Assembly: GCA_016222825.1 (NCBI GenBank)
Contig: JACRQF010000010.1
Coordinates: 620,001-684,000 of the forward strand
From: Verrucomicrobiota bacterium
GTDB lineage: Bacteria > Verrucomicrobiota > Verrucomicrobiia > CAIQCK01
DNA: 64,000 nucleotides
Direction of reading: 5' to 3'
The notes under the pieces are model-generated. The model was not told the origin of the DNA and did not search any database. It saw nothing but the letters and a program-made list of their open reading frames with translations. How positions within the stretch are numbered: the first letter of the stretch is position 1; each line of letters begins with the position of its first letter. The position numbers and the translations under genes were made by a program. This document shows, piece after piece, positions 1-64,000 of the stretch.

Positions 1-84
1 CGTTTACCCCGCCAGAAGGAAAACTGCGTTTTCCTGTGGAAACTTGAAGATTCTTTCCAGGAAGAATGCCGGAGACGGTCAAAA

Positions 85-418
85 GGATTTCCGCCAGTCA
101 TGCCGGACATCCGGGAATGGTCGGAGGAATTTCCGCCGGGCGGGTCGGATATCCCGGAACGATAGAACGAATTTCCGCCAGCCGCGCCGGGCATCCGGGG
201 CCGTCAAAGGAATTTCCTTTGGGCGTGCCGGACATCCCGACACGGCTAAACGGATTTCCGCCAGCCGTCCCGGGTATCCGGGACCGGTCAAACGGATTCC
301 TTTTGAGCTTGCCGGGCATCCCGACACGGCTAAACGGATTTCCGCCGGGCGATGCCGACATCCCGCACCGGAAAAAGGAATTTCGGCGGAGCGTGTCGGG
401 AAAGCCGGCTGGAAGTTG
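85..418. repeat. 42-bp tandem repeat, about 8 degenerate copies
   Basis: Units begin at about 85, 126, 168, 209, 252, 294, 336 and 377, so the period is 41-43 bp. Each starts with GG(A)ATTTCCGCC-like sequence, continues with a GCCGGRCATCCGG-like core and ends in an A-rich GGCTAAAC or GGTCAAAC tail. Copies differ at many positions, so the array is old or diversifying. There are no unique spacers between units, so it is not a CRISPR array. Confidence 0.85.
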
Positions 419-465
419 GAAAAGACTGCAACAAGGTAAGGCGCGACCGCTGGGCGCGCCCTGCC

Positions 466-534
466 GGTTTGGAGTCCCGGCTTCAGCCGGCTCTTGCGTC
501 TAATCAAGACCACCTGAAGGCGGGACTCCAAACC
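466..534. repeat. Inverted repeat 3' of the GH32 gene
   Basis: The arms GGTTTGGAGTCCCGGCTTCAG (466-486, shown split: GGTTTGGAGT then CCCGGCTTCAG) and its near-perfect complement at 514-534 differ at one base, with a 27-nt loop. It lies five bases past the stop of the minus-strand gene ending at 539, so the transcript could form a long hairpin there. There is no clear T-run, so a mobile palindromic repeat is as likely as a terminator. Confidence 0.7.
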
Positions 535-538
535 CAGA

Positions 539-3379
539 TCAATACGGATTGCTCGGCGCCATCTGCCACGCCTTGACCTGCCGCACCTTCGCGGCGCCGC
601 CGTTGGCGAAGACGGAGACGCCGACGCTGTCGGGGCGACAGGGATAGATGCGGCGCAGGGCGGCCTGTCGGTCGTTGGCGAAGACCTCAACGACGGAGCG
701 GTCCACGAAGACGCGCAGGGTCAGCAGCTCGCCGGGCTTAAGTGCGAACGGCGCGGCTTCGATCTTCTTTGGGCCTTCGGCGAGGCTGGACTTGTTCGTG
801 TCGAGTTTCAGCTTTTGCTCCGCCGCGTCGTAGAAGAGGAGCGTTTCCTCCTCGCGGTCGGGGGAGCGGCAGACTTTGACGCCGACTTGTTTAGCGTCTT
901 GCGGCTCGATCTGAAGCTCCAACTCGATGGTGTTGCCGGCGATCTTGTTGAGGACGACTTCCTTGCCGGCGGCGATCGCGATGTTGTGCTGCGTCTGCTC
1001 GTTGTAGCGGAGGCGCTTGAGCTCCTCGATGGGCTGGTAACGCAAGCGATTGTCGTCACCGAGCGTCAGCACGCGCGGGAGCGAGAGTTCGCCGGACCAA
1101 CCGCTGGCGCGCTTGGTCGCGGGGCTGCGTTGGTCGAATATCCAACCCCAGAGAATCCGCCGGCCGTCGGGAGCTTCGAGCGATTCGGGCGCAAAGTAGG
1201 TGTTGTCCACCCAGCTCATCCGCTCGTGGATTTCGGGATGGAACTGCTCGTTCTTCCATTCGCCGACGTAGTAGCGGTTGCCGCGATTGTGCGCGATGCA
1301 GACGAGCACTCGCTTGTTGCCGAGCTTGAAGAAGTCGGGGCATGAAATGTCCTCGTTCGCGGCCACGTCGGGCATCTCGCGACTCAGGAACGGGCCGACG
1401 TAGCGCCAGCCGTCGAGTTCCGTGGCCTTGAACGTGGACGGCGGCTTGCCGCTGCCGGGGTTGCCGCCGAACAGCCCGTAGTAAGTGTCGCCTTCGAGCC
1501 AGCCGTGCGGGTCCCACGACGCGTAAGGCTCCCTGCCCTTCGGGTTCGGGATGATCGGGTTCGACGGCAGTTTCGTCCAGCGGTCGAGATTGTCGTCGTT
1601 GCTGGTGGCGATGCAGTTGCCCGCCCCGACGCCGTGGAAGAGCATCGTCGCCTCGCCGCGTTTGTTGATGAAGCAGTTGCCGCTGAACATCCCGCGGTCG
1701 GGACTCGTGTCGGTCGGGAAAAGCGGCGTCGGGTGCTGCCGCCAATGGACGAGGTCCACGCTGGAGATGTGGCCAAAGCAATGCACGCGGTTCTCCTGGT
1801 AGATGTAGAAAAGGTGGTAGCGCCCGCGCCAGAAGATCGCGCCGTTGGGATCGAACGGCCCCGCGTAGTCCTCCGGGATGACGAAGTGATACGTCGGCCG
1901 GTGCGGGTCGCCGAGCAGGTGATTGCGGAAGCGGCGCACGACCGCGATGTCGTCGGGCAGCTTCGGCAGCGAGGCGAGCGAAGGCGGCATCGGCGGGGGG
2001 CTGACAGAGTCGAAACCGCTGCCGGCCTGTGCGGCGAGAAACTCGGCCTTCTTGCCGTCGAGGATCAAGCGCCCGTCCGCGACTTTGGCGCCGCCCTCAA
2101 GCCGCGTGGCCGTAAACCGCCCCATGCGATCCGCGCGCATCAGGTCGTCGAACGTCCACCACGCCCAAGGTCTGGGTTCCGACGGCGCTTTCACTTTCAA
2201 CTTCGCAATCTGCTCCACCGTGAGCGCGCGGTCGTAAATGCGCGCATCAGCCACCGCGCCCTCGAAGAAGTCGTTGTTCCCCATGTGGCGACGGCCGATC
2301 ATCACGACACTGTCCGCCCCGAACCTCTGCGGTTCCTTGATCGTGTGGCAGGAGTATTCCTTGCCGTCGCGATAAACCGTCACCTCGTTGCCACGATAGA
2401 CGATGGCGACTTGCACGAGCGTGTTCGCGTCGGCGGTCTCGGCGGGCCACGAGTCCTGCTTTAGTTGTGTGCGCCGGTAGCCATCGCTCCCAGCCATCCA
2501 ACGCGCCGCCGCGCGCTCGCCAAAGACAATGCCGTCGAAGTGCGACTGTCGGTCGTCAATCGTCAGCACGCTCCCGCCTTTCTGCGTGAGGTTGGCCGGC
2601 GCGGCCCACGCCACGAGCGTCTTGTCGGCGAGTGATCCGCCGGCCTTGGTTTCCGTCGGCTGCGGATTTGCCTTCACAAAGGCCGGCTTGAGAACCTTCA
2701 GCCGGATGTCCTTGAACTGCGCAACCGTCGGCGGGCCGGTGTGGAGTTGCATCGCAAGGATGCCCTGCGCAGCGAAGTGAACCGGGTCGTTGTCGGTCGT
2801 TTCCGCCATGAGCTTGCCGTTGACCTTCAGTGTCAGTTTGTTGCCAACGCAGATGAGGTGATACTCATGCCAATCCTCCAGCTTGAACGCCGCCTCTCCC
2901 TGCGCCTCCGTGATCGGCTCCTTCGTCATCTTTCCGCTCGCGTCAATCACTGTCCGCTCGCCGCGCCATGCGAGCGTGTGCCGGCCGTGCTCCTCGTAGA
3001 GCCGCACAAGCCACGGCGTGCCGGTGTTGTTGTCCATCTGGTAGCCCATGAGATCGTGGTTGGGCAGCTCCCGGCTGCGGAATTGGAATCCGTTGTTGAT
3101 TTTGGGCGAACCAAAGACGCGCGACTTCAGCTTCAACTCAAAGTCCGCCAACTCCCCACCCTGCCAGATGAGATAGAGGTTCGCCGGCAACGGTCGCTCC
3201 TTCGTGATCTTCGCGGTGAGTGCGCCGTCCTCGATGCTCCAGAAGCTCATGTCGGCGGCTTTCCAGCCGTCGAAGCTCTTGCCGTCGAAGATCGGCTGGA
3301 ATCCCGGTTCGTCAGCGGGCGAGGCGGCCAGCGAAGCGTTGAGGAGGAGCGCAACTGCCAAACAGAGTTTCGTTTTCAT
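539..3379 (-). CDS. Secreted DUF1080-LamG-GH32 multidomain protein
   Basis: Predicted secreted carbohydrate-active protein of 946 aa. The start at 3379 is chosen because it gives a signal peptide (MKTKLCLAVALLLNASLAA). Residues about 24-228 form a DUF1080 (3-keto-disaccharide hydrolase/LamG-like) domain beginning with FDGKSFDGW. A second LamG-like domain follows (about 250-400), then a GH32 beta-propeller (about 490-780) and a C-terminal beta-sandwich. The GH32 nucleophile motif FDPNG (about 509) and a WDPHGW motif (about 622) are visible. The motif that should carry the acid/base Glu (usually ECPD) reads ISCPDFF (about 677), so that Glu is replaced by Ser. GH32 enzymes normally cleave fructosides; with this change the substrate or even the activity is uncertain. 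It is separated from the neighbouring PFL/ACT pair by 66 bp and is probably transcribed on its own or read through from it. Confidence 0.85.
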   Translation of the reverse strand: MKTKLCLAVALLLNASLAASPADEPGFQPIFDGKSFDGWKAADMSFWSIEDGALTAKITKERPLPANLYLIWQGGELADFELKLKSRVFGSPKINNGFQFRSRELPNHDLMGYQMDNNTGTPWLVRLYEEHGRHTLAWRGERTVIDASGKMTKEPITEAQGEAAFKLEDWHEYHLICVGNKLTLKVNGKLMAETTDNDPVHFAAQGILAMQLHTGPPTVAQFKDIRLKVLKPAFVKANPQPTETKAGGSLADKTLVAWAAPANLTQKGGSVLTIDDRQSHFDGIVFGERAAARWMAGSDGYRRTQLKQDSWPAETADANTLVQVAIVYRGNEVTVYRDGKEYSCHTIKEPQRFGADSVVMIGRRHMGNNDFFEGAVADARIYDRALTVEQIAKLKVKAPSEPRPWAWWTFDDLMRADRMGRFTATRLEGGAKVADGRLILDGKKAEFLAAQAGSGFDSVSPPPMPPSLASLPKLPDDIAVVRRFRNHLLGDPHRPTYHFVIPEDYAGPFDPNGAIFWRGRYHLFYIYQENRVHCFGHISSVDLVHWRQHPTPLFPTDTSPDRGMFSGNCFINKRGEATMLFHGVGAGNCIATSNDDNLDRWTKLPSNPIIPNPKGREPYASWDPHGWLEGDTYYGLFGGNPGSGKPPSTFKATELDGWRYVGPFLSREMPDVAANEDISCPDFFKLGNKRVLVCIAHNRGNRYYVGEWKNEQFHPEIHERMSWVDNTYFAPESLEAPDGRRILWGWIFDQRSPATKRASGWSGELSLPRVLTLGDDNRLRYQPIEELKRLRYNEQTQHNIAIAAGKEVVLNKIAGNTIELELQIEPQDAKQVGVKVCRSPDREEETLLFYDAAEQKLKLDTNKSSLAEGPKKIEAAPFALKPGELLTLRVFVDRSVVEVFANDRQAALRRIYPCRPDSVGVSVFANGGAAKVRQVKAWQMAPSNPY

Positions 3380-3445
3380 AGCTCGGTCAAATGAGTCGGC
3401 TGCGCGCACAGGTGCACGCCGTTTCCGCCACGAAACCCAACAAAG

Positions 3446-4819
3446 CTAGTTGCTCAGGCTCTGGATCGGGGCGGGAATGCGTCCGCCAAAGCGCACAAAA
3501 CGGGAACTGGCGCCGGGGTTGCGCACAGGCATGACGGGAGCGCTGCCGAAAAGGCCGCCGAAGTCCACGCGGTCGCCGGCCTTCTTGCCGGGCACGGGGA
3601 TGAGGCGGACGGCGGTCGTTTTGTTGTTGATGACGCCGATGGCCAACTCGTCGGCCATGATCGCGGCGATGGTCTCCGCCGGCGTGTCGCCGGGAATGGC
3701 GATCATATCGAGGCCGACGGAGCACACGCTGGTCATGGCTTCAAGTTTCTCGAGCGTGAGATGGCCGCGCGTGGCGGCGTCGGCGAGTGCCGCATCCTCA
3801 CTGACGGGAATGAACGCACCGCTGAGACCGCCGACACTGGAACTGGCAAATGCGCCGCCCTTCTTGACGGCGTCGTTGAGCAGCGCGACCGCGGCGGTGC
3901 TGCCGGGCGCGCCGATGGCGTCGAGGCCAAGGAGTTGGAGAATCTCGCCAACGCTATCACCAATCTCCGGCGTCGGGGCAAGGCTGAGGTCCACGATGCC
4001 GAAGGGGATGCCAAGCTCGGTGGCGACTTCGCGGCCGATGAGCTCGCCGGCGCGGGTAACGCGGAAGGCGGTGAGCTTGATCTCTTCGGCCAGTTCGCCA
4101 AGCGTGAGGTTTGGTTCGAGTTCGAGACGGCGTTTGAGCGCACTGGAAACGACGCCGGGGCCGGAGACGCCGACGTTGATCACGACTTCAGGCTCGCCGT
4201 CGCCAAGGTAAGCGCCGGCCATGAAGGGGTTGTCTTCGGGAATGTTGGCAAAGACGACGAGCTTGGCCGCGCCGAAACCCTGGCGGTCGGCGGTGGCTTC
4301 GGCGATGGCTTTGATCTGCTCGCCGAGAAGGCGGACGGCGTCCATGTTGATGCCGGCGCGGCGGCTGGCGGCGTTGACGGAGGCACAGAGGCGCTGCGTC
4401 TGGCTGAGGACGGCAGGTAGCGCATCAATGACAACTTTATCGCCGGAGGAGATGCCCTTGTGGACAAGAGCGCTGAATCCGCCGATGAGGTCCACGCGGA
4501 CTTCGGCGGCGGCTTGGTCGAGCGTCTTGGCGACAGCGACCGCAGCGTTGAGGTCATGGCCGCTCAACAGGTGTGCGACCGGCGAGATGGCGAGACGCTT
4601 GTTCGTGACCTTGAGGCCGTATTTGCCGCCGACGCGGTCGCAGGTCTCGACGAGGCGGCTGGCGCGGCTGGTAAGTTTGTGGCGCAGCTTGCGGCACATG
4701 GCCTCAACGTCGGCGGAGGCGCAGTCCTGGATGTTGACACCCATCGTGACGGTGCGCACGTCGAGGTGCTCGGCGTGCAGCATCTGAATGGTGGAGAGGA
4801 TTTCGTCGGTGCGAAGCAT
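3446..4819 (-). CDS. PFL family protein (UPF0210/DUF711)
   Basis: 457-aa cytoplasmic protein with full-length similarity to the UPF0210/DUF711 family, which is distantly related in fold to pyruvate-formate-lyase-like glycyl radical enzymes but has no established reaction. Recognisable features are the N-terminal MLRTDEILSTIQMLHAEHLDVRTVTMGVNI, here given only as its halves MLRTDEILSTIQML and DVRTVTMGVNIQDC, and glycine-rich stretches such as NVGVSGPGVV and SSVGGLSGAFIPVSED. No signal peptide. Its start lies 3 bp after the stop of the upstream ACT-domain gene, the family's usual partner, so the two are surely co-transcribed and translationally coupled. Confidence 0.9.
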   Translation of the reverse strand: MLRTDEILSTIQMLHAEHLDVRTVTMGVNIQDCASADVEAMCRKLRHKLTSRASRLVETCDRVGGKYGLKVTNKRLAISPVAHLLSGHDLNAAVAVAKTLDQAAAEVRVDLIGGFSALVHKGISSGDKVVIDALPAVLSQTQRLCASVNAASRRAGINMDAVRLLGEQIKAIAEATADRQGFGAAKLVVFANIPEDNPFMAGAYLGDGEPEVVINVGVSGPGVVSSALKRRLELEPNLTLGELAEEIKLTAFRVTRAGELIGREVATELGIPFGIVDLSLAPTPEIGDSVGEILQLLGLDAIGAPGSTAAVALLNDAVKKGGAFASSSVGGLSGAFIPVSEDAALADAATRGHLTLEKLEAMTSVCSVGLDMIAIPGDTPAETIAAIMADELAIGVINNKTTAVRLIPVPGKKAGDRVDFGGLFGSAPVMPVRNPGASSRFVRFGGRIPAPIQSLSN

Positions 4820-4822
4820 GGC

Positions 4823-5422
4823 TCAGGTGACTGGCAATGATTTGTGCTGGCTGGGCAGGCGGAGTTGGTTGGTGGCCACGAAGACGTCCTCGTGCTGCAA
4901 CCGGACGGTGTAACCGCTCTCGCGGCCGATTTGTTCGAGGTCGGCCTGAAGCATGGCGATGTCCCAACGCTTGGGCACCTGCAACTGACCGATGAGGACG
5001 AACTGCTCGCCCGTGCGATCGCCGAAGAGGTCCACGATATTGATGCCCTTGTCGGCCAGGACGCGGCTGAACCGCAGCACGATGCCCTCGCGGTCTGGGC
5101 CGAACGCGGTGATGACGAACGAGTCGTATTTCTCCTTGCTGGCCTTTGGCAAATGGAACGGCATGAGCTGGACGCGGAAGTTGCTGTGCTTGTCCGGCGG
5201 ACCGGCGACTTCCCGGAGCAAGTCCTCGGTGTCGAGCTGGCGCGGGAAACTCACGACCATGATGAGCGTGAAATAACCGTGCAGCACCGTCTGGCTGCAG
5301 GCGTCAATGTTGCCTTCGAGCCGGCTGATGGCCTTGGTGACGGAAGCGACGATGCCCGGCCGGTCATCGGCCATGACGTTGAGCACATAGGCGTGCTTGA
5401 AACGATTGTCCACAGTTTTCAT
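4823..5422 (-). CDS. Double ACT-domain protein (GcvR-like, UPF0237 type)
   Basis: 199-aa cytoplasmic protein with two ACT domains, residues about 9-90 (ADDRPGIVASVTKAISRLEGN) and about 100-180 (FGPDREGIVLRFSRVLADKGIN). ACT domains bind small ligands, commonly amino acids, and this architecture is that of GcvR-like regulators. It immediately precedes the PFL-family gene (3-bp spacing), a conserved pairing in many bacteria, which suggests that it senses a metabolite for, or regulates, its partner. No DNA-binding domain is present, so direct transcription control is not implied. Confidence 0.88.
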   Translation of the reverse strand: MKTVDNRFKHAYVLNVMADDRPGIVASVTKAISRLEGNIDACSQTVLHGYFTLIMVVSFPRQLDTEDLLREVAGPPDKHSNFRVQLMPFHLPKASKEKYDSFVITAFGPDREGIVLRFSRVLADKGINIVDLFGDRTGEQFVLIGQLQVPKRWDIAMLQADLEQIGRESGYTVRLQHEDVFVATNQLRLPSQHKSLPVT

Positions 5423-5479
5423 CGTGAAACGCCGCGCAGGTTAGCAGCCGCACAGCCAGACGCAATGGTGAAGTGCGTG

Positions 5480-5724
5480 TGAGGATCCTTCCCGACGATG
5501 AACCCATCCTTTGGCCGCCGCCCACGCTTGCTCCTCCTTCGTGCTGCCCATCATGAACTCGCCCTACGGAATGCCCATCAAGTCCCATCGTCACGTTGCT
5601 GCCGAGGGGAAGCGTGTAAACCTCGCCCACTTTCGGGTTGGTTGTCAGCGCGGAGACGCGCGTTTCCGGCAGAACGAAACTTTCTGCATCCTTCAGCGAA
5701 GATGGCAACCCTTGATCTTTGCGC
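5480..5724 (-). pseudogene. Decayed partial duplicate of the FGE-like module
   Basis: Directly after the stop of the kinase-FGE gene (5725), the minus strand encodes LPETRVSALTTNPKVGEVY and LPLGSNVTM, almost the same as the kinase gene's own linker (PPETRVAALTTAPKVGEVY, LPLGSNVTM) at about 6560-6650. Past that point one extra base shifts the frame, and an in-frame TAG follows where the functional copy has the start of PPGEF. A third stretch, again matching (FMMGSTKEEQ), is then lost in unrelated sequence. This is a fragment of a former second FGE-like module or gene. I see no intact coding frame. Confidence 0.8.
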
Positions 5725-7785
5725 TTAACCACCAGTTACATCTACGCCTGCCACCACACGAAACCCATAACGGCTATGAGAACTTGACGGCGGCCAGCCC
5801 GCACGAACGGCGGAGCGAGTGCGGTTTGGCGGACCATTGAACTCACCGCCCCGCACCACGCGCCGAGATGGGTCTCCTTTGAAAGGCTCTTCATGCGCGC
5901 CGACACAATCCCATTCGTCCAAGCACCACTCCCACAAATTGCCCAGCATGTCGGCTAAGCCAAACTTGTTCTGCCCCCGTGCTCCATAGCTGTCCACCGG
6001 AGCGACAAACTCAAATCCGTCCTTCTTCCCACCCCAGTTCAACCGCCCTACGCCGTCTTCCGGCGAATCGCCCCACCAGAACTTCGTCTGCGTTCCGGCA
6101 CGGCACGCATACTCCCACTCCGCTTCCGTCGGCAACCGAACCACTTGGCCCACCGCAAGTCGTCCTGCTTTGCGCTCCTGCTCCGTCGCCCATTCGCAAA
6201 ATGCCGTCGCATCGTTCCAACTGATACACGCAACCGCATCACGGTCTTGCGGAGCCGTGTCAAACCCCGGATTTCGCCAACTCAATCCATCCACACGGCC
6301 ATTCTCTTGGCCCTTCCGTGGCGCATTATCCGCGTAGCCCTTCTTCTCCGCGTCCGTCTTGTATCCCGTCGCCGCAACGAACTGTTTCCACTGGCCAACT
6401 GTCACCTCCGTCCGCCCCATCCAAAAACTTTGCTTGATCATGGCCTTGCGCATCCCGTTTCCCTCGGCTTTCACGTTTCCCTCTGCAGTGCCTTTAGCAA
6501 TATCCCACTCCTGTTCCTCCTTGGTGCTGCCGAGCATGAACTCGCCGGGCGGGATGCCCATCAGTTCCATCGTCACGTTGCTACCGAGCGGGAGCGTGTA
6601 AACCTCGCCCACTTTCGGAGCGGTGGTCAGCGCGGCAACGCGGGTTTCTGGCGGAGCGAGAATGCCAACGTCGGAGGCAGCGGAGTGTTGGGGTGATGGA
6701 GGAGAAGATATGTAGTGATGGAGTATTGGAGTATTGGAGTTTTGGGAAGCAGGTTTGTTCCACGGCGACCAGAGAAACAGGCCAACAAGCAACAATACGA
6801 CCGCGACTCCAACAACGCCGTAAGTCATTCCCGGAGAGATTTGATTGCGCGGCGTGGCGGTCACAGTCCGCACCGCGGCAACCCGCCCAATGGCGGTCGG
6901 AGGCAATGGCTGCGCCGTCGGAGGACGACCGATCTCTGTGTCTCCGCTCAGGTTCTCGTTGGCCTCCCACAAACCGGCGATCAGTTCATCATAGCTCGTC
7001 GGCCGGTCATCGCGGTTCTTGGCCATCATCCGGGTCACCATCACGCCCAGCTTCCTCGGACACTCCGGCAACGCCTCGAAGACATCCGGCGTCGGCTCGT
7101 TGACGTGTTTCATGATCAACACCATCGAGCTATCGCCCTCGTAAGCCGTCCGGCCCGTGAGCATCTGAAACAGCGTGCAACCCAGACTGTAAATGTCCGC
7201 CCGGAAATCTATGTCCTTCACCGATGTCGCCTGCTCCGGGCTGATGTAGTGCGGCGAGCCAAGCATCATCCCCGTGGACGTCATCTCCGTGCTGGTTCCG
7301 CCCGTGTTCTTGGCCAAACCCAGGTCGCCCACGAGCACTTCGCCGGACTGCGAGAGGAAGACATTGTCCGGCTTGATGTCGCGATGAATCATCCGCGACT
7401 TGTTCCAAGCATACTTCAACCCCTCGGCGACGTGCAGCGTGATGGCGATGGCCTCCTGCGGGTTGAGCCGGCCATGGCTGCGGATGTGTTCGCGCAACGT
7501 CCTGCCCTCGACAAACTCCATCGCCATGTAATGGGTGCCGTTGCTTTCCCCGGCGGCATGGACTTGGACGATGTTGGGGTGTTTGAACTGGGCGGCAGTG
7601 GTGGCTTCGCGCTTGAACCGCTCGATGAACTCCTGGTCTTCGGCCAAGGCGTTGGACATCACCTTGAGGGCCACGAAGCGGTTCAGGGAAACCTGGCGGG
7701 CTTTGTAAACCGCGCCCATCCCGCCCTGTCCGAGCTTGCAGAGGATTTCAAATCCGTCAAACGCTTGGCCTGTAAGATCCGCCAT
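5725..7785 (-). CDS. Membrane Ser/Thr protein kinase with C-terminal FGE-sulfatase-like domain
   Basis: 686-aa Hanks-type kinase anchored in the inner membrane. Residues 10-275 are the kinase domain: glycine loop GQGGMGAVYKAR (19-30), catalytic Lys41, HRDIKPDN with Asp136, and GDLGLAKN, where the usual DFG is DLG but the metal-binding Asp154 is kept. A single membrane segment lies near 325-343 (VVGVAVVLLLVGLFLW). A low-complexity linker (NTPILHHYIS) leads to an FGE/SUMF1-like domain (about 410-683) with MLGSTKEEQ, RLPTEAEWEYACRAGT and MLGNLWEWCLDEW. The FGE active-site cysteines are missing: where formylglycine-generating enzymes have GGSF-C-x4-C the protein has GGEFNGPPNRTR. The domain is therefore probably an extracytoplasmic sensor or scaffold, not a sulfatase activator. 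Likely role: signal transduction across the membrane. The upstream spacer carries the 21-bp repeats. Confidence 0.92.
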   Translation of the reverse strand: MADLTGQAFDGFEILCKLGQGGMGAVYKARQVSLNRFVALKVMSNALAEDQEFIERFKREATTAAQFKHPNIVQVHAAGESNGTHYMAMEFVEGRTLREHIRSHGRLNPQEAIAITLHVAEGLKYAWNKSRMIHRDIKPDNVFLSQSGEVLVGDLGLAKNTGGTSTEMTSTGMMLGSPHYISPEQATSVKDIDFRADIYSLGCTLFQMLTGRTAYEGDSSMVLIMKHVNEPTPDVFEALPECPRKLGVMVTRMMAKNRDDRPTSYDELIAGLWEANENLSGDTEIGRPPTAQPLPPTAIGRVAAVRTVTATPRNQISPGMTYGVVGVAVVLLLVGLFLWSPWNKPASQNSNTPILHHYISSPPSPQHSAASDVGILAPPETRVAALTTAPKVGEVYTLPLGSNVTMELMGIPPGEFMLGSTKEEQEWDIAKGTAEGNVKAEGNGMRKAMIKQSFWMGRTEVTVGQWKQFVAATGYKTDAEKKGYADNAPRKGQENGRVDGLSWRNPGFDTAPQDRDAVACISWNDATAFCEWATEQERKAGRLAVGQVVRLPTEAEWEYACRAGTQTKFWWGDSPEDGVGRLNWGGKKDGFEFVAPVDSYGARGQNKFGLADMLGNLWEWCLDEWDCVGAHEEPFKGDPSRRVVRGGEFNGPPNRTRSAVRAGWPPSSSHSRYGFRVVAGVDVTGG
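6712..6750. repeat. In-frame microsatellite-like insert in the kinase linker
   Basis: The plus strand reads TGATGGAGTATTGGAGTATTGGAGTTTTGG (given in parts: TGATGGAGTATTGG, AGTATTGGAGTTTTGG), an imperfect 9-10-bp repeat of AGTATTGG. On the coding strand it gives NTPILHHYIS-type low-complexity sequence between the membrane segment and the FGE-like domain. Its base composition (AT-rich) contrasts with the GC-rich gene around it, so it looks inserted. Confidence 0.6.
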
Positions 7786-8643
7786 AACCTCTCTTGGTGA
7801 ACGGTGGCAGCGTATGGCGAATTATTGTGACGGTCAATCTCGCAATGCAACAGTCGGCGGCGGCGGTGAGGGAGGAAGCCTGCGGAGCAAGAATCGGCCG
7901 CCTGCCGGGAAGCCCGGAGCAAGCGAATGCATGAAAAGCCTGCAAGAAGACGGGGGACCGAAGACAGGAGACCGGAAAGCAGAATTCGCCAGCCCCGTAA
8001 GCCGCTTTCCCCTGCCGGAACCCATCTGCAGGCCGTTCCGGGGCTTCGGAGGGCGGAAAGTGGCTGTTTTTGCGCAGGAGAATGCCTTTTCGGGGCTGAA
8101 AAATGGGTTTTCGGGCCAAAAACGAGGTTTTGGAGGCTTGGACCTTAGAAAATGTGGCACGGATTTAGTTAAGTCCGTCACGGATTTAGTTAAGTCTGTG
8201 GCGGACTTAGTTAAATCCGTCGTGGATTTAGTTAAGTCCGAGACGGATTTAGTTAAATGTGTGACGGATTTAGTTAAGTCCAAGACGGATTTGGTTGAAT
8301 GTGTGACGAACTTGGTTAAATCCGTCGCGGATTTAGTTAAGTCTGAGACGGACTTTGTTAAGTCCGTCATGGATTTAGGCATATCCGAAGGCCAGTGTCG
8401 CCCCTCCCCGGCTGCGTGGCCCCCTTTGAAGAGGCAGCCGGCCATCTCCTCAGGGGGAAAGCTTCAGTGCTCCGCCAACGCAGGCGGTGACGCAAGCCTT
8501 CGCGGCACGGGCGGAGAGTTTGCGGGCGGCGCGTTGCAGGCCCGGCACGTCATGGCGAGGTTCATGGTGTGGGCCGGATGCCAGGCAAAGCCCCGCTTAC
8601 GACACAAGCCAGCATTCGCACGGCGAACCATGCACTTCCCTAC
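7786..8643. other. Spacer with 21-bp repeat array, no supported gene
   Basis: Positions between the kinase start and the next minus-strand stop. Long open frames exist on both strands across the repeat (heptapeptides DLVKSVT on plus, DLTKSVT on minus) because the repeat is nearly palindromic; there is no convincing ribosome site or domain for either. The plus strand at 7950-7985 shows a purine-rich GGGACCGAAGACAGGAGACC stretch. A functional coiled-coil protein on one strand cannot be excluded. Confidence 0.5.
8161..8391. repeat. 21-bp tandem repeat, 11 copies, with dyad symmetry
   Basis: GGAYTTAGTTAARTCC followed by a 5-base variable part recurs exactly every 21 bp, starting at 8161, 8182, 8203, 8224, 8245, 8266, 8287, 8308, 8329, 8350 and 8371. 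The 16-base core is an imperfect palindrome. The period is in frame with codons, so both strands read as heptad-like peptides with hydrophobic positions. Array lies upstream of the kinase-FGE gene. Confidence 0.92.
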
Positions 8644-9630
8644 CTAGTCCCTCGCCTTCACAAATCGCCGGCAAAAATCCCTCACCGAGCGCGCAAAGGT
8701 CCACTCTGCGGTTTCCGGCAGGCAACGCGGCGGCGCTTCAATCCAGCTTTCGATGACGTATTGGTCCGGCCGGCCCTGGCACATCGCGTAGGCGTAGCCT
8801 TGCTGCATGATTTCGGTATACCAGGTGGACTCGTCGGCGAAGCCCAGCCGCTTCAGCAACGGCTGACCGCTGGCCCAGTAGATCAGGCTGAACGGGAGCT
8901 TCTTGCTGCGGCAGTAACGCTCCAGCTTCACCACCTCTCCCCAGCAGCCGTGGTTCTGGACGATGAAGTTCGCCCAGTTCACGTCGAGCCGGTAGAAGTC
9001 GAGGCCGCGCACGCCCATCTCCGCCAGTTTCTTCTGGAGTGCCTCGATCCACCAAACGTGGTCGGCGAACGGGATGGAAGGATAGGTCTCGATGTCGCCG
9101 ATGAGCATATTCGGAAAATGCTTCCGGACGAGCGCGATGTAGTTGGCTGTCTCCTGCACCGCGTAGTCGTCGGGCTTCTTGATGTGCTCGCGGCAACACA
9201 GGAGCGGCTCGTCCATTGCGATCGCGTAGAAGTTGGCGCCCAGGCTTTGGAGGCGGTCCCAGATCGGCTTCTCCACATTGAAACATTTCTCGCCGGTCTG
9301 CCCCCACGGCTTGATTGCGCCGACCTCCATCGCAAACTTCAGCTTCCACTGGTTCAACTGGCCAAACCACTTCCGCATTTCATCGTCGTTGAACTGCTTC
9401 TTCAGGTTGAGGTCGGCGTAGAAGAGCACGTCAATCAACGAGCGCGTCTCCTTCCACTCGTCGGGCTTGTCGAAAAGCTCGCGGAAATGCTTGCCGTTGT
9501 CGTAGGCCGGCGGCCCCATCCAAACGGCTGGTTTCGGCGCAGGCCCATCCGCCCCCAACAGCGACGACACGCCAGCCAACACCGAGAAAACCATCGGCAA
9601 CCATTTTATGCGCATATCCTTTGAATCCAT
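8644..9630 (-). CDS. Secreted protein of unknown function, possible TIM-barrel glycosidase
   Basis: 328 aa with a signal peptide (hydrophobic stretch WLPMVFSVLAGVSSLLGA). The first ATG (9630) has a weak AGAGTGG ribosome site; ATG at 9615 is an alternative but has AAAGG only three bases upstream. I do not recognise a named family. Patterns typical of beta/alpha-barrel glycosidases are present: AIAMDEPLL (Asp-Glu at a strand end), IGDIETYPS, and GLDFYRLDVNW. It is the last gene of the 28-kb co-oriented block, 79 bp after the sulfatase at 9710-11491, so a role in glycan processing outside the cytoplasm is a reasonable guess only. Confidence 0.7.
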   Translation of the reverse strand: MDSKDMRIKWLPMVFSVLAGVSSLLGADGPAPKPAVWMGPPAYDNGKHFRELFDKPDEWKETRSLIDVLFYADLNLKKQFNDDEMRKWFGQLNQWKLKFAMEVGAIKPWGQTGEKCFNVEKPIWDRLQSLGANFYAIAMDEPLLCCREHIKKPDDYAVQETANYIALVRKHFPNMLIGDIETYPSIPFADHVWWIEALQKKLAEMGVRGLDFYRLDVNWANFIVQNHGCWGEVVKLERYCRSKKLPFSLIYWASGQPLLKRLGFADESTWYTEIMQQGYAYAMCQGRPDQYVIESWIEAPPRCLPETAEWTFARSVRDFCRRFVKARD

Positions 9631-9709
9631 ACCGCCACTCTACGGCCCGTCGCGGAAGCCGTCTTGTGCCGGCGCGACACCGCCTATGCCAAGAACGACC
9701 ACAGCCGCG

Positions 9710-11491
9710 TCACTGAGTGACGCGACTACTTTGCCGCAGCACTTCAACAAACATCACGCCGATCTTCTGGTTGTTCGCGTCAAGGTAAGCTTCGATCTGG
9801 CCGGGGCTGGCGGGCAGGAGAATGTTTTTGAAGAGGACTGTCTCCGCGCCTTCGGGAACCGGCTGCTCCGTCTTTACCGTGCCGAGTTCGAAGCGCGCCG
9901 TTGCCGGCTTCTGCATTGGCTTGAAACGGAGCAGCACGTCGTATTTTCCCGCCTCGGTCACGTTGACCAGCCAGTGGCCGCTGAACTTCTTCTGCGCCGG
10001 AATAATGCCGCGCCAGTCCTGGCGGGTGAGAACGACCGGGTTTTCGTGTGGCGTGCCGAGTTGAATGCGCAGCGGCGCATAGTTGTCGGGCCGCGTGCTG
10101 CCGACGTCGTCGAACCACGCGTCGTAGCGGCGTTTCAAATCGGTGACGATGTCCGGATGTTCCGCCGATGCGTCGTGCATTTCGTAGGGATCGGCGGCCA
10201 TGTCGAAGAGTTCGAGCTTCAGCGGCCCCGTGAACGTCTCGGTGCCGAATCCAGTGCCATGCACGAGCTTCCAGCGCTGCGTGCGCACCGAACAATTGTG
10301 ATAGCGCACCGGCACGTCGCCACGGTGCATCTGGAAGAAGAGCGTCCGGTCAGGCCAATTGCCCGGCGCGCGTTTCCACAGCGGCACAAGGCTGCGGCCG
10401 TCGAGCTTCCGGCCCTGCGGCACCGGCACACCGCAAACTTCCAGGATCGTCGGCATCAAATCAATGTGCGCCGCGATGCGATCCGAGCAGACGCCCGGCT
10501 GGAGTTTGCCCGGCCAATGCGCCAGCAACGGCGACTTGATGCCGCCCTCATACGGCGAGGTCTTGCGGTCGCGCAGGCCGGCGTTGTAGCCCCAAGTCGC
10601 CTCACCGTTGTCGGTGAGGAAGAGAACGAGCGTGTTGTCGGTCAGCTTTTCGCGATCGAGCCACGCGAAGAGCCGGCCGATGTTATCGTCAATGTTCTCG
10701 ATCATTGCATACACGCGCGCCAACTCGTCGGCGTTGATGTTGTCCCGCACTGGATGGCCAGGTGTCTTCGGGAAGCGATCGGCTGTGATGATTTGCTTCT
10801 TATAGTATTCGAGTTTGTCCGGCGGCACGTCGTTGAAGGGGCCATGCGGCGCGTTGGTCGGCAAGTAGAGAAAGAACGGCCGGCCCTTGCGAGACTCGCG
10901 CTCGGCCCAGTGGATGCCTTCGTTGAAATAGACATCCGTGCAGTAGCCTTTCATCGCCACCGGCTTGCCGTTGCGGAACAGAATCGGGTCCGTGTATTTG
11001 CCCTCGCCGCCGGGCGGATCGCTGGGCTGGCCAATGCCACCGCCGCGATGCACGACTGCTTCCTCGAAACCCTTGTCCATCGCCCGCAGCGGATAGGCGT
11101 CGCCCAGATGCCATTTGCCGAAGATGCCCGTCGCGTAGCCTGCACGATGCAGCACATCCGCCACCGTCACCTCATTCGGGTCCATCATCGCCCGCCCTAG
11201 GAATGTATCTATCGCCCTCGTGCGGAAGTTGTAGCGGCCCGTCATCAGACTGGCGCGTGTCGGAGTGCAGGCGGGACTAACGTAGAAGTTCTCCAGCCGC
11301 ACGCTGCGCGAAGCCATCGCGTCCAAATGCGGCGTGCGGACGATGGGGTTGCCTGCAAAACCCATGTCGCCGTAGCCCTGGTCATCGGTCAAAACCAGAA
11401 CCACGTTTGGCCGTGTGGCCGCCGATGCGCCGAGCGCGACGCCCAACACGCACATCGCGATCAGCAAACAAAGAAGTTTCGGACTGTTCAT
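9710..11491 (-). CDS. Secreted Cys-type sulfatase (arylsulfatase family)
   Basis: 593-aa type I sulfatase that would remove sulfate esters from a glycan in the periplasm or outside the cell. Signal peptide MNSPKLLCLLIAMCVLGVAL. Residues 27-460 are the alkaline-phosphatase-fold sulfatase domain: metal-binding VLTDDQGYGD, then the modification motif CTPTR with Cys75 (to become formylglycine), GKWHLGD, and the second metal site LTDNGE. About 130 further residues form a C-terminal beta-rich extension (GHWLVNVTEAGKYDVLLRF) that may bind carbohydrate. It lies 21 bp after the esterase gene, in the co-oriented block. It needs a maturing enzyme; none with intact active site is encoded in this window. 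Confidence 0.95.
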   Translation of the reverse strand: MNSPKLLCLLIAMCVLGVALGASAATRPNVVLVLTDDQGYGDMGFAGNPIVRTPHLDAMASRSVRLENFYVSPACTPTRASLMTGRYNFRTRAIDTFLGRAMMDPNEVTVADVLHRAGYATGIFGKWHLGDAYPLRAMDKGFEEAVVHRGGGIGQPSDPPGGEGKYTDPILFRNGKPVAMKGYCTDVYFNEGIHWAERESRKGRPFFLYLPTNAPHGPFNDVPPDKLEYYKKQIITADRFPKTPGHPVRDNINADELARVYAMIENIDDNIGRLFAWLDREKLTDNTLVLFLTDNGEATWGYNAGLRDRKTSPYEGGIKSPLLAHWPGKLQPGVCSDRIAAHIDLMPTILEVCGVPVPQGRKLDGRSLVPLWKRAPGNWPDRTLFFQMHRGDVPVRYHNCSVRTQRWKLVHGTGFGTETFTGPLKLELFDMAADPYEMHDASAEHPDIVTDLKRRYDAWFDDVGSTRPDNYAPLRIQLGTPHENPVVLTRQDWRGIIPAQKKFSGHWLVNVTEAGKYDVLLRFKPMQKPATARFELGTVKTEQPVPEGAETVLFKNILLPASPGQIEAYLDANNQKIGVMFVEVLRQSSRVTQ

Positions 11492-11512
11492 ATGGTCCCT
11501 ATTGCGGCACCT

Positions 11513-12499
11513 TCAACGCTTCAAACGCTCAATCACAAACTCGGCTGCTTTGGCGACGATCTCATCCACCGAAGGCGTGGAACCTCCTCCGAAGCCGTGC
11601 GTGCCGTTCTTCACCTCGGTGTATTGGATATCCGCGCCCACGGCCTTTCCCTTGGCGAAGAGGCGGCGAGCGTTCTCGACGGGCAACACAGTGTCTTTGT
11701 CGCCGTGAAAACAATAGACGGGCGTTGAATCCTTCTGGATCAAGCACACCGGGCTCAACAGGCGGATGACGTCCGCTTTCTTTTCCGCCGGCCCGCCAAA
11801 CATGATGTTCGCCCTCGGTCCCTCCACATAACGCCGTGCCAGCGCGGCGTCAGTGAAATCCGTGGCGGGATAATAAGCCACTTCGCAACGGAGCGAAGAA
11901 GGATCGTTGCCTGCCAAACTGGGATCACCGGGAAAATCCTTGGGATTGCCCAGCGCGGTCACCAGCGACAGATTTCCACCCGCGGAGCCGCCGATGATTC
12001 CGATGCGAGCGGAATCAATCCTGTATTGCTTGGCGGTCTTCACGAGAAACCGGAGCGCGTCCTTGCAGTCCACCGCGCTATCGAAGGCGCTGGATTTCTC
12101 GCTGGTCAAACGGTATTCGATGCTGGCGCAGATGATGCCCGCCTTGCCACAGCGATTGAAGACCCCGGAAACATCAGCCCGCGTCATCCTATAACGGTCG
12201 CCCCCGCCCCAACCACCACCGTGGATATACACGAGCACCGGCGCCGCATCCGACTTCAGCCCTTTTGGCGTCAAGATGTCCAGTTGCAGCGACCGGTCCC
12301 CCACCTTCTTGTAAACGATGTTCGGCGTGTGATCGAAATCCGGGAACGCCTGGGCAATTCTTTTTGCCTGCGTTTCCGCATTCGCTTGCGCTTGTTTGTT
12401 CCGCTTTATCGCTTTCCGTGCGGCAACGTCTTGCGCCTGCCCTAGGGATGCAAGCAGGACACCGAGAACCGTCACCGCGATGATTTTGAGCACTTTCAT
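11513..12499 (-). CDS. Secreted alpha/beta-hydrolase esterase
   Basis: 328 aa with signal peptide (MKVLKIIAVTVLGVLLASLG). It is an alpha/beta hydrolase of the HGGG esterase/lipase type: oxyanion-hole motif HGGGWGGGD (about 92-100), nucleophile motif GGSAGG, and the acid and base in FHGDKDTVLP and GTHGFGGG near the C terminus, so the catalytic triad is complete. In this setting (between GH2 and a sulfatase) it most likely removes acetyl or other acyl groups from the same glycan, as do carbohydrate esterases of similar fold. Spaced 45 bp from the GH2 gene upstream and 21 bp from the sulfatase downstream. Confidence 0.9.
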   Translation of the reverse strand: MKVLKIIAVTVLGVLLASLGQAQDVAARKAIKRNKQAQANAETQAKRIAQAFPDFDHTPNIVYKKVGDRSLQLDILTPKGLKSDAAPVLVYIHGGGWGGGDRYRMTRADVSGVFNRCGKAGIICASIEYRLTSEKSSAFDSAVDCKDALRFLVKTAKQYRIDSARIGIIGGSAGGNLSLVTALGNPKDFPGDPSLAGNDPSSLRCEVAYYPATDFTDAALARRYVEGPRANIMFGGPAEKKADVIRLLSPVCLIQKDSTPVYCFHGDKDTVLPVENARRLFAKGKAVGADIQYTEVKNGTHGFGGGSTPSVDEIVAKAAEFVIERLKR

Positions 12500-12544
12500 G
12501 ATTACTTCTCCTTCACCAACCTGCCGGACACCTTGATTTCAGCA

Positions 12545-14830
12545 TTACTTGCGAGCTTCGGTGCCCGCTTCGATGCCGGCGTCAATGAACTGGCCGCCTC
12601 TCTCTTGGTGACAGTGGACGGCAAGCACGTTGTCGCCTTCGCGCAGCGCCGCGTGTAACGCTTCGTTTAGCTCGGTGGAATAGCTGCCGACGAAGCCGCT
12701 GAACTCGGCGACTTTCCTGCCGTTCACATAAACCTCCGTGTCCTCGTCGTGATGGATGCGCAGGCCCGCCAACGCGATGTTGAGCTTCTCGATGCGGAAA
12801 TGACGTCGCAACCAGATGTCGCCGGTCTTCCACGTCGTGCCAATCACTGAGCCGGGCGTGCCGGTCGTCCCGAAACCGCCTTTGCCAGTCTGCCACGAGG
12901 CGTCGTCGAAACCGGGTTTGAACCAGCCGTCCGCCGGCTGCGTCGTCGTGAAACGCCATTCCTGCGCCCTCTGCTCGGAGGTCGGCACAAGCACGCTCCA
13001 CGTGACGCGCTGGACGCGCGGCGGCTGTGTCTCGTAAGCGGCGGGGCGGGCGTTGATCTTGTGCAGCAGCGCGGGGTCGTATTTCGGCTTGCGGTCGTAG
13101 AAATAGACGCCGTTCTGCTCCTGCTCGATGTCGGTGAGTTGCGTGTAGCAGAAGCCGAAGATGTTCGGGTTGTCGAGCTGCGCGTCGGTCAGGCCCTTGT
13201 AACGCGCGAGGAACTCCTTCAGGTCGAGGCTCTCGCCGCCGTAGCCCCAGCCTGCGCCGGTGTCGCGGTCGGTCTTCACGCGAATGCCGCCGTATTCGCT
13301 CACAAAATACGGCTGGCCCCGATATCGGCTCCGCGGGTCGCCGGGGTGATTGTGCCACGGGTTCTGGCCGGTCAGCCCGAACATCGCGTAGCGCGCCGCG
13401 AACCGCTTCGGGTCGCCTGTGTAATCGTGGCAGTCGAACACATCGGTCTCCGGCAGGAAATGCGTGTAGCCGCTGGAGTCGAGCAACGGCCGCGTCGGGT
13501 CCATCGTCTGCGTCGCCGCCAGCAACGTCTCGGTGAGCGCGATGGTTTCGTTCGTGCCGGTCTCGTTGAGCGGGCACCAGCCGATGATCGAGGGATGGTT
13601 CCGGTCGCGCCGCAACGCCTCGCGCCACTCATCCACAAACGCCACCATCGCCTCCGGCTTGCTGAGGTTGATGCCCCAGCTCGGAAACTCGCCCCAGACG
13701 ATGTAGCCGAGCTTGTCGGCCCAGTAGAGCAGCCGCGGCTCAAACACCTTCTGGTGGAGCCGCGCGCCGTTGAAACCCGCCGCCATGGACAGCTCGATGT
13801 CGCGCCGCAGCGCGTCATCGCTCGGCGCGGTGCAGATGCCGTCGGGATAGAAGCCTTGGTCGAGGATGAGGCGCTGGAAGACCGGCTTGTCGTTGATGAG
13901 GAAACGGTTTCCCTCGATGGTGATCTTGCGCAAGCCAAAGTAGCTGCGCACTGAGTCAATCACCTTGCCGCCACGCAGCGTCTCGACAGTGAGGTCATAG
14001 AGGAACGGCTTGCCGGGATGCCACGCCACGACCTTGCTGAGCTTCAGCACCGCCAGCGTATTCCGCCACGCCGCCGGCACCGTTTCCTCGCCAACCTTCT
14101 TGCCGTCGGCGAACGCGCGCAGCCGGACGGTCACGCCCTTCATCGGTCCATCCATGTTGCCTTGGAACATCACGCGCCCGCCCTCGAGATCGGGCACCAG
14201 CGAAAACTCCCGCAGATACGTCGCCCCCGCCGCTTCAAGCCACACCGTCTGCCAGATTCCTGTCGTTCGCGTATAGACGCAGCCCTTGCTGACCGTGTGC
14301 GTCTGCTTGCCCGCTGGCTGCAAGCCGGAGCGAATCTCATCAATCGCGTGAACCACGAGTTCATTGTCGCCGTCGCGCACCGTGTCAGTGATCTCCAGCG
14401 CAAACGGCACGTAGCCGCCACGGTGCTCGCCGACGAACTGGCCGTTGAGCCAGACACGCCCACGATAATCCACCGCGCCGAAGTTCAGCAGCAGCCGCTG
14501 ACCTCGCATAGCCGCCGGCACCTGGAACGAGCGCCGATACCAGACATGCGGCATGTAGTTCGTCGCCATCGCCAGTCCCGAAAGCTGGCTCTCCGGGCAG
14601 AACGGCACGATGATCTTCCGCGCGAGGTCGCGGCCGGAGATCAACCCTCGCGTCTCCCCATCGCCCTTTTCGTCCACCTCGAACTGCCACTCACCGTTGA
14701 GGTTCAACCACGAGTCGCGCTGCAAGTCGGGCCGGGGATGTTCCGGCCGCGGCACGTCAGCGCTCACGCTCGCCACGAAACACAGCAATAGGCAGCCGAT
14801 ACGGAATGATATTCTAAATAGAGTGTTCAT
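12545..14830 (-). CDS. Secreted glycoside hydrolase family 2 enzyme
   Basis: 761 aa with signal peptide (ISFRIGCLLLCFVASVSA). Domain order: sugar-binding jelly roll (about 30-190; FQVPAAMRGQRLLLNFGAVD), immunoglobulin-like domain (about 195-300), TIM barrel (about 305-600) and a C-terminal beta domain (about 615-755). Both catalytic glutamates are visible: acid/base in PLNETGTN (about 421) and nucleophile in FVSEYGG (about 511). GH2 covers beta-galactosidase, beta-glucuronidase, beta-mannosidase and others; the sequence does not settle which. Start is 13 bp after the stop of the six-hairpin glycosidase gene, so the two form an operon segment. Confidence 0.93.
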   Translation of the reverse strand: MNTLFRISFRIGCLLLCFVASVSADVPRPEHPRPDLQRDSWLNLNGEWQFEVDEKGDGETRGLISGRDLARKIIVPFCPESQLSGLAMATNYMPHVWYRRSFQVPAAMRGQRLLLNFGAVDYRGRVWLNGQFVGEHRGGYVPFALEITDTVRDGDNELVVHAIDEIRSGLQPAGKQTHTVSKGCVYTRTTGIWQTVWLEAAGATYLREFSLVPDLEGGRVMFQGNMDGPMKGVTVRLRAFADGKKVGEETVPAAWRNTLAVLKLSKVVAWHPGKPFLYDLTVETLRGGKVIDSVRSYFGLRKITIEGNRFLINDKPVFQRLILDQGFYPDGICTAPSDDALRRDIELSMAAGFNGARLHQKVFEPRLLYWADKLGYIVWGEFPSWGINLSKPEAMVAFVDEWREALRRDRNHPSIIGWCPLNETGTNETIALTETLLAATQTMDPTRPLLDSSGYTHFLPETDVFDCHDYTGDPKRFAARYAMFGLTGQNPWHNHPGDPRSRYRGQPYFVSEYGGIRVKTDRDTGAGWGYGGESLDLKEFLARYKGLTDAQLDNPNIFGFCYTQLTDIEQEQNGVYFYDRKPKYDPALLHKINARPAAYETQPPRVQRVTWSVLVPTSEQRAQEWRFTTTQPADGWFKPGFDDASWQTGKGGFGTTGTPGSVIGTTWKTGDIWLRRHFRIEKLNIALAGLRIHHDEDTEVYVNGRKVAEFSGFVGSYSTELNEALHAALREGDNVLAVHCHQERGGQFIDAGIEAGTEARK

Positions 14831-14843
14831 GTTTGTTTGTGGG

Positions 14844-17549
14844 TTACTTGAATTTCAAGACTACCGCCGCCGACTCCTTCGACGGCAGCATCAGCGTGTC
14901 GCCAGCAACCAGCTTTCCATTCACTTTCACCGATTCGATCTCGCGGCCAAAATGTTCCAGATGCACCACCAGATTCTTCGCCGGTTCGCGGCGCGGCGGC
15001 GTAATGTCCAGCGTCGCAGTCCGACCGTCGCCGCTCACTCGTAACGCGAGACTCACCGGCCCGAATATCGTCGGGATGTCTTTGAGGCGGTTCTTGGCGC
15101 CGGGTTTTGCCCACGCGCGCGGCATGCCTTCGAGCAGGTGCAGTTCATCGCCGCGCTCCAGCACCATCAGGTGGCACGCGAGCCGGATGAACTCGGCGCT
15201 GGCCCAGTTGTGCGGCATGTCGCCGACGTAACCGGGCTTGTCGCCAACGGGCCGTTGCTCCTCGCGCCAACAGAGCAACGGGCTGGCATGATTACCGAAC
15301 GCGTAGAGCGTCGCGGCGGCTTTGCAGCCGTCGCCGAGCCAGAGCCATGCATGACCATAGAACGAGCCGAAGTAATTCCAGAGTCCATCGCTGAGCCAGC
15401 CGGTGTTGAAGACCAGTCCCTCGCGCTCGTTCGCGGCGAGCATGGCCATGTTGCCGCGGACGAGTTCGTCACCGGCTTCAAACACCCCGCCGGGATGCAG
15501 CGCGTGCAGGAAGCCCCACTGAGCCTTCTGTGGGAGCAAGTCGACGGGCGCTTTCATCACAATCGGCAGGCAGCGGTTTCCGTGGCCGTCATCGCGCATG
15601 TCGCGCGCGGCGGCGCGGCGGAACGCCGCCATGTAATCGTCGTATTCCTTCCGCCACGAGGCGGCCTGCTCGTTCTTGCCGAGCCACTCGGCAGCCTGCA
15701 CGGCGGCGCGCAAACCAACCATCGTCCAGTAGATGTTGGTGTATTCATGCGCCGGCCCGCTCAAACCGCCGTCGCTGAACCCCTCCGGCATCAAGCCCGC
15801 GCCCGGCGAGTTCGGGTCGGCTGAGGCTTGCTTGCGCAAACTGCGGATATACTCGAAGCCACGTTCCAGCCTCGGCCACATCGCGGCGAGCCACGCCTTG
15901 TCGCCGGTGAGCCGCGCGTGGCGTGTCACCGCCCAGAGCACGATGCCCGTCTCCTTCCAGTGGCCGTTGATGAGCATGAAACCGCCATCGGGTTTCTGGA
16001 AGCTCATCAGGTAATCTATCCCGCGCCGCACTTCGTCATCGCGACCCAACAGCGTGACCGCTTCGAGCAAGAACGAGCCATCCACCACCCACAATCCTCG
16101 ATAGCACGTCGGCCCGACCTGAAACGCCGGCAAGCCATCTTTGATTTCCCGCGCCTGATAGATGTTGCGGACGCATGAGTCCAGCAATCCCTGCGCCGTC
16201 GGATCAGCCACCTCGATGCGACCGTAGGGCAGGCTCGCCTTCTCCCAGAACGCAACGGATCGTTTCAACTCCGCCTTCGGGTCAACTGAGCCGCCAACCC
16301 TCTTCGCCTCTGTCCCCTGCGGCGCCACGACGAGCAACTCGGTTTCCTTCCCAGCGTCGAGCCGGCCCAAGTCCCACGTGAGTGTCAGCGGCCGGGGCGC
16401 AGCAGGCAGATGATCGGCGTCCACAAACGCGAGCGCCGCGCCGCCAACATCACCGGCGAGAATCTTCGCGCGCTCAGGCGCGTTGTCCGCCGCGAAGATC
16501 CAGAGGCAACTCAAGATCGTGCTCGTGTCCTGCGCGCCCGGCGGCGACTTGATGGCGATGCTGAGCTTGCCGTCGCCATCGCAGTCTTCAGCGGGAAACT
16601 CCAGCACGACTGGCGTGTTGCGGCCGAACTCCTTCACGAGATCGAGGCTGCGAACCGTCTTGTCTTCGATCTGGATTTCGAGCGGACGTTTCCCCGGCTC
16701 GGGATGCCAGCCTTCGATCAGACCGAGCGCCACGACATACTTGCGGCGTTTTTCCACCGCGAAGTCAAACGCCAACGGCGACCTGTGGCCCACCATCACA
16801 TGCCGAAAGCCGGCCGCGCACGGCACGTTCGGCTTCGCCCAGTTTCGCGTGACGCTCACCGGATGTCTGGAACGAACAGGCGAGCGCACCGACTCTGTCT
16901 GCGACACTTTGCACGGCCGCGAGAACCAGCAAAACGTCTGTCTCTTGTCGTCCACGAGCCGCGTGCGCGACTCGTCCAGCGACAGCGAAACCGTCGCCCC
17001 GGCTTCCAGACGCAGTTTCGCCGCAGCGGGAACCAAGCCGGTGTTCACGACCGTGAGTTGAAGGAAATCCGCTCTCTTGCTGCTCCACTCGTCCACTGAC
17101 TTGCCCTTGGGCGCGTTGGCCCATGCCACCTGCCGCAGTTCGAGCGCGCCCTGCTTGTGGCGCGTCGTCACCACCGGCACGCGTGGACTGTGGAGCTGCT
17201 GGCGTTTCGGAGTCACATCCCCTTCCCCATCCAGTTCCGCCAAGAGTCGCGTCCCAAACCGCCCGCCACCGAGCGTGTAGTTCGCCGGACCCGACTTGCC
17301 GTAGTCGTAGTAAAGACCGCCGTCGTTGCCAACGATGGTCTTGAACGGATCGTCCGGCAACCCAATGCACGTCTGCCATCGCTCGGGCTGATAACGGAAG
17401 TCCAATACCTCCGCTTCTAGTTTGGCGGCGGCGTTCACTACGGGATGGCTCTTCAGGACGAGCGTGGTTTCCGAAGCCCTTGCAGACGAGCACGCACACA
17501 CCGCCACAGCGACAAGCAACGCGACTCCTCGATCCGTCCTGGTCTTCAT
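14844..17549 (-). CDS. Secreted six-hairpin (alpha/alpha)6-barrel glycosidase
   Basis: 901 aa. The start at 17549 (MKTRTDRGVALLVAVAVCAC) is chosen because it opens a signal peptide with a possible lipobox region (VCACSS); a longer frame upstream is Arg/Pro-rich and not protein-like. An N-terminal beta-sandwich (about 40-400) precedes an (alpha/alpha)6 barrel (about 450-790) with CYRGLWVVDGSFLLEA, QKPDGGFMLINGHWKETG and EYTNIYWTMVGL, the layout of GH78, GH95 and related families. A short beta domain ends the protein. Exact family and substrate cannot be told. It follows the URO-D gene by 14 bp and precedes the GH2 gene by 13 bp. Confidence 0.82.
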   Translation of the reverse strand: MKTRTDRGVALLVAVAVCACSSARASETTLVLKSHPVVNAAAKLEAEVLDFRYQPERWQTCIGLPDDPFKTIVGNDGGLYYDYGKSGPANYTLGGGRFGTRLLAELDGEGDVTPKRQQLHSPRVPVVTTRHKQGALELRQVAWANAPKGKSVDEWSSKRADFLQLTVVNTGLVPAAAKLRLEAGATVSLSLDESRTRLVDDKRQTFCWFSRPCKVSQTESVRSPVRSRHPVSVTRNWAKPNVPCAAGFRHVMVGHRSPLAFDFAVEKRRKYVVALGLIEGWHPEPGKRPLEIQIEDKTVRSLDLVKEFGRNTPVVLEFPAEDCDGDGKLSIAIKSPPGAQDTSTILSCLWIFAADNAPERAKILAGDVGGAALAFVDADHLPAAPRPLTLTWDLGRLDAGKETELLVVAPQGTEAKRVGGSVDPKAELKRSVAFWEKASLPYGRIEVADPTAQGLLDSCVRNIYQAREIKDGLPAFQVGPTCYRGLWVVDGSFLLEAVTLLGRDDEVRRGIDYLMSFQKPDGGFMLINGHWKETGIVLWAVTRHARLTGDKAWLAAMWPRLERGFEYIRSLRKQASADPNSPGAGLMPEGFSDGGLSGPAHEYTNIYWTMVGLRAAVQAAEWLGKNEQAASWRKEYDDYMAAFRRAAARDMRDDGHGNRCLPIVMKAPVDLLPQKAQWGFLHALHPGGVFEAGDELVRGNMAMLAANEREGLVFNTGWLSDGLWNYFGSFYGHAWLWLGDGCKAAATLYAFGNHASPLLCWREEQRPVGDKPGYVGDMPHNWASAEFIRLACHLMVLERGDELHLLEGMPRAWAKPGAKNRLKDIPTIFGPVSLALRVSGDGRTATLDITPPRREPAKNLVVHLEHFGREIESVKVNGKLVAGDTLMLPSKESAAVVLKFK

Positions 17550-17563
17550 CTTGGCGGCGATTC

Positions 17564-18604
17564 TCACACCGCGCCGCGATAGACTGCCAGAACATTCTCC
17601 GGGGGCACATCGGGCTGGAACAGGTGCGCCGGGCCGAGGATGTAGCCGCCGCCTTTGCCGAGAACCTCGCAATAGCGCCGCACCTCGGCCTCGACTTCGG
17701 CCGGAGTCGCCTTCGGCAACAGATTCTGCATGTCAATGCCTCCGTGGAAACAGAGCTTGTCGCCAAACTCGCGCTTCAAGCTCTCTGGCTGCATCTCGAT
17801 GCACGTCGGCTGAATTGGGTCGAGCACGTCCACGCCGCATTCGATCAACTCCGGAATGAACAGCCGGATCGTTCCGCAACTATGATACAGCGCTTTTCCG
17901 CCAAGGCTGTGAATCAACGCCGTCATCTGCTTCAGATACGGCGCAATGAACTCGCGGAACATCCCCGTCGAGATGAGCGGGCCGCGCTGCGTGCCGAGGT
18001 CGCTGATGACCAGATAGAGGTCAATCCGTCCGTTCGTGATCTCCGCCGCGCGCGTGTAATCCTCCAGATAGAAATCGGTGAACTTGCGCGAGAGGAAATG
18101 CGCCCACTCCGGCTGCTCTGCCATGTCCATGAACATGCCTTCCCATCCGCGCACAAGCGCCGCCCGCTGCCAGATGTCGGCAAAGCCGTAGAGCAGCGCG
18201 TGATTTTCGTAACGCGCGCACTGAGCCTTGAGTTGCGAACGGTCGAGACAATCCGGCGACGGCCAGGGGAACGACTCCAGATCCGCGAAGCTGCTCGCCT
18301 CCGCCAGCGCGCCCTTGGCGTCCTCGCGCATCGGGCCCCACGGCGTCTTGTTATAGATGTAGCGTTCGCCCCAGAAGTTCTGGAACAAGCCGCTGCTCAC
18401 CTCACGCTCCGCCGGCGCGGGTGCTTCCAGATGCCGCACGTCCACGCCGAAAGCTTCAAGTAGCTTGTCCTTGTCGGTGTGCCCGACGTAATCGAACAGC
18501 CGCCTCATCGTCGGCGGCTCCGCCCAAAACTCGCGGGGCGTGCGGTCGGGTTGCTCGTGCCGCAATGCGGCCAGAACTCTTTCGCGTGAAGTCATTGCGC
18601 TCAT
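17564..18604 (-). CDS. URO-D-fold methyltransferase-like protein (HSCG type)
   Basis: 346-aa cytoplasmic protein of the uroporphyrinogen decarboxylase fold. It lacks the N-terminal arginine-rich substrate loop of true HemE and instead has HSCG at about 240 and a downstream FHGGID, the arrangement of zinc-dependent corrinoid/thiol methyltransferases such as MtaA. Heme synthesis is therefore unlikely. Its position, between an HpaI-type aldolase (73 bp upstream) and glycosidases (14 bp downstream), links it to sugar breakdown; one possibility is methyl transfer from a methylated sugar or related compound. ATG at 18595 is an alternative start. Confidence 0.85.
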   Translation of the reverse strand: MSAMTSRERVLAALRHEQPDRTPREFWAEPPTMRRLFDYVGHTDKDKLLEAFGVDVRHLEAPAPAEREVSSGLFQNFWGERYIYNKTPWGPMREDAKGALAEASSFADLESFPWPSPDCLDRSQLKAQCARYENHALLYGFADIWQRAALVRGWEGMFMDMAEQPEWAHFLSRKFTDFYLEDYTRAAEITNGRIDLYLVISDLGTQRGPLISTGMFREFIAPYLKQMTALIHSLGGKALYHSCGTIRLFIPELIECGVDVLDPIQPTCIEMQPESLKREFGDKLCFHGGIDMQNLLPKATPAEVEAEVRRYCEVLGKGGGYILGPAHLFQPDVPPENVLAVYRGAV

Positions 18605-18677
18605 GTGCAGATTCTTAGGTCACTGCCATGGCAGTGTATTGTGGATAGCCGACGTTGTGTATGCCAAACGCGACAGC

Positions 18678-19430
18678 TTATACGCCGAAGCCTTCCACGA
18701 GCTTCCGATAACCGTTCCGCAGGATGGCGAGGTCGGAGTCCATAGCCAGCCAATCAAAACCTTGTTTGCGAAGTGCGGGCAGTTCAGCGGCGTCGCGGGT
18801 GAGAATGCCGCACGATTTGCCGGCTTCGGCGGCGGCGGTGATGACGTGGTCCAGACAGACAGCGTAATCACGCTTCGCCAGCTTCGGCCGCGCCTTCAGA
18901 TCGAAGTTCAAATCCGACGGACCAACAAAGAGAACATCCACGCCGTCCACACAGGCAATCTTGCCCGCGTTCTCTACGGCTTCGATTGTCTCGATCTGCG
19001 CGATGATGATTGGCTCAGGCAGTTTGCTTTCCGCCGGCGGGCGCAGGCCGTAGCCGTAGGCGCGCACGGTGCGCGAAAAACCACGCCGGCCGCGCGGAGG
19101 ATAGTGCGCCGCCTGCACGCAAGCCTCCGCTTCGGCAACCGTCGAGACGTGGGGAATCATCACGCCGTCCGCTCCCCAGTCGAGCACACGCGCGATGAGG
19201 TCCGGATGCGGCGCGCCGACGCGGACGATAGCCGCCGCGCCGGAACTGCGGATGGCTTGGAGTTGCGGCAGCAACGCGGCTTCGAAACCGCAGCCGTGTT
19301 CGAGATCGAACAACAACCAGTCGAAGCCGCTCTCCGCCGCGAGTTCGGCAATGACCGGCGAGCCAATGGAGAGCCACGTGCCGAGGCGCGGCTTCTTCTC
19401 ACGAAGTTGGACGGGCGATTTCATGTTCAT
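18678..19430 (-). CDS. HpcH/HpaI-family class II aldolase
   Basis: 250-aa cytoplasmic enzyme of the HpcH/HpaI aldolase/citrate lyase family, which cleaves 2-keto-3-deoxy acids to pyruvate (or a homologue) and an aldehyde using a divalent metal. Motifs: GTWLSIGSP at the start, FDWLLFDLEHG (metal/substrate region), GADGVMIPHVST and YPPRGRRGFSRTVRA (substrate-binding arginine). Its ATG overlaps the stop of the transporter-kinase fusion gene (ATGA), a sign of translational coupling. This makes the fusion's transported or phosphorylated compound a candidate precursor of the aldolase substrate. Confidence 0.9.
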   Translation of the reverse strand: MNMKSPVQLREKKPRLGTWLSIGSPVIAELAAESGFDWLLFDLEHGCGFEAALLPQLQAIRSSGAAAIVRVGAPHPDLIARVLDWGADGVMIPHVSTVAEAEACVQAAHYPPRGRRGFSRTVRAYGYGLRPPAESKLPEPIIIAQIETIEAVENAGKIACVDGVDVLFVGPSDLNFDLKARPKLAKRDYAVCLDHVITAAAEAGKSCGILTRDAAELPALRKQGFDWLAMDSDLAILRNGYRKLVEGFGV

Positions 19431-21442
19431 AGCGTCTCAATCTCCGAATCGTTGCGCAATCCGTTTAGCGCAGCGGCGAGGCGTTGGCGAGTGAATGCTT
19501 TCAGGTCCGCGCCCGTGCCGCCCGCGCCGATAAGGAAGAACCGGTCGGTGCGCTCAAAATAGCCCGCGCCGACGCGGATGACCGACTTGACGATCATGTT
19601 GCGCAGCAGGTGCAGCCAGAAACGGCGGCGATGGTCCGGCGGCAGCGGGCGGACGCTGCGGTAGCCGTCGAAGGCGCGCTGGAGAAACACCGCGTCGTGG
19701 AAACACCCGAGCAACGAGAGGTCGTCCATCGGATCGCCGCTGATTGCGTCGTCCCAGTCAATGAACGCGGCGATATGCTTCTCGGTGCCGAGGATGTTCC
19801 AAAGCGCGAGGTCCTTGTGGACAAGGCAGCCCTTCTCCAGCGCGAGCAGGCCGCGATGACGCTCGATCTCGGACTCTATTTCGTCGGCCTCGTGCTGCGT
19901 CAGAAAGCTGTGCTCAACGAGGAATCGCAGGTGCCGGTCGAGATGAAGGCGGAAGTAGTCTTCGTAGCGGCGATGGAAACCTTCCAACCGGTTCTCGCGA
20001 CGCAGAATCGCCGGGTCGAACGGGCCGAAGCCGGGCGGCTGAATCGCCTGCCAGTGCGCCACGGCCGTGCCGATATCGCCAGCCACGCTCGCCACGTCGA
20101 GCCGGCCCGCTTTGAAATGCTGGTTCAAGTCGGGGCAAGGGATGTTCTCCAACAATTGCCACGCGAACGGCACGCGCTGGCGGCTCGCGTCCACTCCGTG
20201 AACTTGTGGCGCTGGCAGACCGAGCGCGCGCACTTCGGCGAGCACGCGCGATTCAACCTCGATGTAGTCGTCGCGCTCCGGACCGTCCTCGATACGCACG
20301 AATAACTCTTTCCCGTCCACCGCTGCCAGCCACGTGATGTGATTGCCTTGTCCCGCCGCCGGACGGAGCGACACAGGTTTGCCGGGCGAGCGTTCCCGCA
20401 GAACATCGGCAAGTTGGCTCTCGCTTGCGCCGCGGCGGAGGTTCTCGTCCGTGCCGTGAAACGCCGCGGGCCGGTCGCACTTCCAGTAGTAGATGGAGCG
20501 GCGTGGATGCGGCGTCGCTGGCGGCCGCGCGCGCCAATAACTCGCCACGATGCTGCCGACGATGTTCTGCACGATGGCGCTGAACACCGCCGGCACGGCT
20601 GCCATCGGCTGTGTCGGGAAATTCTGCCGCGCCAGCACCGCCGCCAAGCCGCCGTTCTGCATGCCGACTTCAATGGAGATTGTGCGCGCCACATCTTCGG
20701 CATAGCCCAGCGTCTTCGCCACCGCGTAGCCGACACCGAAGCCCATCACGTGAAGCAGCACCGCGGCGAGCGTCAATTTGCCAGCGTTGGCGAGGATGGC
20801 GTCGGCGTTGGCCGAGACAATGCCGCCAGTGATGAACATGATCGCCAGCACCGACACCACTGGGCCGAACCGCGAGACCTTTGCGACCTGTTTCGGAAAC
20901 TTCCAGTTGCAGAACACGCCGAGCAAGACAGGCGCGACGGCGACTTGGAGCGTGGAGAGACAGAGCTTCACGGCGTCCACCGGCACGTAAGCGCCGGCGA
21001 GTGTTTTGCACCAGAGCGGCGTCATGACAAACGCCAGCAACGTCGAGGTCAGCGTGACCATCACGGCGAGCGCGACGTTGGCGCGGGCGAGGAAGCTGAT
21101 GACGTTCGAGGCCGTGCCCGACGGACAACTCGCCACGAGGATCAAGCCAACGGCGAAGCCCGCGTCGAGCTTGAGCGTGCGCGCAAGCAACCAACCCGAC
21201 AGTGGCATGATGGTGTAGTGCGCGAGGAAGCCAAGCGCGAGCGAGCCGGGCATCCGAAAGAGCCGCCGGAAATCCTCCACCGTGAGCGTAAAGCCCATGC
21301 CAAGCATGACGAGCGTCAGTGCCCAGACAACCCATTGGCCGCGGAACCAGATAAACGTAACCGGCCACAGCAGCGCGACCACGGAGACGCCGATGAGCCA
21401 GAGCAAGTAGAGGTCGGTGAACCAGGAGCGGGAGTGTTTCAT
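19427..21442 (-). CDS. BASS-family transporter fused to APH-type kinase
   Basis: 671-aa inner-membrane fusion. Residues about 10-310 are a bile acid:sodium symporter (SBF/BASS) domain with about nine or ten membrane segments and the family signature CPSGTASNVISFLARAN near 110; BASS proteins move organic acids with Na+. Residues about 345-665 are an aminoglycoside phosphotransferase/choline-kinase-like domain with the catalytic loop HKDLALWN and the metal-binding IDWDDAISGD. The two are in one frame with an uninterrupted linker (RRSIYYWKCDRPAAFHG). The arrangement predicts import followed by phosphorylation of a small (possibly sugar-acid) compound. It starts 13 bp after a DUF4838 gene and overlaps the aldolase gene by 4 bp. 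The fusion is unusual; each half is individually clear. Confidence 0.9.
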   Translation of the reverse strand: MKHSRSWFTDLYLLWLIGVSVVALLWPVTFIWFRGQWVVWALTLVMLGMGFTLTVEDFRRLFRMPGSLALGFLAHYTIMPLSGWLLARTLKLDAGFAVGLILVASCPSGTASNVISFLARANVALAVMVTLTSTLLAFVMTPLWCKTLAGAYVPVDAVKLCLSTLQVAVAPVLLGVFCNWKFPKQVAKVSRFGPVVSVLAIMFITGGIVSANADAILANAGKLTLAAVLLHVMGFGVGYAVAKTLGYAEDVARTISIEVGMQNGGLAAVLARQNFPTQPMAAVPAVFSAIVQNIVGSIVASYWRARPPATPHPRRSIYYWKCDRPAAFHGTDENLRRGASESQLADVLRERSPGKPVSLRPAAGQGNHITWLAAVDGKELFVRIEDGPERDDYIEVESRVLAEVRALGLPAPQVHGVDASRQRVPFAWQLLENIPCPDLNQHFKAGRLDVASVAGDIGTAVAHWQAIQPPGFGPFDPAILRRENRLEGFHRRYEDYFRLHLDRHLRFLVEHSFLTQHEADEIESEIERHRGLLALEKGCLVHKDLALWNILGTEKHIAAFIDWDDAISGDPMDDLSLLGCFHDAVFLQRAFDGYRSVRPLPPDHRRRFWLHLLRNMIVKSVIRVGAGYFERTDRFFLIGAGGTGADLKAFTRQRLAAALNGLRNDSEIETL

Positions 21443-21455
21443 GGATGGTCATCAG

Positions 21456-23891
21456 TCATTTCGCGCGGCCATACAGGTTTCCCATCTTGGTTGGCGCGTT
21501 GATGAAGCTGCCGGTTCCCGTGGGAGAAAGAGCATAAGCCTCCTCTTCTCCGCCAGCCTGGCGTTGACGAAACACGTTCACACCCCACGGATAGGATTTG
21601 GTTGGCATCTCGCCCAAGCCCTTGATCTTGATCTCCACCGTCCAGCGGTCGGACAGCTTGCGCACGGCCACGCGTTCGGCGCTCCATGCCTCCGGCACGT
21701 CCGCCACGTTTGGAGTCACGCAGGTGTCGCGAACGGCGCCGTTGGGATTTACCACGACGACGGCGCGATAGCCGGCGGGCGTTTCGAGGTGAAGTTCGAC
21801 GTTGTCGTCGCTGTAGATGGCGTGGTCGTCCTTCGCCGAGGCTGGCGTGCTCGCGCGGAGGCGATTCATCCGGCGCTCGTGACAGACGATCCCGACGAGT
21901 AGAGAGGAATCCGGCAGCCAACGGAACGCGGCGCTGGTTGTGTTGATGTCGGGGTAAACACCAGTGGCGCAATCTCTCAACCACATCTTCTCGGCGGCGA
22001 GCTGCCCGGTCCAGAACGGCTTCGCCAAGTCGCCGTCCACCTGCGGCGAAACGTCTCTCGGAAACAGGCGGACATACGGGCCGGTGCGCTTCAACTCGCT
22101 GAACAGCTTCTTCAGCGGCGCAATTTCGTCAGCGATGAACTGCACGCGTTTGCCATAGATGCCGTCGCCAGCCCTGGCTTTCGCGCGGTCGAGAATCTCG
22201 AAGTATTTCGGCACGTCAGCGGGCTTGAGAAAGCCGCCGGTCGCGGTGATCTCGCGAACTTCGGGCCGCATCCAAACCGCCTCGGCATACTCAAAGAACT
22301 CGCGCATCTCCTTGCTCGCCGGTCCGTAGAACTTCTCGAAGTAGTCCGCCAGCGTCGCCTGCACATCGAGGTTCCTGTCCCATGTGAACTTCGCGTGAAG
22401 ATAAATCATCAGGTGATTGATGCCCGGAAAACCGACGACCAGGCCATGCTGGCGCGTGGTGCTCCATGAGAGTTCCGCGTAGATCGTCCGGCAACGCTCC
22501 GGCAGCGTCCTGAAGTTCTTCTCCATCTGCGCCGTGAAGATCGCCGGCACCGGCACCAGCGAGCGGCGCGGATAATGTGACAGATAATAGTCGTAGATGA
22601 AGATGTCGCTGTGCGGCGCTTTCGCGAGCCATTCCTTGCGCCTGGCTAGGTCGTCGCCGAACTCCGGCAACGTGCTGTTCTGGCTTAAGTTGACGGCGAT
22701 CTCCGCCGGAATCGTCGCGATGAGCTTCGGCGGGTTCTTCGCACAACCGTAGCTGGAGGCGCAGAACTTGAGACCCGGCCGCTGCTGGCTCACGCGATTC
22801 ACCACGTTGAGCACGAAATCCCACTTGTAGTCGGCGAAACGTCCCCGGTGGCCTTCCTCTTTCTTGTCCCATCCGGCGGCCACGTCGCGATCGTCCATCA
22901 CAACCCAACCGTCCGGCTGGCCTATCGGCAGATAGGGCACTTCGGGAAACGCATCGTGAAACTTGATCAAATACTCCGCCAGTTCCTCGCGCAACTGCGG
23001 GCTGGAGAGTCGCGGCAAGTGGCGCGGCCCGTGATCGTATCGCCGCCGTCCGGTTTCGATCGGCTTGCCGCCGGCAAAACCGAACAGTTCCGGCCGGTCA
23101 TGCTGACATTCTGTAATCAGCTCCGATGAGTGCGACGGAAACGGATCGAACACGCCGCCCTGCCGCAGATATTTGTGCCAGAGGAACTCCGGGATGTTTT
23201 TGCCGAAGCCGACGAGCAGCAGGAGCCGGCACGCCAGAAACGGCTCTCGCTTCAAAACCATCGGTGTCAGTTTGATGTCCCGCTTTTCCGGAATGACCAG
23301 GCCTATCTCCTCGACCGGCATGAACCATCTCATGCCGAGTTGCTCCAGAAACTCATAGACGGCATACAGCGTCCCGTTGGCGTCCTGAACATGAAAGCCA
23401 AGCTCAGGGCTGAAATTCCGCGGGTCGCGGATGATGTAAGGATAGTCCCAAGGCTTGCCGGCGAGTTTCTGCCAGTTCTTCAGCACGCTTGCCCCCTGGC
23501 CGAACCTCGTGTTGTCGCGCGGAATTGCCGACCGGCACTGATCGCGCCCCAGCAACGCGACGTGCCTGTCGCCAACCACGATCTTGAAACCGTCGTTGCG
23601 CACGTCGTCGAGCGTGATCCCCAGCTTCCGAGTGTGTTCGCAGGCGCCCACGTAAATCGGCGTCGCCACGCCCGGTTGAACGACGATCGGCAATTCCGCG
23701 CCGGACATCTTTTTCAAATACTTCTGCAGCTCACAGCCAGCCGTTTTCACCGACGGATCCGCGTCCGCAGCAACCACAATCTCCGCCAGTGGCCGTCCAT
23801 CGCGCACGAGTTCCACCGCCCGAACCGACAGCGGAAGAGACGAACCGAGCAGCAACATCAACAGCCATCGGTGCATGACGACATTCCTCAT
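21456..23891 (-). CDS. Secreted DUF4838 protein with CBM9-like C terminus
   Basis: 811 aa; signal peptide MHRWLLMLLLGSSLPLSVRA after a short MRNVV lead. An N-terminal GH20/GH67-like alpha-beta domain (about 25-130; ELQKYLKKMSGAELPIV) precedes the DUF4838 barrel (about 240-560), with LPIGQPDGWVVMDDRD where catalytic acids would lie. The last 190 residues resemble family 9 carbohydrate-binding/DOMON-like modules (FWTGQLAAEKMW, DDNVELHLETPAGYRAVVV). DUF4838 proteins are probably glycosidases related to alpha-glucuronidases; no activity can be assigned. Start overlaps the stop of the TPR gene (ATGA), so translation is coupled. Confidence 0.85.
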   Translation of the reverse strand: MRNVVMHRWLLMLLLGSSLPLSVRAVELVRDGRPLAEIVVAADADPSVKTAGCELQKYLKKMSGAELPIVVQPGVATPIYVGACEHTRKLGITLDDVRNDGFKIVVGDRHVALLGRDQCRSAIPRDNTRFGQGASVLKNWQKLAGKPWDYPYIIRDPRNFSPELGFHVQDANGTLYAVYEFLEQLGMRWFMPVEEIGLVIPEKRDIKLTPMVLKREPFLACRLLLLVGFGKNIPEFLWHKYLRQGGVFDPFPSHSSELITECQHDRPELFGFAGGKPIETGRRRYDHGPRHLPRLSSPQLREELAEYLIKFHDAFPEVPYLPIGQPDGWVVMDDRDVAAGWDKKEEGHRGRFADYKWDFVLNVVNRVSQQRPGLKFCASSYGCAKNPPKLIATIPAEIAVNLSQNSTLPEFGDDLARRKEWLAKAPHSDIFIYDYYLSHYPRRSLVPVPAIFTAQMEKNFRTLPERCRTIYAELSWSTTRQHGLVVGFPGINHLMIYLHAKFTWDRNLDVQATLADYFEKFYGPASKEMREFFEYAEAVWMRPEVREITATGGFLKPADVPKYFEILDRAKARAGDGIYGKRVQFIADEIAPLKKLFSELKRTGPYVRLFPRDVSPQVDGDLAKPFWTGQLAAEKMWLRDCATGVYPDINTTSAAFRWLPDSSLLVGIVCHERRMNRLRASTPASAKDDHAIYSDDNVELHLETPAGYRAVVVVNPNGAVRDTCVTPNVADVPEAWSAERVAVRKLSDRWTVEIKIKGLGEMPTKSYPWGVNVFRQRQAGGEEEAYALSPTGTGSFINAPTKMGNLYGRAK

Positions 23892-24772
23892 CGCAGCTTC
23901 TCCAGCGCGGCCTGAATGCTGCCGCGCAAATCGTCCGGCGCGCTTTGCAGGGCCTTGTTGTAGTTCTCGATTGCCTCGGCTTTCCTGCCCTGCGCGGCGT
24001 GAATCTCGGCACGGACGATGAAAGGACGAGCGTGCCAGTAGCCCGAAATTGCCGGCGTGATGCCATCCATCTCGCGCAGGGCTTCCTTGTATTTCCCTTG
24101 CTTGGCCAGAATGCGCGCAGCGCTGATAATCGCGTCGTTGATGATGCCGTAGCCTTTCAGCGACGAGATGCCCTTCATCCGCCGATAGACGGTCAGCGCG
24201 CGCCCGTCTTCGCCGGACTCGATCAAGACGGATCCTGCCAAGTTCAGGACGTGCGTCTGCTTGTTCGGGGTCGTGGCGAATTCCTCCGCCTTCGCGAAAT
24301 CCTTCAGTGCCTCGGCGAACTGCCGCAGACTGCGAAATGCCTGCCCTCGCGCCATCAGCGCGTCATAGACGTGAACATCCGACCACTCCGTCAGGTTCTC
24401 GTCTTTGAAGCACTTCACCAATTCCTGCGGTTGTCGCTGCGCGAGCAGGAGGTTCATCCGGCACAACTTCTTCGTGCTTTCGCGCGGAATCTGCGCCAGC
24501 AACTCCTCCGCTTTGGCAAGTTGTTTGGCGCTGATCGCGCTCAGAACCGCATAGCGCAACGAAACCGATTTCGAGCCAGCCGTCGGCGCTCTTACGGCAA
24601 GCGCCGCGAACTGGACCGAAGCCTCCGCGTGTTTGCTTTCGCCGAAGAGCTTCAGCGCGCTCTGAAACTCATCAGTGAAATCCGCCATGACCGCCGCGCA
24701 CGCGCACAACAACGACAACGTGGCGCAGCAAGCCCGCCAGAACCACACACGTCTTTCATTCATGGCGTTCAT
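23888..24772 (-). CDS. Exported TPR-repeat protein
   Basis: 294 aa with signal peptide (FWRACCATLSLLCACAAVMA). About five or six tetratricopeptide helix pairs run through the protein, for example FQSALKLFGESKHAEASVQF, AKAEELLAQIPRES, RSLRQFAEALKDFAKAEE and GRKAEAIENYNKALQSAPDD. TPR proteins mediate protein-protein contacts. Sitting between two DUF4838 enzymes, with 7 bp to the upstream and a 4-bp overlap with the downstream gene, it probably assembles or docks those enzymes in the periplasm, but this is inference. Confidence 0.85.
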   Translation of the reverse strand: MNAMNERRVWFWRACCATLSLLCACAAVMADFTDEFQSALKLFGESKHAEASVQFAALAVRAPTAGSKSVSLRYAVLSAISAKQLAKAEELLAQIPRESTKKLCRMNLLLAQRQPQELVKCFKDENLTEWSDVHVYDALMARGQAFRSLRQFAEALKDFAKAEEFATTPNKQTHVLNLAGSVLIESGEDGRALTVYRRMKGISSLKGYGIINDAIISAARILAKQGKYKEALREMDGITPAISGYWHARPFIVRAEIHAAQGRKAEAIENYNKALQSAPDDLRGSIQAALEKLR

Positions 24773-24779
24773 TCTGTTC

Positions 24780-26714
24780 TCACCGCTTCAACTCGTAATC
24801 CGGGTGCAGCGTCTTCATGTGCGCCCTGTCGGGGCTGAAACCGTTCCAGTTCATCGTGGTCGGGTTCGCTTTGCAGAGTTGCTTGAGCTTGTCCCAGTTG
24901 GTGCGCGCTGTCTTGTCGGCAGCGGCGTCTGTCCGCTTGCTCTTTTTCAACCTCTCCATCGCGAGGCGAATCTCCGTGAGCCGCCGGGTGTATTCGAGGC
25001 CGGCGCGCACGAGGGCCACGCGCTTGCGAAACACCTCCTGTTGGCCGGCGAGCGCCGCGTCCGCGCGATCGAGAATGCCGCCAGCTTTCGCGAAGAACGC
25101 CGCGTCGTAAACTGAAGCTTCGGGCGCGTCCTTGTCCGCTCGTTGGTGATAGGCGTCCTCCATCAGCTTCCAATACGACTTGATATCGCTTGCCGCCGGC
25201 CCAAAACCACGGCGATAGTAGTCCTCCATCATCGCCTGCGCGTCGCGGTTCGGGTTCCACGCGAGTTGCGCCATCGCGTAGTAAGCCGGTCCTTGCGTGG
25301 CCCAGTTCTCCCAGATGCAGGCGAGAAAGATGCCCATGCATTTGTTTCGCGCAACGAACTGGAAGTCTTCGATGATCTGCCGTAACGGCACTTCCGGCAA
25401 CCCTTGCCACCAACGCCCGTGTAGATTCGGCCGCCAGTAGATCTGCCGCGAGACGGCGGCCCAGCCTCGATGCCAGCGCAACGCCTCCTCACGAGCCTGC
25501 CCCGAAAACAAAAGGAAGTTTGTCACACACTGGACGATCACGTTGTCGTCGGGCACCGCCTTCACCGGCGGCGTGCGCCAGTTGCCGTAGGCCTGCGTGG
25601 TCACATACAACTCGCGGCCGGGATAGCGCGCCTTGAGCATGCGCGCGACGGTGTTGGCAAACGTGATGTTGCGGTCAGAGAGCGACACGTCCTTCTTCGA
25701 CGCGCCTTTCCAGACGAACAGCATCTTCTCGCCGTCAGGATGGTCCCACGCGCGGCACTTCTCACAGATGCAATGCCCCGCCAACGTGCCATCGTTGATG
25801 GCGGCGTTGAACACCGTCTGCGCCGGATTCTCCCTCAACTGTTCCTCCACGTCGGCGAGCCAGCGCTCCCAGACGGCGGGATTGGAGTGGCAAATCTTGA
25901 CGCTGTCCGGTTTGAGATCGGGGTGATAGGTGCGCGTGCCGTCGGGCTGCAGCGCGAAGTATTCCGGATGCGTCTCGTGAAAACGCTTCCACCAGTCCTC
26001 AAAGCCCGCGCCGCTCAACCTCATCAACTGATGCCGCTGGCCGCAGGAATCCAGTTGCACGCGTTGCAGCCGCGTCCAGTCCTGCGAAATCCCCCGGCCA
26101 TCCGCCGGCGCCGATGGAAACAAGATGCCGCTGCGCCAACGAATCTGCGGATGATAACGATAGTCGAACGGCGCAAACGCAATCGTGTCGCGCTTGAGAA
26201 CATCTTCGCCGGTCTCGCCGGGCCAGAGCCAGCGCACACCGAGATAATCCTGCAGGAACGTATAAACGGCGTTGACCGTGCCGTATTCCTCCTGCCAGCC
26301 GTTGATGACTCTCCCATGGCGCCCCGCGACCGTCAGCCGCTTCGGGTCCCACACATCACGGCCCGCGATGACCAGATGGTTCTCGTTGGCAGCGACGAGA
26401 ATCTCCTCCGGATGCTTGAAGCCGAAACTCAGCCGCGGAAACAGCTCTTTTGGTTTCGGCTGACAACCGATCCAGATCGCGTGCGCCGGCACAGGCTTCG
26501 GTTCGCCCTCTATGACCTGCAGCTTCGCGCCGCTCATCTTCTCAATGTAGCCGGCCAACTCATCCGCCGCGCGTCGCGTCATCGGCGGCGCGTCCTGGGC
26601 TACGATGATAGGCGCTTTGCTCACGCCCTTCTCCACCAACACCAACTCCGCCACCCGCGCCTCGGCTCCCAAGGCCGTCGCCACCACAGCAGCCCATATC
26701 AGGAACTTTTTCAT
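24780..26714 (-). CDS. Secreted DUF4838 protein
   Basis: 644 aa with signal peptide (MKKFLIWAAVVATALGAEA). Domain order is GH20/GH67-like N domain (about 25-130, AADELAGYIEKMSGAKLQVI) and DUF4838 (about 220-480, with NDGTLAGHCICEKCRAWDHP and IYWRPNLHGRWWQGLP). The CxxC pair CICEKC is typical of this family. No C-terminal CBM9-like domain, unlike the homologue at 21456-23891. The start overlaps the end of the sialidase-like gene by 4 bp. Likely an extracytoplasmic glycosidase of unknown specificity; the presence of two different DUF4838 enzymes suggests two linkages or chain ends. Confidence 0.87.
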   Translation of the reverse strand: MKKFLIWAAVVATALGAEARVAELVLVEKGVSKAPIIVAQDAPPMTRRAADELAGYIEKMSGAKLQVIEGEPKPVPAHAIWIGCQPKPKELFPRLSFGFKHPEEILVAANENHLVIAGRDVWDPKRLTVAGRHGRVINGWQEEYGTVNAVYTFLQDYLGVRWLWPGETGEDVLKRDTIAFAPFDYRYHPQIRWRSGILFPSAPADGRGISQDWTRLQRVQLDSCGQRHQLMRLSGAGFEDWWKRFHETHPEYFALQPDGTRTYHPDLKPDSVKICHSNPAVWERWLADVEEQLRENPAQTVFNAAINDGTLAGHCICEKCRAWDHPDGEKMLFVWKGASKKDVSLSDRNITFANTVARMLKARYPGRELYVTTQAYGNWRTPPVKAVPDDNVIVQCVTNFLLFSGQAREEALRWHRGWAAVSRQIYWRPNLHGRWWQGLPEVPLRQIIEDFQFVARNKCMGIFLACIWENWATQGPAYYAMAQLAWNPNRDAQAMMEDYYRRGFGPAASDIKSYWKLMEDAYHQRADKDAPEASVYDAAFFAKAGGILDRADAALAGQQEVFRKRVALVRAGLEYTRRLTEIRLAMERLKKSKRTDAAADKTARTNWDKLKQLCKANPTTMNWNGFSPDRAHMKTLHPDYELKR

Positions 26715-29700
26715 TTACCACCTGCGTCGAGAGTGCTCTTGAAACCCGGCCCGCCAGCACCGACATAGCCGTGGCTCGCGCCGTTCTTGTCGTCGGTGAT
26801 CCAGAACGAGTAGAGCGAGCCATTCGTCAGCGTGAACCGCAGCTTCACGTTCTTGTTGCTGGCGCGCGCCAGGCTCTCGACGCCGCGCCAGATCACGCGC
26901 TGGCGCGTGCTGTCGCCGCGAAGCGGGATGCACTTCTCTGCCGTGAACGGGCCGTAGTTCTTGTTTTCGAGAGTCAGGACCTCCACGCGCAGTTCGCCGC
27001 GCGGTGCGTCGAGGTTCACGAAGAGATGTTCGCCGCTGAACTTGATCGGGCGCGTCGTCAGCGTCGCGGGCTTGTCGCCGGCATCCATCGAGGCGAAACC
27101 GTCGCGGCGCAGCGTCGCCATGCCGATGCTGCCTCCGGTATACATGCCGCGCTTGCCGCTCGGCGCGATGCCGGAGAACGCCGTGTAAGGGAACCAGAGC
27201 TTGTCGTCCATCACGAGGCAGACGCCCGCGGTGCCGTGCACGTAGGCGCGGTCCCAATCGCCTTCCTTGCGCGTGCCGGCGATGAACGCGCGCCGGTCGG
27301 GCCGATGCCAGTGGAACCCATCGCGGCTGAAGCCGAGGCAAAGATCGGTGAGCTTGGGAAACTTGCCTTCATCACAGAGGCGGTTGTTCGGGCCGCGATG
27401 GATGTAGAACTGGCCGAGCAACACGCTCTCGTAGGCCACGGCGTTGAGGCTGTAGAGCTGCGTCGGTTCGCCCGCGCCCGGATAGCGACCTTCCGGCTCT
27501 GGCTTGTCGAGGCGATCGGCGTTGCCCCAATACACAGCCTTGCTCCAGTCGGCGCCCTTGAGAAAGTCCGCGCTCTCACTGTAGTAGCGGCAACGCCCGC
27601 GCTGAGGGAAGCCCTGCTTGATGCTGAAGACCCAGACGTTACGGAACGGGTTGAAGAAAAACGAGCAGTAGTCGCCCGCCGCGCCTGTCGGCACGGGCTG
27701 CGACCACTCGCGGCCGTCGGCCGAGGTCTTCAGCAGGTGCCCGCCCCAGCAGGTCATGAACTTGATCCGCTCCTCTGGTCGCTTTGTGTTGATGTCGAGC
27801 CAGACACAGTTGTCATGCCCCGCATCCTTGCCCGGCGGCAACAAGACATCTCCCCGCGTCCAGTGCAACAAGTCGCGGCTCGTGGCGAGCGCCAGCCCGC
27901 CGCGCCAGCCGGCCGTGTAGAACATCTTGAACACGCCGTCGCGCGGGTCGAAAAACACGCCACCGTGACCGAGGTAACAGGTCGCCTCCTGCCCGCGCTC
28001 GCCCGTCGAAGACTCACCAAGTTCATTCTTCGTCTCCGCCTTGAACACTGGATTCGCCTGATGTTTCTGCGCTTGGTGGAACGTCCGCTTCATGTCGGTC
28101 TTCTCGATGAGGAAATCGTCCACGAAGAGCTGCCGGCCGACATCAATCGGGATCGTCTTCGGCATGCGATAACGCACCGGCATCGGGTCGGTGGAAGCGG
28201 GGTCGAGATGGCGCGGCGGCCATTCGTAGGGAAGTTCGATGCCGTTGTAGAGAATGGGCTTCGGGCCGGTCGCTTTGTTCGCGAGCATCAGGAGCTTCGC
28301 GTCCTTGGAGACGATCTTGCCGGCCAGCACGTCCTCCTCGCGGAACTTTGCCAGCAGAATCTCCGCGTCGCTGTGGCGGTTCAAATCGTAGAGAATGTGG
28401 ATGAGGCCGTCGGGCGCTTGGAAGCCGTCGGGATAGGAGACAGACGAGCGTTCATCCAGCAGCAGGCCGCCTTTCCATGTCTTGCCTTCGTCGTCGGAGA
28501 GATACGCCGACATGTGCGAGCGCTTCTCGATCCGCTCGGTCGGTGGGCCGTTTTTCACGAGCAGGATTCTCCCCGACGCGAGCCGTCGCAGGAAGAAGCG
28601 CGCGTTGACGTTCTTCACGGACGCGGCGGGCTTCGGCTCGCTCCAAGTCTTGCCGTAGTCGGCGGAGAAGCTTTCGTAGGGGTTGCCGTTGGTCCGCGCC
28701 AGCATCCACAACCGCCCGTCGCGCAACTCCACCATCATATGCTCGTCGAAGTTCCAGTCGGGGAACTTCACGCTGCCGCGCGGCTTCCATGATTTGCCTT
28801 GGTCGGTTGAGGCAAAGACCCACGCTGTCTTATCCGCCCACTTCGAGACAGGCAGGAGCCAGTCTCCGTTCTTGAGGATGGTCGGCTTGTTCAGCGTGCA
28901 GCCCTCGTCTGAGAAACACACCGCCTTCGACCAGACCGGTGCGTCCGAGTCAGGATTGTCGCAGCGGATGAACCAATCGGCTCTCGGCCCGTGAACGCCG
29001 ACGACCGCTTGATCGAAGAACAACCAAAGCCGGCCGAGCGGATCGGTCCACAGATTGCCGACGAGCGCGCCGCGCTGCCGCTTGCCGGTCGGGTCGAGCG
29101 CGCCGACGACGAGGCGCGCCTTCGACCACTTGGCGCCGCCGTCGTCGCTCGTGGCAAGGATGAAGTAACCGTCCGCTTTGTCACCCGTGCCCGTCCAGCA
29201 ACCCCAGATGCGCCCCTTTGGCGTGCGGTCCATGCCGATGATCATCGCGCCGGGCCGCGCGTCGTCCTGAAACTCCGGCCCCGGCTTCGTGATGATGACC
29301 GGCGGCTCGGTCCGCGCGTCCACAGGCGCTTGCGGGTCGAAGACTTTCGCTTCCGCGCTATTGCCTAGGATGAGCAGCACCATCTTCTTGAAGCGCAGCC
29401 GCTCGCCGGGCTTCACGTCTTTGCGGTAGAGGCTCACGCGGTTGATTTCGCCGGGGAACAGTTGCACCTCGGGCACCTCGATCTTCGCGAAGCCCGCTTG
29501 CTTCAACGCCGCTTCCTGGCTGGCGGCCTTCGGGCGCGCGGTCGGCGTGAGCGCGTAGAGCGTGCCGGCCTTGGTGACGACCGCTTCGATTTTCTCGATG
29601 CTCGTCCGCAGGAACAGCAGGCCGCGCACCTGCTCCGGCATCTCTTGAATCACATACTCGCGGTCGGTAAAGAGCTTCACGCCCTTCTTCATCAACGCAG

Positions 29701-30937
29701 GCTCCTCCGGCGGCGGTGGCGGCAGCGGCTTGCGCTTCTTGCCGGCTTGCGACGGGAACGCGCCCACGTCCTCCAGCTTGCCGAACATGATGCGGTCGGT
29801 GCTGCCTTTGTGGCCCTGCGTGACGGTCAGCCAGATCACGCCGTCGTGCTCGTGGAAGGTCGGGTATTGGAAGGAGTCCGGAGACTCGAAGCGATATTTG
29901 CACTCCCATTTCTTGCCGTCGCGGGAGATCTCCACGTTGAACACGCTGCGCCGGCCGCCGTGGATGCTCGTGGCCTCCTGCCAGCCGAGATAATAAACAC
30001 CGCCAAACTTGTCGAACGTCGGCTTCGAGTTCGTGCCGTTGGAGACGGAGCGAAGCTCTTTGCCCGCGGTCCATTTCCTGCCGTCCTTGCTCGTGGTGAA
30101 ATGGTAGTTGCCGGCATCGTTGCGGCAGATCGCCATCCACGTGCCGTCCGGCAGGCGGTTCACGGCAGACTCGCTGAGTTGCTGCGACTGCGGTTCGTTG
30201 TAGTGGCCGACGATCTCAAACGTCGCCAAGTCGTCGTGCAGCAGCGCCAAAGCGTTTTGCTTGCCGGGGAAGTTGTTGATCGCCACATAACGCCGTCCAT
30301 CGAACTCTTTGAACGAATCGAAGATGTAAAGGCCGTGATTCACCGGCGGCTTGGTGAAGCCCTGCGCCGCCGCGTCGGCGTGGAAGTGCTGCGGCTCCAT
30401 GTCGAACACGCCGGCAGCCGTCTTGAGCTTCGCTTTGTGGATGCGGCTCTCAAAACTCATCGTGCGCAAATCAAAGTCGCGATACCAAGTGAGCGCCTGC
30501 CCCTTCGCCGGCTGACTGGCAAAGTAGCAGCGCAAAGTGTGCTCGCCCGACCTGATGATGCGCGGCACAAAGCACATGCCCTCCGGCAGCGTCGCGTTCT
30601 CAAACACCTGCTCCGACTTCGCCATCGGGATGACCTTCTCGACAGCGAGCGTCTTCAGATTCACCACCGTCAGCACACAATACTGGTGCCGCCCCGCTCC
30701 GTGCCCCGGCTGCACGTCGTTGTCGTGCTCCACGATGAACGCGCGCCCACCCACGCACACGAACTCCGCGTCATGCGCGCCCTTCGCCTGCGGCGCAGTG
30801 ACCTTGACGAACCGCTCCATCACCAAGTCCCCCGCCAGCGCGGGGTCCCAGCCCGGCGGGACAAGGGGTTCAGCATGTGTGACGATACCGGGTGCAAGGC
30901 CAAGAATGAGACAAACGACTGTCGCGTGAAGTTTCAT
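26711..30937 (-). CDS. Giant secreted triple-module sialidase/GH32-43-like protein
   Basis: 1,408 aa; start at 30937 gives the signal peptide MKLHATVVCLILGLAPGIV. Three modules: a sialidase-like propeller (about 20-405, one Asp-box SKDGRKW); a proline-rich linker (KPLPPPPPEEP) and small beta domain; a second BNR/sialidase propeller (about 535-930) with four Asp-boxes (SDDGGAKW, STDQGKSW, SADYGKTW, SDDEGKTW); and a five-bladed propeller of GH32/GH43 type (about 975-1390) that opens with QLFVDDFLIE. The last module is homologous to the gene at 60986-62917 (QLFIDDYLIE). Sialidase-fold enzymes also act on uronates and rhamnosides, so sialic acid is not implied. Preceded by the ricin-esterase gene (37 bp) and overlaps the DUF4838 gene by 4 bp. 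Confidence 0.83.
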   Translation of the reverse strand: MKLHATVVCLILGLAPGIVTHAEPLVPPGWDPALAGDLVMERFVKVTAPQAKGAHDAEFVCVGGRAFIVEHDNDVQPGHGAGRHQYCVLTVVNLKTLAVEKVIPMAKSEQVFENATLPEGMCFVPRIIRSGEHTLRCYFASQPAKGQALTWYRDFDLRTMSFESRIHKAKLKTAAGVFDMEPQHFHADAAAQGFTKPPVNHGLYIFDSFKEFDGRRYVAINNFPGKQNALALLHDDLATFEIVGHYNEPQSQQLSESAVNRLPDGTWMAICRNDAGNYHFTTSKDGRKWTAGKELRSVSNGTNSKPTFDKFGGVYYLGWQEATSIHGGRRSVFNVEISRDGKKWECKYRFESPDSFQYPTFHEHDGVIWLTVTQGHKGSTDRIMFGKLEDVGAFPSQAGKKRKPLPPPPPEEPALMKKGVKLFTDREYVIQEMPEQVRGLLFLRTSIEKIEAVVTKAGTLYALTPTARPKAASQEAALKQAGFAKIEVPEVQLFPGEINRVSLYRKDVKPGERLRFKKMVLLILGNSAEAKVFDPQAPVDARTEPPVIITKPGPEFQDDARPGAMIIGMDRTPKGRIWGCWTGTGDKADGYFILATSDDGGAKWSKARLVVGALDPTGKRQRGALVGNLWTDPLGRLWLFFDQAVVGVHGPRADWFIRCDNPDSDAPVWSKAVCFSDEGCTLNKPTILKNGDWLLPVSKWADKTAWVFASTDQGKSWKPRGSVKFPDWNFDEHMMVELRDGRLWMLARTNGNPYESFSADYGKTWSEPKPAASVKNVNARFFLRRLASGRILLVKNGPPTERIEKRSHMSAYLSDDEGKTWKGGLLLDERSSVSYPDGFQAPDGLIHILYDLNRHSDAEILLAKFREEDVLAGKIVSKDAKLLMLANKATGPKPILYNGIELPYEWPPRHLDPASTDPMPVRYRMPKTIPIDVGRQLFVDDFLIEKTDMKRTFHQAQKHQANPVFKAETKNELGESSTGERGQEATCYLGHGGVFFDPRDGVFKMFYTAGWRGGLALATSRDLLHWTRGDVLLPPGKDAGHDNCVWLDINTKRPEERIKFMTCWGGHLLKTSADGREWSQPVPTGAAGDYCSFFFNPFRNVWVFSIKQGFPQRGRCRYYSESADFLKGADWSKAVYWGNADRLDKPEPEGRYPGAGEPTQLYSLNAVAYESVLLGQFYIHRGPNNRLCDEGKFPKLTDLCLGFSRDGFHWHRPDRRAFIAGTRKEGDWDRAYVHGTAGVCLVMDDKLWFPYTAFSGIAPSGKRGMYTGGSIGMATLRRDGFASMDAGDKPATLTTRPIKFSGEHLFVNLDAPRGELRVEVLTLENKNYGPFTAEKCIPLRGDSTRQRVIWRGVESLARASNKNVKLRFTLTNGSLYSFWITDDKNGASHGYVGAGGPGFKSTLDAGGK

Positions 30938-30974
30938 AAAGTCATCAAGCCAGAGCGCAAAGATCGGTTTCAGC

Positions 30975-33185
30975 TCACAACTTCGTCCCGTTGACCTTCG
31001 CCCACGGTGTGAACGCGCCCATCGCGTGGTGCTGGACTTTGCGTTTCCAGATTCTGTTGCCGCATAAAGCGAAGAGCGTGTCCTTGTCCTTTCCGCCGAG
31101 ACACACACCCGTCACGCGCGCTCGGTCGGGCACGGGAAGGATGACCTGCGTGGGGCCGTCGTCGGCGCTGATCTGGACGCCGCTGCGCGTGGCGATGAAT
31201 TGCCTGCCTTCGAGCGAGTAGCAGACGCACTCCGCGCCCGCGTCGTCGTCCCAGTCGGCGACGTAGTGATGGAAGAACCGCTCCTTGTTCGCGAGCGTGC
31301 CGTCGGCGTTGATCTGGTAGCTGTAAACCCACTTCGAGTGGCCTTCGACAACGGAGAGCAGCCATTGGTCGGGGCGATACGCCATGCCGGTGGCGAACTT
31401 GATGCCGGAGTCCACGCGCGTCTTCTTGCCGTCCTTGATGAACCACACGCTGCCGCCGTTGTTCGGCTTCTTGTCGTCGTTCATGGTGACGTAGAGCGAG
31501 CCGTCTGGCCGCGCGAGAATCGAGTGGCCGAGGATGCCGTCGAGCACGACGCTCCCCTTTCCCGCCGCGTCGTAGCGCATGAGTTTTCCGGACTTTTCTG
31601 AGATGGTGAACAGCGTGCCGTCCGCGCCGACGGTGACGCAGTGGGCTAGGCCCGCGTCGGCGACGAACTCAGTCACCTTTCCGTCGAGACCGATGCGGTG
31701 AATCTTGTTTGCCGATGTGTCGGCAAAGAACACCTCGCCGTTCGCGTTGCACGCCGGGCCGCGCGTGCTCTTGAAGCCCTCGGCCACCAGTTGCCAGCCT
31801 TCGCCGGGGATGATGATCTCCTGCGCGCGCGGCGCGCTCGGGCCGGCCTTCACCCGCTCGGGCCAACCGCGCCAGAGATACGCCATCGCCTCCTGCCAGT
31901 GCTCCGCGTAGCCCTGCACGTGGCGGCCCTCGATGACGCGGAACTGGTAGTCGTAGCCGGAGAACTTCAGCGCCTTGTCCATCTCCTGGTCGAGCAGGAA
32001 CCAATCGCCCGCGGCGTTCTCCATGTCGTGCGTGGCCGTGGTGAGGAAGGCGCGGATCGGTTTCGCCTCGAACTTGCGCACCATCGTCGGGAACTCATGC
32101 CCGCCGCGGAACGCGACCCAACTCCCGCTCGCCGCATACACGCGGCTGAACGCCTCGGGCCGATTCCACGCCGCCGTGAACGCCGCGATGCCGCCGCTGC
32201 TGCCGCCGGAGATGCAGCGGTCGTTGCCGTCGGTGGAGAGCTTCAAGCTGAACTCCTTCGCAACGAACGGCAGCAACTCCTCGACGAGGAATCGCACATT
32301 GTTGTCGTTGACAGCATCGTATTCGAAGCAACGGTTGCGCCGGCCCATCGTGCCCTTCATCGGCGCGGGCAGTTCGCCGGGCCGCACGAACACGCCGACG
32401 GTGACCGGCATCTCCTTCGTCGCGATCATCGTCTCCATCAACGTCTTCTCGCGCGGGTTGTAGCCGTCGGTCTTCACGTAAACGCACGCGCTCTTCTTGC
32501 CGTCGTATTGCGCGGGGATAAAGACCGTCACATCGCGCACCGTGCCGGGGAATACCTTGCTCTCGGTAAATTTGAACTGCTGGATGGCACCAGGAGGAAT
32601 GTCCTCCGACTTGATCGCGGGCGGCTCGTATTTTTTCGCCTCATCCGCCGTCGCCGCCGCGACACCGGTGCCGGCGAGCGGTTTGATGAACCACTGCAAA
32701 TGCGTGTCGTTCTCCCGCCGCGTCCAGAGATCAATCTTCGCGCCAGGATTCGGCTTGCCGCCGAGGTGATCGAGGCCCAGCGCGGGCGCGTGCTTCGGCG
32801 CGAGGGTGTAGCTGCCATTCTCAAGCTTCGTCAGCGTCCACAACTGCCACGGCTGGCCGCCATCCTTCTCCAGCACGATCTGCGCCCCCTGCTTCGCGCC
32901 TCCTTTGGCCGCCGCGAGCACAAGCGAGGGATCGTGCGCCGGCCTGATCGCGAAGAAGTTTTCCTCGCGCGGCGTAACAATCCATCTCTGGTTCGCACCG
33001 CCCGCGGGTTTGTTGATCGAAACAATCGTGCCCTCCGCGCGCCGCGAGTCCACCGCCTCCAGCACAAACGCCGGCGCGCTTACCGGCACGATTTTGTAAA
33101 CGCCCCAGTCCTCGGCAGCGCGCGTGATTGTGAACGCGCTGAGGGCGAGCGCGATGATGAGTGGAGTCAAACGATGGGTTTTCAT
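30975..33185 (-). CDS. Secreted ricin-lectin/esterase/SMP-30 fusion protein
   Basis: 736 aa with signal peptide (MKTHRLTPLIIALALSAFTI). Residues about 25-165 form a ricin-type beta-trefoil with QxW-like repeats (NQRWIVTP, WQLWTLTK, HLQWFIKP). Residues about 195-455 are a Fes/EstA-type esterase with nucleophile motif SGGSSGG and GRHVQGYAEHW supplying the His. Residues about 460-730 are an SMP-30/gluconolactonase-like six-bladed propeller (FADTSANKIHRIGLDGKV, GHSILARPDGSLYVT). Likely binds a glycan, removes ester groups and may open a lactone. It starts 54 bp after the sulfatase stop and ends 37 bp before the sialidase-like gene. Confidence 0.85.
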   Translation of the reverse strand: MKTHRLTPLIIALALSAFTITRAAEDWGVYKIVPVSAPAFVLEAVDSRRAEGTIVSINKPAGGANQRWIVTPREENFFAIRPAHDPSLVLAAAKGGAKQGAQIVLEKDGGQPWQLWTLTKLENGSYTLAPKHAPALGLDHLGGKPNPGAKIDLWTRRENDTHLQWFIKPLAGTGVAAATADEAKKYEPPAIKSEDIPPGAIQQFKFTESKVFPGTVRDVTVFIPAQYDGKKSACVYVKTDGYNPREKTLMETMIATKEMPVTVGVFVRPGELPAPMKGTMGRRNRCFEYDAVNDNNVRFLVEELLPFVAKEFSLKLSTDGNDRCISGGSSGGIAAFTAAWNRPEAFSRVYAASGSWVAFRGGHEFPTMVRKFEAKPIRAFLTTATHDMENAAGDWFLLDQEMDKALKFSGYDYQFRVIEGRHVQGYAEHWQEAMAYLWRGWPERVKAGPSAPRAQEIIIPGEGWQLVAEGFKSTRGPACNANGEVFFADTSANKIHRIGLDGKVTEFVADAGLAHCVTVGADGTLFTISEKSGKLMRYDAAGKGSVVLDGILGHSILARPDGSLYVTMNDDKKPNNGGSVWFIKDGKKTRVDSGIKFATGMAYRPDQWLLSVVEGHSKWVYSYQINADGTLANKERFFHHYVADWDDDAGAECVCYSLEGRQFIATRSGVQISADDGPTQVILPVPDRARVTGVCLGGKDKDTLFALCGNRIWKRKVQHHAMGAFTPWAKVNGTKL

Positions 33186-33239
33186 TGCTGGATGTTCATC
33201 ATACCGAAACGAGCACCAAAAGAGCAGTGATGATGCGCA

Positions 33240-34604
33240 TCATGGAAGAGGTTCTCTTATCTGAGCGGGCTGCCACGGCACGGAGCCGCCGCGTTGGATT
33301 TGCTGGCGCAACGCAGCCGTGAGATCGCGCACCACGGCTTTCTCCTTCGCGGCGAGGTCGGTGGTTTCCTGCGGGTCGCGTTTGAGGTTATAGAGTTCCA
33401 GCGGCGCGAAAGGACTGTCGAGCACCAGCTTCCACTCGCCACGGATAAGCGCCTCGATGGTCTTGCCACAGTATTGCGGGCCGCCCTCGCGGCGGCAGAA
33501 GTAGAGGTCGCGTTTGGTTTCCGACTGCGACTGGCCGAGGAGCGTCGGCAGGAAGCTCACGCCATCAATGTCTGGCGGCGGCTTGACGCCTGCAACCTCG
33601 CAACTCGTCGCGAAGATGTCCATTGAGAGCGCGACGCGGTCGGTGCTGGTGCCGGGTTTGATGCGGCCGGGCCAACGGGCGATGCCGGGCACGCGCAGGC
33701 CACCTTCATACATGTGCGTCTTGCCGCTACGCCACGGGCCATTATTGGCTCCAGTCGCGAGCAGGCCGCCGTTGTCGGAGGTGAAGACGACCAGCGTGTT
33801 GTCGGCCAACTTCAGTCGGTCAAGCGTGCCGAGCACCTTGCCGATGCCGTTGTCCATGTGCTCGGTGAGCGCCACCAGCTTCTGCCGCCTCGGCTCGGCG
33901 GCCGGCTCGCGCTGCTGCACTTTGGCGAGCCACTCCGGCGGCGGCTGAATCGGATCGTGTGGTGCGTTGTAGGCGAGGTAGAGGAAGAACGGCTTCTGCG
34001 ATTTCGCCTGCTCGCCGAGATAGTCGCACGCCCAGTCGGTGAAGAGATCGGTGGCGTGGCCTTTCGGGTCAATGGCCTCGCGGTTGCGGCGCATGAAGTT
34101 CTGCTTGTTGCGCAGGTGCGTCCAGTAGTCGTCCATCATGTCGCCGAGGAAGCCGTGGAAGAAATCAAAGCCGCGCTCGGTGGGCGTGTTCGGTGAAGCG
34201 ATTCCAAGATGCCATTTGCCAACGATGGCGCTATGGTAGCCGGCGCTCTTGAGCACCTGCGGCAACAATGTCGCGCGTGCCGACAGGTAGCCCCACGAGT
34301 TCAGTGACGACTCCTCGCGAATCACGCCCGGCACGCCAACGCGGTCGGGGTGGCAGCCGGTGAGCAGCGCCGCGCGCGTGGGTGAGCAGACGCAGGAGTT
34401 CGCGTAGAAGTTCTGGAACGTCATTCCTTCGCGGCAGAGCCGGTCAATGGCCGGCGTGCGGATGTCCTTGGTCCCAAACGCCGAGTAGTCGCCGCGACCG
34501 AGGTCGTCGGCGAGCATAACGAGGATGTTGGGATGGGATGGGGCTGCCGTCGCTGGAAGAATGCACGCGACTGCAAGCGCGAGAACGGACAGGAGTTGTT
34601 TCAT
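33240..34604 (-). CDS. Secreted Cys-type sulfatase
   Basis: 454 aa; the start at 34604 is the first that gives a signal peptide (MKQLLSVLALAVACILPATA); the longer frame upstream lies in the previous gene. Type I sulfatase with metal-binding MLADDLGRGD, modification motif CSPTR at Cys73, GKWHLG, and TSDNGG. Length is that of a single-domain sulfatase without an extra C-terminal module. The start is 2 bp after the stop of the sulfatase gene at 34607-36061, so they are translated together. It belongs to a different subfamily from that neighbour and from the one at 9710-11491, implying different sulfate positions. Confidence 0.95.
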   Translation of the reverse strand: MKQLLSVLALAVACILPATAAPSHPNILVMLADDLGRGDYSAFGTKDIRTPAIDRLCREGMTFQNFYANSCVCSPTRAALLTGCHPDRVGVPGVIREESSLNSWGYLSARATLLPQVLKSAGYHSAIVGKWHLGIASPNTPTERGFDFFHGFLGDMMDDYWTHLRNKQNFMRRNREAIDPKGHATDLFTDWACDYLGEQAKSQKPFFLYLAYNAPHDPIQPPPEWLAKVQQREPAAEPRRQKLVALTEHMDNGIGKVLGTLDRLKLADNTLVVFTSDNGGLLATGANNGPWRSGKTHMYEGGLRVPGIARWPGRIKPGTSTDRVALSMDIFATSCEVAGVKPPPDIDGVSFLPTLLGQSQSETKRDLYFCRREGGPQYCGKTIEALIRGEWKLVLDSPFAPLELYNLKRDPQETTDLAAKEKAVVRDLTAALRQQIQRGGSVPWQPAQIREPLP

Positions 34605-34606
34605 GA

Positions 34607-36061
34607 CTACTTCTTCAGCTTCTGCGGCTTCGGCCTGTAAGCGGGATTCGGCGTCGGCATGGCGGCGCCGACGGACTCGCGCCATGCGTGAAGCTGCTGG
34701 CAAAGCGCCGCGGCTTTGTCCGGCATCTGCTTCGCGAGGTCGGTCTTCTCGCCGAGATCGTCCTTGAGATTGTAAAGCTCGGCGCGATTGTCCTCGAAAT
34801 ACTCCAGCAGCTTCCAATCGCCCGCGCGCACCGCGCCGACTGGTGTCGTCGTGCTGTAGTAGTGCGGATAGTGGAAGAACAACGCCTCGCGGTCGAGCTT
34901 AGCGGCAGGGTTCTTCAGCAAGAGCGACAAGTCCGTGCCGTCGGGACTCGCAGTAGCTGCGCTCGCAACGCCGGCCGCCGAGGCCAGCGTGTGAAACAAA
35001 TCCGTAATCAGCACCGGCTCGCCGCAAACCGCCGCCGGAGGCGTGATGCCGGGCCAACGCACGACCAGCGGCACGCGAATGCCGCCTTCGTAGAGCGAGC
35101 CTTTGCCGGAGCGCAGCGGCGCGTTGTTCGTCACCGGGCAGGTGTAGCCGCTCGTCTTGTCTATGCCGTTGTAGCCACCGTTGTCGCTGACGAAGACAAC
35201 GATGGTGTTCTGCTCGATGCCACGTTTCTTCAGGTGCGCGAGCACGCGGCCGACGCTGTCGTCGAGGCTCTTGACCATCGCCGCATAGACCGGGTTCTGG
35301 TGGTTCAGATTCGGCTGGAGCTTCGCTTTGAAACGCTCCACGTCGGCCGGTTTCGCCTCGATGGGCGTGTGCGGCGAGTGGTGCGCGAAGTAGAGGAAGA
35401 ACGGTTGTTTGCCCGCACGATCAATCACCCGCAACGCCTCATCGGTGAGCCGGTCGGGCAAATACTCGCCGGGCTTGCCGAACTCCAAGTGCGGCACGAA
35501 GCGAAACTGCGGTCCGTGGCGGCCCGACCCGCTGTAAGGCCAGAAGAACGTCTGCGGCGCGCCCCAATGCGTGCCGCCGATGTTCACGTCGAAGCCGTGC
35601 GTCTCCGGATAATAATCGCTGTCGCCGAGATGCCACTTGCCGACGAGCGCGGTGAGATAGCCCGCGTCGTGCAGGTGCTTCGCGATGGTCGTCTCGGTGT
35701 GAGGCAATTGAGGCAGCGACTCGCCCGGAAGCAGCTTGCGGAACTTTGGCCCGCCTTCAATCGCGCCTTCGGCCCAAATCGTGATGTGCAACCGCGCGGC
35801 GTGCCTGCCAGTCATCAGCGCCCCGCGCGTCGGCGAGCAGACCGGCATCGCGTAGGCATCGGTGAAGCGGACACCCTGCTGCGCGAGCCGGTCAATGTGC
35901 GGCGTCTCGATCAGGTCCGCGCCGTAGCAACCGAGGTCTTTCCAGCCGAGATCGTCGGCGAGGATGAGGACAATGTTGGGCTTGGAGACGTTCGCCGCGC
36001 CCGCCCAGCATGTGACCAAACCCAGCAACGCAAAGAGAGAGATGCTCAGCAGACGTTTCAT
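34607..36061 (-). CDS. Secreted Cys-type sulfatase
   Basis: 484 aa; start at 36061, preceded by AAAGGACCTCC, gives signal peptide MKRLLSISLFALLGLVTCWA. Sulfatase domain with LADDLGWKDLGCYG, CSPTR at Cys75, GKWHLGD, and VSDNGGYNG; the C-terminal part has the usual LYNLKDDLGEKTDLA pattern. Secreted to hydrolyse sulfate esters after formylglycine modification. It follows the URO-D gene by 23 bp and precedes a second sulfatase by 2 bp. Confidence 0.95.
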   Translation of the reverse strand: MKRLLSISLFALLGLVTCWAGAANVSKPNIVLILADDLGWKDLGCYGADLIETPHIDRLAQQGVRFTDAYAMPVCSPTRGALMTGRHAARLHITIWAEGAIEGGPKFRKLLPGESLPQLPHTETTIAKHLHDAGYLTALVGKWHLGDSDYYPETHGFDVNIGGTHWGAPQTFFWPYSGSGRHGPQFRFVPHLEFGKPGEYLPDRLTDEALRVIDRAGKQPFFLYFAHHSPHTPIEAKPADVERFKAKLQPNLNHQNPVYAAMVKSLDDSVGRVLAHLKKRGIEQNTIVVFVSDNGGYNGIDKTSGYTCPVTNNAPLRSGKGSLYEGGIRVPLVVRWPGITPPAAVCGEPVLITDLFHTLASAAGVASAATASPDGTDLSLLLKNPAAKLDREALFFHYPHYYSTTTPVGAVRAGDWKLLEYFEDNRAELYNLKDDLGEKTDLAKQMPDKAAALCQQLHAWRESVGAAMPTPNPAYRPKPQKLKK

Positions 36062-36084
36062 GGAGGTCCTTTCAACCGGTCTGT

Positions 36085-37062
36085 TCACACTTGCAGTCGC
36101 CGGAACGCCTCGCCGCAGGCGCAGTAGTTGCGCTCCGACATACCCATCACGCTGTATTCCTCGACGTAGCCAATGAAGCCGCCTTCCGGCGTGCCCAGCA
36201 GCCGGTGCAGGCGCTCCGCTTCCCCGTAAATCTCCTCCACGGTGCCGCTGATCGAGACGGTCTGGTAGCTGATCGGCATCATGAAACACTGCCGCCCACG
36301 CAACCGACGGCCGACCTCGGCGATGTCGTTCACATTCGGCTGCGCGATGTTCAGCACGTCCACGCCGATCTCGCGGAAGTCCTCCATGATCGGCAGGAAC
36401 TCGCCGCAACAGTGATACCACGTGTGCAAGCCCAACTCATGCGCGAGCGCAAACTGCTGGGCGTAGCGCGGCTTGAACAACTCCCGCCACAAGGGCGGTG
36501 AGATCATCATCCCCGATTGCGTTCCCCAGTCGTCGGCGAAATGGATGCCGTGGAAGCCATGCCGCGCCGCCATGCGCATCAGGTCGCACTCGAAGGCGAT
36601 GATGCGATCCATCAGCGCCGCGAAACCCTTCGGTTCCAGCAGGAAATCCTGCATCGCGTTCTCGAACCCGCGCAGGAACGTATAGACGGTGAAGCCGCTC
36701 AGGTCGAAGCTCGCCAGCCGGTAACGGTCGCCGCACGTTTCGAAGAATGCCGGCGCCGCCGACATCCGATCCTCCTCGCGCAACGCCGGCACGCGAATCT
36801 CCTCCGGGCGCGGCAGCTCGCGATAAACCGGCTCCACGGGATGCCCCATCGTGCCGTCGCCAGACTTCACCAGATGATAGCCCCATTCGTTCACCGACCA
36901 ATCCCACGCGTTGGCCGAGCCGTCGCCCGGAGCGCCGAGCGCGAGGTGATAGAGCAGCACGTCGCCCTCGGTCTGGTCGCGGTTCCAAAACACAATCGGC
37001 ACCCGATCCGGCTGGCGGAACTCGATGGCGCGGCAGACACGTTCCTTGCGGTCAATCTTCAT
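36085..37062 (-). CDS. URO-D-fold methyltransferase-like protein (HCCG type)
   Basis: 325-aa cytoplasmic protein; start at 37062 (MKIDRKERVCRAIEFRQPDR) is chosen over a longer frame that runs into the spacer. URO-D fold with AMQDFLLEPKGF and HFADDWGTQSG, and YHCCGEFLP at about 216 in the place where MtaA-type methyltransferases have the zinc-binding H-x-C motif. True HemE residues are lacking. It is the first gene of the 28-kb co-oriented block; the spacer upstream, which carries 14-bp repeats and a hairpin, is where a promoter for the block would be expected. Confidence 0.87.
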   Translation of the reverse strand: MKIDRKERVCRAIEFRQPDRVPIVFWNRDQTEGDVLLYHLALGAPGDGSANAWDWSVNEWGYHLVKSGDGTMGHPVEPVYRELPRPEEIRVPALREEDRMSAAPAFFETCGDRYRLASFDLSGFTVYTFLRGFENAMQDFLLEPKGFAALMDRIIAFECDLMRMAARHGFHGIHFADDWGTQSGMMISPPLWRELFKPRYAQQFALAHELGLHTWYHCCGEFLPIMEDFREIGVDVLNIAQPNVNDIAEVGRRLRGRQCFMMPISYQTVSISGTVEEIYGEAERLHRLLGTPEGGFIGYVEEYSVMGMSERNYCACGEAFRRLQV

Positions 37063-37260
37063 CGTCAACTTTTCGAGACTACCACTCTGCCTTGTCACGT
37101 CGAGGCCGTATTGTGCCCGTGCGACACCGCCTATGCCAGAGCCGACACGGAGAGCGGACGCGCGGCGCGTCTTGTGAAGAATAGGCTTGATTTTTGCACC
37201 CCCCTCCATACTCTCGCGTTCGTTATGGGCTCCGACTTCATAACGGGTTTGGGTCGTCGC

Positions 37261-37428
37261 TTCAACTTCGTCGCTTCAACTTCGTCGTTTCAACTTCGTC
37301 GTTTCAACTTCGTCGTTTCAACTTCGTCGTTTCAACTTCGTCGTTTCAACTTCGTCGTTTCAACTTCGTCGTTTCAACTTCGTCGCTTCAACTTCGTCGT
37401 TTCAACTTCGTCGTTTCAACTTCGTCAA
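37261..37428. repeat. 14-bp tandem repeat, 12 copies
   Basis: TTCAACTTCGTCGT repeats exactly every 14 bp from 37261 to about 37428, with T/C change at one site in three copies. The period is not a multiple of three, so the array does not encode a constant peptide; copies are nearly identical, so it is young or kept uniform. No spacers. Confidence 0.95.
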
Positions 37429-37449
37429 CATCGTCGTTGTCTTCAGCCC

Positions 37450-37529
37450 GGGTAGGGCGAAGCGTCCCGCTGAGCCGTTCCCCTTCCTCTCTGTATCCGA
37501 CCGGCTCAGCGGGACGCTTCGCCCTACCC
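37450..37529. repeat. Perfect 28-bp inverted repeat, family copy 1
   Basis: Left arm 37450-37477 (GGGTAGGGCGAAGCGTCC then CGCTGAGCCG) and right arm 37502-37529 are fully complementary, with a 24-nt loop. A second member with the same layout occurs at 50606-50682; the two differ at two stem positions and both arms change together. It looks like a dispersed palindromic element. Confidence 0.9.
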
Positions 37530-37599
37530 TGCATTCCCCCGTCCGCAACCGCGTCCCAAACCAAACGACCCCGCCCATGCGCGAAAAAAGTGCCGCCAA

Positions 37600-37880
37600 A
37601 AACCCGCGTTCCCGGAAACGCGGCTCCCAAGCGTCACCCCAGAGCGGCATTTCTCCAAAACATGCCTCCTCAGCGTCACCGCAGACCGGCGTTTCCAGAA
37701 ACGCGCCTTTTCAGCGCCGCCCCAGACCCATGTTTTCCAAAAACGCCCCTCCGCGGCGTCGCCCCAGAGCCGCGTTTTGGAAAACGCCGCCTTCCGGCGA
37801 CGCCAAAACCTGGCGTTTCCGCCCACGTTGCCTTTTCAGCGCCGCCAAAACCGCGCGTTTCCGCTCGTATGCCTCAAAAT
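37600..37880. repeat. Quasi-palindromic array, about 42-bp period
   Basis: Short imperfect palindromes such as CGCGTTCCCGGAAACGCG, GGCGTTTCCAGAAACGCGCC and CCGCGTTTTGGAAAACGCCG recur about every 40-43 bp (near 37606, 37648, 37688, 37731, 37771, 37812 and 37854). Between them lie CAGCGYCRCCCCAGA-like links. The copies are strongly diverged. Confidence 0.7.
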
Positions 37881-38046
37881 CGCCGTTCCAAGGCCGTTTT
37901 CATGGAGAAATCCCCCTATGCCCGACCTCGAATACCCGAAATGGGGCGACAAACGCCTCCGCTGGGGCATGCCCGGCTTGCGCTGGGACATGCCTTTGCC
38001 CTCCTGGATCACTCACCCGCCAGCCATAACAAAAGGAACCAAGCCG

Positions 38047-39012
38047 ATGCTCACTAAACTGCAAGCGAAACTCATCAGCCTCGCCGAGAAGATCGCCGAC
38101 GGGCTGCAACAACTCACGGGTATCATCACGATGGCCCACAACACCGAGCCGGGCATCCGCGCCGATATTGCCGCCATCTCCGACGCCTCCAACCAGGCCG
38201 ACGCCGCCGCCACCGCCCTCAAGGAAGCCGACACCCTCCTCAAAGCCGCCATCGAGGCCGCCTACCAGTTCATCCTCAAGGCCGGCCGCGTCCTGCGCGT
38301 TGTGCTGGGCGAAAAACCCTCCGCCGAATGGGCCGAGGCCGGCTGGAGCATCCAGTCTCTCAAGACGCCCACCGAGGAGGATTTGCTCCTGCCGCACCTC
38401 GCCAAGCTCAAGGCGTTCCTCGAAGCCAATCCCGGCCGCCAAGTCGCCGACCCGAACATCAACCTCACCCCCGCCAACTGCGCCGCGCTCCACAAAGCCC
38501 TCAGCGACGCCCGCAGCGGCGACAGCGACCCCGCCCATGCCAACGACCCCGACCGCATCCGCGGCGTCAACTGGCACGACTCCAACGTCCAAGCCAAAAA
38601 GGCCACCCTCGTCCTCACCGAGAAAGCCCTCCAGCGCCGCGTGCAAAACTTCCGCGCCGAGTTCGACGACGTGGTCAACGATCCGATGAGTCCCCATTAC
38701 GCCACCGTCGGCCTCTCCCGCCCCGGCGACAGCAACGCGCCCGCCCAGGTCCTCAACGCCCGCCTCACCGCTCTCGGCAGCGGCCAGGTCCGCTTCCAAG
38801 GCGACGCCGTCGAAGGCGCCGACCACTACATCTTCCGCGGCAAGATCGTGGACGTGGACGCCAAGCCCCGCTACCTCGGCTCCAACAGCAACCCCGACTT
38901 CATCGCCGAGCAGTTGCCCGTCGGCAAGACCGTCGAAGGCCAGATCGTCGCCGTCAACGACGAGAACGAGCAAGGCCCCGCCAGCGACCCCGCCACGGTC
39001 GTGGTAACGTAG
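38047..39012 (+). CDS. Hypothetical protein, possible Fn3-like C terminus
   Basis: 321 aa, no signal peptide. The chosen ATG (38047) has AAAGGA 9 bases upstream; an in-frame ATG at 37918 would add 43 residues with the self-similar segment RLRWGMPGLRWDMP, so the start is open. Residues about 1-110 are alanine-rich helices (ADAAATALKEADTLLKAAIEA). The last 90 residues look like a fibronectin type III-like beta-sandwich (VRFQGDAVEGADHYIFRGKI, PVGKTVEGQIVAVNDENEQG). I do not recognise the family. It may be structural or surface-associated. Its upstream region is the repeat-rich spacer. Confidence 0.7.
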   Translation: MLTKLQAKLISLAEKIADGLQQLTGIITMAHNTEPGIRADIAAISDASNQADAAATALKEADTLLKAAIEAAYQFILKAGRVLRVVLGEKPSAEWAEAGWSIQSLKTPTEEDLLLPHLAKLKAFLEANPGRQVADPNINLTPANCAALHKALSDARSGDSDPAHANDPDRIRGVNWHDSNVQAKKATLVLTEKALQRRVQNFRAEFDDVVNDPMSPHYATVGLSRPGDSNAPAQVLNARLTALGSGQVRFQGDAVEGADHYIFRGKIVDVDAKPRYLGSNSNPDFIAEQLPVGKTVEGQIVAVNDENEQGPASDPATVVVT

Positions 39013-39077
39013 AGCGATTAAACCTGGGTGGCGTCCGGCGCGAAAGCAGGATGCTGCGCAATCCGAATTTTTAACAA

Positions 39078-39857
39078 ATGAGCAGCCAAAAACAAGAACC
39101 CAAGCCACCCACTCCCGGCAGTTCCCTGCGGGCGAAGGCCGTGGATCAACTCGCCCGCTCCAAGCCCGCCGCGCGCTCCGGGACGATCGAGGAGATAATC
39201 TACGAACTCGATGTCCACCAGATCGAACTCGAGATGCAGCGCGATGAACTCAGGAGATCGAACCTCCAGTTGGAAGAGGTCCTCGACAAATATCGGAATC
39301 TCTACGATTTCGCCCCCATCGGTTACTTCACGCTCAACCGCGCCGCCGTGATCACCGAGGCCAATCTCACCGGCGCGTCCCTGCTGCGCGTCCCGCTTCT
39401 GCAACTTCTCAACCACGGCTTCCCGCAGTTCATCGCGCCCGAAGACATGGAGCGATGGGATCGCACCATGGTCGCCGCGTTCAAGCACGAGGAGAAGCAA
39501 TCCTGTGAAGTAATGATTCGCCTGAAGGATGGTGGCGGATTTCCCGCCCGGCTGGAATGTGTCCGGGTGAACCACGCCGCCGGGAAGACAGGGGCCGCTG
39601 ACGAGCTTTCGGAAATCCACGTCATGCTGACCGACATCACCGACAGCAAGCAGGCCGAGGCGCTGCGGGAGCGCGCGGCGCAACAGGAGGCCGCCACGGC
39701 ATATCTGGCGGCCAAGAACACGGAGCTGGAACACTTCAACAAGATCATGGTGAACCGCGAGCTGCGCATGGTGGAGTTGAAGAAGGAGATGAACGCCCTC
39801 TGCATCAAGTTCGGCCAGCCGCCGCCGTATCCCACGCTGGTTGAGCCGAAGGAGTGA
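39078..39857 (+). CDS. Stand-alone PAS-domain sensor protein
   Basis: 259-aa cytoplasmic protein. Residues about 50-80 are a helix with VHQIELEMQRDELRRSNL, common just before PAS domains; about 82-190 is a PAS domain (YDFAPIGYFTLNRAAVITEAN, MLTDITDSKQAEA), followed by a coiled coil ending in NRELRMVELKKEMNALC. In longer relatives this last motif leads into a histidine kinase; here the protein ends, so it has no catalytic output domain. It could act by binding a partner kinase. 65 bp after the hypothetical gene; stop lies 18 bp from the convergent glycosidase stop. Confidence 0.85.
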   Translation: MSSQKQEPKPPTPGSSLRAKAVDQLARSKPAARSGTIEEIIYELDVHQIELEMQRDELRRSNLQLEEVLDKYRNLYDFAPIGYFTLNRAAVITEANLTGASLLRVPLLQLLNHGFPQFIAPEDMERWDRTMVAAFKHEEKQSCEVMIRLKDGGGFPARLECVRVNHAAGKTGAADELSEIHVMLTDITDSKQAEALRERAAQQEAATAYLAAKNTELEHFNKIMVNRELRMVELKKEMNALCIKFGQPPPYPTLVEPKE

Positions 39858-39874
39858 AACGGCGGCGGTTGTTG

Positions 39875-42643
39875 CTACCGCGCGTCCGGGCTGGCGAGCC
39901 GGCCGATCTGCGGCGGCGCGGTCGAGAACTCCACCCTCTCGCCAGCGGTGCCGAAGTATCCGCCCCAGCCAACCCGAATCGCGGCGATGGCGGAGAGATC
40001 GAGCCGGGCATCGCGGGCTTTGGACCACCCGGCGAGTTGGAACTGGCTCAGGAGCACAAACGACTGGCAGCGCCCCGCCGCGCTTAGCGAGCGGCCCGCG
40101 TGCGCGATGAAGTCGCGGCCTTTGTTGTCGTGCAGGATCACCAGCAGTTCCGCCGGCGTCCCCTGCCCTTCCGGCACCCACGTCTCCAGCGCCAGCACTT
40201 CGCCGCCGCTGAGGTCAACCGGCTGCGGAAAGTTGAACGATAGGAACAGGTGTGTGTCCACCTGGCTCTTGGTCAGCGTCCCGACGGCGCGCCATCGCGA
40301 GGAATCGCCCGTCAGATCCGATTGCACAAACTCGCCGCAGCCGACCACGGGCTTCACGTCCGGCAGCGGCCGCAGCGTCAACCCCGGCAGACCACCGCTC
40401 GTTACCGGCAACCGCCGCGCCGGCTTCGCCTCCGCGTAACGCAGCAACACTGCGCCGTAAGGGTCGAGCCGCAACTTCGCCCTGCCATCGGCGGCCAACG
40501 GCGTCGTCGCGCCCGTGGCGGGGTTCCATTGTTCGCCCTGCCCCCGCCCGGTCACTCCGACTTCGCCTTCCCACGCCTCACCGCTGTCGTTGATCAGGAA
40601 GTAAACGTCATGCCCGTCAATCCGCCGATGCGTCGCATGAACCGGCCCGCGCGCGCCGCCCGCGGACACGTCCGGCTCCAGCACGCCGTTCAATGCCAGC
40701 GGCAGCAACGCCTCTGAGCCTGTTGGCAGGAAGACGCCCGCGCCGCCCGCGCTGTTCGCCGTCACGCGCGCGCCGTTGCCGTCGCCAAACATCTCGCGCG
40801 CCAGCTTGCACACGCGCGAAGACGGAAACTCCGTGGCGCTATTGGCTGGCAGCGCGCCGACGGCAATCACCACGCCGCCTCTTCGCCAGAAGCGCGCGAG
40901 GTTTTCCCACGCGGCCAGCGGCAGCGTGTCGGCGCACGGCAACACCACTGCCCGCCAGCGCAGCTTGCCGTGAATAAGCGCGCCATCCCACGCCTTCGCC
41001 TTCGCGAGCGCGCGGGAGTCCACATAGGTGAAGTCGCGGTTTGCGCCGTAAAGACTCTCGTTCACCAGCCGGTAGGCGTGCTCGACCCGCACGGTGGCGG
41101 GCGAGCCTCTCGCGCCCTGCGTAGCCGGCGTGAACTGCGGCCAGAGGCTTTCGACCGGATAGAGCACGGCGATATCGGCGACCTGGTGGCCGCCGGCGAG
41201 CATCGTGCAGCAGCGGCCGATGTGGAGGTTGAGCCGCTGGAGTTGCTCGTTACTGAGATCCTGGAACGAGTAATAACTGGTGATCGTATTGATGCCGCCG
41301 AAGATCAGCCGGTTGCATGTGCCACGAATCTCCTCCTCGGTCACCACGCGAATGGGGCGTTTGTCGCCGGCGGGGCGGTAGCGTTGGACGTGGTCTGAGG
41401 TTTCACACATCGTCACCGTCCGGCCTTCGAGTTCCGCCACGCTGCTGATCAGCCGCGCGATATACCAGGGCACCTGCGATGGCAGGCTCGTCAGACAGTC
41501 AATGCTCGGCGCGTCGAGCCGTCGCGCGCAACGGAAGAAGTCGCCGTAGAACGGCACATGGGAGGCGATGCTCTCCTCCGCCAGCAGATGGCCGCCGGAG
41601 GGAATGTTGTGGCGATGACACCATCGCTGGATTTGGCCGAAGTAGTTCTCCGCAACGAGGTCGCCAACAGTGTTCCAGAAATCGTAGCGCGCGCGCCTTC
41701 CCTTGCCGCCTGCATCCGCCACGAGTGCGGGCAGAACCGGCTCCAGCGCGTAGCCGCTGCGTTTTCGGAACTCGCCCGGCAGGTTCGGCGACCACGGCAG
41801 CACGCGGTAAGGCATCGGCCGCAGGAACAGGCTCATGAGCGACGGCTCATCGGTGAACGTCGAGACGAACCAGCGGCCGAGATCGTTGCCAAACCGCGCC
41901 GCGTAACGGTCGTGCGTCACTTCGAGAAACCGCGCCGTCGGCTCCGGCATCAGCAGGTTGATATAGGGCAGCTTGTCGCACAGGCTCAACGCGGCGTGCG
42001 TGCCTTCGTAGAGCGTGCTTTCAGTGATTGCCATCACGCGCCAGCGACCGGCCGGCGCCTGCCATTGCAGCCGGCCGTCCTTCACTTGCGCCGACAGGTC
42101 CACCGCCTTGTCCAGCGAGATGACGCCGCCGCGCACCGGGAACGCCGCTGTCAGCACGCGTTTGCCCGGCGGCATATCGAGCGCAACTGGCCCGCTCTCG
42201 CTGGTCGCGTCGGCAATCAACAAACCGCGCGCCTCATACTCCGGATGGCCGCGCATCGTGATGCCGCCGGCCAGCCCCGATGGATAGCCGCGTTCGTCGT
42301 AGAGCCAGAGCGACATGCCCGCGCGCTTCGCCTCCGTGACGCCGCGGACGAACGCGCGCCAGTTTTCCTCGTTCTCCAAATAGTTGCGGAACGAAACGTT
42401 GCTGACGAAACCGCCGAAGCCTTGCCGTGTGAGTGTCTGGATCTGCGCGTCCTGATCGGCAGCTTTCAGTGGCAGGCCGTGGATGATCCTGATGATGCGC
42501 GAGGCGGCAGGCGGGTTTGCGAACCGCTCGGCCAGCGGGCGGTCTGCCTGCGGCAGTTGTCCGCCGCACACCCCGGAGAAGCCGGCTGCCGCAAAGCACA
42601 GTGTCGTCAGCAAACGGCGTGGATGGCGGATCAGTGGAACCAT
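39875..42643 (-). CDS. Secreted GH106-like glycosidase
   Basis: 922 aa; start at 42643 (MVPLIRHPRRLLTTLCFAAA) gives a signal peptide; upstream residues in the frame are Arg/Ser-rich and overlap lpxA. The N-terminal part (FANPPAASRIIRIIHG, DERGYPSGLAGG) and the long TIM-barrel region (STFTDEPSLMSLF, GGHLLAEESI) are typical of the GH106/alpha-L-rhamnosidase-like group; a C-terminal jelly roll (about 790-910) may bind sugar. The Glu in TDEP is a candidate catalytic residue. It starts 13 bp after the lpxA stop, so it may be read through from the lipid A genes, which is a curious association. Confidence 0.78.
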   Translation of the reverse strand: MVPLIRHPRRLLTTLCFAAAGFSGVCGGQLPQADRPLAERFANPPAASRIIRIIHGLPLKAADQDAQIQTLTRQGFGGFVSNVSFRNYLENEENWRAFVRGVTEAKRAGMSLWLYDERGYPSGLAGGITMRGHPEYEARGLLIADATSESGPVALDMPPGKRVLTAAFPVRGGVISLDKAVDLSAQVKDGRLQWQAPAGRWRVMAITESTLYEGTHAALSLCDKLPYINLLMPEPTARFLEVTHDRYAARFGNDLGRWFVSTFTDEPSLMSLFLRPMPYRVLPWSPNLPGEFRKRSGYALEPVLPALVADAGGKGRRARYDFWNTVGDLVAENYFGQIQRWCHRHNIPSGGHLLAEESIASHVPFYGDFFRCARRLDAPSIDCLTSLPSQVPWYIARLISSVAELEGRTVTMCETSDHVQRYRPAGDKRPIRVVTEEEIRGTCNRLIFGGINTITSYYSFQDLSNEQLQRLNLHIGRCCTMLAGGHQVADIAVLYPVESLWPQFTPATQGARGSPATVRVEHAYRLVNESLYGANRDFTYVDSRALAKAKAWDGALIHGKLRWRAVVLPCADTLPLAAWENLARFWRRGGVVIAVGALPANSATEFPSSRVCKLAREMFGDGNGARVTANSAGGAGVFLPTGSEALLPLALNGVLEPDVSAGGARGPVHATHRRIDGHDVYFLINDSGEAWEGEVGVTGRGQGEQWNPATGATTPLAADGRAKLRLDPYGAVLLRYAEAKPARRLPVTSGGLPGLTLRPLPDVKPVVGCGEFVQSDLTGDSSRWRAVGTLTKSQVDTHLFLSFNFPQPVDLSGGEVLALETWVPEGQGTPAELLVILHDNKGRDFIAHAGRSLSAAGRCQSFVLLSQFQLAGWSKARDARLDLSAIAAIRVGWGGYFGTAGERVEFSTAPPQIGRLASPDAR

Positions 42644-42656
42644 CGCGCGAGCCGGG

Positions 42657-43430
42657 CTACCGGCTGATGCCCCGCTCGCTCTTCTCGACAAACGCCACGA
42701 GATGATCCAGCTCCGGCGAGTGCGGCAGCTCCGCCTTGATCTTCTCCAGCGCGTTGCGGACGGTGTCGTCTGTGCGGAAGAGGAACTTGAACGCCTTGCG
42801 AATCTGCTCATGCACCTCGCTGCTCATGCCACGCCGTTCCATGCCGACCTTGTTGACGGCGCGGCAGACGGCGGGGTTACCGTCGGCCATCATGAACGGC
42901 GGAATGTCCTGCACCACCTTCGAGCAGCCGCCAATGATCACCATCTTGCCGATGCGGCAGAACTGATGCACCGCCGCCAGCCCGCCGACCACCGCGTAGT
43001 CCTCCACGGTGACGTGGCCGGCAATGGTGCCGCAGTTTGAAAAGATGACGTGGTCGCCGATGGCGCAATCGTGCGCGACGTGGCTGTAGGCGAGGAAGTT
43101 GCAATGCGAGCCGATGACGGTCTTGAGGCCGTCGCCGGTGGCGGTGTGGACGGTGACGCTCTCGCGGAAGGTGTTGTCGTCGCCAATCTCCAGGTAGCAC
43201 TTGTTGCCGGGCTTCCACTTCAAGTCCTGCGTCTGCAGGCCAATGCAGGCGTGCGGATAGAAGCGGTTGTTCTTGCCGATGGTCGTAAGACCGTCCAGAA
43301 CGACGTGGCTGTGCAGCCAGCAGCCGGCGCCCAGCTTCACGTTCTCGCCAATGACGCAATACGGCCCGATCTCGCAGTCCGCGGCGACCTGAGCCCTCGG
43401 ATGAATAACGGCGGTGGGATGAATGGCCAT
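42657..43430 (-). CDS. lpxA: UDP-N-acetylglucosamine acyltransferase
   Basis: 257-aa cytoplasmic enzyme for the first step of lipid A synthesis: transfer of a 3-hydroxyacyl chain from acyl carrier protein to UDP-GlcNAc. The left-handed parallel beta-helix hexapeptide repeats are clear (IHPTAVIHPRAQVAADCEIG, VKLGAGCWLHSHVVLDG), as is the catalytic His in YSHVAHDC, and the helical C-terminal domain. Length matches the family. It begins 6 bp after the lpxC-fabZ stop, as in other lipid A operons. Shows that the organism has an LPS-type outer membrane. Confidence 0.97.
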   Translation of the reverse strand: MAIHPTAVIHPRAQVAADCEIGPYCVIGENVKLGAGCWLHSHVVLDGLTTIGKNNRFYPHACIGLQTQDLKWKPGNKCYLEIGDDNTFRESVTVHTATGDGLKTVIGSHCNFLAYSHVAHDCAIGDHVIFSNCGTIAGHVTVEDYAVVGGLAAVHQFCRIGKMVIIGGCSKVVQDIPPFMMADGNPAVCRAVNKVGMERRGMSSEVHEQIRKAFKFLFRTDDTVRNALEKIKAELPHSPELDHLVAFVEKSERGISR

Positions 43431-43436
43431 CGCGAT

Positions 43437-44777
43437 TTACCCGTGGATGAGAAACATCAGTTCCGCTTCGCTGACGACTTCGCCGCCGACCTTGCAGGTG
43501 CATTTGGCGCGGCCGATGTTCCGGCGCTGTGCCGTCAATTCCGCCTCGATAAGCAACTGGTCGCCCGGCGTGACCGGCTTGCGATACTTCACGTTGTCGG
43601 CACTCATGAAGAACGCCAGCTTTCCGGCGTTCTCACCGCCCTTGAGAAGCATGATGCCGCCGCACTGTGCCATGGCCTCCAGTTGCAGCACACCCGGCAT
43701 CACCGGATGACCGGGGAAGTGACCCTGAAAATACGGCTCGTTGATGGAAACGTTCTTGATCGCCACGGCCTTCTTCGCCTCCAGCTTGAGCACGCGATCG
43801 AGCATCACGAACGGATACCGGTGCGGCACCATCTTCAACAGCGCCACCGAGTCCACCTCGCCCGCGTCGCTGATTGGCGGTGGCGTGGTCTTCGCGGGCG
43901 CAGCCGCCTCGGCAGCCGGCGCCGCGGGAGGCTTCGCTGGCTTGGCGGCCTTCTGCGCGAGCTGCTTGGTCAGCTCGTAGTTCACCGTGTGCCCCGGACG
44001 GATGGCGATGATCTGCGCAGCCACAGGCCGTCCGAGCAGGTAGATGTCGCCGATGATGTCGAGGATCTTGTGCCGCACAAATTCATCCCGGAACCGCAGC
44101 CCGCCCTGTGTCAGCACCGACTCCCCTCGCACGATGTTCGCGTTCTCCAACGAGCCACCCTTGATCAGCCCCGCCTTCATCAAGTGCTCCACCTCGTGGA
44201 AGAAACAGAACGTCCGGCTCGGCGCAAGCTCCTGCGCGAAACTCTCCCGGTCCACGCCCAGGCTGAAATACTGCGAGTCCATCCCGCCCACCGGGAACGA
44301 AATCGTGCAGCTCACCTGCAACCGCTCCGCCGGCAGCATCACCACCGTCGAATCGCCCTGCTTGAACCAGATCGGCTCGGTGATCTGCGCCACCTCCCGC
44401 TTGCCGTCCTGCTCCACCAGCCCGGCCTCCGCGATCATCTTCAGATACGGCTCCGCGCTGCCGTCGCCCACCGGCGGCTCGTTCGCGTCCAGTTCCACCA
44501 CCGCGTTGTCCACGCCCATCGCATGAAACGCCGCCATCACGTGCTCGATCGTATGCACGCGCATGTTGCCCTTGCCGATGGTCGTGCCGCGCGTGGTTTC
44601 CACCACGTTGGCGACGAGCGCCTCCACCTCCGGCTGCTCATCCAGGTCCATCCGCTTGAACCGGATGCCTGTATCCGCCGCCGCCGGCTTGAACGTCATC
44701 GTCACCGCGTTGCCCGTGTGGAGGCCGACGCCGGAAAACGAGACCGACTTCTTGAATGTCTGTTGTTGTTTGAACAT
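43437..44777 (-). CDS. lpxC: Bifunctional UDP-3-O-acyl-GlcNAc deacetylase / 3-hydroxyacyl-ACP dehydratase
   Basis: 446-aa LpxC-FabZ fusion. Residues 1 to about 275 are LpxC, the zinc deacetylase of lipid A synthesis, with E78/H79 in HTIEHVMAA and the RHKILDIIGD motif carrying zinc and catalytic residues. An Ala/Pro/Lys linker (KPAKPPAAPAAEAAAPAK) joins it to FabZ (about 310-446), with PHRYPFVMLDRV and GHFPGHPVMPGVLQLEAMAQ, including the catalytic His. Fusion of the two genes is known in Bacteroidota and in PVC relatives and balances acyl chains between fatty acid and lipid A synthesis. Start at 44777 (MFKQQQTFKKSVSFSG) matches the family; an upstream ATG at 44816 is less likely. Confidence 0.97.
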   Translation of the reverse strand: MFKQQQTFKKSVSFSGVGLHTGNAVTMTFKPAAADTGIRFKRMDLDEQPEVEALVANVVETTRGTTIGKGNMRVHTIEHVMAAFHAMGVDNAVVELDANEPPVGDGSAEPYLKMIAEAGLVEQDGKREVAQITEPIWFKQGDSTVVMLPAERLQVSCTISFPVGGMDSQYFSLGVDRESFAQELAPSRTFCFFHEVEHLMKAGLIKGGSLENANIVRGESVLTQGGLRFRDEFVRHKILDIIGDIYLLGRPVAAQIIAIRPGHTVNYELTKQLAQKAAKPAKPPAAPAAEAAAPAKTTPPPISDAGEVDSVALLKMVPHRYPFVMLDRVLKLEAKKAVAIKNVSINEPYFQGHFPGHPVMPGVLQLEAMAQCGGIMLLKGGENAGKLAFFMSADNVKYRKPVTPGDQLLIEAELTAQRRNIGRAKCTCKVGGEVVSEAELMFLIHG

Positions 44778-44968
44778 GCTGAGATTTCCGTTCGATGCCT
44801 TGAAAAACGCGCGCACCGTTTAGCACACGCCCCCGCCGATGGCAAGTGCCGCCACGGGAAATGTGGCTGCGCCCAGGCCGCACGGGGCGCTTGTAAAAGC
44901 AGCCAGGGAGGCGGATAGTATGCCCGCTTGCTCGCAAGGAACGCGAAGAACCAGGAAAGGAGACGAAC

Positions 44969-45262
44969 ATGGCTGCATACATCATCATGACGCACTTCAC
45001 CGAACAGGGTGTTCGCAACATCAAGGACTCGCCCAAGCGCGGCCAGGCTTCCATCGCTCTTGGCAAGAAGATGGGGGTGAAGGTGAAGGAGATATTCTGG
45101 ACGCTCGGACCCTACGACACGGTCGTGCTCGCCGAAGCGGCGAATGATGAGACGGCGACGGCGTTCGCGCTGAGCCTGGCTTCGCGAGGCAACGTGAAGA
45201 CGCTCACGATGCGCGCGTATCGCGCGAAGGAATTCAGCGGGATATTGCGGAAGTTGAGCTAG
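44969..45262 (+). CDS. GYD-domain protein
   Basis: 97-aa cytoplasmic protein with the GYD domain (a ferredoxin-like dimeric fold): it opens MAAYIIMTHFTEQGVRNIKD and has LGPYDTVVLAEA, the family core. Function of the family is not established. A strong ribosome site (AGGAAAGGAG, 8 bases before ATG) predicts good expression. It is divergent from lpxC-fabZ across a 191-bp gap. Confidence 0.9.
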   Translation: MAAYIIMTHFTEQGVRNIKDSPKRGQASIALGKKMGVKVKEIFWTLGPYDTVVLAEAANDETATAFALSLASRGNVKTLTMRAYRAKEFSGILRKLS

Positions 45263-45397
45263 AGCGGCACAGGGAGTTGTTGGAGCCATTCGCCGGCAAC
45301 GTATCCAAACGATGTCGGTCGAAGGCACCGGTGTATCCCGGAGTGCAGCGCGGAGACTTGATTCTCGCGGTTACAGAGAAACTTTGAAGATTGGCAC

Positions 45398-46654
45398 ATG
45401 AAACCATTGTTGAAGCTTGGGAAGTTTTCGTTGGGAGTTGGCGACCGCTTCGCGCATCAGGCGAGGGCGCAACTGCGCGCCTGCATGTTGGCGGCCGAAC
45501 AAGGCGTTGAGATCATCCCGGTCTGGAACAAGTCCAACCGTGAGCACACGATCATCGGCTCCGAGCCGTCCGGCACACGCGCGGCGGCGGCGGCGGCGGT
45601 GAAGGAATTGGCTTGGGATCGCGGCTACTTCGTGGACGCCGACCACATCCGCATGGAGACGGTTGAGCGGTTTCTCACGCATTCGGATTTCTTCACGATT
45701 GATGTGGCGGACTCCATCGGCAGACGTGTTGAGTCGCAGGCGGTGGCAGCGTTTGTGGAGCGCCACCCGGAACTGGTCGGCAGGATTGTCATTCCGAATA
45801 TCGAGAAACCCTTCGAAACCACACGCGCCGAGGTAGAGCGAATCGCTGGCAAGTATCTGGCCGCGGTGCAGGATGCCGGTGGCATTTATCGGCACATCGC
45901 GAAGGCGAAGGCTGACGGGAAGTTTGTCGTTGAGGTCTCGATGGACGAAACCGACAGCCCGCAGACGCCGCCGGAACTGCTGGTGATCCTCGCGGCGGTG
46001 GCCGACGAAGGCATCCCGGCGCAGACCATCGCGCCGAAGTTCACCGGCCGGTTCAACAAGGGCGTGGACTACGTCGGCGACGTGACGCAGTTCGAGCGGG
46101 AGTTTAACGACGACCTTTGTGTCATCGCCTGTGCGGTGCAGCGCTACGGCCTTCCGGAGAACCTCAAACTCAGCGTTCATTCCGGCAGCGACAAGTTCTC
46201 CATCTACCCGGCGATCCGGCGCGCGTTGCGCCGCCACGGCGCAGGCGTGCATCTGAAGACTGCCGGCACGACATGGTTGGAGGAATGCATCGGTTTGGCT
46301 GAAGCGGGCGGCGGCGGGTTGAAACTGGCGAAAGAGATTTACGCCGAGGCGCTGGCACACATTGACGAACTCTGCGCGCCTTATGCCACGGTCATAGACA
46401 TTGATCGTGCCAAGCTCCCGTCAGCGGCGGTGGTGGCTGGGTGGACGAGTGAACAGTTCGTGACGGCGTTGCGCCACGACCAAAAGAACCCGGCATTCAA
46501 CCCGCACTTGCGGCAGTTGATCCACGTCGGCTTCAAGGTGGCCGCGAAGATGGGTGCACGCTACATCGCTCAACTCGTCGCGTGCGAGGAGTCCATCGCG
46601 CGCAACGTGACGGCGAACCTCTACGAACGGCACATCAAGCCGCTGTTCCTGTGA
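45398..46654 (+). CDS. uxaE: Tagaturonate epimerase-family protein
   Basis: 418-aa cytoplasmic enzyme of the UxaE family, which interconverts D-tagaturonate and D-fructuronate, joining galacturonate to glucuronate catabolism. Features that match are IIPVWNKSNREHTIIGSEPS, VDADHIRMETV, TGRFNKGVDYVGD and LSVHSGSDKFSIYP; the His/Asp/Glu residues in these are likely metal ligands. Length matches the family. It precedes an alpha-galactosidase-like gene by 67 bp, so uronic acids released from a glycan are probably used here. Symbol given by family recognition. Confidence 0.85.
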   Translation: MKPLLKLGKFSLGVGDRFAHQARAQLRACMLAAEQGVEIIPVWNKSNREHTIIGSEPSGTRAAAAAAVKELAWDRGYFVDADHIRMETVERFLTHSDFFTIDVADSIGRRVESQAVAAFVERHPELVGRIVIPNIEKPFETTRAEVERIAGKYLAAVQDAGGIYRHIAKAKADGKFVVEVSMDETDSPQTPPELLVILAAVADEGIPAQTIAPKFTGRFNKGVDYVGDVTQFEREFNDDLCVIACAVQRYGLPENLKLSVHSGSDKFSIYPAIRRALRRHGAGVHLKTAGTTWLEECIGLAEAGGGGLKLAKEIYAEALAHIDELCAPYATVIDIDRAKLPSAAVVAGWTSEQFVTALRHDQKNPAFNPHLRQLIHVGFKVAAKMGARYIAQLVACEESIARNVTANLYERHIKPLFL

Positions 46655-46721
46655 GGCAGGCCGCGGTGTCCGGCGAGTTCCTTCATTGACCGCTCGTGGT
46701 TGTTTGCGTTAGACAAAGGCC

Positions 46722-48749
46722 ATGAGCACCGCCTCGAAACTCCAAGGACTCCTTCTCACCTTAACAATCCTGGCGACGCCGTGCGTGGCAGGAGTGGAGT
46801 ATCCGGGAACGCCGCCCGGCAAAGGAACGATCGAGTGCCAGGGTGAGTGCATCACTCTCAAGAACGCCGCGCTCTCCATGTCGTGGGCTCTGGGCAAGCA
46901 GGGAATCCGCCCCACGTCACTGTGCGACACACAAGCGAGTCAGAAGCTCGCGTTGAGCGGCGAGGCATTCCAGATCATCATGGCCGACGGGCAATGCTAC
47001 GCGGCTTCCGCGCTTGCGTTGGACGCCAAGCCGCGCGTGAAAGAACTCAAGCCGAACGCGAAGGCGGCGCGGCTCGCAGCGAGAATTCCAGGCCGACAGG
47101 TGGAGACTACGCTCCGCTCGGCGGACGGGCGGCTGCGCGTGGTCTGGCGCGCGATCATTCACGATGGTGCCAACTACATACGTCAGGAAATGACCGTGAC
47201 GGCGCTGAAAGACGGCTGCGTCATCAAGGAAATCGTCTGGATGGATGAAACGGTTCCCGGCGCGCGCGTGGCTGGCCGCACGGATGGCTCGCCGGTCGTG
47301 GCTGGGAACTTCTTTTTCGGCTGCGAAGACCCGCACGCGCTGGCGGCGGTGGAGCCGCGCGTTTCGTTCCAGCTCCAGCGCAACGCGCCGTTGCGCAAGG
47401 GCGAGACGGTCACGCAAAGTCTTGTGACGGGCGTCGCGCCGGCGGGGCAGATGCGGCGGGCGTTCCTCTGCTACTTGGAGCGCGAGCGGGCACATCCGTA
47501 TCGGCCGTATCTGCATTACAACTCCTGGTATGACACGGCCTATTCGACGATCCCGTTCGCGTTGAACGAGAACAACTGCATGGAGGCGATTCGCCTCTGC
47601 GGCGAGCGATTGATCAAGCCGCACGGGGTTGTGATGGACGGACTGGTTTTCGACGACGGCTGGGACAATCCAAAGACGCTCTGGCAATTCCACAGCGGTT
47701 TTCCTAACGGTTTCACCCCGCTGGCCAAGCTCTGCAAGCAATACAACACAAGGCTGGGCGTGTGGCTGTCGCCGTTCGGCGGCTACGCCGAGGCAAAGAA
47801 ACAGCGGCTGAAGTTCGGCAGCGAACAAGGTTATGAAACGAACCGGACGGGCTTCTCGTTGGCGGGACCGAAATACTACGGCGCGTTCAAACAGTCCTGC
47901 GTGAACATGATCCGCAAGTATGGCGTCAACCACTTCAAGTTCGACGGCATCGCCGCCGGCGCGCGGGCCAGCGGCGGCGCGACCTATGTGCTCGACACGG
48001 AGGCGATGCGGCGGCTCATGCTGGAACTGCGACAAGAGGATCCTGCCGTCTATATCAACCTCACCACCGGCTCGTGGCCGTCGCCGTTCTGGCTGCGCTT
48101 CGCCGACTCGATCTGGCGGCAGGGACACGACATGAGCTTCGCCGGCAAAGGCTCCAAGCAACAGCAATGGCTGACGTATCGCGACCAGGAGACGTTCCGC
48201 AGCATCGTCGGCAAAGGCCCGCTCTTCCCGCTCAGTTCACTGATGACGCAGGGCGTGGCCTATTCGCGTTACGGCGACGCCGGCGAGCCGACGTTCAACT
48301 CCGCGGGCTTCAAGGACGACGTGCGCGCGTTCTTCGGCGGCGGCACGAGCCTGCAGGAGCTTTACATCCAGCCCGCTAAACTAACGGCGGCTGACTGGGC
48401 CGTGCTGGCCGAGGCCGCGAAGTGGGCGCGCGCGAACGCCGACGTCATGGCCGACACGCATTGGATCGGCGGCGACCCGCTGAAGCTGGAAGTCTATGGC
48501 TACGCATCGTGGTCACCGCGCAAGGCCGTCGTCATGCTGCGCAACCCCGACGACCAGCCGCGCGACATCTCATTGGACATCGGCACGGCGTTTGAACTGC
48601 CGGCGGGTGCGGCGACGAAGTTCACGCTCAAGAGTCCGTGGGCCGAGGACGCGCAGAAGCCCGCGCTCACCGCCGAGGCGGGCAAACCGTTGCGGTTCAC
48701 GCTCAAGCCGTTTGAGATTCTCGTGTTCGACGCCGTTCCTTGCCGCTGA
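46722..48749 (+). CDS. Secreted alpha-galactosidase-like glycosidase (GH27/36 clan)
   Basis: 675 aa with signal peptide (GLLLTLTILATPCVAG). A beta-supersandwich N domain (about 25-240) is followed by a TIM barrel (about 265-560): LHYNSWYDTAYST, FDDGWDNPKTLW, GVWLSPFGGYAEAK and HFKFDGIAAGARA, where the FKFDG Asp is the expected nucleophile of clan GH-D; a C-terminal beta domain ends the protein. Enzymes of this kind remove alpha-linked galactose or related residues. Only 12 bp separate it from the symporter gene, so product uptake is likely coupled. Confidence 0.8.
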   Translation: MSTASKLQGLLLTLTILATPCVAGVEYPGTPPGKGTIECQGECITLKNAALSMSWALGKQGIRPTSLCDTQASQKLALSGEAFQIIMADGQCYAASALALDAKPRVKELKPNAKAARLAARIPGRQVETTLRSADGRLRVVWRAIIHDGANYIRQEMTVTALKDGCVIKEIVWMDETVPGARVAGRTDGSPVVAGNFFFGCEDPHALAAVEPRVSFQLQRNAPLRKGETVTQSLVTGVAPAGQMRRAFLCYLERERAHPYRPYLHYNSWYDTAYSTIPFALNENNCMEAIRLCGERLIKPHGVVMDGLVFDDGWDNPKTLWQFHSGFPNGFTPLAKLCKQYNTRLGVWLSPFGGYAEAKKQRLKFGSEQGYETNRTGFSLAGPKYYGAFKQSCVNMIRKYGVNHFKFDGIAAGARASGGATYVLDTEAMRRLMLELRQEDPAVYINLTTGSWPSPFWLRFADSIWRQGHDMSFAGKGSKQQQWLTYRDQETFRSIVGKGPLFPLSSLMTQGVAYSRYGDAGEPTFNSAGFKDDVRAFFGGGTSLQELYIQPAKLTAADWAVLAEAAKWARANADVMADTHWIGGDPLKLEVYGYASWSPRKAVVMLRNPDDQPRDISLDIGTAFELPAGAATKFTLKSPWAEDAQKPALTAEAGKPLRFTLKPFEILVFDAVPCR

Positions 48750-48761
48750 TCCCTCCCCATC

Positions 48762-50582
48762 ATGAAACTCCAACTTGTTGACTGGCTGATCGTCCTGGTG
48801 TCGCTGCTCGTTTGTTTCATCCCCGCGCTGTTCTTCGGCAAGCGGGCGGGCAAGAGCACGTCGGAGTTCTTCGTGTCGGGCCGCGCGGTGCCGTGGTGGC
48901 TGGCGGGACTTTCGATGGTGGCGACGACGTTCAGCAGCGACACGCCGAACCTCGTCACCGACATCGTTCGTCGGCAGGGCGTGGCGGGCAACTGGTGCTG
49001 GTGGGCGTTCACACTCACGGGCGTCTCCACGGTCTTCTTCTACGCGCGGATGTGGCGGCGCTCGGAGGTGATGACGGACCTGGAGTTCTACGAGATCCGA
49101 TACTCCGGCAAGGCCGCGAGCGTGGTGCGCGGCTTCCGCTCGATCTACCTCGGCCTCTTCTTCAACTGCTTCATCATGGCGTCGGTGAACCTCGCGGCGT
49201 GCAAGATCGCCAACGTCCTCTTCGGCCTGCCGCGCTGGCAGACGCTGCTCATGGTGGGGCTGCTCAACGTCGTCTTCGCAGCGCACTCCGGGCTGTGGGG
49301 CGTGCTGGTCATAGACATGATCCAGTTCTTCATCAAGATGACGGCGGTGATCGCGGCGGCTTACTTCGCCATCCAGCACGTCGGCGGTCTCGACGTGATG
49401 GTGCAGAAACTTTCCGACCCGATGCTTGCGCCCGATGGGAAGTCGTTGCTCAACTACCTGAACATCCTGCCTGACTTCACCAACAACTGGGACATGGCGG
49501 TGGCGGTGTTCATCATGCCGATCGCCATCCAATGGTGGGCGACGTGGTATCCCGGCGCGGAGCCGGGCGGCGGCAGCTACATCGCCCAGCGGATGCTGGC
49601 CACGCGGTCGGAGAAGGACTCGCTCGGCTCGGTGCTCTTCTTCAACGTCGCGCACTACGTGCTGCGGCCGTGGCCGTGGATTCTCGTGGGACTCTGCTCG
49701 CTCATCGTTTATCCGCAATTGTCCGACATCCAGAAGGCGTTTCCCGACCTCGACCCGAGCCTGCTCGGCCACGACATCGCGTATCCGGCGATGCTGAAGT
49801 TCCTGCCCGTCGGCTTCATCGGGCTGATGGTCGGAGGCCTGATCGCCGCCAATTCCTCCACCATTCTGACGCAGTTGAACTGGGGCTCTTCCTATCTCGT
49901 CCACGACTTCTACCAGCGATTCATCCGCACGAACGCGACGGAGAAGCATTACGTCTTCGTCGGGCGCGTTACGACGCTCGGCCTGTTCCTCTGCTCGGCG
50001 GGGACGGTTTATCTGCTCGAATCGGCCAAGGACAGCTTCGACATCATGCTCCAGATCGGTGCGGGCACGGGCTTGCTCTACCTGCTGCGGTGGTTCTGGT
50101 GGCGCATCACGGCCTGGTGCGAAGTCGTGGCGATGATCAGTTCGTTCGGCATCTCCATCGCGCTGCTCGTGCTGAAGAAGCAGGGCGTGGAGTTCTCCAC
50201 GCATCACGCTCTGCTCATCACCATCGCGGTCACGACCGTCTGCTGGGTGCTGACGGCGTTTCTCGGACCGCAGACGGAGCGCAGGGTGCTGGTTGAGTTC
50301 TACAAAAAAGTCCGGCCGTTCGGCCCCGGTTGGCGGGTCATCCGGCAGGAGGCGGGCATCTCGGAGGAGGAAGCGGCGAAGACACACGAGAACATCCCGC
50401 TCGCGATGCTCGGTTGGTCGGCGGGCTGCGCGGCCATCTGGTCCTCGCTCTTCGCGGTCGGCAACTTCCTCTACGGGCGCATGACGACAGCGGGGACGCT
50501 GCTCTTCATCTTCATCGCCAGCGGCATCGCGTTGCTGTGGGTGATTGACAAGCTGTGGGGCAACAACTCCGAGACGCGATGA
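48762..50582 (+). CDS. Sodium:solute symporter (SSS family)
   Basis: 606-aa inner-membrane protein with about 14 membrane segments. SSS-family features: FFVSGRAVPWWLAGLSMVAT at helix 1-2 and TDLEFYEIRYSGKAASVVRG; long C-terminal helices follow. It would import a sugar or sugar acid with Na+. Its place directly after the alpha-galactosidase-like gene and near uxaE points to galactose, galacturonate or a short oligosaccharide. The stop is followed at 50606 by a palindromic element. A long open frame on the opposite strand (about 48570-50387) is an antisense shadow. Confidence 0.95.
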   Translation: MKLQLVDWLIVLVSLLVCFIPALFFGKRAGKSTSEFFVSGRAVPWWLAGLSMVATTFSSDTPNLVTDIVRRQGVAGNWCWWAFTLTGVSTVFFYARMWRRSEVMTDLEFYEIRYSGKAASVVRGFRSIYLGLFFNCFIMASVNLAACKIANVLFGLPRWQTLLMVGLLNVVFAAHSGLWGVLVIDMIQFFIKMTAVIAAAYFAIQHVGGLDVMVQKLSDPMLAPDGKSLLNYLNILPDFTNNWDMAVAVFIMPIAIQWWATWYPGAEPGGGSYIAQRMLATRSEKDSLGSVLFFNVAHYVLRPWPWILVGLCSLIVYPQLSDIQKAFPDLDPSLLGHDIAYPAMLKFLPVGFIGLMVGGLIAANSSTILTQLNWGSSYLVHDFYQRFIRTNATEKHYVFVGRVTTLGLFLCSAGTVYLLESAKDSFDIMLQIGAGTGLLYLLRWFWWRITAWCEVVAMISSFGISIALLVLKKQGVEFSTHHALLITIAVTTVCWVLTAFLGPQTERRVLVEFYKKVRPFGPGWRVIRQEAGISEEEAAKTHENIPLAMLGWSAGCAAIWSSLFAVGNFLYGRMTTAGTLLFIFIASGIALLWVIDKLWGNNSETR

Positions 50583-50605
50583 GGAAGCGCGCCGCAGCAG
50601 AGACA

Positions 50606-50682
50606 GGTAGGGCGAGGCGTCCCGCCGAGCCGCTTGCCCGTAATGAGAGAACGCACGGCTCGGCGGGACGCCTCGCCCTACC
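50606..50682. repeat. Perfect 27-bp inverted repeat, family copy 2
   Basis: Left arm 50606-50632 (GGTAGGGCGAGGCGTCCCGC then CGAGCCG) and right arm 50656-50682 are fully complementary, with a 23-nt loop. Same family as 37450-37529, with base-pair changes A-T to G-C at one stem site and T-A to C-G at another. It lies between two co-oriented genes and 24 bp after the symporter stop. No T-run, so it need not be a terminator. Confidence 0.9.
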
Positions 50683-50723
50683 CGGCGGACTTCGCATCGC
50701 TTTGACGACGGAGATATTCTAAC

Positions 50724-51914
50724 ATGCCTTCCTTGACTGATTCACCAGCCGGCAGGGATGCCGGCGCTACAGGTTGGACCAGCCGCCGCCGTTTGCTGGC
50801 CGTCCTCTCCGGGCAGATGCCCGACCGCGTGCCCATCAACACCTACGAGCTGGCCGGGCGCAACAGCCTCGACTGGTATAACCAACAGCCCAGCTACCGC
50901 GGCTTGATGGACTTCGTCCGCGCCCACACCGATTGCATCACCAACTGGAACCCGCGCGCCGCCACCGACCGCTACACCTGCGAGGAACGTTTCCTCTGCT
51001 CCGACTACCCCGTCGAGATCGAGGAGCACACCGACACCGTCGAGGACTACCAGCGCACCACCCGCATCTGCCACACGCCGCTCGGGGACCTGCGCCACGT
51101 CACGCAGGCCAAGCCGGACGTTTACACCACCTGGCAGATCGAGCATTGGTGCAAGAGCGTCGCCGACGTGGACAAGGCCCTCAGCGTTCCCTACCAGCCC
51201 GCCGACTACGACGCCTCCGACCTCCCGCGCGTCCGCGCCGAACTCGGCGAGCACGGCCTCGTCATGGCCTCCGTCGGCGACCCCGCCTACCTCGCCGCCG
51301 ACCTCATGTCGTTCCAGGACTACATGGTCTGGGCGTTCGAGGAGACCGACCACTTCGCCCGCGCCGTCGCCGTCATCGCCGAGCGCGTCATGGAAAACCT
51401 CCGCCGCCAGCTCGATTGCTGCGTGCTCGACCTCTACCGCATCGTCGGCCCGGAATACTTCACCCCGCCTTACCTGCCGCCGTCGTTCTTCGAGCGCTAC
51501 GTCCTGCCCCACGTCCGCGACATGGTCAACCTCATCCATTCCCGCGGCGGCAAGGCCCGCATCCACAGCCACGGCAAAGTCGGTCGCGTCCTCGACATGA
51601 TCCTCGACACCGGCTGCGACGGCCTCGACCCCTGCGAAGCCCCGCCCGACGGCGACATCGCCCTCGACGAGGTCAAGCTCCGCTGCCAAGCCCGCGGCGT
51701 CTCCGTCTGGGGAAACTTCGCCCTCAAGCGGCTCGAACAAGACACCCCCGCGCAGATTCGCGCCGAAGTCCGCCGCGTCATGGACCAGGCCAAAGCCGGC
51801 GGCGGCTTCGTCCTCATGCCCACCGCCGCCCCCATCAACCTCCCGCTCAATCCCAAGACCGAAGCCAACTACCGCGCCATGATTGAGGCGGGGTTGGAGT
51901 TTGGGGGATATTGA
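50724..51914 (+). CDS. URO-D-fold protein (HSHG type)
   Basis: 396-aa cytoplasmic protein of the URO-D/methyltransferase fold. It has DRVPINTYELAGRNS, a region for substrate binding, and HSHGKVGR at about 281, where the MtaA-type group has H-x-C; the Cys is replaced by His. C-terminal NFALKRLEQDTPAQIRAEVR is like other family members. Ribosome site GGAGAT lies before the ATG. Position after a symporter suggests a role in using its product, as in the other clusters here. Ends 6 bp from a convergent gene. Confidence 0.85.
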   Translation: MPSLTDSPAGRDAGATGWTSRRRLLAVLSGQMPDRVPINTYELAGRNSLDWYNQQPSYRGLMDFVRAHTDCITNWNPRAATDRYTCEERFLCSDYPVEIEEHTDTVEDYQRTTRICHTPLGDLRHVTQAKPDVYTTWQIEHWCKSVADVDKALSVPYQPADYDASDLPRVRAELGEHGLVMASVGDPAYLAADLMSFQDYMVWAFEETDHFARAVAVIAERVMENLRRQLDCCVLDLYRIVGPEYFTPPYLPPSFFERYVLPHVRDMVNLIHSRGGKARIHSHGKVGRVLDMILDTGCDGLDPCEAPPDGDIALDEVKLRCQARGVSVWGNFALKRLEQDTPAQIRAEVRRVMDQAKAGGGFVLMPTAAPINLPLNPKTEANYRAMIEAGLEFGGY

Positions 51915-51920
51915 CGCGTC

Positions 51921-52427
51921 TCAACGAAAAACAAGCTCGCCGATAATTTCGTCGATGCCTTCGACCACGGGTTTGCGAGACCAACGGAAGTTGTCACTGA
52001 AACCTTCGCCTCCTATGCCGATCCTTTCCCCTAAATTCTTACCGGCCGTAGGAATCTCAAAAATGTGATACGGCTCTGGCGGCCCACCCGTTCGCCAGAT
52101 GCCGAAAACCCATATCCTGACGCGAGCGTGTTTAGGGTCGTATTCCACCCGCCGAGGCTTTAACGCAACTATTGTTGGTGGCAGGCCCTTGGTTTCCCGG
52201 TAGTAAGCATCGAATCCATGAGGGTGCTGCTTGGCGAGAGTGAGACAATCTTGTTTGATTTTATCCCATCCGCCAGCCGTTTGGACGCGACGGGCGATTT
52301 CCGATCGCTGCCAGCACCGCTCAAGCCACGCCGGAGGCAAATAACTCGTGATGACGACCAAGAGGAAGAGAAGGATAAAGACCCCAATGGGAGCGCATAT
52401 CAGGATAATGAGCCACTTCCATTTCAT
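51921..52427 (-). CDS. Small membrane-anchored protein of unknown function
   Basis: 168 aa. One N-terminal membrane helix (WLIILICAPIGVFILLFLLV) anchors a soluble part of about 135 residues (RRVEYDPKHARVRIWVFG, PYHIFEIPTAGKNLGERIG). I do not recognise a family. The gene runs opposite to the URO-D gene and precedes another small membrane protein gene, in the same direction, by 85 bp. Function unknown. Confidence 0.75.
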   Translation of the reverse strand: MKWKWLIILICAPIGVFILLFLLVVITSYLPPAWLERCWQRSEIARRVQTAGGWDKIKQDCLTLAKQHPHGFDAYYRETKGLPPTIVALKPRRVEYDPKHARVRIWVFGIWRTGGPPEPYHIFEIPTAGKNLGERIGIGGEGFSDNFRWSRKPVVEGIDEIIGELVFR

Positions 52428-52512
52428 CAGTTTAACTCTCGATGCCCGTTTGACGCTCCGCCAAGTTTCAGACGCATCGTTGGCTTTGTCGAGAGTATTT
52501 CACGGCGCCGCT

Positions 52513-52848
52513 CTACCGTCCGCCGAAGTTGATCCAGTGCCGCAGCGGCTCGGCGACGAGCCATGTGATGACGATGACGGCGAGCAGGAGGCCGGAGAGG
52601 CCAAGGCTGATCGCGTCGAGCCGGTGGCGGCCGTTGCGGTAAAGGAAGGCACTGGGGATGACGCCCAGCAGCAACGTGCCACCGGCCAAGAACGGCGCGA
52701 TGGTCTCGTAGAAGAACACGCCCCAGCCCTCGCTCTCCGTCGTGATGGCGTAGGTGATTTGGGGCAGCAGCGCAATCACGAAGCCAACGGCGGCGCCTGC
52801 CGCGCCGGAGCAGAGCAGGAAGACGAGGATGGACAAGGCGCGTTTCAT
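52513..52848 (-). CDS. Small integral membrane protein of unknown function
   Basis: 111 aa; ATG at 52848 begins MKRALSILVFLLC; a longer frame upstream is not protein-like. Three hydrophobic segments (SILVFLLCSGAAGAAVGFVI, TIAPFLAGGTLLLGVIPSAF, LGLSGLLLAVIVITWLVA) mark a small inner-membrane protein. No family is recognised. Transcribed with the neighbouring 168-aa membrane protein possibly. Confidence 0.7.
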   Translation of the reverse strand: MKRALSILVFLLCSGAAGAAVGFVIALLPQITYAITTESEGWGVFFYETIAPFLAGGTLLLGVIPSAFLYRNGRHRLDAISLGLSGLLLAVIVITWLVAEPLRHWINFGGR

Positions 52849-53301
52849 GCCGCAAGCGATGCCAGAGCTTAGTAGATGCGAGATAAGAGATGGAAGCCGG
52901 AAATCGGCAGTGGGGAGATGGAGGGACGACTGGTTGGGATATAACGCGTAATGCGCTGGACGCAAGGGGATGTCGGTCAGCCAGGCTGGCTGGGTATTTG
53001 CCATGCCCAACGAGCCATTGGCTGGGGCGGACGAGCTATCCGTCGAGGCCGATTTGAGCGTGATTAGGGCCGTTTGAGCGTAATTTGGCCAGGATTTGAG
53101 GTGCTGCGGAGGACTGTGGAGACCGACCCATCTGTCGTCTCTACGAGCCTCTGCGAGCCTCTGCGTCCTCCGCGTCTTTGCGTTAGGATGGCGGCAACTC
53201 AACGCAGAGGCGCAGAGGACACGGAGGGACGCAGAGTGGAAGTTCCCTTCGCTGGCACTCTTTCTTTCTCGTCGGCGATGGGCTTGAGTGTGAGCCGGTC
53301 G
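52849..53301. other. Spacer with inverted-repeat remnants, no gene seen
   Basis: About 450 bp without a credible gene. It holds a purine-rich stretch (GATAAGAGATGGAAGCCGG) near 52880, an imperfect TTTGAGCGTRATT direct repeat near 53055-53085, and an imperfect inverted repeat of CTCTGCGTCCTCCGCGTC and its complement (53150-53240), a type of repeat often scattered through large genomes. Confidence 0.55.
53150..53245. repeat. Imperfect CTCTGCGT-type inverted repeat
   Basis: The plus strand has GCCTCTGCGTCCTCCGCG and TCTTTGCGTTAGG at 53157-53185, answered by CAACGCAGAGGCGCAGAGGA and CACGGAGGGACGCAGAG at 53201-53240. The arms match only in part, with short insertions. It resembles a degenerate palindromic dispersed repeat. 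Confidence 0.6.
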
Positions 53302-53336
53302 CAAAAAAAGAGCGGCGGCAAGATTGCCGCCGCTCT
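53302..53336 (-). terminator. Rho-independent terminator of the Wza-like gene
   Basis: On the minus strand AGAGCGGCGGCAA (53336 to 53324) pairs with TTGCCGCCGCTCT (53321 to 53309) around a 2-nt gap, giving a 13-bp perfect stem with no more than a 4-base working loop, followed by a run of seven T (53309-53303). It lies 22 bp past the stop of the gene at 53359-54030, an ideal intrinsic terminator, and separates that gene from the spacer. Confidence 0.93.
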
Positions 53337-53358
53337 CAAGGGAAATGGTCGAGTTCGC

Positions 53359-54030
53359 TTAGAACCACGCGAACCGCTCGGGCACGTAGATGATGTCGTT
53401 GGCCTTGAGGTAGAAGGGGTCCACCTGCTGGCCTTCGAGGGCGAGCTTGAGGTTCAGGGAATAGTTCTTCACCTGGTTGTCCTCGTAGCGGATGACGGTG
53501 ACGGCGGCGGTGTTGGCCTTGCCAAAGTCGAAGCCGCCGCATTCCATGATGGCTTCGAGCGCGGTGATCGGGTGGTCGGAGAGGATTTTGCCCGGACGGA
53601 GGACGGCGCCGTTGACGTAGATCGGCAGGTTGGACGTGACGACGGTGACGTTGACCTCCTTGGAGACGATCTCGGAGGCGTAGAGCTTGACGAGGTTCTT
53701 CTCGAACTCGCCCGGGGTGAGGCCGGCGGCCTTGACCTCGCCAATGAGGGCGAGGGCCACCTTGCCGTCGCGGCGGATCTGCTGGGTCGTGTCGAGCGAC
53801 GGCGTGCCGGGGAAGGCGATTTTGATGGTGTCGCCCTCGCGGAGCTTGAGCGCACCGATGTAGCTGCTGACCTGTGTGATGACGGGAGGCTTGGGCGACT
53901 CGCAACCGGTGACGGCGACCATGATCGCCGCAGCCAGAAGCGCGCGCGCGACGAAGGGAAGTTGGGTCATCATGCCGAGCGTCTGTTTCACAGCAGCTCT
54001 GCGACCGGTTTCGTTAGATGCATTTTTCAT
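53359..54030 (-). CDS. Polysaccharide export lipoprotein, Wza/SLBB-type
   Basis: 223-aa outer-membrane lipoprotein candidate. ATG at 54030 has AAGGAAG upstream; a signal peptide (FVARALLAAAIMVAVTGC) ends in a lipobox VTGC. Residues about 55-130 are a poly_export domain (LREGDTIKIAFPGTPSLDTT, GEVKAAGLTPGEFEKNLVKL), and about 140-220 an SLBB domain (LPIYVNGAVLRPGKILSDHP). Such proteins form the outer-membrane channel for capsule or exopolysaccharide export. It stands alone here: no Wzc, Wzx or Wzy is nearby. Has its own terminator; promoter would lie in 54031-54273. Confidence 0.93.
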   Translation of the reverse strand: MKNASNETGRRAAVKQTLGMMTQLPFVARALLAAAIMVAVTGCESPKPPVITQVSSYIGALKLREGDTIKIAFPGTPSLDTTQQIRRDGKVALALIGEVKAAGLTPGEFEKNLVKLYASEIVSKEVNVTVVTSNLPIYVNGAVLRPGKILSDHPITALEAIMECGGFDFGKANTAAVTVIRYEDNQVKNYSLNLKLALEGQQVDPFYLKANDIIYVPERFAWF

Positions 54031-54273
54031 GTGTTGCTTCCTTACGCCCCGTTCACTTGGTTTGTATCGAGCGCCTCTAAAACCTCCATTAAGCACACTT
54101 GCCTGTTCCAGTTACAGTTTTCTCCTACAACATCGGAAGCCGTCAGGTCAACCTGTTTTTCACGGTAGTTTCGCACGCGGGTGGGCGTCTTGTTCAATTT
54201 CCCTTCAGTCGAACATTTTGCAAGCTTCGCGCGTCGGCTTTGAGGTAATCTCGCCGCCAACAAGGACTACTCT
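54031..54273. promoter_or_regulatory. Divergent intergenic region (promoters expected)
   Basis: 243 bp between divergent genes (Wza-like, minus; Gfo/Idh/MocA, plus), so it must hold two promoters. It is more AT-rich than the genes around (TTTTCTCCTACAAC, GTTTTTCACGGTAG). I cannot identify boxes with certainty. An AAGGA ribosome site lies just before the plus-strand ATG. Confidence 0.5.
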
Positions 54274-55602
54274 ATGAACACGTTATCACGGCGCGGTTTC
54301 ATCGGGAAAGTGGCGCTGGCGGGCGCGGCGCTGGGCTTCCCAAACATCATTCCGGCGACGGCTCTGGCGCGCGGTGGCAAGGCTTCGCCTAACAGCAAGG
54401 TCAACGTCGCGTTGATTGGTTGTGGCAGCCGGTCCAAATACGCGCTCACTTACAACCGCTATGAAAAGTCCGTGGTGGTCGCGGTCTGCGATCCCGTCAA
54501 GAGCCGGCGACTCACGCGAAAGCAGGAACTCAACGGCTGCGACGACTACGCCGACTTCCGCCAAGTGCTGGCCCGCAAGGACGTGGATGCGGTTCACATC
54601 GCGACCAGCGACCATTGGCACGTGCCGATCTCGATGATGGCCGCGCGCGCAGGCAAGGACATGTATTGCGAGAAGCCGCTCGGCATCAGCATTGAGCAGG
54701 ACAAGAAATCGCGCGCCATCGTCGAGAAACACAAGCGGATGTTCCAATACGGCGCGCAGCAGCGCTCCATCCAACACGTGCGGATGGGCATCGAGTTGGC
54801 GCTCAACGGCCACATCGGCGAGGTCAAAGAGGCTTTCGTCTGGGCACCGCGAGGTCACTCCGGCGGGACGCTCGAAAAGACGCCAGTGCCAGCGGACTTC
54901 GACTACGACATGTGGCTCGGCCCCGCGCCCAAGGCGCCATTCTGCGTGGATCGGTGCATGAACTCCGGCAGCGCGAGCAACGGCATCTTCCACATCCATG
55001 ATTACGCAATCGGTTTCGTGGCCGGCTGGGGCGCGCATCCGGCGGACATGTTGCAGTGGTGGCTGGATAACGCGGGCGTGCCGAACATGCCCGTGTCGTG
55101 CGAAGCCAAAGGCGTGATTCCCACGGAGGGACTCTTCAACACGCTGACCCACTGGGATGCTCAGTTCGTTTATCCGGGCGGCTTGAAGATGCGCTTCATG
55201 GACGACGAGACCGCCAACAAAGAGAAACCCCATCCTGGAGTCGCTGGCGGCCACGGCACGCTGTTTGTCGGCTCCGAGGGTTGGGTGCAGGTGAACCGTG
55301 GCGGTTGGATGACTTCCACGGAACAACTTCGCTTGAAAGCGAAGGACCCCGGCTCCAAACGCCTCCCGGTCAGCCGTGGTCAGATCGAGAACTTTGTTGA
55401 TTCCGTGCTGAGCCGCGAGCAGCCCGTGGACAATCTGCATTCGGCGGTCCGCTCGGACATTCTCTGCCATCTCATAGACATCAGCGTGCGGACTGGCAAG
55501 AAGCTCGAATGGGACAATAAGAAGGAGACGATTGTCGGCAACGCGAAGGCGGTCAAGATGATGTGCCGCGACATGCGCCGGCCGTGGAAGCTGGAAGCGT
55601 GA
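54274..55602 (+). CDS. Tat-exported Gfo/Idh/MocA-family oxidoreductase
   Basis: 442 aa. The N terminus has a twin-arginine signal (SRRGFIGKVALAGAALGFPN), so the enzyme is probably exported folded with its NAD(P) cofactor. Rossmann fold: VNVALIGCGSRSK, DVDAVHIATSDHWHV, and the EKPLGI motif with the catalytic Lys (about 129-134). A C-terminal alpha/beta domain ends in LCHLIDISVRTGKKLEW. Such secreted members are common in Planctomycetes and Verrucomicrobia and presumably oxidise sugars. It opens the last degradation cluster; AAGGA ribosome site. Confidence 0.94.
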   Translation: MNTLSRRGFIGKVALAGAALGFPNIIPATALARGGKASPNSKVNVALIGCGSRSKYALTYNRYEKSVVVAVCDPVKSRRLTRKQELNGCDDYADFRQVLARKDVDAVHIATSDHWHVPISMMAARAGKDMYCEKPLGISIEQDKKSRAIVEKHKRMFQYGAQQRSIQHVRMGIELALNGHIGEVKEAFVWAPRGHSGGTLEKTPVPADFDYDMWLGPAPKAPFCVDRCMNSGSASNGIFHIHDYAIGFVAGWGAHPADMLQWWLDNAGVPNMPVSCEAKGVIPTEGLFNTLTHWDAQFVYPGGLKMRFMDDETANKEKPHPGVAGGHGTLFVGSEGWVQVNRGGWMTSTEQLRLKAKDPGSKRLPVSRGQIENFVDSVLSREQPVDNLHSAVRSDILCHLIDISVRTGKKLEWDNKKETIVGNAKAVKMMCRDMRRPWKLEA

Positions 55603-55768
55603 TCGTGCTTCGGGTCGCCGGAGTTAGTGGTTTCAACGGCTGACGGTTGTGACCTGTTGGTTTTGCCAAGGCACGCTTCTTCCGCATACGAAAGTAATGT
55701 CAAGTTGTTGCGGATGGAAGCAGTGATGGTGTGGTAAAAGAAACCCCGCCAAACAAAACCAACCAGTC

Positions 55769-57457
55769 ATGAAACTGCACCTCATACTCATTGCCGTATT
55801 CTCATACATCATTTCATTCGCCTACGCCTCGGACGGGCCAGACAAGTTGCGCGTTGTGAATGGCGATTTCAGCGACCTCAGCGGGATGACCGCGAACGGT
55901 AGCGACGGCTGGTATGCCGGGTTGCCGAAGGGTTGGCTCGGATCGAGCGGCACCTACGCCGTCCACGCGAAGCGCAGCGCGACGCCGCCGTCGTGCAATC
56001 CGTCCAACCTTGGTTTCTTCCGCCAGAACGTCGGTGTCCTCGACAAGGCTTCGGACGTGACGCTCACGTTTGATATTTCCGAGCCGTGGAAGCCGGATGT
56101 GTTACTGAACGCCTCGATTCTCGACGCAAACCTCACGGAATTAGCCGCAGGCGATTTCAAGGTCGGAGCAAAACAGACGCTCGTGGCGCGGAATGTTCCG
56201 GCGGGGACGACGATCATCGTCGCGTTCCAAGCCGCGAAGTCCACGCCGGGGATCGATAACGTCTCCGTCGCGGTGGCAGCTTCGACCGGACCCGCCGCGC
56301 CCACGGCCAAAACCGAGGGGAAGATCACGGTGGCCAGTTATTATTTCGGCAACTACCACCCCGGCGACCCGCGCAACGTGAAGAGCAAGGGCAAGGATTG
56401 GTCCGAGTGGGAACTGGTCAAGGCGGCGCGGCCGCGGTTCCCCGGTCATCACCAGCCGAACGTTCCGCTTTGGGGCTACACCGATGAGTCGGACCCGAAA
56501 GCGATGGAGCAGAAAATCGCCGCCGCCGCCGACCACGGCGTGGATGCGTTCATCTTCGATTGGTATTACTACAACGACGGCCCGTTCCTCGACCGGCCGA
56601 TTGACATCGGGTTCCTGAAGGCCAAGAACAACAATCGCATCAAGTTCGCCTTCATGTGGGCCAACCACGACTGGCTCGAACTGCACCCCTACAAAAAGGG
56701 CGCGCCGCGCACGGTGTTGTATCCCGGCAAGGTGACGCCCGCGAATTTCGAGAAAATCTGCGACCACGTCATCCACGATTACTTCAAGCATCCGTCGTAT
56801 TGGAAAGTGGACGGCAAGCCCTATTTCTCGTTCTACGACCTGACCCGGCTGCTGGAGAATTTCGGTTCGGTGGAGGCGACGCGCGCCGGTCTGGATAAGT
56901 TCCGGGCGAAGGTCAAGGCGGCGGGCTTTTCCGGCCTGCACTTGAACGCTGTGGCGTGGGGGCGGCCCATCTTGCCCAACGAAAAAGTGCCGGTGGATTC
57001 CGCCAAGCTGGTGCGCGACCTCGGGTTTGATTCCGTCACGTCGTATGTGTGGATTCATCACGCGCAGATGCCGCAGCAGGCGACGGACTACAACGTGGTG
57101 CGCGACGCCTACTTCGCGTATTGGAACCGGGCGCTGAAGATGTTCGACGTGCCGTATTACCCGAACGTGACGATGGGCTGGGACTCCAGCCCGCGCGCGC
57201 ATCAGGACGACGAGTTCGGCAACTTCGGCTATCCGTTCACCAACACCATCGCCGGCAACACGCCGGAGCGGTTCAAGGAAGCGCTCGCGATGACCAAGCG
57301 CCGTCTCCTCTCGAAGCCCGGCGGCCCGCGCATCCTGAACATCAACTGCTGGAACGAATGGACCGAAGGCAGCTATCTCGAACCCGATCAGCGCAACGGC
57401 ATGAAATATCTCGAAGCCATTCGCGAAGTTTTCGGCACGGCCACCGCGGCGAAATGA
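55769..57457 (+). CDS. Secreted GH99-like (WbsX-type) protein
   Basis: 562 aa with signal peptide (LILIAVFSYIISFAYA). Residues about 25-170 are a beta-sandwich binding module; about 190-560 a GH99-like/WbsX barrel, with ASYYFGNYHPGDPRN, WGYTDESDPKAMEQKI, DAFIFDWYYYNDGPFLD and NCWNEWTEGSYLEPD. GH99 relatives are endo-alpha-mannosidases/mannanases, but WbsX-like proteins vary; the Glu in NEWTEG is a possible catalytic residue. The stop overlaps an ATGA of the downstream frame, so translation is probably coupled with the GH106 gene. Confidence 0.85.
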   Translation: MKLHLILIAVFSYIISFAYASDGPDKLRVVNGDFSDLSGMTANGSDGWYAGLPKGWLGSSGTYAVHAKRSATPPSCNPSNLGFFRQNVGVLDKASDVTLTFDISEPWKPDVLLNASILDANLTELAAGDFKVGAKQTLVARNVPAGTTIIVAFQAAKSTPGIDNVSVAVAASTGPAAPTAKTEGKITVASYYFGNYHPGDPRNVKSKGKDWSEWELVKAARPRFPGHHQPNVPLWGYTDESDPKAMEQKIAAAADHGVDAFIFDWYYYNDGPFLDRPIDIGFLKAKNNNRIKFAFMWANHDWLELHPYKKGAPRTVLYPGKVTPANFEKICDHVIHDYFKHPSYWKVDGKPYFSFYDLTRLLENFGSVEATRAGLDKFRAKVKAAGFSGLHLNAVAWGRPILPNEKVPVDSAKLVRDLGFDSVTSYVWIHHAQMPQQATDYNVVRDAYFAYWNRALKMFDVPYYPNVTMGWDSSPRAHQDDEFGNFGYPFTNTIAGNTPERFKEALAMTKRRLLSKPGGPRILNINCWNEWTEGSYLEPDQRNGMKYLEAIREVFGTATAAK

Positions 57458-57477
57458 TCTGCGTGGAAAACCGAGCC

Positions 57478-60400
57478 ATGAGGATGAAAGCAATGATCGT
57501 GCTGTCGGCGCTCTGCGCGCTAACAGGGATCGCGCCGGCTGCGGATGATCTGGCAAAGAACTTCGCCGCGCCGCCGCCCTCGGCCCGGCCGTGGGTGTAT
57601 TACTTCATCATGGACGGGAACCTCACGCGCGAGGGCATTACGGCGGACTTCGAGGCGATGGAACGCGCGGGCATCGGCGGCATGATTATCATGGAGGTCA
57701 ACGTCGGCGTCCCCCAGGGGCCGGTGAAGTTCATGAGCGCGGAGTGGCGGCAACTCTTCAAACACGCCGTGCGCGAGGCGGAGCGGCTGGGCTTGCAGAT
57801 CACGCTCAACGCCGGCCCCGGCTGGACCGGCAGCGGCGGGCCGTGGGTGAAGCCAGAGCAGTCCATGCAACACGTCGTCGCCAGCGTGGTCGAAGTCAGC
57901 GGGCCGGCGAAGTTCGACGCGACGCTGCCGCGACCGACACCGCGACCGGCCTACTTCGGGAACAAGGGGTTGCCGGAGGATATCCTGAAAGCGCAGGACG
58001 AGTTCTACGTTGACGTGGCGGTGCTGGCGGTGCCGAAGACGGACGACGCGCAACGGATTGCGGACATTGACGAGAAGGCGCTCTATCTTCGGCATCCTTA
58101 CACGTCGCGTCCGGGCACGAAGCCGTTTCTGCCAGCACCGGCGAACTTCCCTGCGCTGCCGGGGAACGCAGTCATCCCCGTCGACCACGTCATGGACTTG
58201 ACGGCGCGACTAGGCGCTAACGGGCGTCTCGTGTGGGACGTGCCTGCGAGCAACTGGACCATCCTGCGCTTCGGCCGCACCAGCACCGGCGCGAACACAC
58301 GCCCCGCGCCGGCAGCGGGACTTGGGTTGGAGTGTGACAAGTTCGACAAGGCCGCGCTTGATGCGCACTTCGAGAAGTTCATCGGCACGTTGTTGCGCGA
58401 GACTGGCGCGCGCGGCAAGTCGCACGACAAAGGCTGGACGTCGCTGCACATTGACAGTTGGGAGATGGGCGCGCAGAACTGGAGCGGCGCGTTCCGCGAT
58501 GAGTTCAGGAAACGGCGCGGCTACGATCCGCTGCGCTACCTGCCGGCGGTGACGGGCCGCGTGGTGGAGAGCCTTGAAGTGTCGGAGCGGTTCCTCTGGG
58601 ATCTGCGGCGAACCGCGCAGGAACTGGTCATCGAGAACCACGCGCAGCATCTCAAGGTGCTTGGCCGCCGCCACGGCTTGGGACTTTCCATCGAGCCCTA
58701 CGACATGAATCCGTGCGCCGACTTGAGCCTCGGTGCGGTGGCCGACGTGCCGATGTGCGAGTTCTGGCTCTACGGGTTCAATTCCTTCTTTACCGTGGCG
58801 GAGGCTGCCTCCATCGCGCACACCTGCGGCCGGCGAGTTGTGGCTGCGGAAGCGTTCACCTCCAGCGCAGCGGAGCGGTGGCAGGCGCATCCGGCTTCGA
58901 TGAAGGCGCTGGGCGACTGGGCGTTCTGCGCGGGCGTTAATCGCATCGTGTTCCACCGCTACCAACACCAGCCGTGGCTGGACCGCGGGCCGGGCATGAC
59001 GATGGGGCCGTATGGCGTCCACTGGGAGCGCACGCAGACGTGGTGGGAGATGGTGCCGGCTTATCACGCTTATCTCTCTCGCTGTCAGTTCATGTTGCGC
59101 CGGGGCCTGCCCGTGGCCGACGTGCTCTACCTCGCTGCCGAGGGCGCGCCGCATGTGTTTCGCGCGCCGAGTTCAACGACGCGCGGCAATCCGCCCGACC
59201 GGCTCGGTTACAACTTCGACGGCATCGCGCCGGAGACGCTGCTGGCACGCGTGTCGGTGAAGGACGGCAGGTTGGTGTTGCCCGATGGGATGAGCTACCG
59301 CGTGCTTGTCCTGCCCGAGCGCGAGACGATGACGCCGGCGCTGATGCGCAAGGTGAAGGACCTGGTCGAAGCCGGTGCCACGGTCATTGGCCCGCGTCCG
59401 CTGAAATCGCCGAGTCTGGAGAACTACCCGAAGTGCGATGGCGAGGTGAAGAGCATTGCCAGCGAACTGTGGGGCGATTGCGACGGCAGGACGATCAAGG
59501 AGCGCGCGCAGGGGAAAGGACGGATCGTGTGGGAGTATCACCGGCAGGCAGCCGCCATACAGGAAACGAAGAACCCCTTGGAGCAGGCAAAGTGGATCTG
59601 GCACAAGGAAGCAAAACCCGGAATGAGCGCGCCGGTCGGGAAGCGTTGTTTCCGCCGCTCCTTCACGCTGGAAGCTGCTGCGCGGATCGAGTCAGCACGC
59701 GTGTTCATGACAGCGGATAACGCCTTCAAGTTGACCGTTGACAATCGCAGTGCTGGCAGTGGCGACAATTTCCACGATGTCCGCGAACTTGATGTGGCCG
59801 GTCTCCTCAAGCCGGGCGCGAATGGACTGACCGTCATCGCGGAGAACGGTGGCGACGCGCCGAACCCGGCGGGCCTGATCGGAGAGCTCGTCATCAAGTT
59901 CCGAGATGGCAGCTTGCTCGAAGTGCCCACAGACCGGCAGTGGCAGAGCGCGCTGACAGTGGAGGCCGGTGTTTGGACTCCCGCGCTGGAACTTGGCCCG
60001 GTGGGCATGGCTCCGTGGAAGCTGAGCGGCAGACCCACACCTCCGGAGCCTGATCAGTATGGCGACTTCGCAATTGTCACGGATGTCCTACAGAAGATGA
60101 ATGTCGTGCCGGATTTCGAGTCCGATGTCCCTTTGCGTTACACGCACCGCTGTGATGGAGCGACCGACATCTATTTCGTGGCCAACCCGGAAGACCGCGA
60201 TGTGAAAGCCGTGTGTGTGTTTCGCGTTAGTGGCAGGCAGCCGGAGTTTTGGTGGCCCGACACCGGCCGCACAGAGCTTGCCACCGCCTATGAGATGAAA
60301 GACGGTTGCACGACGTTGCCGCTGCGGTTTGATCCGTGCGGCTCGATGTTCGTGGTGTTTCGGAAAGAGGCAAGAGGCAAGAGGCAAGAGGCGAGCGGAA

Positions 60401-60978
60401 CGAATTCGCGGGAGTTCAAACCATTGCGTGAGATCAGCGGTCCGTGGGAAGTCACCTTCGACCCGAAATGGGGCGGTCCGGCAAAGCCGATGACGTTCGA
60501 GAAGCTCGAAGACTGGAGCAAGCGACGGGAAGACGGCGTCCGCTTCTACTCCGGCGCGGCGGTCTATCGCACTTCCTTCCAATCCAAAATCCAAAATCCC
60601 AAATCCAAAATCTTCTTAGACCTCGGCCGCGTCGCCATCATGGCCGACGTGACGCTCAACGGCAAACCACTCGGCATCCTTTGGAAGCCGCCATTCCGCG
60701 TGGACGTGACTGACGCGCTCAAGGCCGGCGAGAACAAGCTCGAACTCCGCGTCGTCAACCTCTGGATCAACCGCATGATCGGCGACGAGCAGTTGCCCGA
60801 AGACAGCGACCGTAACCCCGGTGGCAACCTCAAGTCATGGCCCGCGTGGCTCGTCGAGGGCAAACCCAGCCCGACTGGCCGCTACACGTTCACAAGCTGG
60901 CGGCTCTGGAAGAAGGACGATCCGTTGGTAGAATCCGGCCTGCTCGGCCCGGTAACGCTGGAGATGGTGGCGCGGTGA
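57478..60978 (+). CDS. Secreted GH106 alpha-L-rhamnosidase-like enzyme
   Basis: 1,166 aa; signal peptide MKAMIVLSALCALTGIAPAA. ATG 57478 is chosen; ATG 57454 overlapping the previous stop is an alternative for coupled translation. The N-terminal barrel has ARPWVYYFIMDGNLTREGI and GIGGMIIMEVN, with LHIDSWEMGAQNWSG in the catalytic region. A jelly roll (about 700-830; WIWHKEAKPG) and a C-terminal GH2-type sugar-binding domain (LDLGRVAIMADVTLNGKPLG) are those of GH106. Two repeats are inserted in frame: KEARGKRQEASGT (60363-60402) and QSKIQNPKSKI (60580-60612), both at domain borders. GH106 hydrolyses terminal alpha-L-rhamnose in pectin-like or ulvan-like glycans. Confidence 0.88.
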   Translation: MRMKAMIVLSALCALTGIAPAADDLAKNFAAPPPSARPWVYYFIMDGNLTREGITADFEAMERAGIGGMIIMEVNVGVPQGPVKFMSAEWRQLFKHAVREAERLGLQITLNAGPGWTGSGGPWVKPEQSMQHVVASVVEVSGPAKFDATLPRPTPRPAYFGNKGLPEDILKAQDEFYVDVAVLAVPKTDDAQRIADIDEKALYLRHPYTSRPGTKPFLPAPANFPALPGNAVIPVDHVMDLTARLGANGRLVWDVPASNWTILRFGRTSTGANTRPAPAAGLGLECDKFDKAALDAHFEKFIGTLLRETGARGKSHDKGWTSLHIDSWEMGAQNWSGAFRDEFRKRRGYDPLRYLPAVTGRVVESLEVSERFLWDLRRTAQELVIENHAQHLKVLGRRHGLGLSIEPYDMNPCADLSLGAVADVPMCEFWLYGFNSFFTVAEAASIAHTCGRRVVAAEAFTSSAAERWQAHPASMKALGDWAFCAGVNRIVFHRYQHQPWLDRGPGMTMGPYGVHWERTQTWWEMVPAYHAYLSRCQFMLRRGLPVADVLYLAAEGAPHVFRAPSSTTRGNPPDRLGYNFDGIAPETLLARVSVKDGRLVLPDGMSYRVLVLPERETMTPALMRKVKDLVEAGATVIGPRPLKSPSLENYPKCDGEVKSIASELWGDCDGRTIKERAQGKGRIVWEYHRQAAAIQETKNPLEQAKWIWHKEAKPGMSAPVGKRCFRRSFTLEAAARIESARVFMTADNAFKLTVDNRSAGSGDNFHDVRELDVAGLLKPGANGLTVIAENGGDAPNPAGLIGELVIKFRDGSLLEVPTDRQWQSALTVEAGVWTPALELGPVGMAPWKLSGRPTPPEPDQYGDFAIVTDVLQKMNVVPDFESDVPLRYTHRCDGATDIYFVANPEDRDVKAVCVFRVSGRQPEFWWPDTGRTELATAYEMKDGCTTLPLRFDPCGSMFVVFRKEARGKRQEASGTNSREFKPLREISGPWEVTFDPKWGGPAKPMTFEKLEDWSKRREDGVRFYSGAAVYRTSFQSKIQNPKSKIFLDLGRVAIMADVTLNGKPLGILWKPPFRVDVTDALKAGENKLELRVVNLWINRMIGDEQLPEDSDRNPGGNLKSWPAWLVEGKPSPTGRYTFTSWRLWKKDDPLVESGLLGPVTLEMVAR
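60363..60402 (+). repeat. AGAGGCA-repeat insert in GH106 gene
   Basis: AAAGAGGCAAGAGGCAAGAG and GCAAGAGGCGAGCGG show four tandem AGAGGCA-type units. They encode KEARGKRQEASG without breaking the frame, between two domains. The purine bias differs from the rest of the gene. Confidence 0.75.
60580..60612 (+). repeat. AATCCAAA-repeat insert in GH106 gene
   Basis: AATCCAAAATCCAAAATCCC then AAATCCAAAATC: four tandem units in the domain where the other GH106 members pass straight from a strand to LDLG. In frame it encodes QSKIQNPKSKI. AT-rich in a GC-rich gene; probably an inserted dispersed repeat that is tolerated at the surface. Confidence 0.78.
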
Positions 60979-60985
60979 GGAGGAC

Positions 60986-62917
60986 GTGAATGTGAGGCCT
61001 TGCTTGCTCCTTATTGCATCGGCGCTGTGTCCTCTGCTCACAATAGCTGGCAACAGCGATGACCCGTGGCCCGGGTTGGTCTATGTCCAGTTCCACAGCG
61101 CGGCATTGAGTCGGCCCGCCAGCAGCGGCGTTGATGCGCAAGTGAACCTCGACACCGGCAGCACCATCAACGGTTACTCGCGTCTCTGGCTTGGTGCGGT
61201 GCAAGTGCCGGCGGGTGGCGAGTTGACGTTCTCAGCCGAGGCGGACAACGGCTGCCGGCTGACCGTTGGCGGGAAGCTGCTGATTGATGATCGGTCGAGC
61301 GCCGTGCGCGAAGGGCGATTGATGGTTTGGCAAGGCGAACTGTTGCCGCTGCGACTGGAGTTCTTCCAGAACGGCGGGACGGCGCACATGCGGCTGTATT
61401 GGAGTTGGGCGGGCCACGCGCGTGAACTGATCCCGGCAAACGCCTTTCATCATTCCGCTGCGGATGCGTCCGTAATTGCGAAGATCATGGCGAGCAGCAA
61501 ATCAACCAAGCCGCCTCACACTCCCACGCCAACAGGGCCGCTGCCCAATCGCGCGCGTATCTACGGCACGCCGGAAGCCGCGGATGTCCTCCGCAGATCA
61601 GCGGGACCGATTGTTCTGCAAACTGGGCCGCAGTTGTTCATTGACGACTACCTGATTGAGTCCAGCCAGAACCTGACGCGCGTCGTCCAGCAGCCCGCTC
61701 GTGACCCCGGCATTCCAAATCCGGTCGTCACCGGGCCGGAGGACCGCTGCTTCCAGCCATTCTTCAGCGTGCTGCGCGACCCGCAGTCCGGCAGGTTCCG
61801 CATCTGGTATGGCGCCCGTTGCGACGACAAGTCAGCGAGCGCCTCTCATATCGCATATATGGAGAGCGAGGATGGCATCCATTGGAAGCGGCCGGCGCGA
61901 TTGCTGGACGATCCCGCGCCGATCCAGTTTGGCTCGGAGGTGCTCGATGAAGGCCCGAGTTTCCCCGATCCCGCCAAGCGCTACAAATACGGCTGGTGGC
62001 ACGGCGGTGGCCTGCGCGTGGCCGGCTCGGCGGACGGGCTTCATTTCAAACCGCTCGCGCCCGGCATCGTGCTCGCTCACGATCACGACATCAACAACCT
62101 CTGGCGCGACCCGCTCCGCAAACGCTATGTCGCCACCATTTCCAGCTCGCGTGAGCTTCCCCAGTTCAAAGGCACCCGCCGAACGACGCTGCAAGCAGTC
62201 AGCAACGACCTGATTCACTGGAGCACGGCGTGGATCGCGCTGGCCGCCGACGATCGTTACGACAAGGACATCACGCAGTTCTACGCAATGAGCGGGTTTC
62301 TTGCCCGCGGCGAGTTGGTCATCGGTTTGGTCAAGGTCCTGCACGACGACTGGAAGGCTGAGGGCGCGCCCGCCGGCGCGTTTGGTGTCGGCTACACGGC
62401 GCTGGCATGGAGCCGCGACGGCGAGCACTGGGCTCGCGACCGCGAGGTCTTCTTCGCGCCCGATCCTAAACCGGGCGCATGGGACCACGCACACGCTTGG
62501 ATGGACGAGCAGTTGCCGGTGCGCGACGAGGTCTATCTCTACTACGGCGGCTACAAGTGGGGACACAAACACAATCGTTTCGAGGAACGCCAGATTGGGC
62601 TGGTGAAGATGCGCCGCGACCGTTACGTGGCGCGCGAAGCCGGCGCAGAAGCCGGCAGCCTCCGCACGCCGCCGCTGGTGTTCCGAGCTTCCGCGCTGAC
62701 CATCAACGCAAACGTCACCGGCGAACTGAAGCTGCGCTTGCTGGATGCGTTTGGCCGGCCACTGCCGGGTTTCGACTGGGTGAGCGTGCGTGGCGACCGG
62801 CTCGACCACGCGGTGAAGTTCCAGCGGCCGTTGAACTCGCTGGCGGGCAGTCCGGTGCGGCTCGAATTCGAGTTGCAGCGCGCGCAGCTTTTTGGTTTCG
62901 ATTTGCGACCGGAATAG
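60986..62917 (+). CDS. Secreted PA14 plus GH32/43-type propeller protein
   Basis: 643 aa starting with GTG at 60986 (ribosome site GAGGAGG region just upstream); signal peptide CLLLIASALCPLLTIAG. Residues about 25-150 are a PA14 carbohydrate-binding domain (ELTFSAEADNGCRLTVGGKL, RLYWSWAGHARELIP). A threonine/proline linker is followed by a five-bladed propeller (about 205-560) with QLFIDDYLIES, FRIWYGARCDD, DEGPSFPDPAKRYKYGWW and a final beta domain. The propeller is homologous to the last module of the 26711-30937 protein. Likely glycosidase, substrate unknown. 7 bp after the GH106 stop. Confidence 0.85.
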   Translation: MNVRPCLLLIASALCPLLTIAGNSDDPWPGLVYVQFHSAALSRPASSGVDAQVNLDTGSTINGYSRLWLGAVQVPAGGELTFSAEADNGCRLTVGGKLLIDDRSSAVREGRLMVWQGELLPLRLEFFQNGGTAHMRLYWSWAGHARELIPANAFHHSAADASVIAKIMASSKSTKPPHTPTPTGPLPNRARIYGTPEAADVLRRSAGPIVLQTGPQLFIDDYLIESSQNLTRVVQQPARDPGIPNPVVTGPEDRCFQPFFSVLRDPQSGRFRIWYGARCDDKSASASHIAYMESEDGIHWKRPARLLDDPAPIQFGSEVLDEGPSFPDPAKRYKYGWWHGGGLRVAGSADGLHFKPLAPGIVLAHDHDINNLWRDPLRKRYVATISSSRELPQFKGTRRTTLQAVSNDLIHWSTAWIALAADDRYDKDITQFYAMSGFLARGELVIGLVKVLHDDWKAEGAPAGAFGVGYTALAWSRDGEHWARDREVFFAPDPKPGAWDHAHAWMDEQLPVRDEVYLYYGGYKWGHKHNRFEERQIGLVKMRRDRYVAREAGAEAGSLRTPPLVFRASALTINANVTGELKLRLLDAFGRPLPGFDWVSVRGDRLDHAVKFQRPLNSLAGSPVRLEFELQRAQLFGFDLRPE

Positions 62918-62946
62918 CAAAGCAGACCGAACGTAGGAGACATGCC

Positions 62947-63933
62947 ATGAACCACGTCGAACGTTTTCGTGCGGTGATGAACTTCCAGCCTGTGGACCGA
63001 TTGCCGCGTTGGGAGTGGGCCATGTGGTGGGACGAGACAATCGCCCGCTGGCACGGCGACGGGTTGCCGCGCACGATGAAGTTCAGCGACGTGTTCGACA
63101 TTGCCCAATACTTCGGCCTCGATCCCTACCAGCAGTTCTGGTTCAGCACGACCGAGGCGACGATTGAGGCGGCGCAGCATCATACCGAAGGCACCGTCGC
63201 GAACATGGACGATTACCGCCGGCTGAAGCCGCAGCTTTATCCCGACCACAGCGCGTCCATCGAGACGATGCGGCCGTGGGCGGCGCGGCAGGCGCGCGGC
63301 GAGGCGGTTGTGTGGGCGACGCTGGAAGGATGGTTCTGGTTCCCGCGGACGTTGATGGACATTGAGAAGCTCAGCTACGCGTTTTACGACCAGCCGGAAC
63401 TGGTCCACGCGATGTGCCACGACCTGACGGAGTTCAACCTGCGTCTCGTCCATCAGATGTCGAAGGTCTGCGTGCCGACGTTCATGACGCTGGCGGAGGA
63501 CATGAGCTACAACCACGGACCGATGATCTCGCAGCAGGTGTTCGAGGGGTTTCTCGCGCCTTACTATCGGCGGCTCATCGCGGCGCTGAATGAGCTGAAC
63601 ATTCCGCTGATCGTGGACACCGACGGCGACGTGACGCAACTTGTGCCGTGGCTGCAAGCGGTCGGCGTGGCGGGCGTTTTGCCGTTGGAGCGCCAGGCGG
63701 GTGTGGACGCGCTGAAGTTGCGCGAGCAGTTCCCGACGCTGCGGATGGTCGGCCACTTCAACAAACTGACGATGCACAAGGGCGAAGCGGCGATGCGCGC
63801 GGAGTTCGAGCGGATAGCGCCCCTGATGAAGGGCAGAGGGTTCATCCCGAGCGTGGATCACCAGACGCCGCCGGCGGTTTCGATGGAACAATATCGGCTC
63901 TACCTCCGGCTGTTGGAGGAATACACTTCGTAA
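62947..63933 (+). CDS. URO-D-fold protein (DTDG type)
   Basis: 328-aa cytoplasmic protein; start at 62947 is backed by AGGAG upstream and the family-type N terminus MNHVERFRAVMNFQPVDRLP. URO-D fold is shown by MKFSDVFDIAQYFGLD, LAEDMSYNHGPMIS and the C-terminal TPPAVSMEQYRLYLRLL. The position that bears His-x-Cys-Gly in MtaA-type paralogs here reads DTDGD (about 224-228), so a zinc site of that kind cannot form. It follows the PA14 gene by 29 bp. Possibly a structural or differently metallated enzyme in the same breakdown pathway. Confidence 0.85.
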   Translation: MNHVERFRAVMNFQPVDRLPRWEWAMWWDETIARWHGDGLPRTMKFSDVFDIAQYFGLDPYQQFWFSTTEATIEAAQHHTEGTVANMDDYRRLKPQLYPDHSASIETMRPWAARQARGEAVVWATLEGWFWFPRTLMDIEKLSYAFYDQPELVHAMCHDLTEFNLRLVHQMSKVCVPTFMTLAEDMSYNHGPMISQQVFEGFLAPYYRRLIAALNELNIPLIVDTDGDVTQLVPWLQAVGVAGVLPLERQAGVDALKLREQFPTLRMVGHFNKLTMHKGEAAMRAEFERIAPLMKGRGFIPSVDHQTPPAVSMEQYRLYLRLLEEYTS

Positions 63934-63970
63934 CAAGTTCGATTCGGCTCAAACCCAAGCTGGATTAGTC

Positions 63971-64000
63971 ATGAAACACATCGCGCTGTTCCTTGGTGCC
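63971..64000 (+). CDS. Start of a further exported protein (cut by window end)
   Basis: An ATG at 63971, 37 bp after the URO-D stop, opens MKHIALFLGA, which looks like the beginning of a signal peptide. Only ten codons are in the window, so nothing else can be said; co-orientation suggests it is the next gene of the same cluster. Confidence 0.5.
   Translation, partial: MKHIALFLGA

Follow-up and report, generated by a model that had tools for sequence, protein, structure and literature searches.

Group translocation by PTS enzyme II ties uptake to phosphorylation inside one membrane protein. Transporter–histidine kinase transceptors also exist, represented by CbrA, in which a carrier and a signalling histidine kinase share a single polypeptide (PMC13022988). 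Among BASS carriers, the closest described relatives of the protein considered here are ASBT_NM and PanS (PDB 3zuy, 8oyg; NCBIfam NF047939). ASBT_NM binds the hydroxy acid pantoate: the carboxylate contacts the main-chain nitrogens of Thr112 and Ala113, the 2-hydroxyl contacts Gly267 and Asn265, and the distal hydroxyl contacts His294 and Asn295 (PMC10645422). The remaining reference systems are the APH-type kinases, such as the hygromycin kinase APH(4)-Ia and fructosamine-3-kinase, and the class II pyruvate aldolases GarL and HpaI (1dxe, 2v5j).

In the window, i.e., the whole 64,000-nucleotide stretch of Verrucomicrobiota DNA under analysis, one gene encodes both a BASS carrier and an APH-type kinase. 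Unlike PTS enzyme II, its product contains no PTS domains, and, in contrast to CbrA, its kinase is of the small-molecule type and is encoded beside metabolic genes. The gene and its parts are the following:

19427–21442, minus strand: fused BASS carrier–APH kinase gene, 671 aa (single ORF; Pfam SBF and APH; AlphaFold2)
20525–21442, minus strand: BASS carrier domain, residues 1–306 (Pfam, phmmer, Foldseek, conservation, residue map)
20504–20524, minus strand: linker, residues 307–313 (PPATPHP), without a start codon (codon listing of the junction)
19430–20503, minus strand: APH-type kinase domain, residues 314–671, N-terminal signature IYYWKCDRPAAFHG (Pfam APH; invariant residues; Foldseek)
19796–19819, minus strand: kinase catalytic loop HKDLALWN, residues 542–549 (H542, D544 and N549 invariant in 42 homologues)
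19748–19762, minus strand: kinase metal-binding motif IDWDD, residues 561–565 (D562, D564 and D565 invariant in 42 homologues)

The initial annotation had described one unbroken frame of 671 codons with two complete domains, and both statements hold. The frame, for which the initial annotation named no strand, lies on the minus strand, opens with ATG and contains no internal stop. Pfam SBF (PF01758) matches residues 41–218 over profile positions 3–190 of 191 (E 4.9e-42; 144 bits against a cut-off of 24.3), and Pfam APH (PF01636) matches residues 362–594 over positions 6–229 of 239 (E 2.1e-17; 64.1 bits against 23.2); both matches lie above the Pfam cut-offs and cover nearly the full profiles, with the catalytic residues present. 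The AlphaFold2 model of the whole fused protein has a mean pLDDT of 93.7 and a pTM of 0.81.

The carrier half is closely related to ASBT_NM, as is apparent from phmmer (E 3.8e-60 against 3zuy), from Foldseek (TM-score 0.94, normalised by target) and from the 39% identity shared with the ASBT_NM/PanS group. The AlphaFold2 model and Foldseek indicate the same ten-helix elevator fold with cross-over helices. The cross-over motifs are shared as well: S112, N113 and E258–N263, equivalent to S114, N115 and E260–N265 of ASBT_NM, are conserved among 22 module carriers, and the residue map shows the equivalents of S114, N115, T132, E260 and Q264 to be kept in the window. Gln77 and Ser128 of ASBT_NM, whose side chains line its sodium sites, correspond to His75 and Ala126, and for this reason Na+ coupling of the window carrier is putative rather than established. 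At the pantoate site, the equivalents of Thr112, Ala113, Asn265, Gly267 and Asn295 are retained, while His294, the contact of the far hydroxyl, is replaced by Gln292, so that the substrate is probably not pantoate. Since the carrier also misses the PanS NCBIfam equivalog cut-off (230.5 bits vs 400), pantoate was rejected; the BASS NCBIfam cut-offs are likewise not reached. A hydroxy or keto acid is a plausible substrate.

Regarding orientation, 15 Lys/Arg residues fall in loops assigned to the inside and 6 in those assigned to the outside. These charges favour a cytoplasmic location of both ends of the BASS domain, and the kinase is therefore placed in the cytoplasm. This addresses the side of the membrane on which the kinase lies, for which a structure prediction had been proposed in the initial annotation.

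The kinase half shares its fold, the HxD...N motif and the metal-binding Asp motifs with APH(4)-Ia (Foldseek TM-score 0.74, normalised by target) and with fructosamine-3-kinase, which was also matched. In contrast to the solved APH-type kinases, with which identity is about 17%, the window family has its own invariant N-terminal YWK-D element (Y319, W320, K321 and D323, which, like R314, are invariant in 42 homologues) and is either fused to a carrier or encoded beside one. Loss of catalytic residues in homologues, which the initial annotation had regarded as evidence against a functional fusion, is not seen. ATP-dependent phosphorylation of a small molecule is the putative activity of this domain.

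The fused gene is accompanied by a series of closely spaced genes:

26711–31108, minus strand: long BNR protein, 1465 aa, sialidase superfamily, conserved-module member (Pfam BNR_2; homologues in 31 of 43 kinase loci)
28229–29308, minus strand: middle BNR propeller domain, residues 601–960, sialidase fold (AlphaFold2 pLDDT 91.9, pTM 0.91; Foldseek)
24780–26714, minus strand: DUF4838 protein, 644 aa, same operon, outside the conserved core (Pfam; gene spacing)
23888–24772, minus strand: TPR protein, same operon, outside the conserved core (Pfam; gene spacing)
21456–23891, minus strand: DUF4838 protein whose N-terminal part weakly matches GH67, in the same operon and 13 bp ahead of the fusion (Pfam; gene spacing)
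18678–19430, minus strand: HpaI/GarL-type class II aldolase, 250 aa, overlapping the end of the fusion by 4 bp (Pfam HpcH_HpaI)
17564–18604, minus strand: URO-D family protein downstream of the aldolase, outside the conserved core (Pfam; gene spacing)

The genes from 31108 down to 18678 lie on one strand with tight spacing, an arrangement consistent with an operon. The aldolase (PF03328, 124.5 bits), whose position and 4-bp overlap had been read correctly in the initial annotation, has 2-dehydro-3-deoxygalactarate aldolase (1dxe) as its closest PDB chain. It belongs to the same fold family as GarL and HpaI and shares their catalytic residues H45, R70, D84, E147 and D173, which are invariant in 37 module aldolases. 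It differs from them in that it scores below the respective NCBIfam equivalog cut-offs (166.7 vs 406.75 and 164.3 vs 368.8) and that its gene is accompanied by a kinase gene but by no conserved dehydratase gene.

The BNR partner is a conserved-module member that was missing from the initial annotation. Nearly all of the top 50 Foldseek matches of its middle domain, including the best ones, are GH33 sialidases, one of them a KDNase, and in the profile alignment E789, R805, R863 and Y892 fall on catalytic sialidase positions. The protein belongs to the sialidase superfamily. However, the RIP arginine, the first of the sialidase triad, is replaced throughout the family in the same alignment; the GH33 sialidase class was rejected on this ground, and release of a sialic-type acid by the BNR protein is consequently not established.

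Several further genes surround the module. A GH106 alpha-L-rhamnosidase, two sulfatases and a GH2 enzyme are encoded nearby on the minus strand (window 39875–42811, 33240–36421 and 12545–14830), which suggests a locus for a rhamnose-rich, possibly sulfated polysaccharide. Two URO-D family genes occur in this one carbohydrate locus (window 17564–18604 and 36085–37209). Elsewhere in the window, LpxC and FabA/FabZ-like domains are joined in one 459-aa protein (window 43437–44816), beside an LpxA-like acyltransferase (42657–43430).

The distribution of the module was followed over about 43 loci with a window-type kinase, gathered from two collections. The conserved unit consists of the sialidase-like BNR protein, a carrier, the kinase and the HpaI aldolase. 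The neighbouring aldolase gene, a search for which had been suggested in the initial annotation, lies on the same strand at 38 of the 43 kinase loci, the BNR protein is found at 31 and a BASS carrier at 26. Among the five loci without an aldolase, one is cut by a contig end and one carries a truncated kinase. The kinase–aldolase linkage is kept in Verrucomicrobiota, Lentisphaerota, Kiritimatiellota, Bacteroidota and Planctomycetota; the Bacteroidota loci have a SusC/SusD pair ahead of the module genes. No widely conserved neighbour cluster of a dehydratase or dehydrogenase was formed, although annotation does not extend to every two-locus cluster. The loci with the most similar kinases (L005, L011 and L031; 72–80% identity) carry an MFS gene directly ahead of the kinase, in place of the BASS gene. 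For the L011 MFS protein, the best NCBIfam match is TIGR00893, a D-galactonate transporter subfamily (279 bits, short of the 395 cut-off). The substrate class is best indicated by this exchange of the BASS carrier for an unrelated MFS protein of apparent sugar-acid type.

Two loci show individual peculiarities. In Runella (L004:10724–13192), BNR_2 and alpha-L-fucosidase domains are joined in one protein near the module. In a Tannerellaceae MAG (L006:5788–6734), the BASS gene occupies two reading frames, pointing to a frameshift or a pseudogene.

The explanation considered reasonably probable is that a sugar acid is taken up and phosphorylated with ATP by an importer with an attached kinase, and that retro-aldol cleavage follows. 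The operon's sialidase-like BNR protein would most likely free a small carboxylate extracellularly, which the elevator-type BASS half would import. On the cytoplasmic side of the membrane, the kinase half would then phosphorylate the imported compound with ATP and thereby keep it inside; in a less likely variant, it would phosphorylate the aldehyde product. Cleavage by the HpaI-type aldolase would yield pyruvate together with an aldehyde or a phospho-aldose. Both the trapping step and the order of kinase and aldolase are putative. The substrate is probably a sugar acid, and because no dehydratase is conserved, a 2-keto-3-deoxy (ulosonic) acid would be likely; Kdo or rhamnogalacturonan-II, to which no result points specifically, may serve as a lead. 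The import–phosphorylation–cleavage module was already proposed in the initial annotation, and the pathway gains support from the sugar-acid-type MFS exchange, whereas the fused tether is rare and not required for it.

Indeed, the search for BASS and APH domains in one protein, also proposed there, yielded the window and locus L003, i.e., 2 of about 43 kinase loci. No further fusions were found in a phylum-wide draw of 388 genomes or in 193 genomes of a second class. Because the fused state is so rare, the tether appears dispensable for the pathway. Long ORFs in L005, L011, L016 and L031, considered as additional fusions, were rejected as other-frame readings over the upstream carrier gene (MFS in L005, L011 and L031; BASS in L016). 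About 20 further loci encode carrier and kinase as two neighbouring genes, which frequently overlap in an ATGA (L007, L008, L013 and L015), and in L030 the two genes share a frame with a single TGA between them. These arrangements offer an easy path to fusion, and the fused gene is a rare variant derived from a pair of genes that were already translationally coupled.

A single origin is rejected by the BASS halves of the window and L003, which fall in different supported clades and can be forced together only at a cost of 83 log-likelihood units (p-AU 3.2e-5), although moderate support (89/69) groups the two kinase halves together. Since the BASS halves reject common ancestry, the fusion probably arose twice, or one fused gene exchanged its carrier half. 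A different join is present in the same genus (G002, L002:1500–1720), where the first 59 carrier residues, 80% identical to those encoded in the window, run directly into the aldolase at about residue 20; this reflects either a deletion of the remaining carrier and the kinase or a misassembly. Immediately upstream in that locus comes the sialidase-like gene; the DUF4838 and TPR genes of the window are missing there.

The alternative that survives best, though still clearly on the doubtful side, is a neutral event in which read-through joined two coupled genes without gain in function, the halves working like separate proteins. Stop and start loss between the ATGA-overlapping genes seen in many relatives would suffice to fuse them, and the single TGA of L030 and the rarity of the fused state point the same way. 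Fusion in two carrier backgrounds, with both domains intact and a short linker, can be set against neutrality, which nevertheless survives all three observations. Neutrality can be compatible with the preferred uptake–phosphorylation–cleavage pathway, in which the tether may either help to retain the substrate or make no difference.

Somewhat less likely still is a kinase acting after the aldolase: the imported 2-keto-3-deoxy acid would be split into pyruvate and an aldehyde or aldose, which would then be phosphorylated, and the fusion would serve stoichiometry or co-expression instead of trapping. Characterised HpaI and GarL aldolases use unphosphorylated 2-keto-3-deoxy acids, and the gene neighbourhood fits this order equally well. 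However, both fusions join the kinase to the carrier and never to the aldolase, which suits a first cytoplasmic step at the membrane.

A stricter coupling, in which the inward gate of the BASS half serves as a docking site for the APH domain, which takes the substrate directly and so performs a PTS-independent group translocation with ATP, is improbable. Even less credence is given to a BASS half that acts as a sensor or anchor for the kinase and not as a working carrier. CbrA (PMC13022988) provides a precedent, and two sodium-site side chains differ; yet the kinase half is a small-molecule kinase rather than a histidine kinase, the substrate-site residues are kept, and the carrier can be a separate gene or an MFS replacement, which suits transport.

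The genuineness of the fused frame is best judged at the junction. Between residue 299, inside TM10 (the last TM helix), and residue 345, the codon listing shows a stretch of 46 codons with no in-frame ATG, GTG or TTG, and the kinase half thus has no start codon of its own. The separate kinases of relatives start a few to about 20 codons ahead of the IYYWKCDRP motif; a single indel joining two intact genes would be expected to leave such an in-frame start near the junction, and it is absent here. Frame continuity in an independent assembly, called for in the initial annotation, is provided by L003, which comes from another study: it is 66% identical, likewise encodes both domains in one frame, and has a longer linker that also contains no start codon. 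A frameshift is rejected and an assembly error unlikely on these two grounds, and an assembly or indel artefact in general retains a very small probability, although the source assembly is unfinished (27 contigs), the other two frames are also stop-free near the junction, so that an indel would show no stop, and a large deletion occurs at the same place in G002: the gene, at 639,430–641,442 of contig C1 and the sole match within its own genome, sits inside a large contig, remote from its ends.

Each component of the uptake–phosphorylation–cleavage module comes from a known superfamily. In the literature searched, outside which most subscription journals lie, no match was found for a BASS–kinase fusion or for this gene cluster, and the fusion and the conserved module are undescribed there. 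The fusion points to an undescribed catabolic module shared by five or more groups of bacteria degrading complex polysaccharides, and it offers a concrete, testable substrate class for two families of unassigned function, one of kinases and one of aldolases. Furthermore, it represents a natural construct with which to ask whether uptake by a carrier becomes faster or more secure when a kinase is tethered to it.
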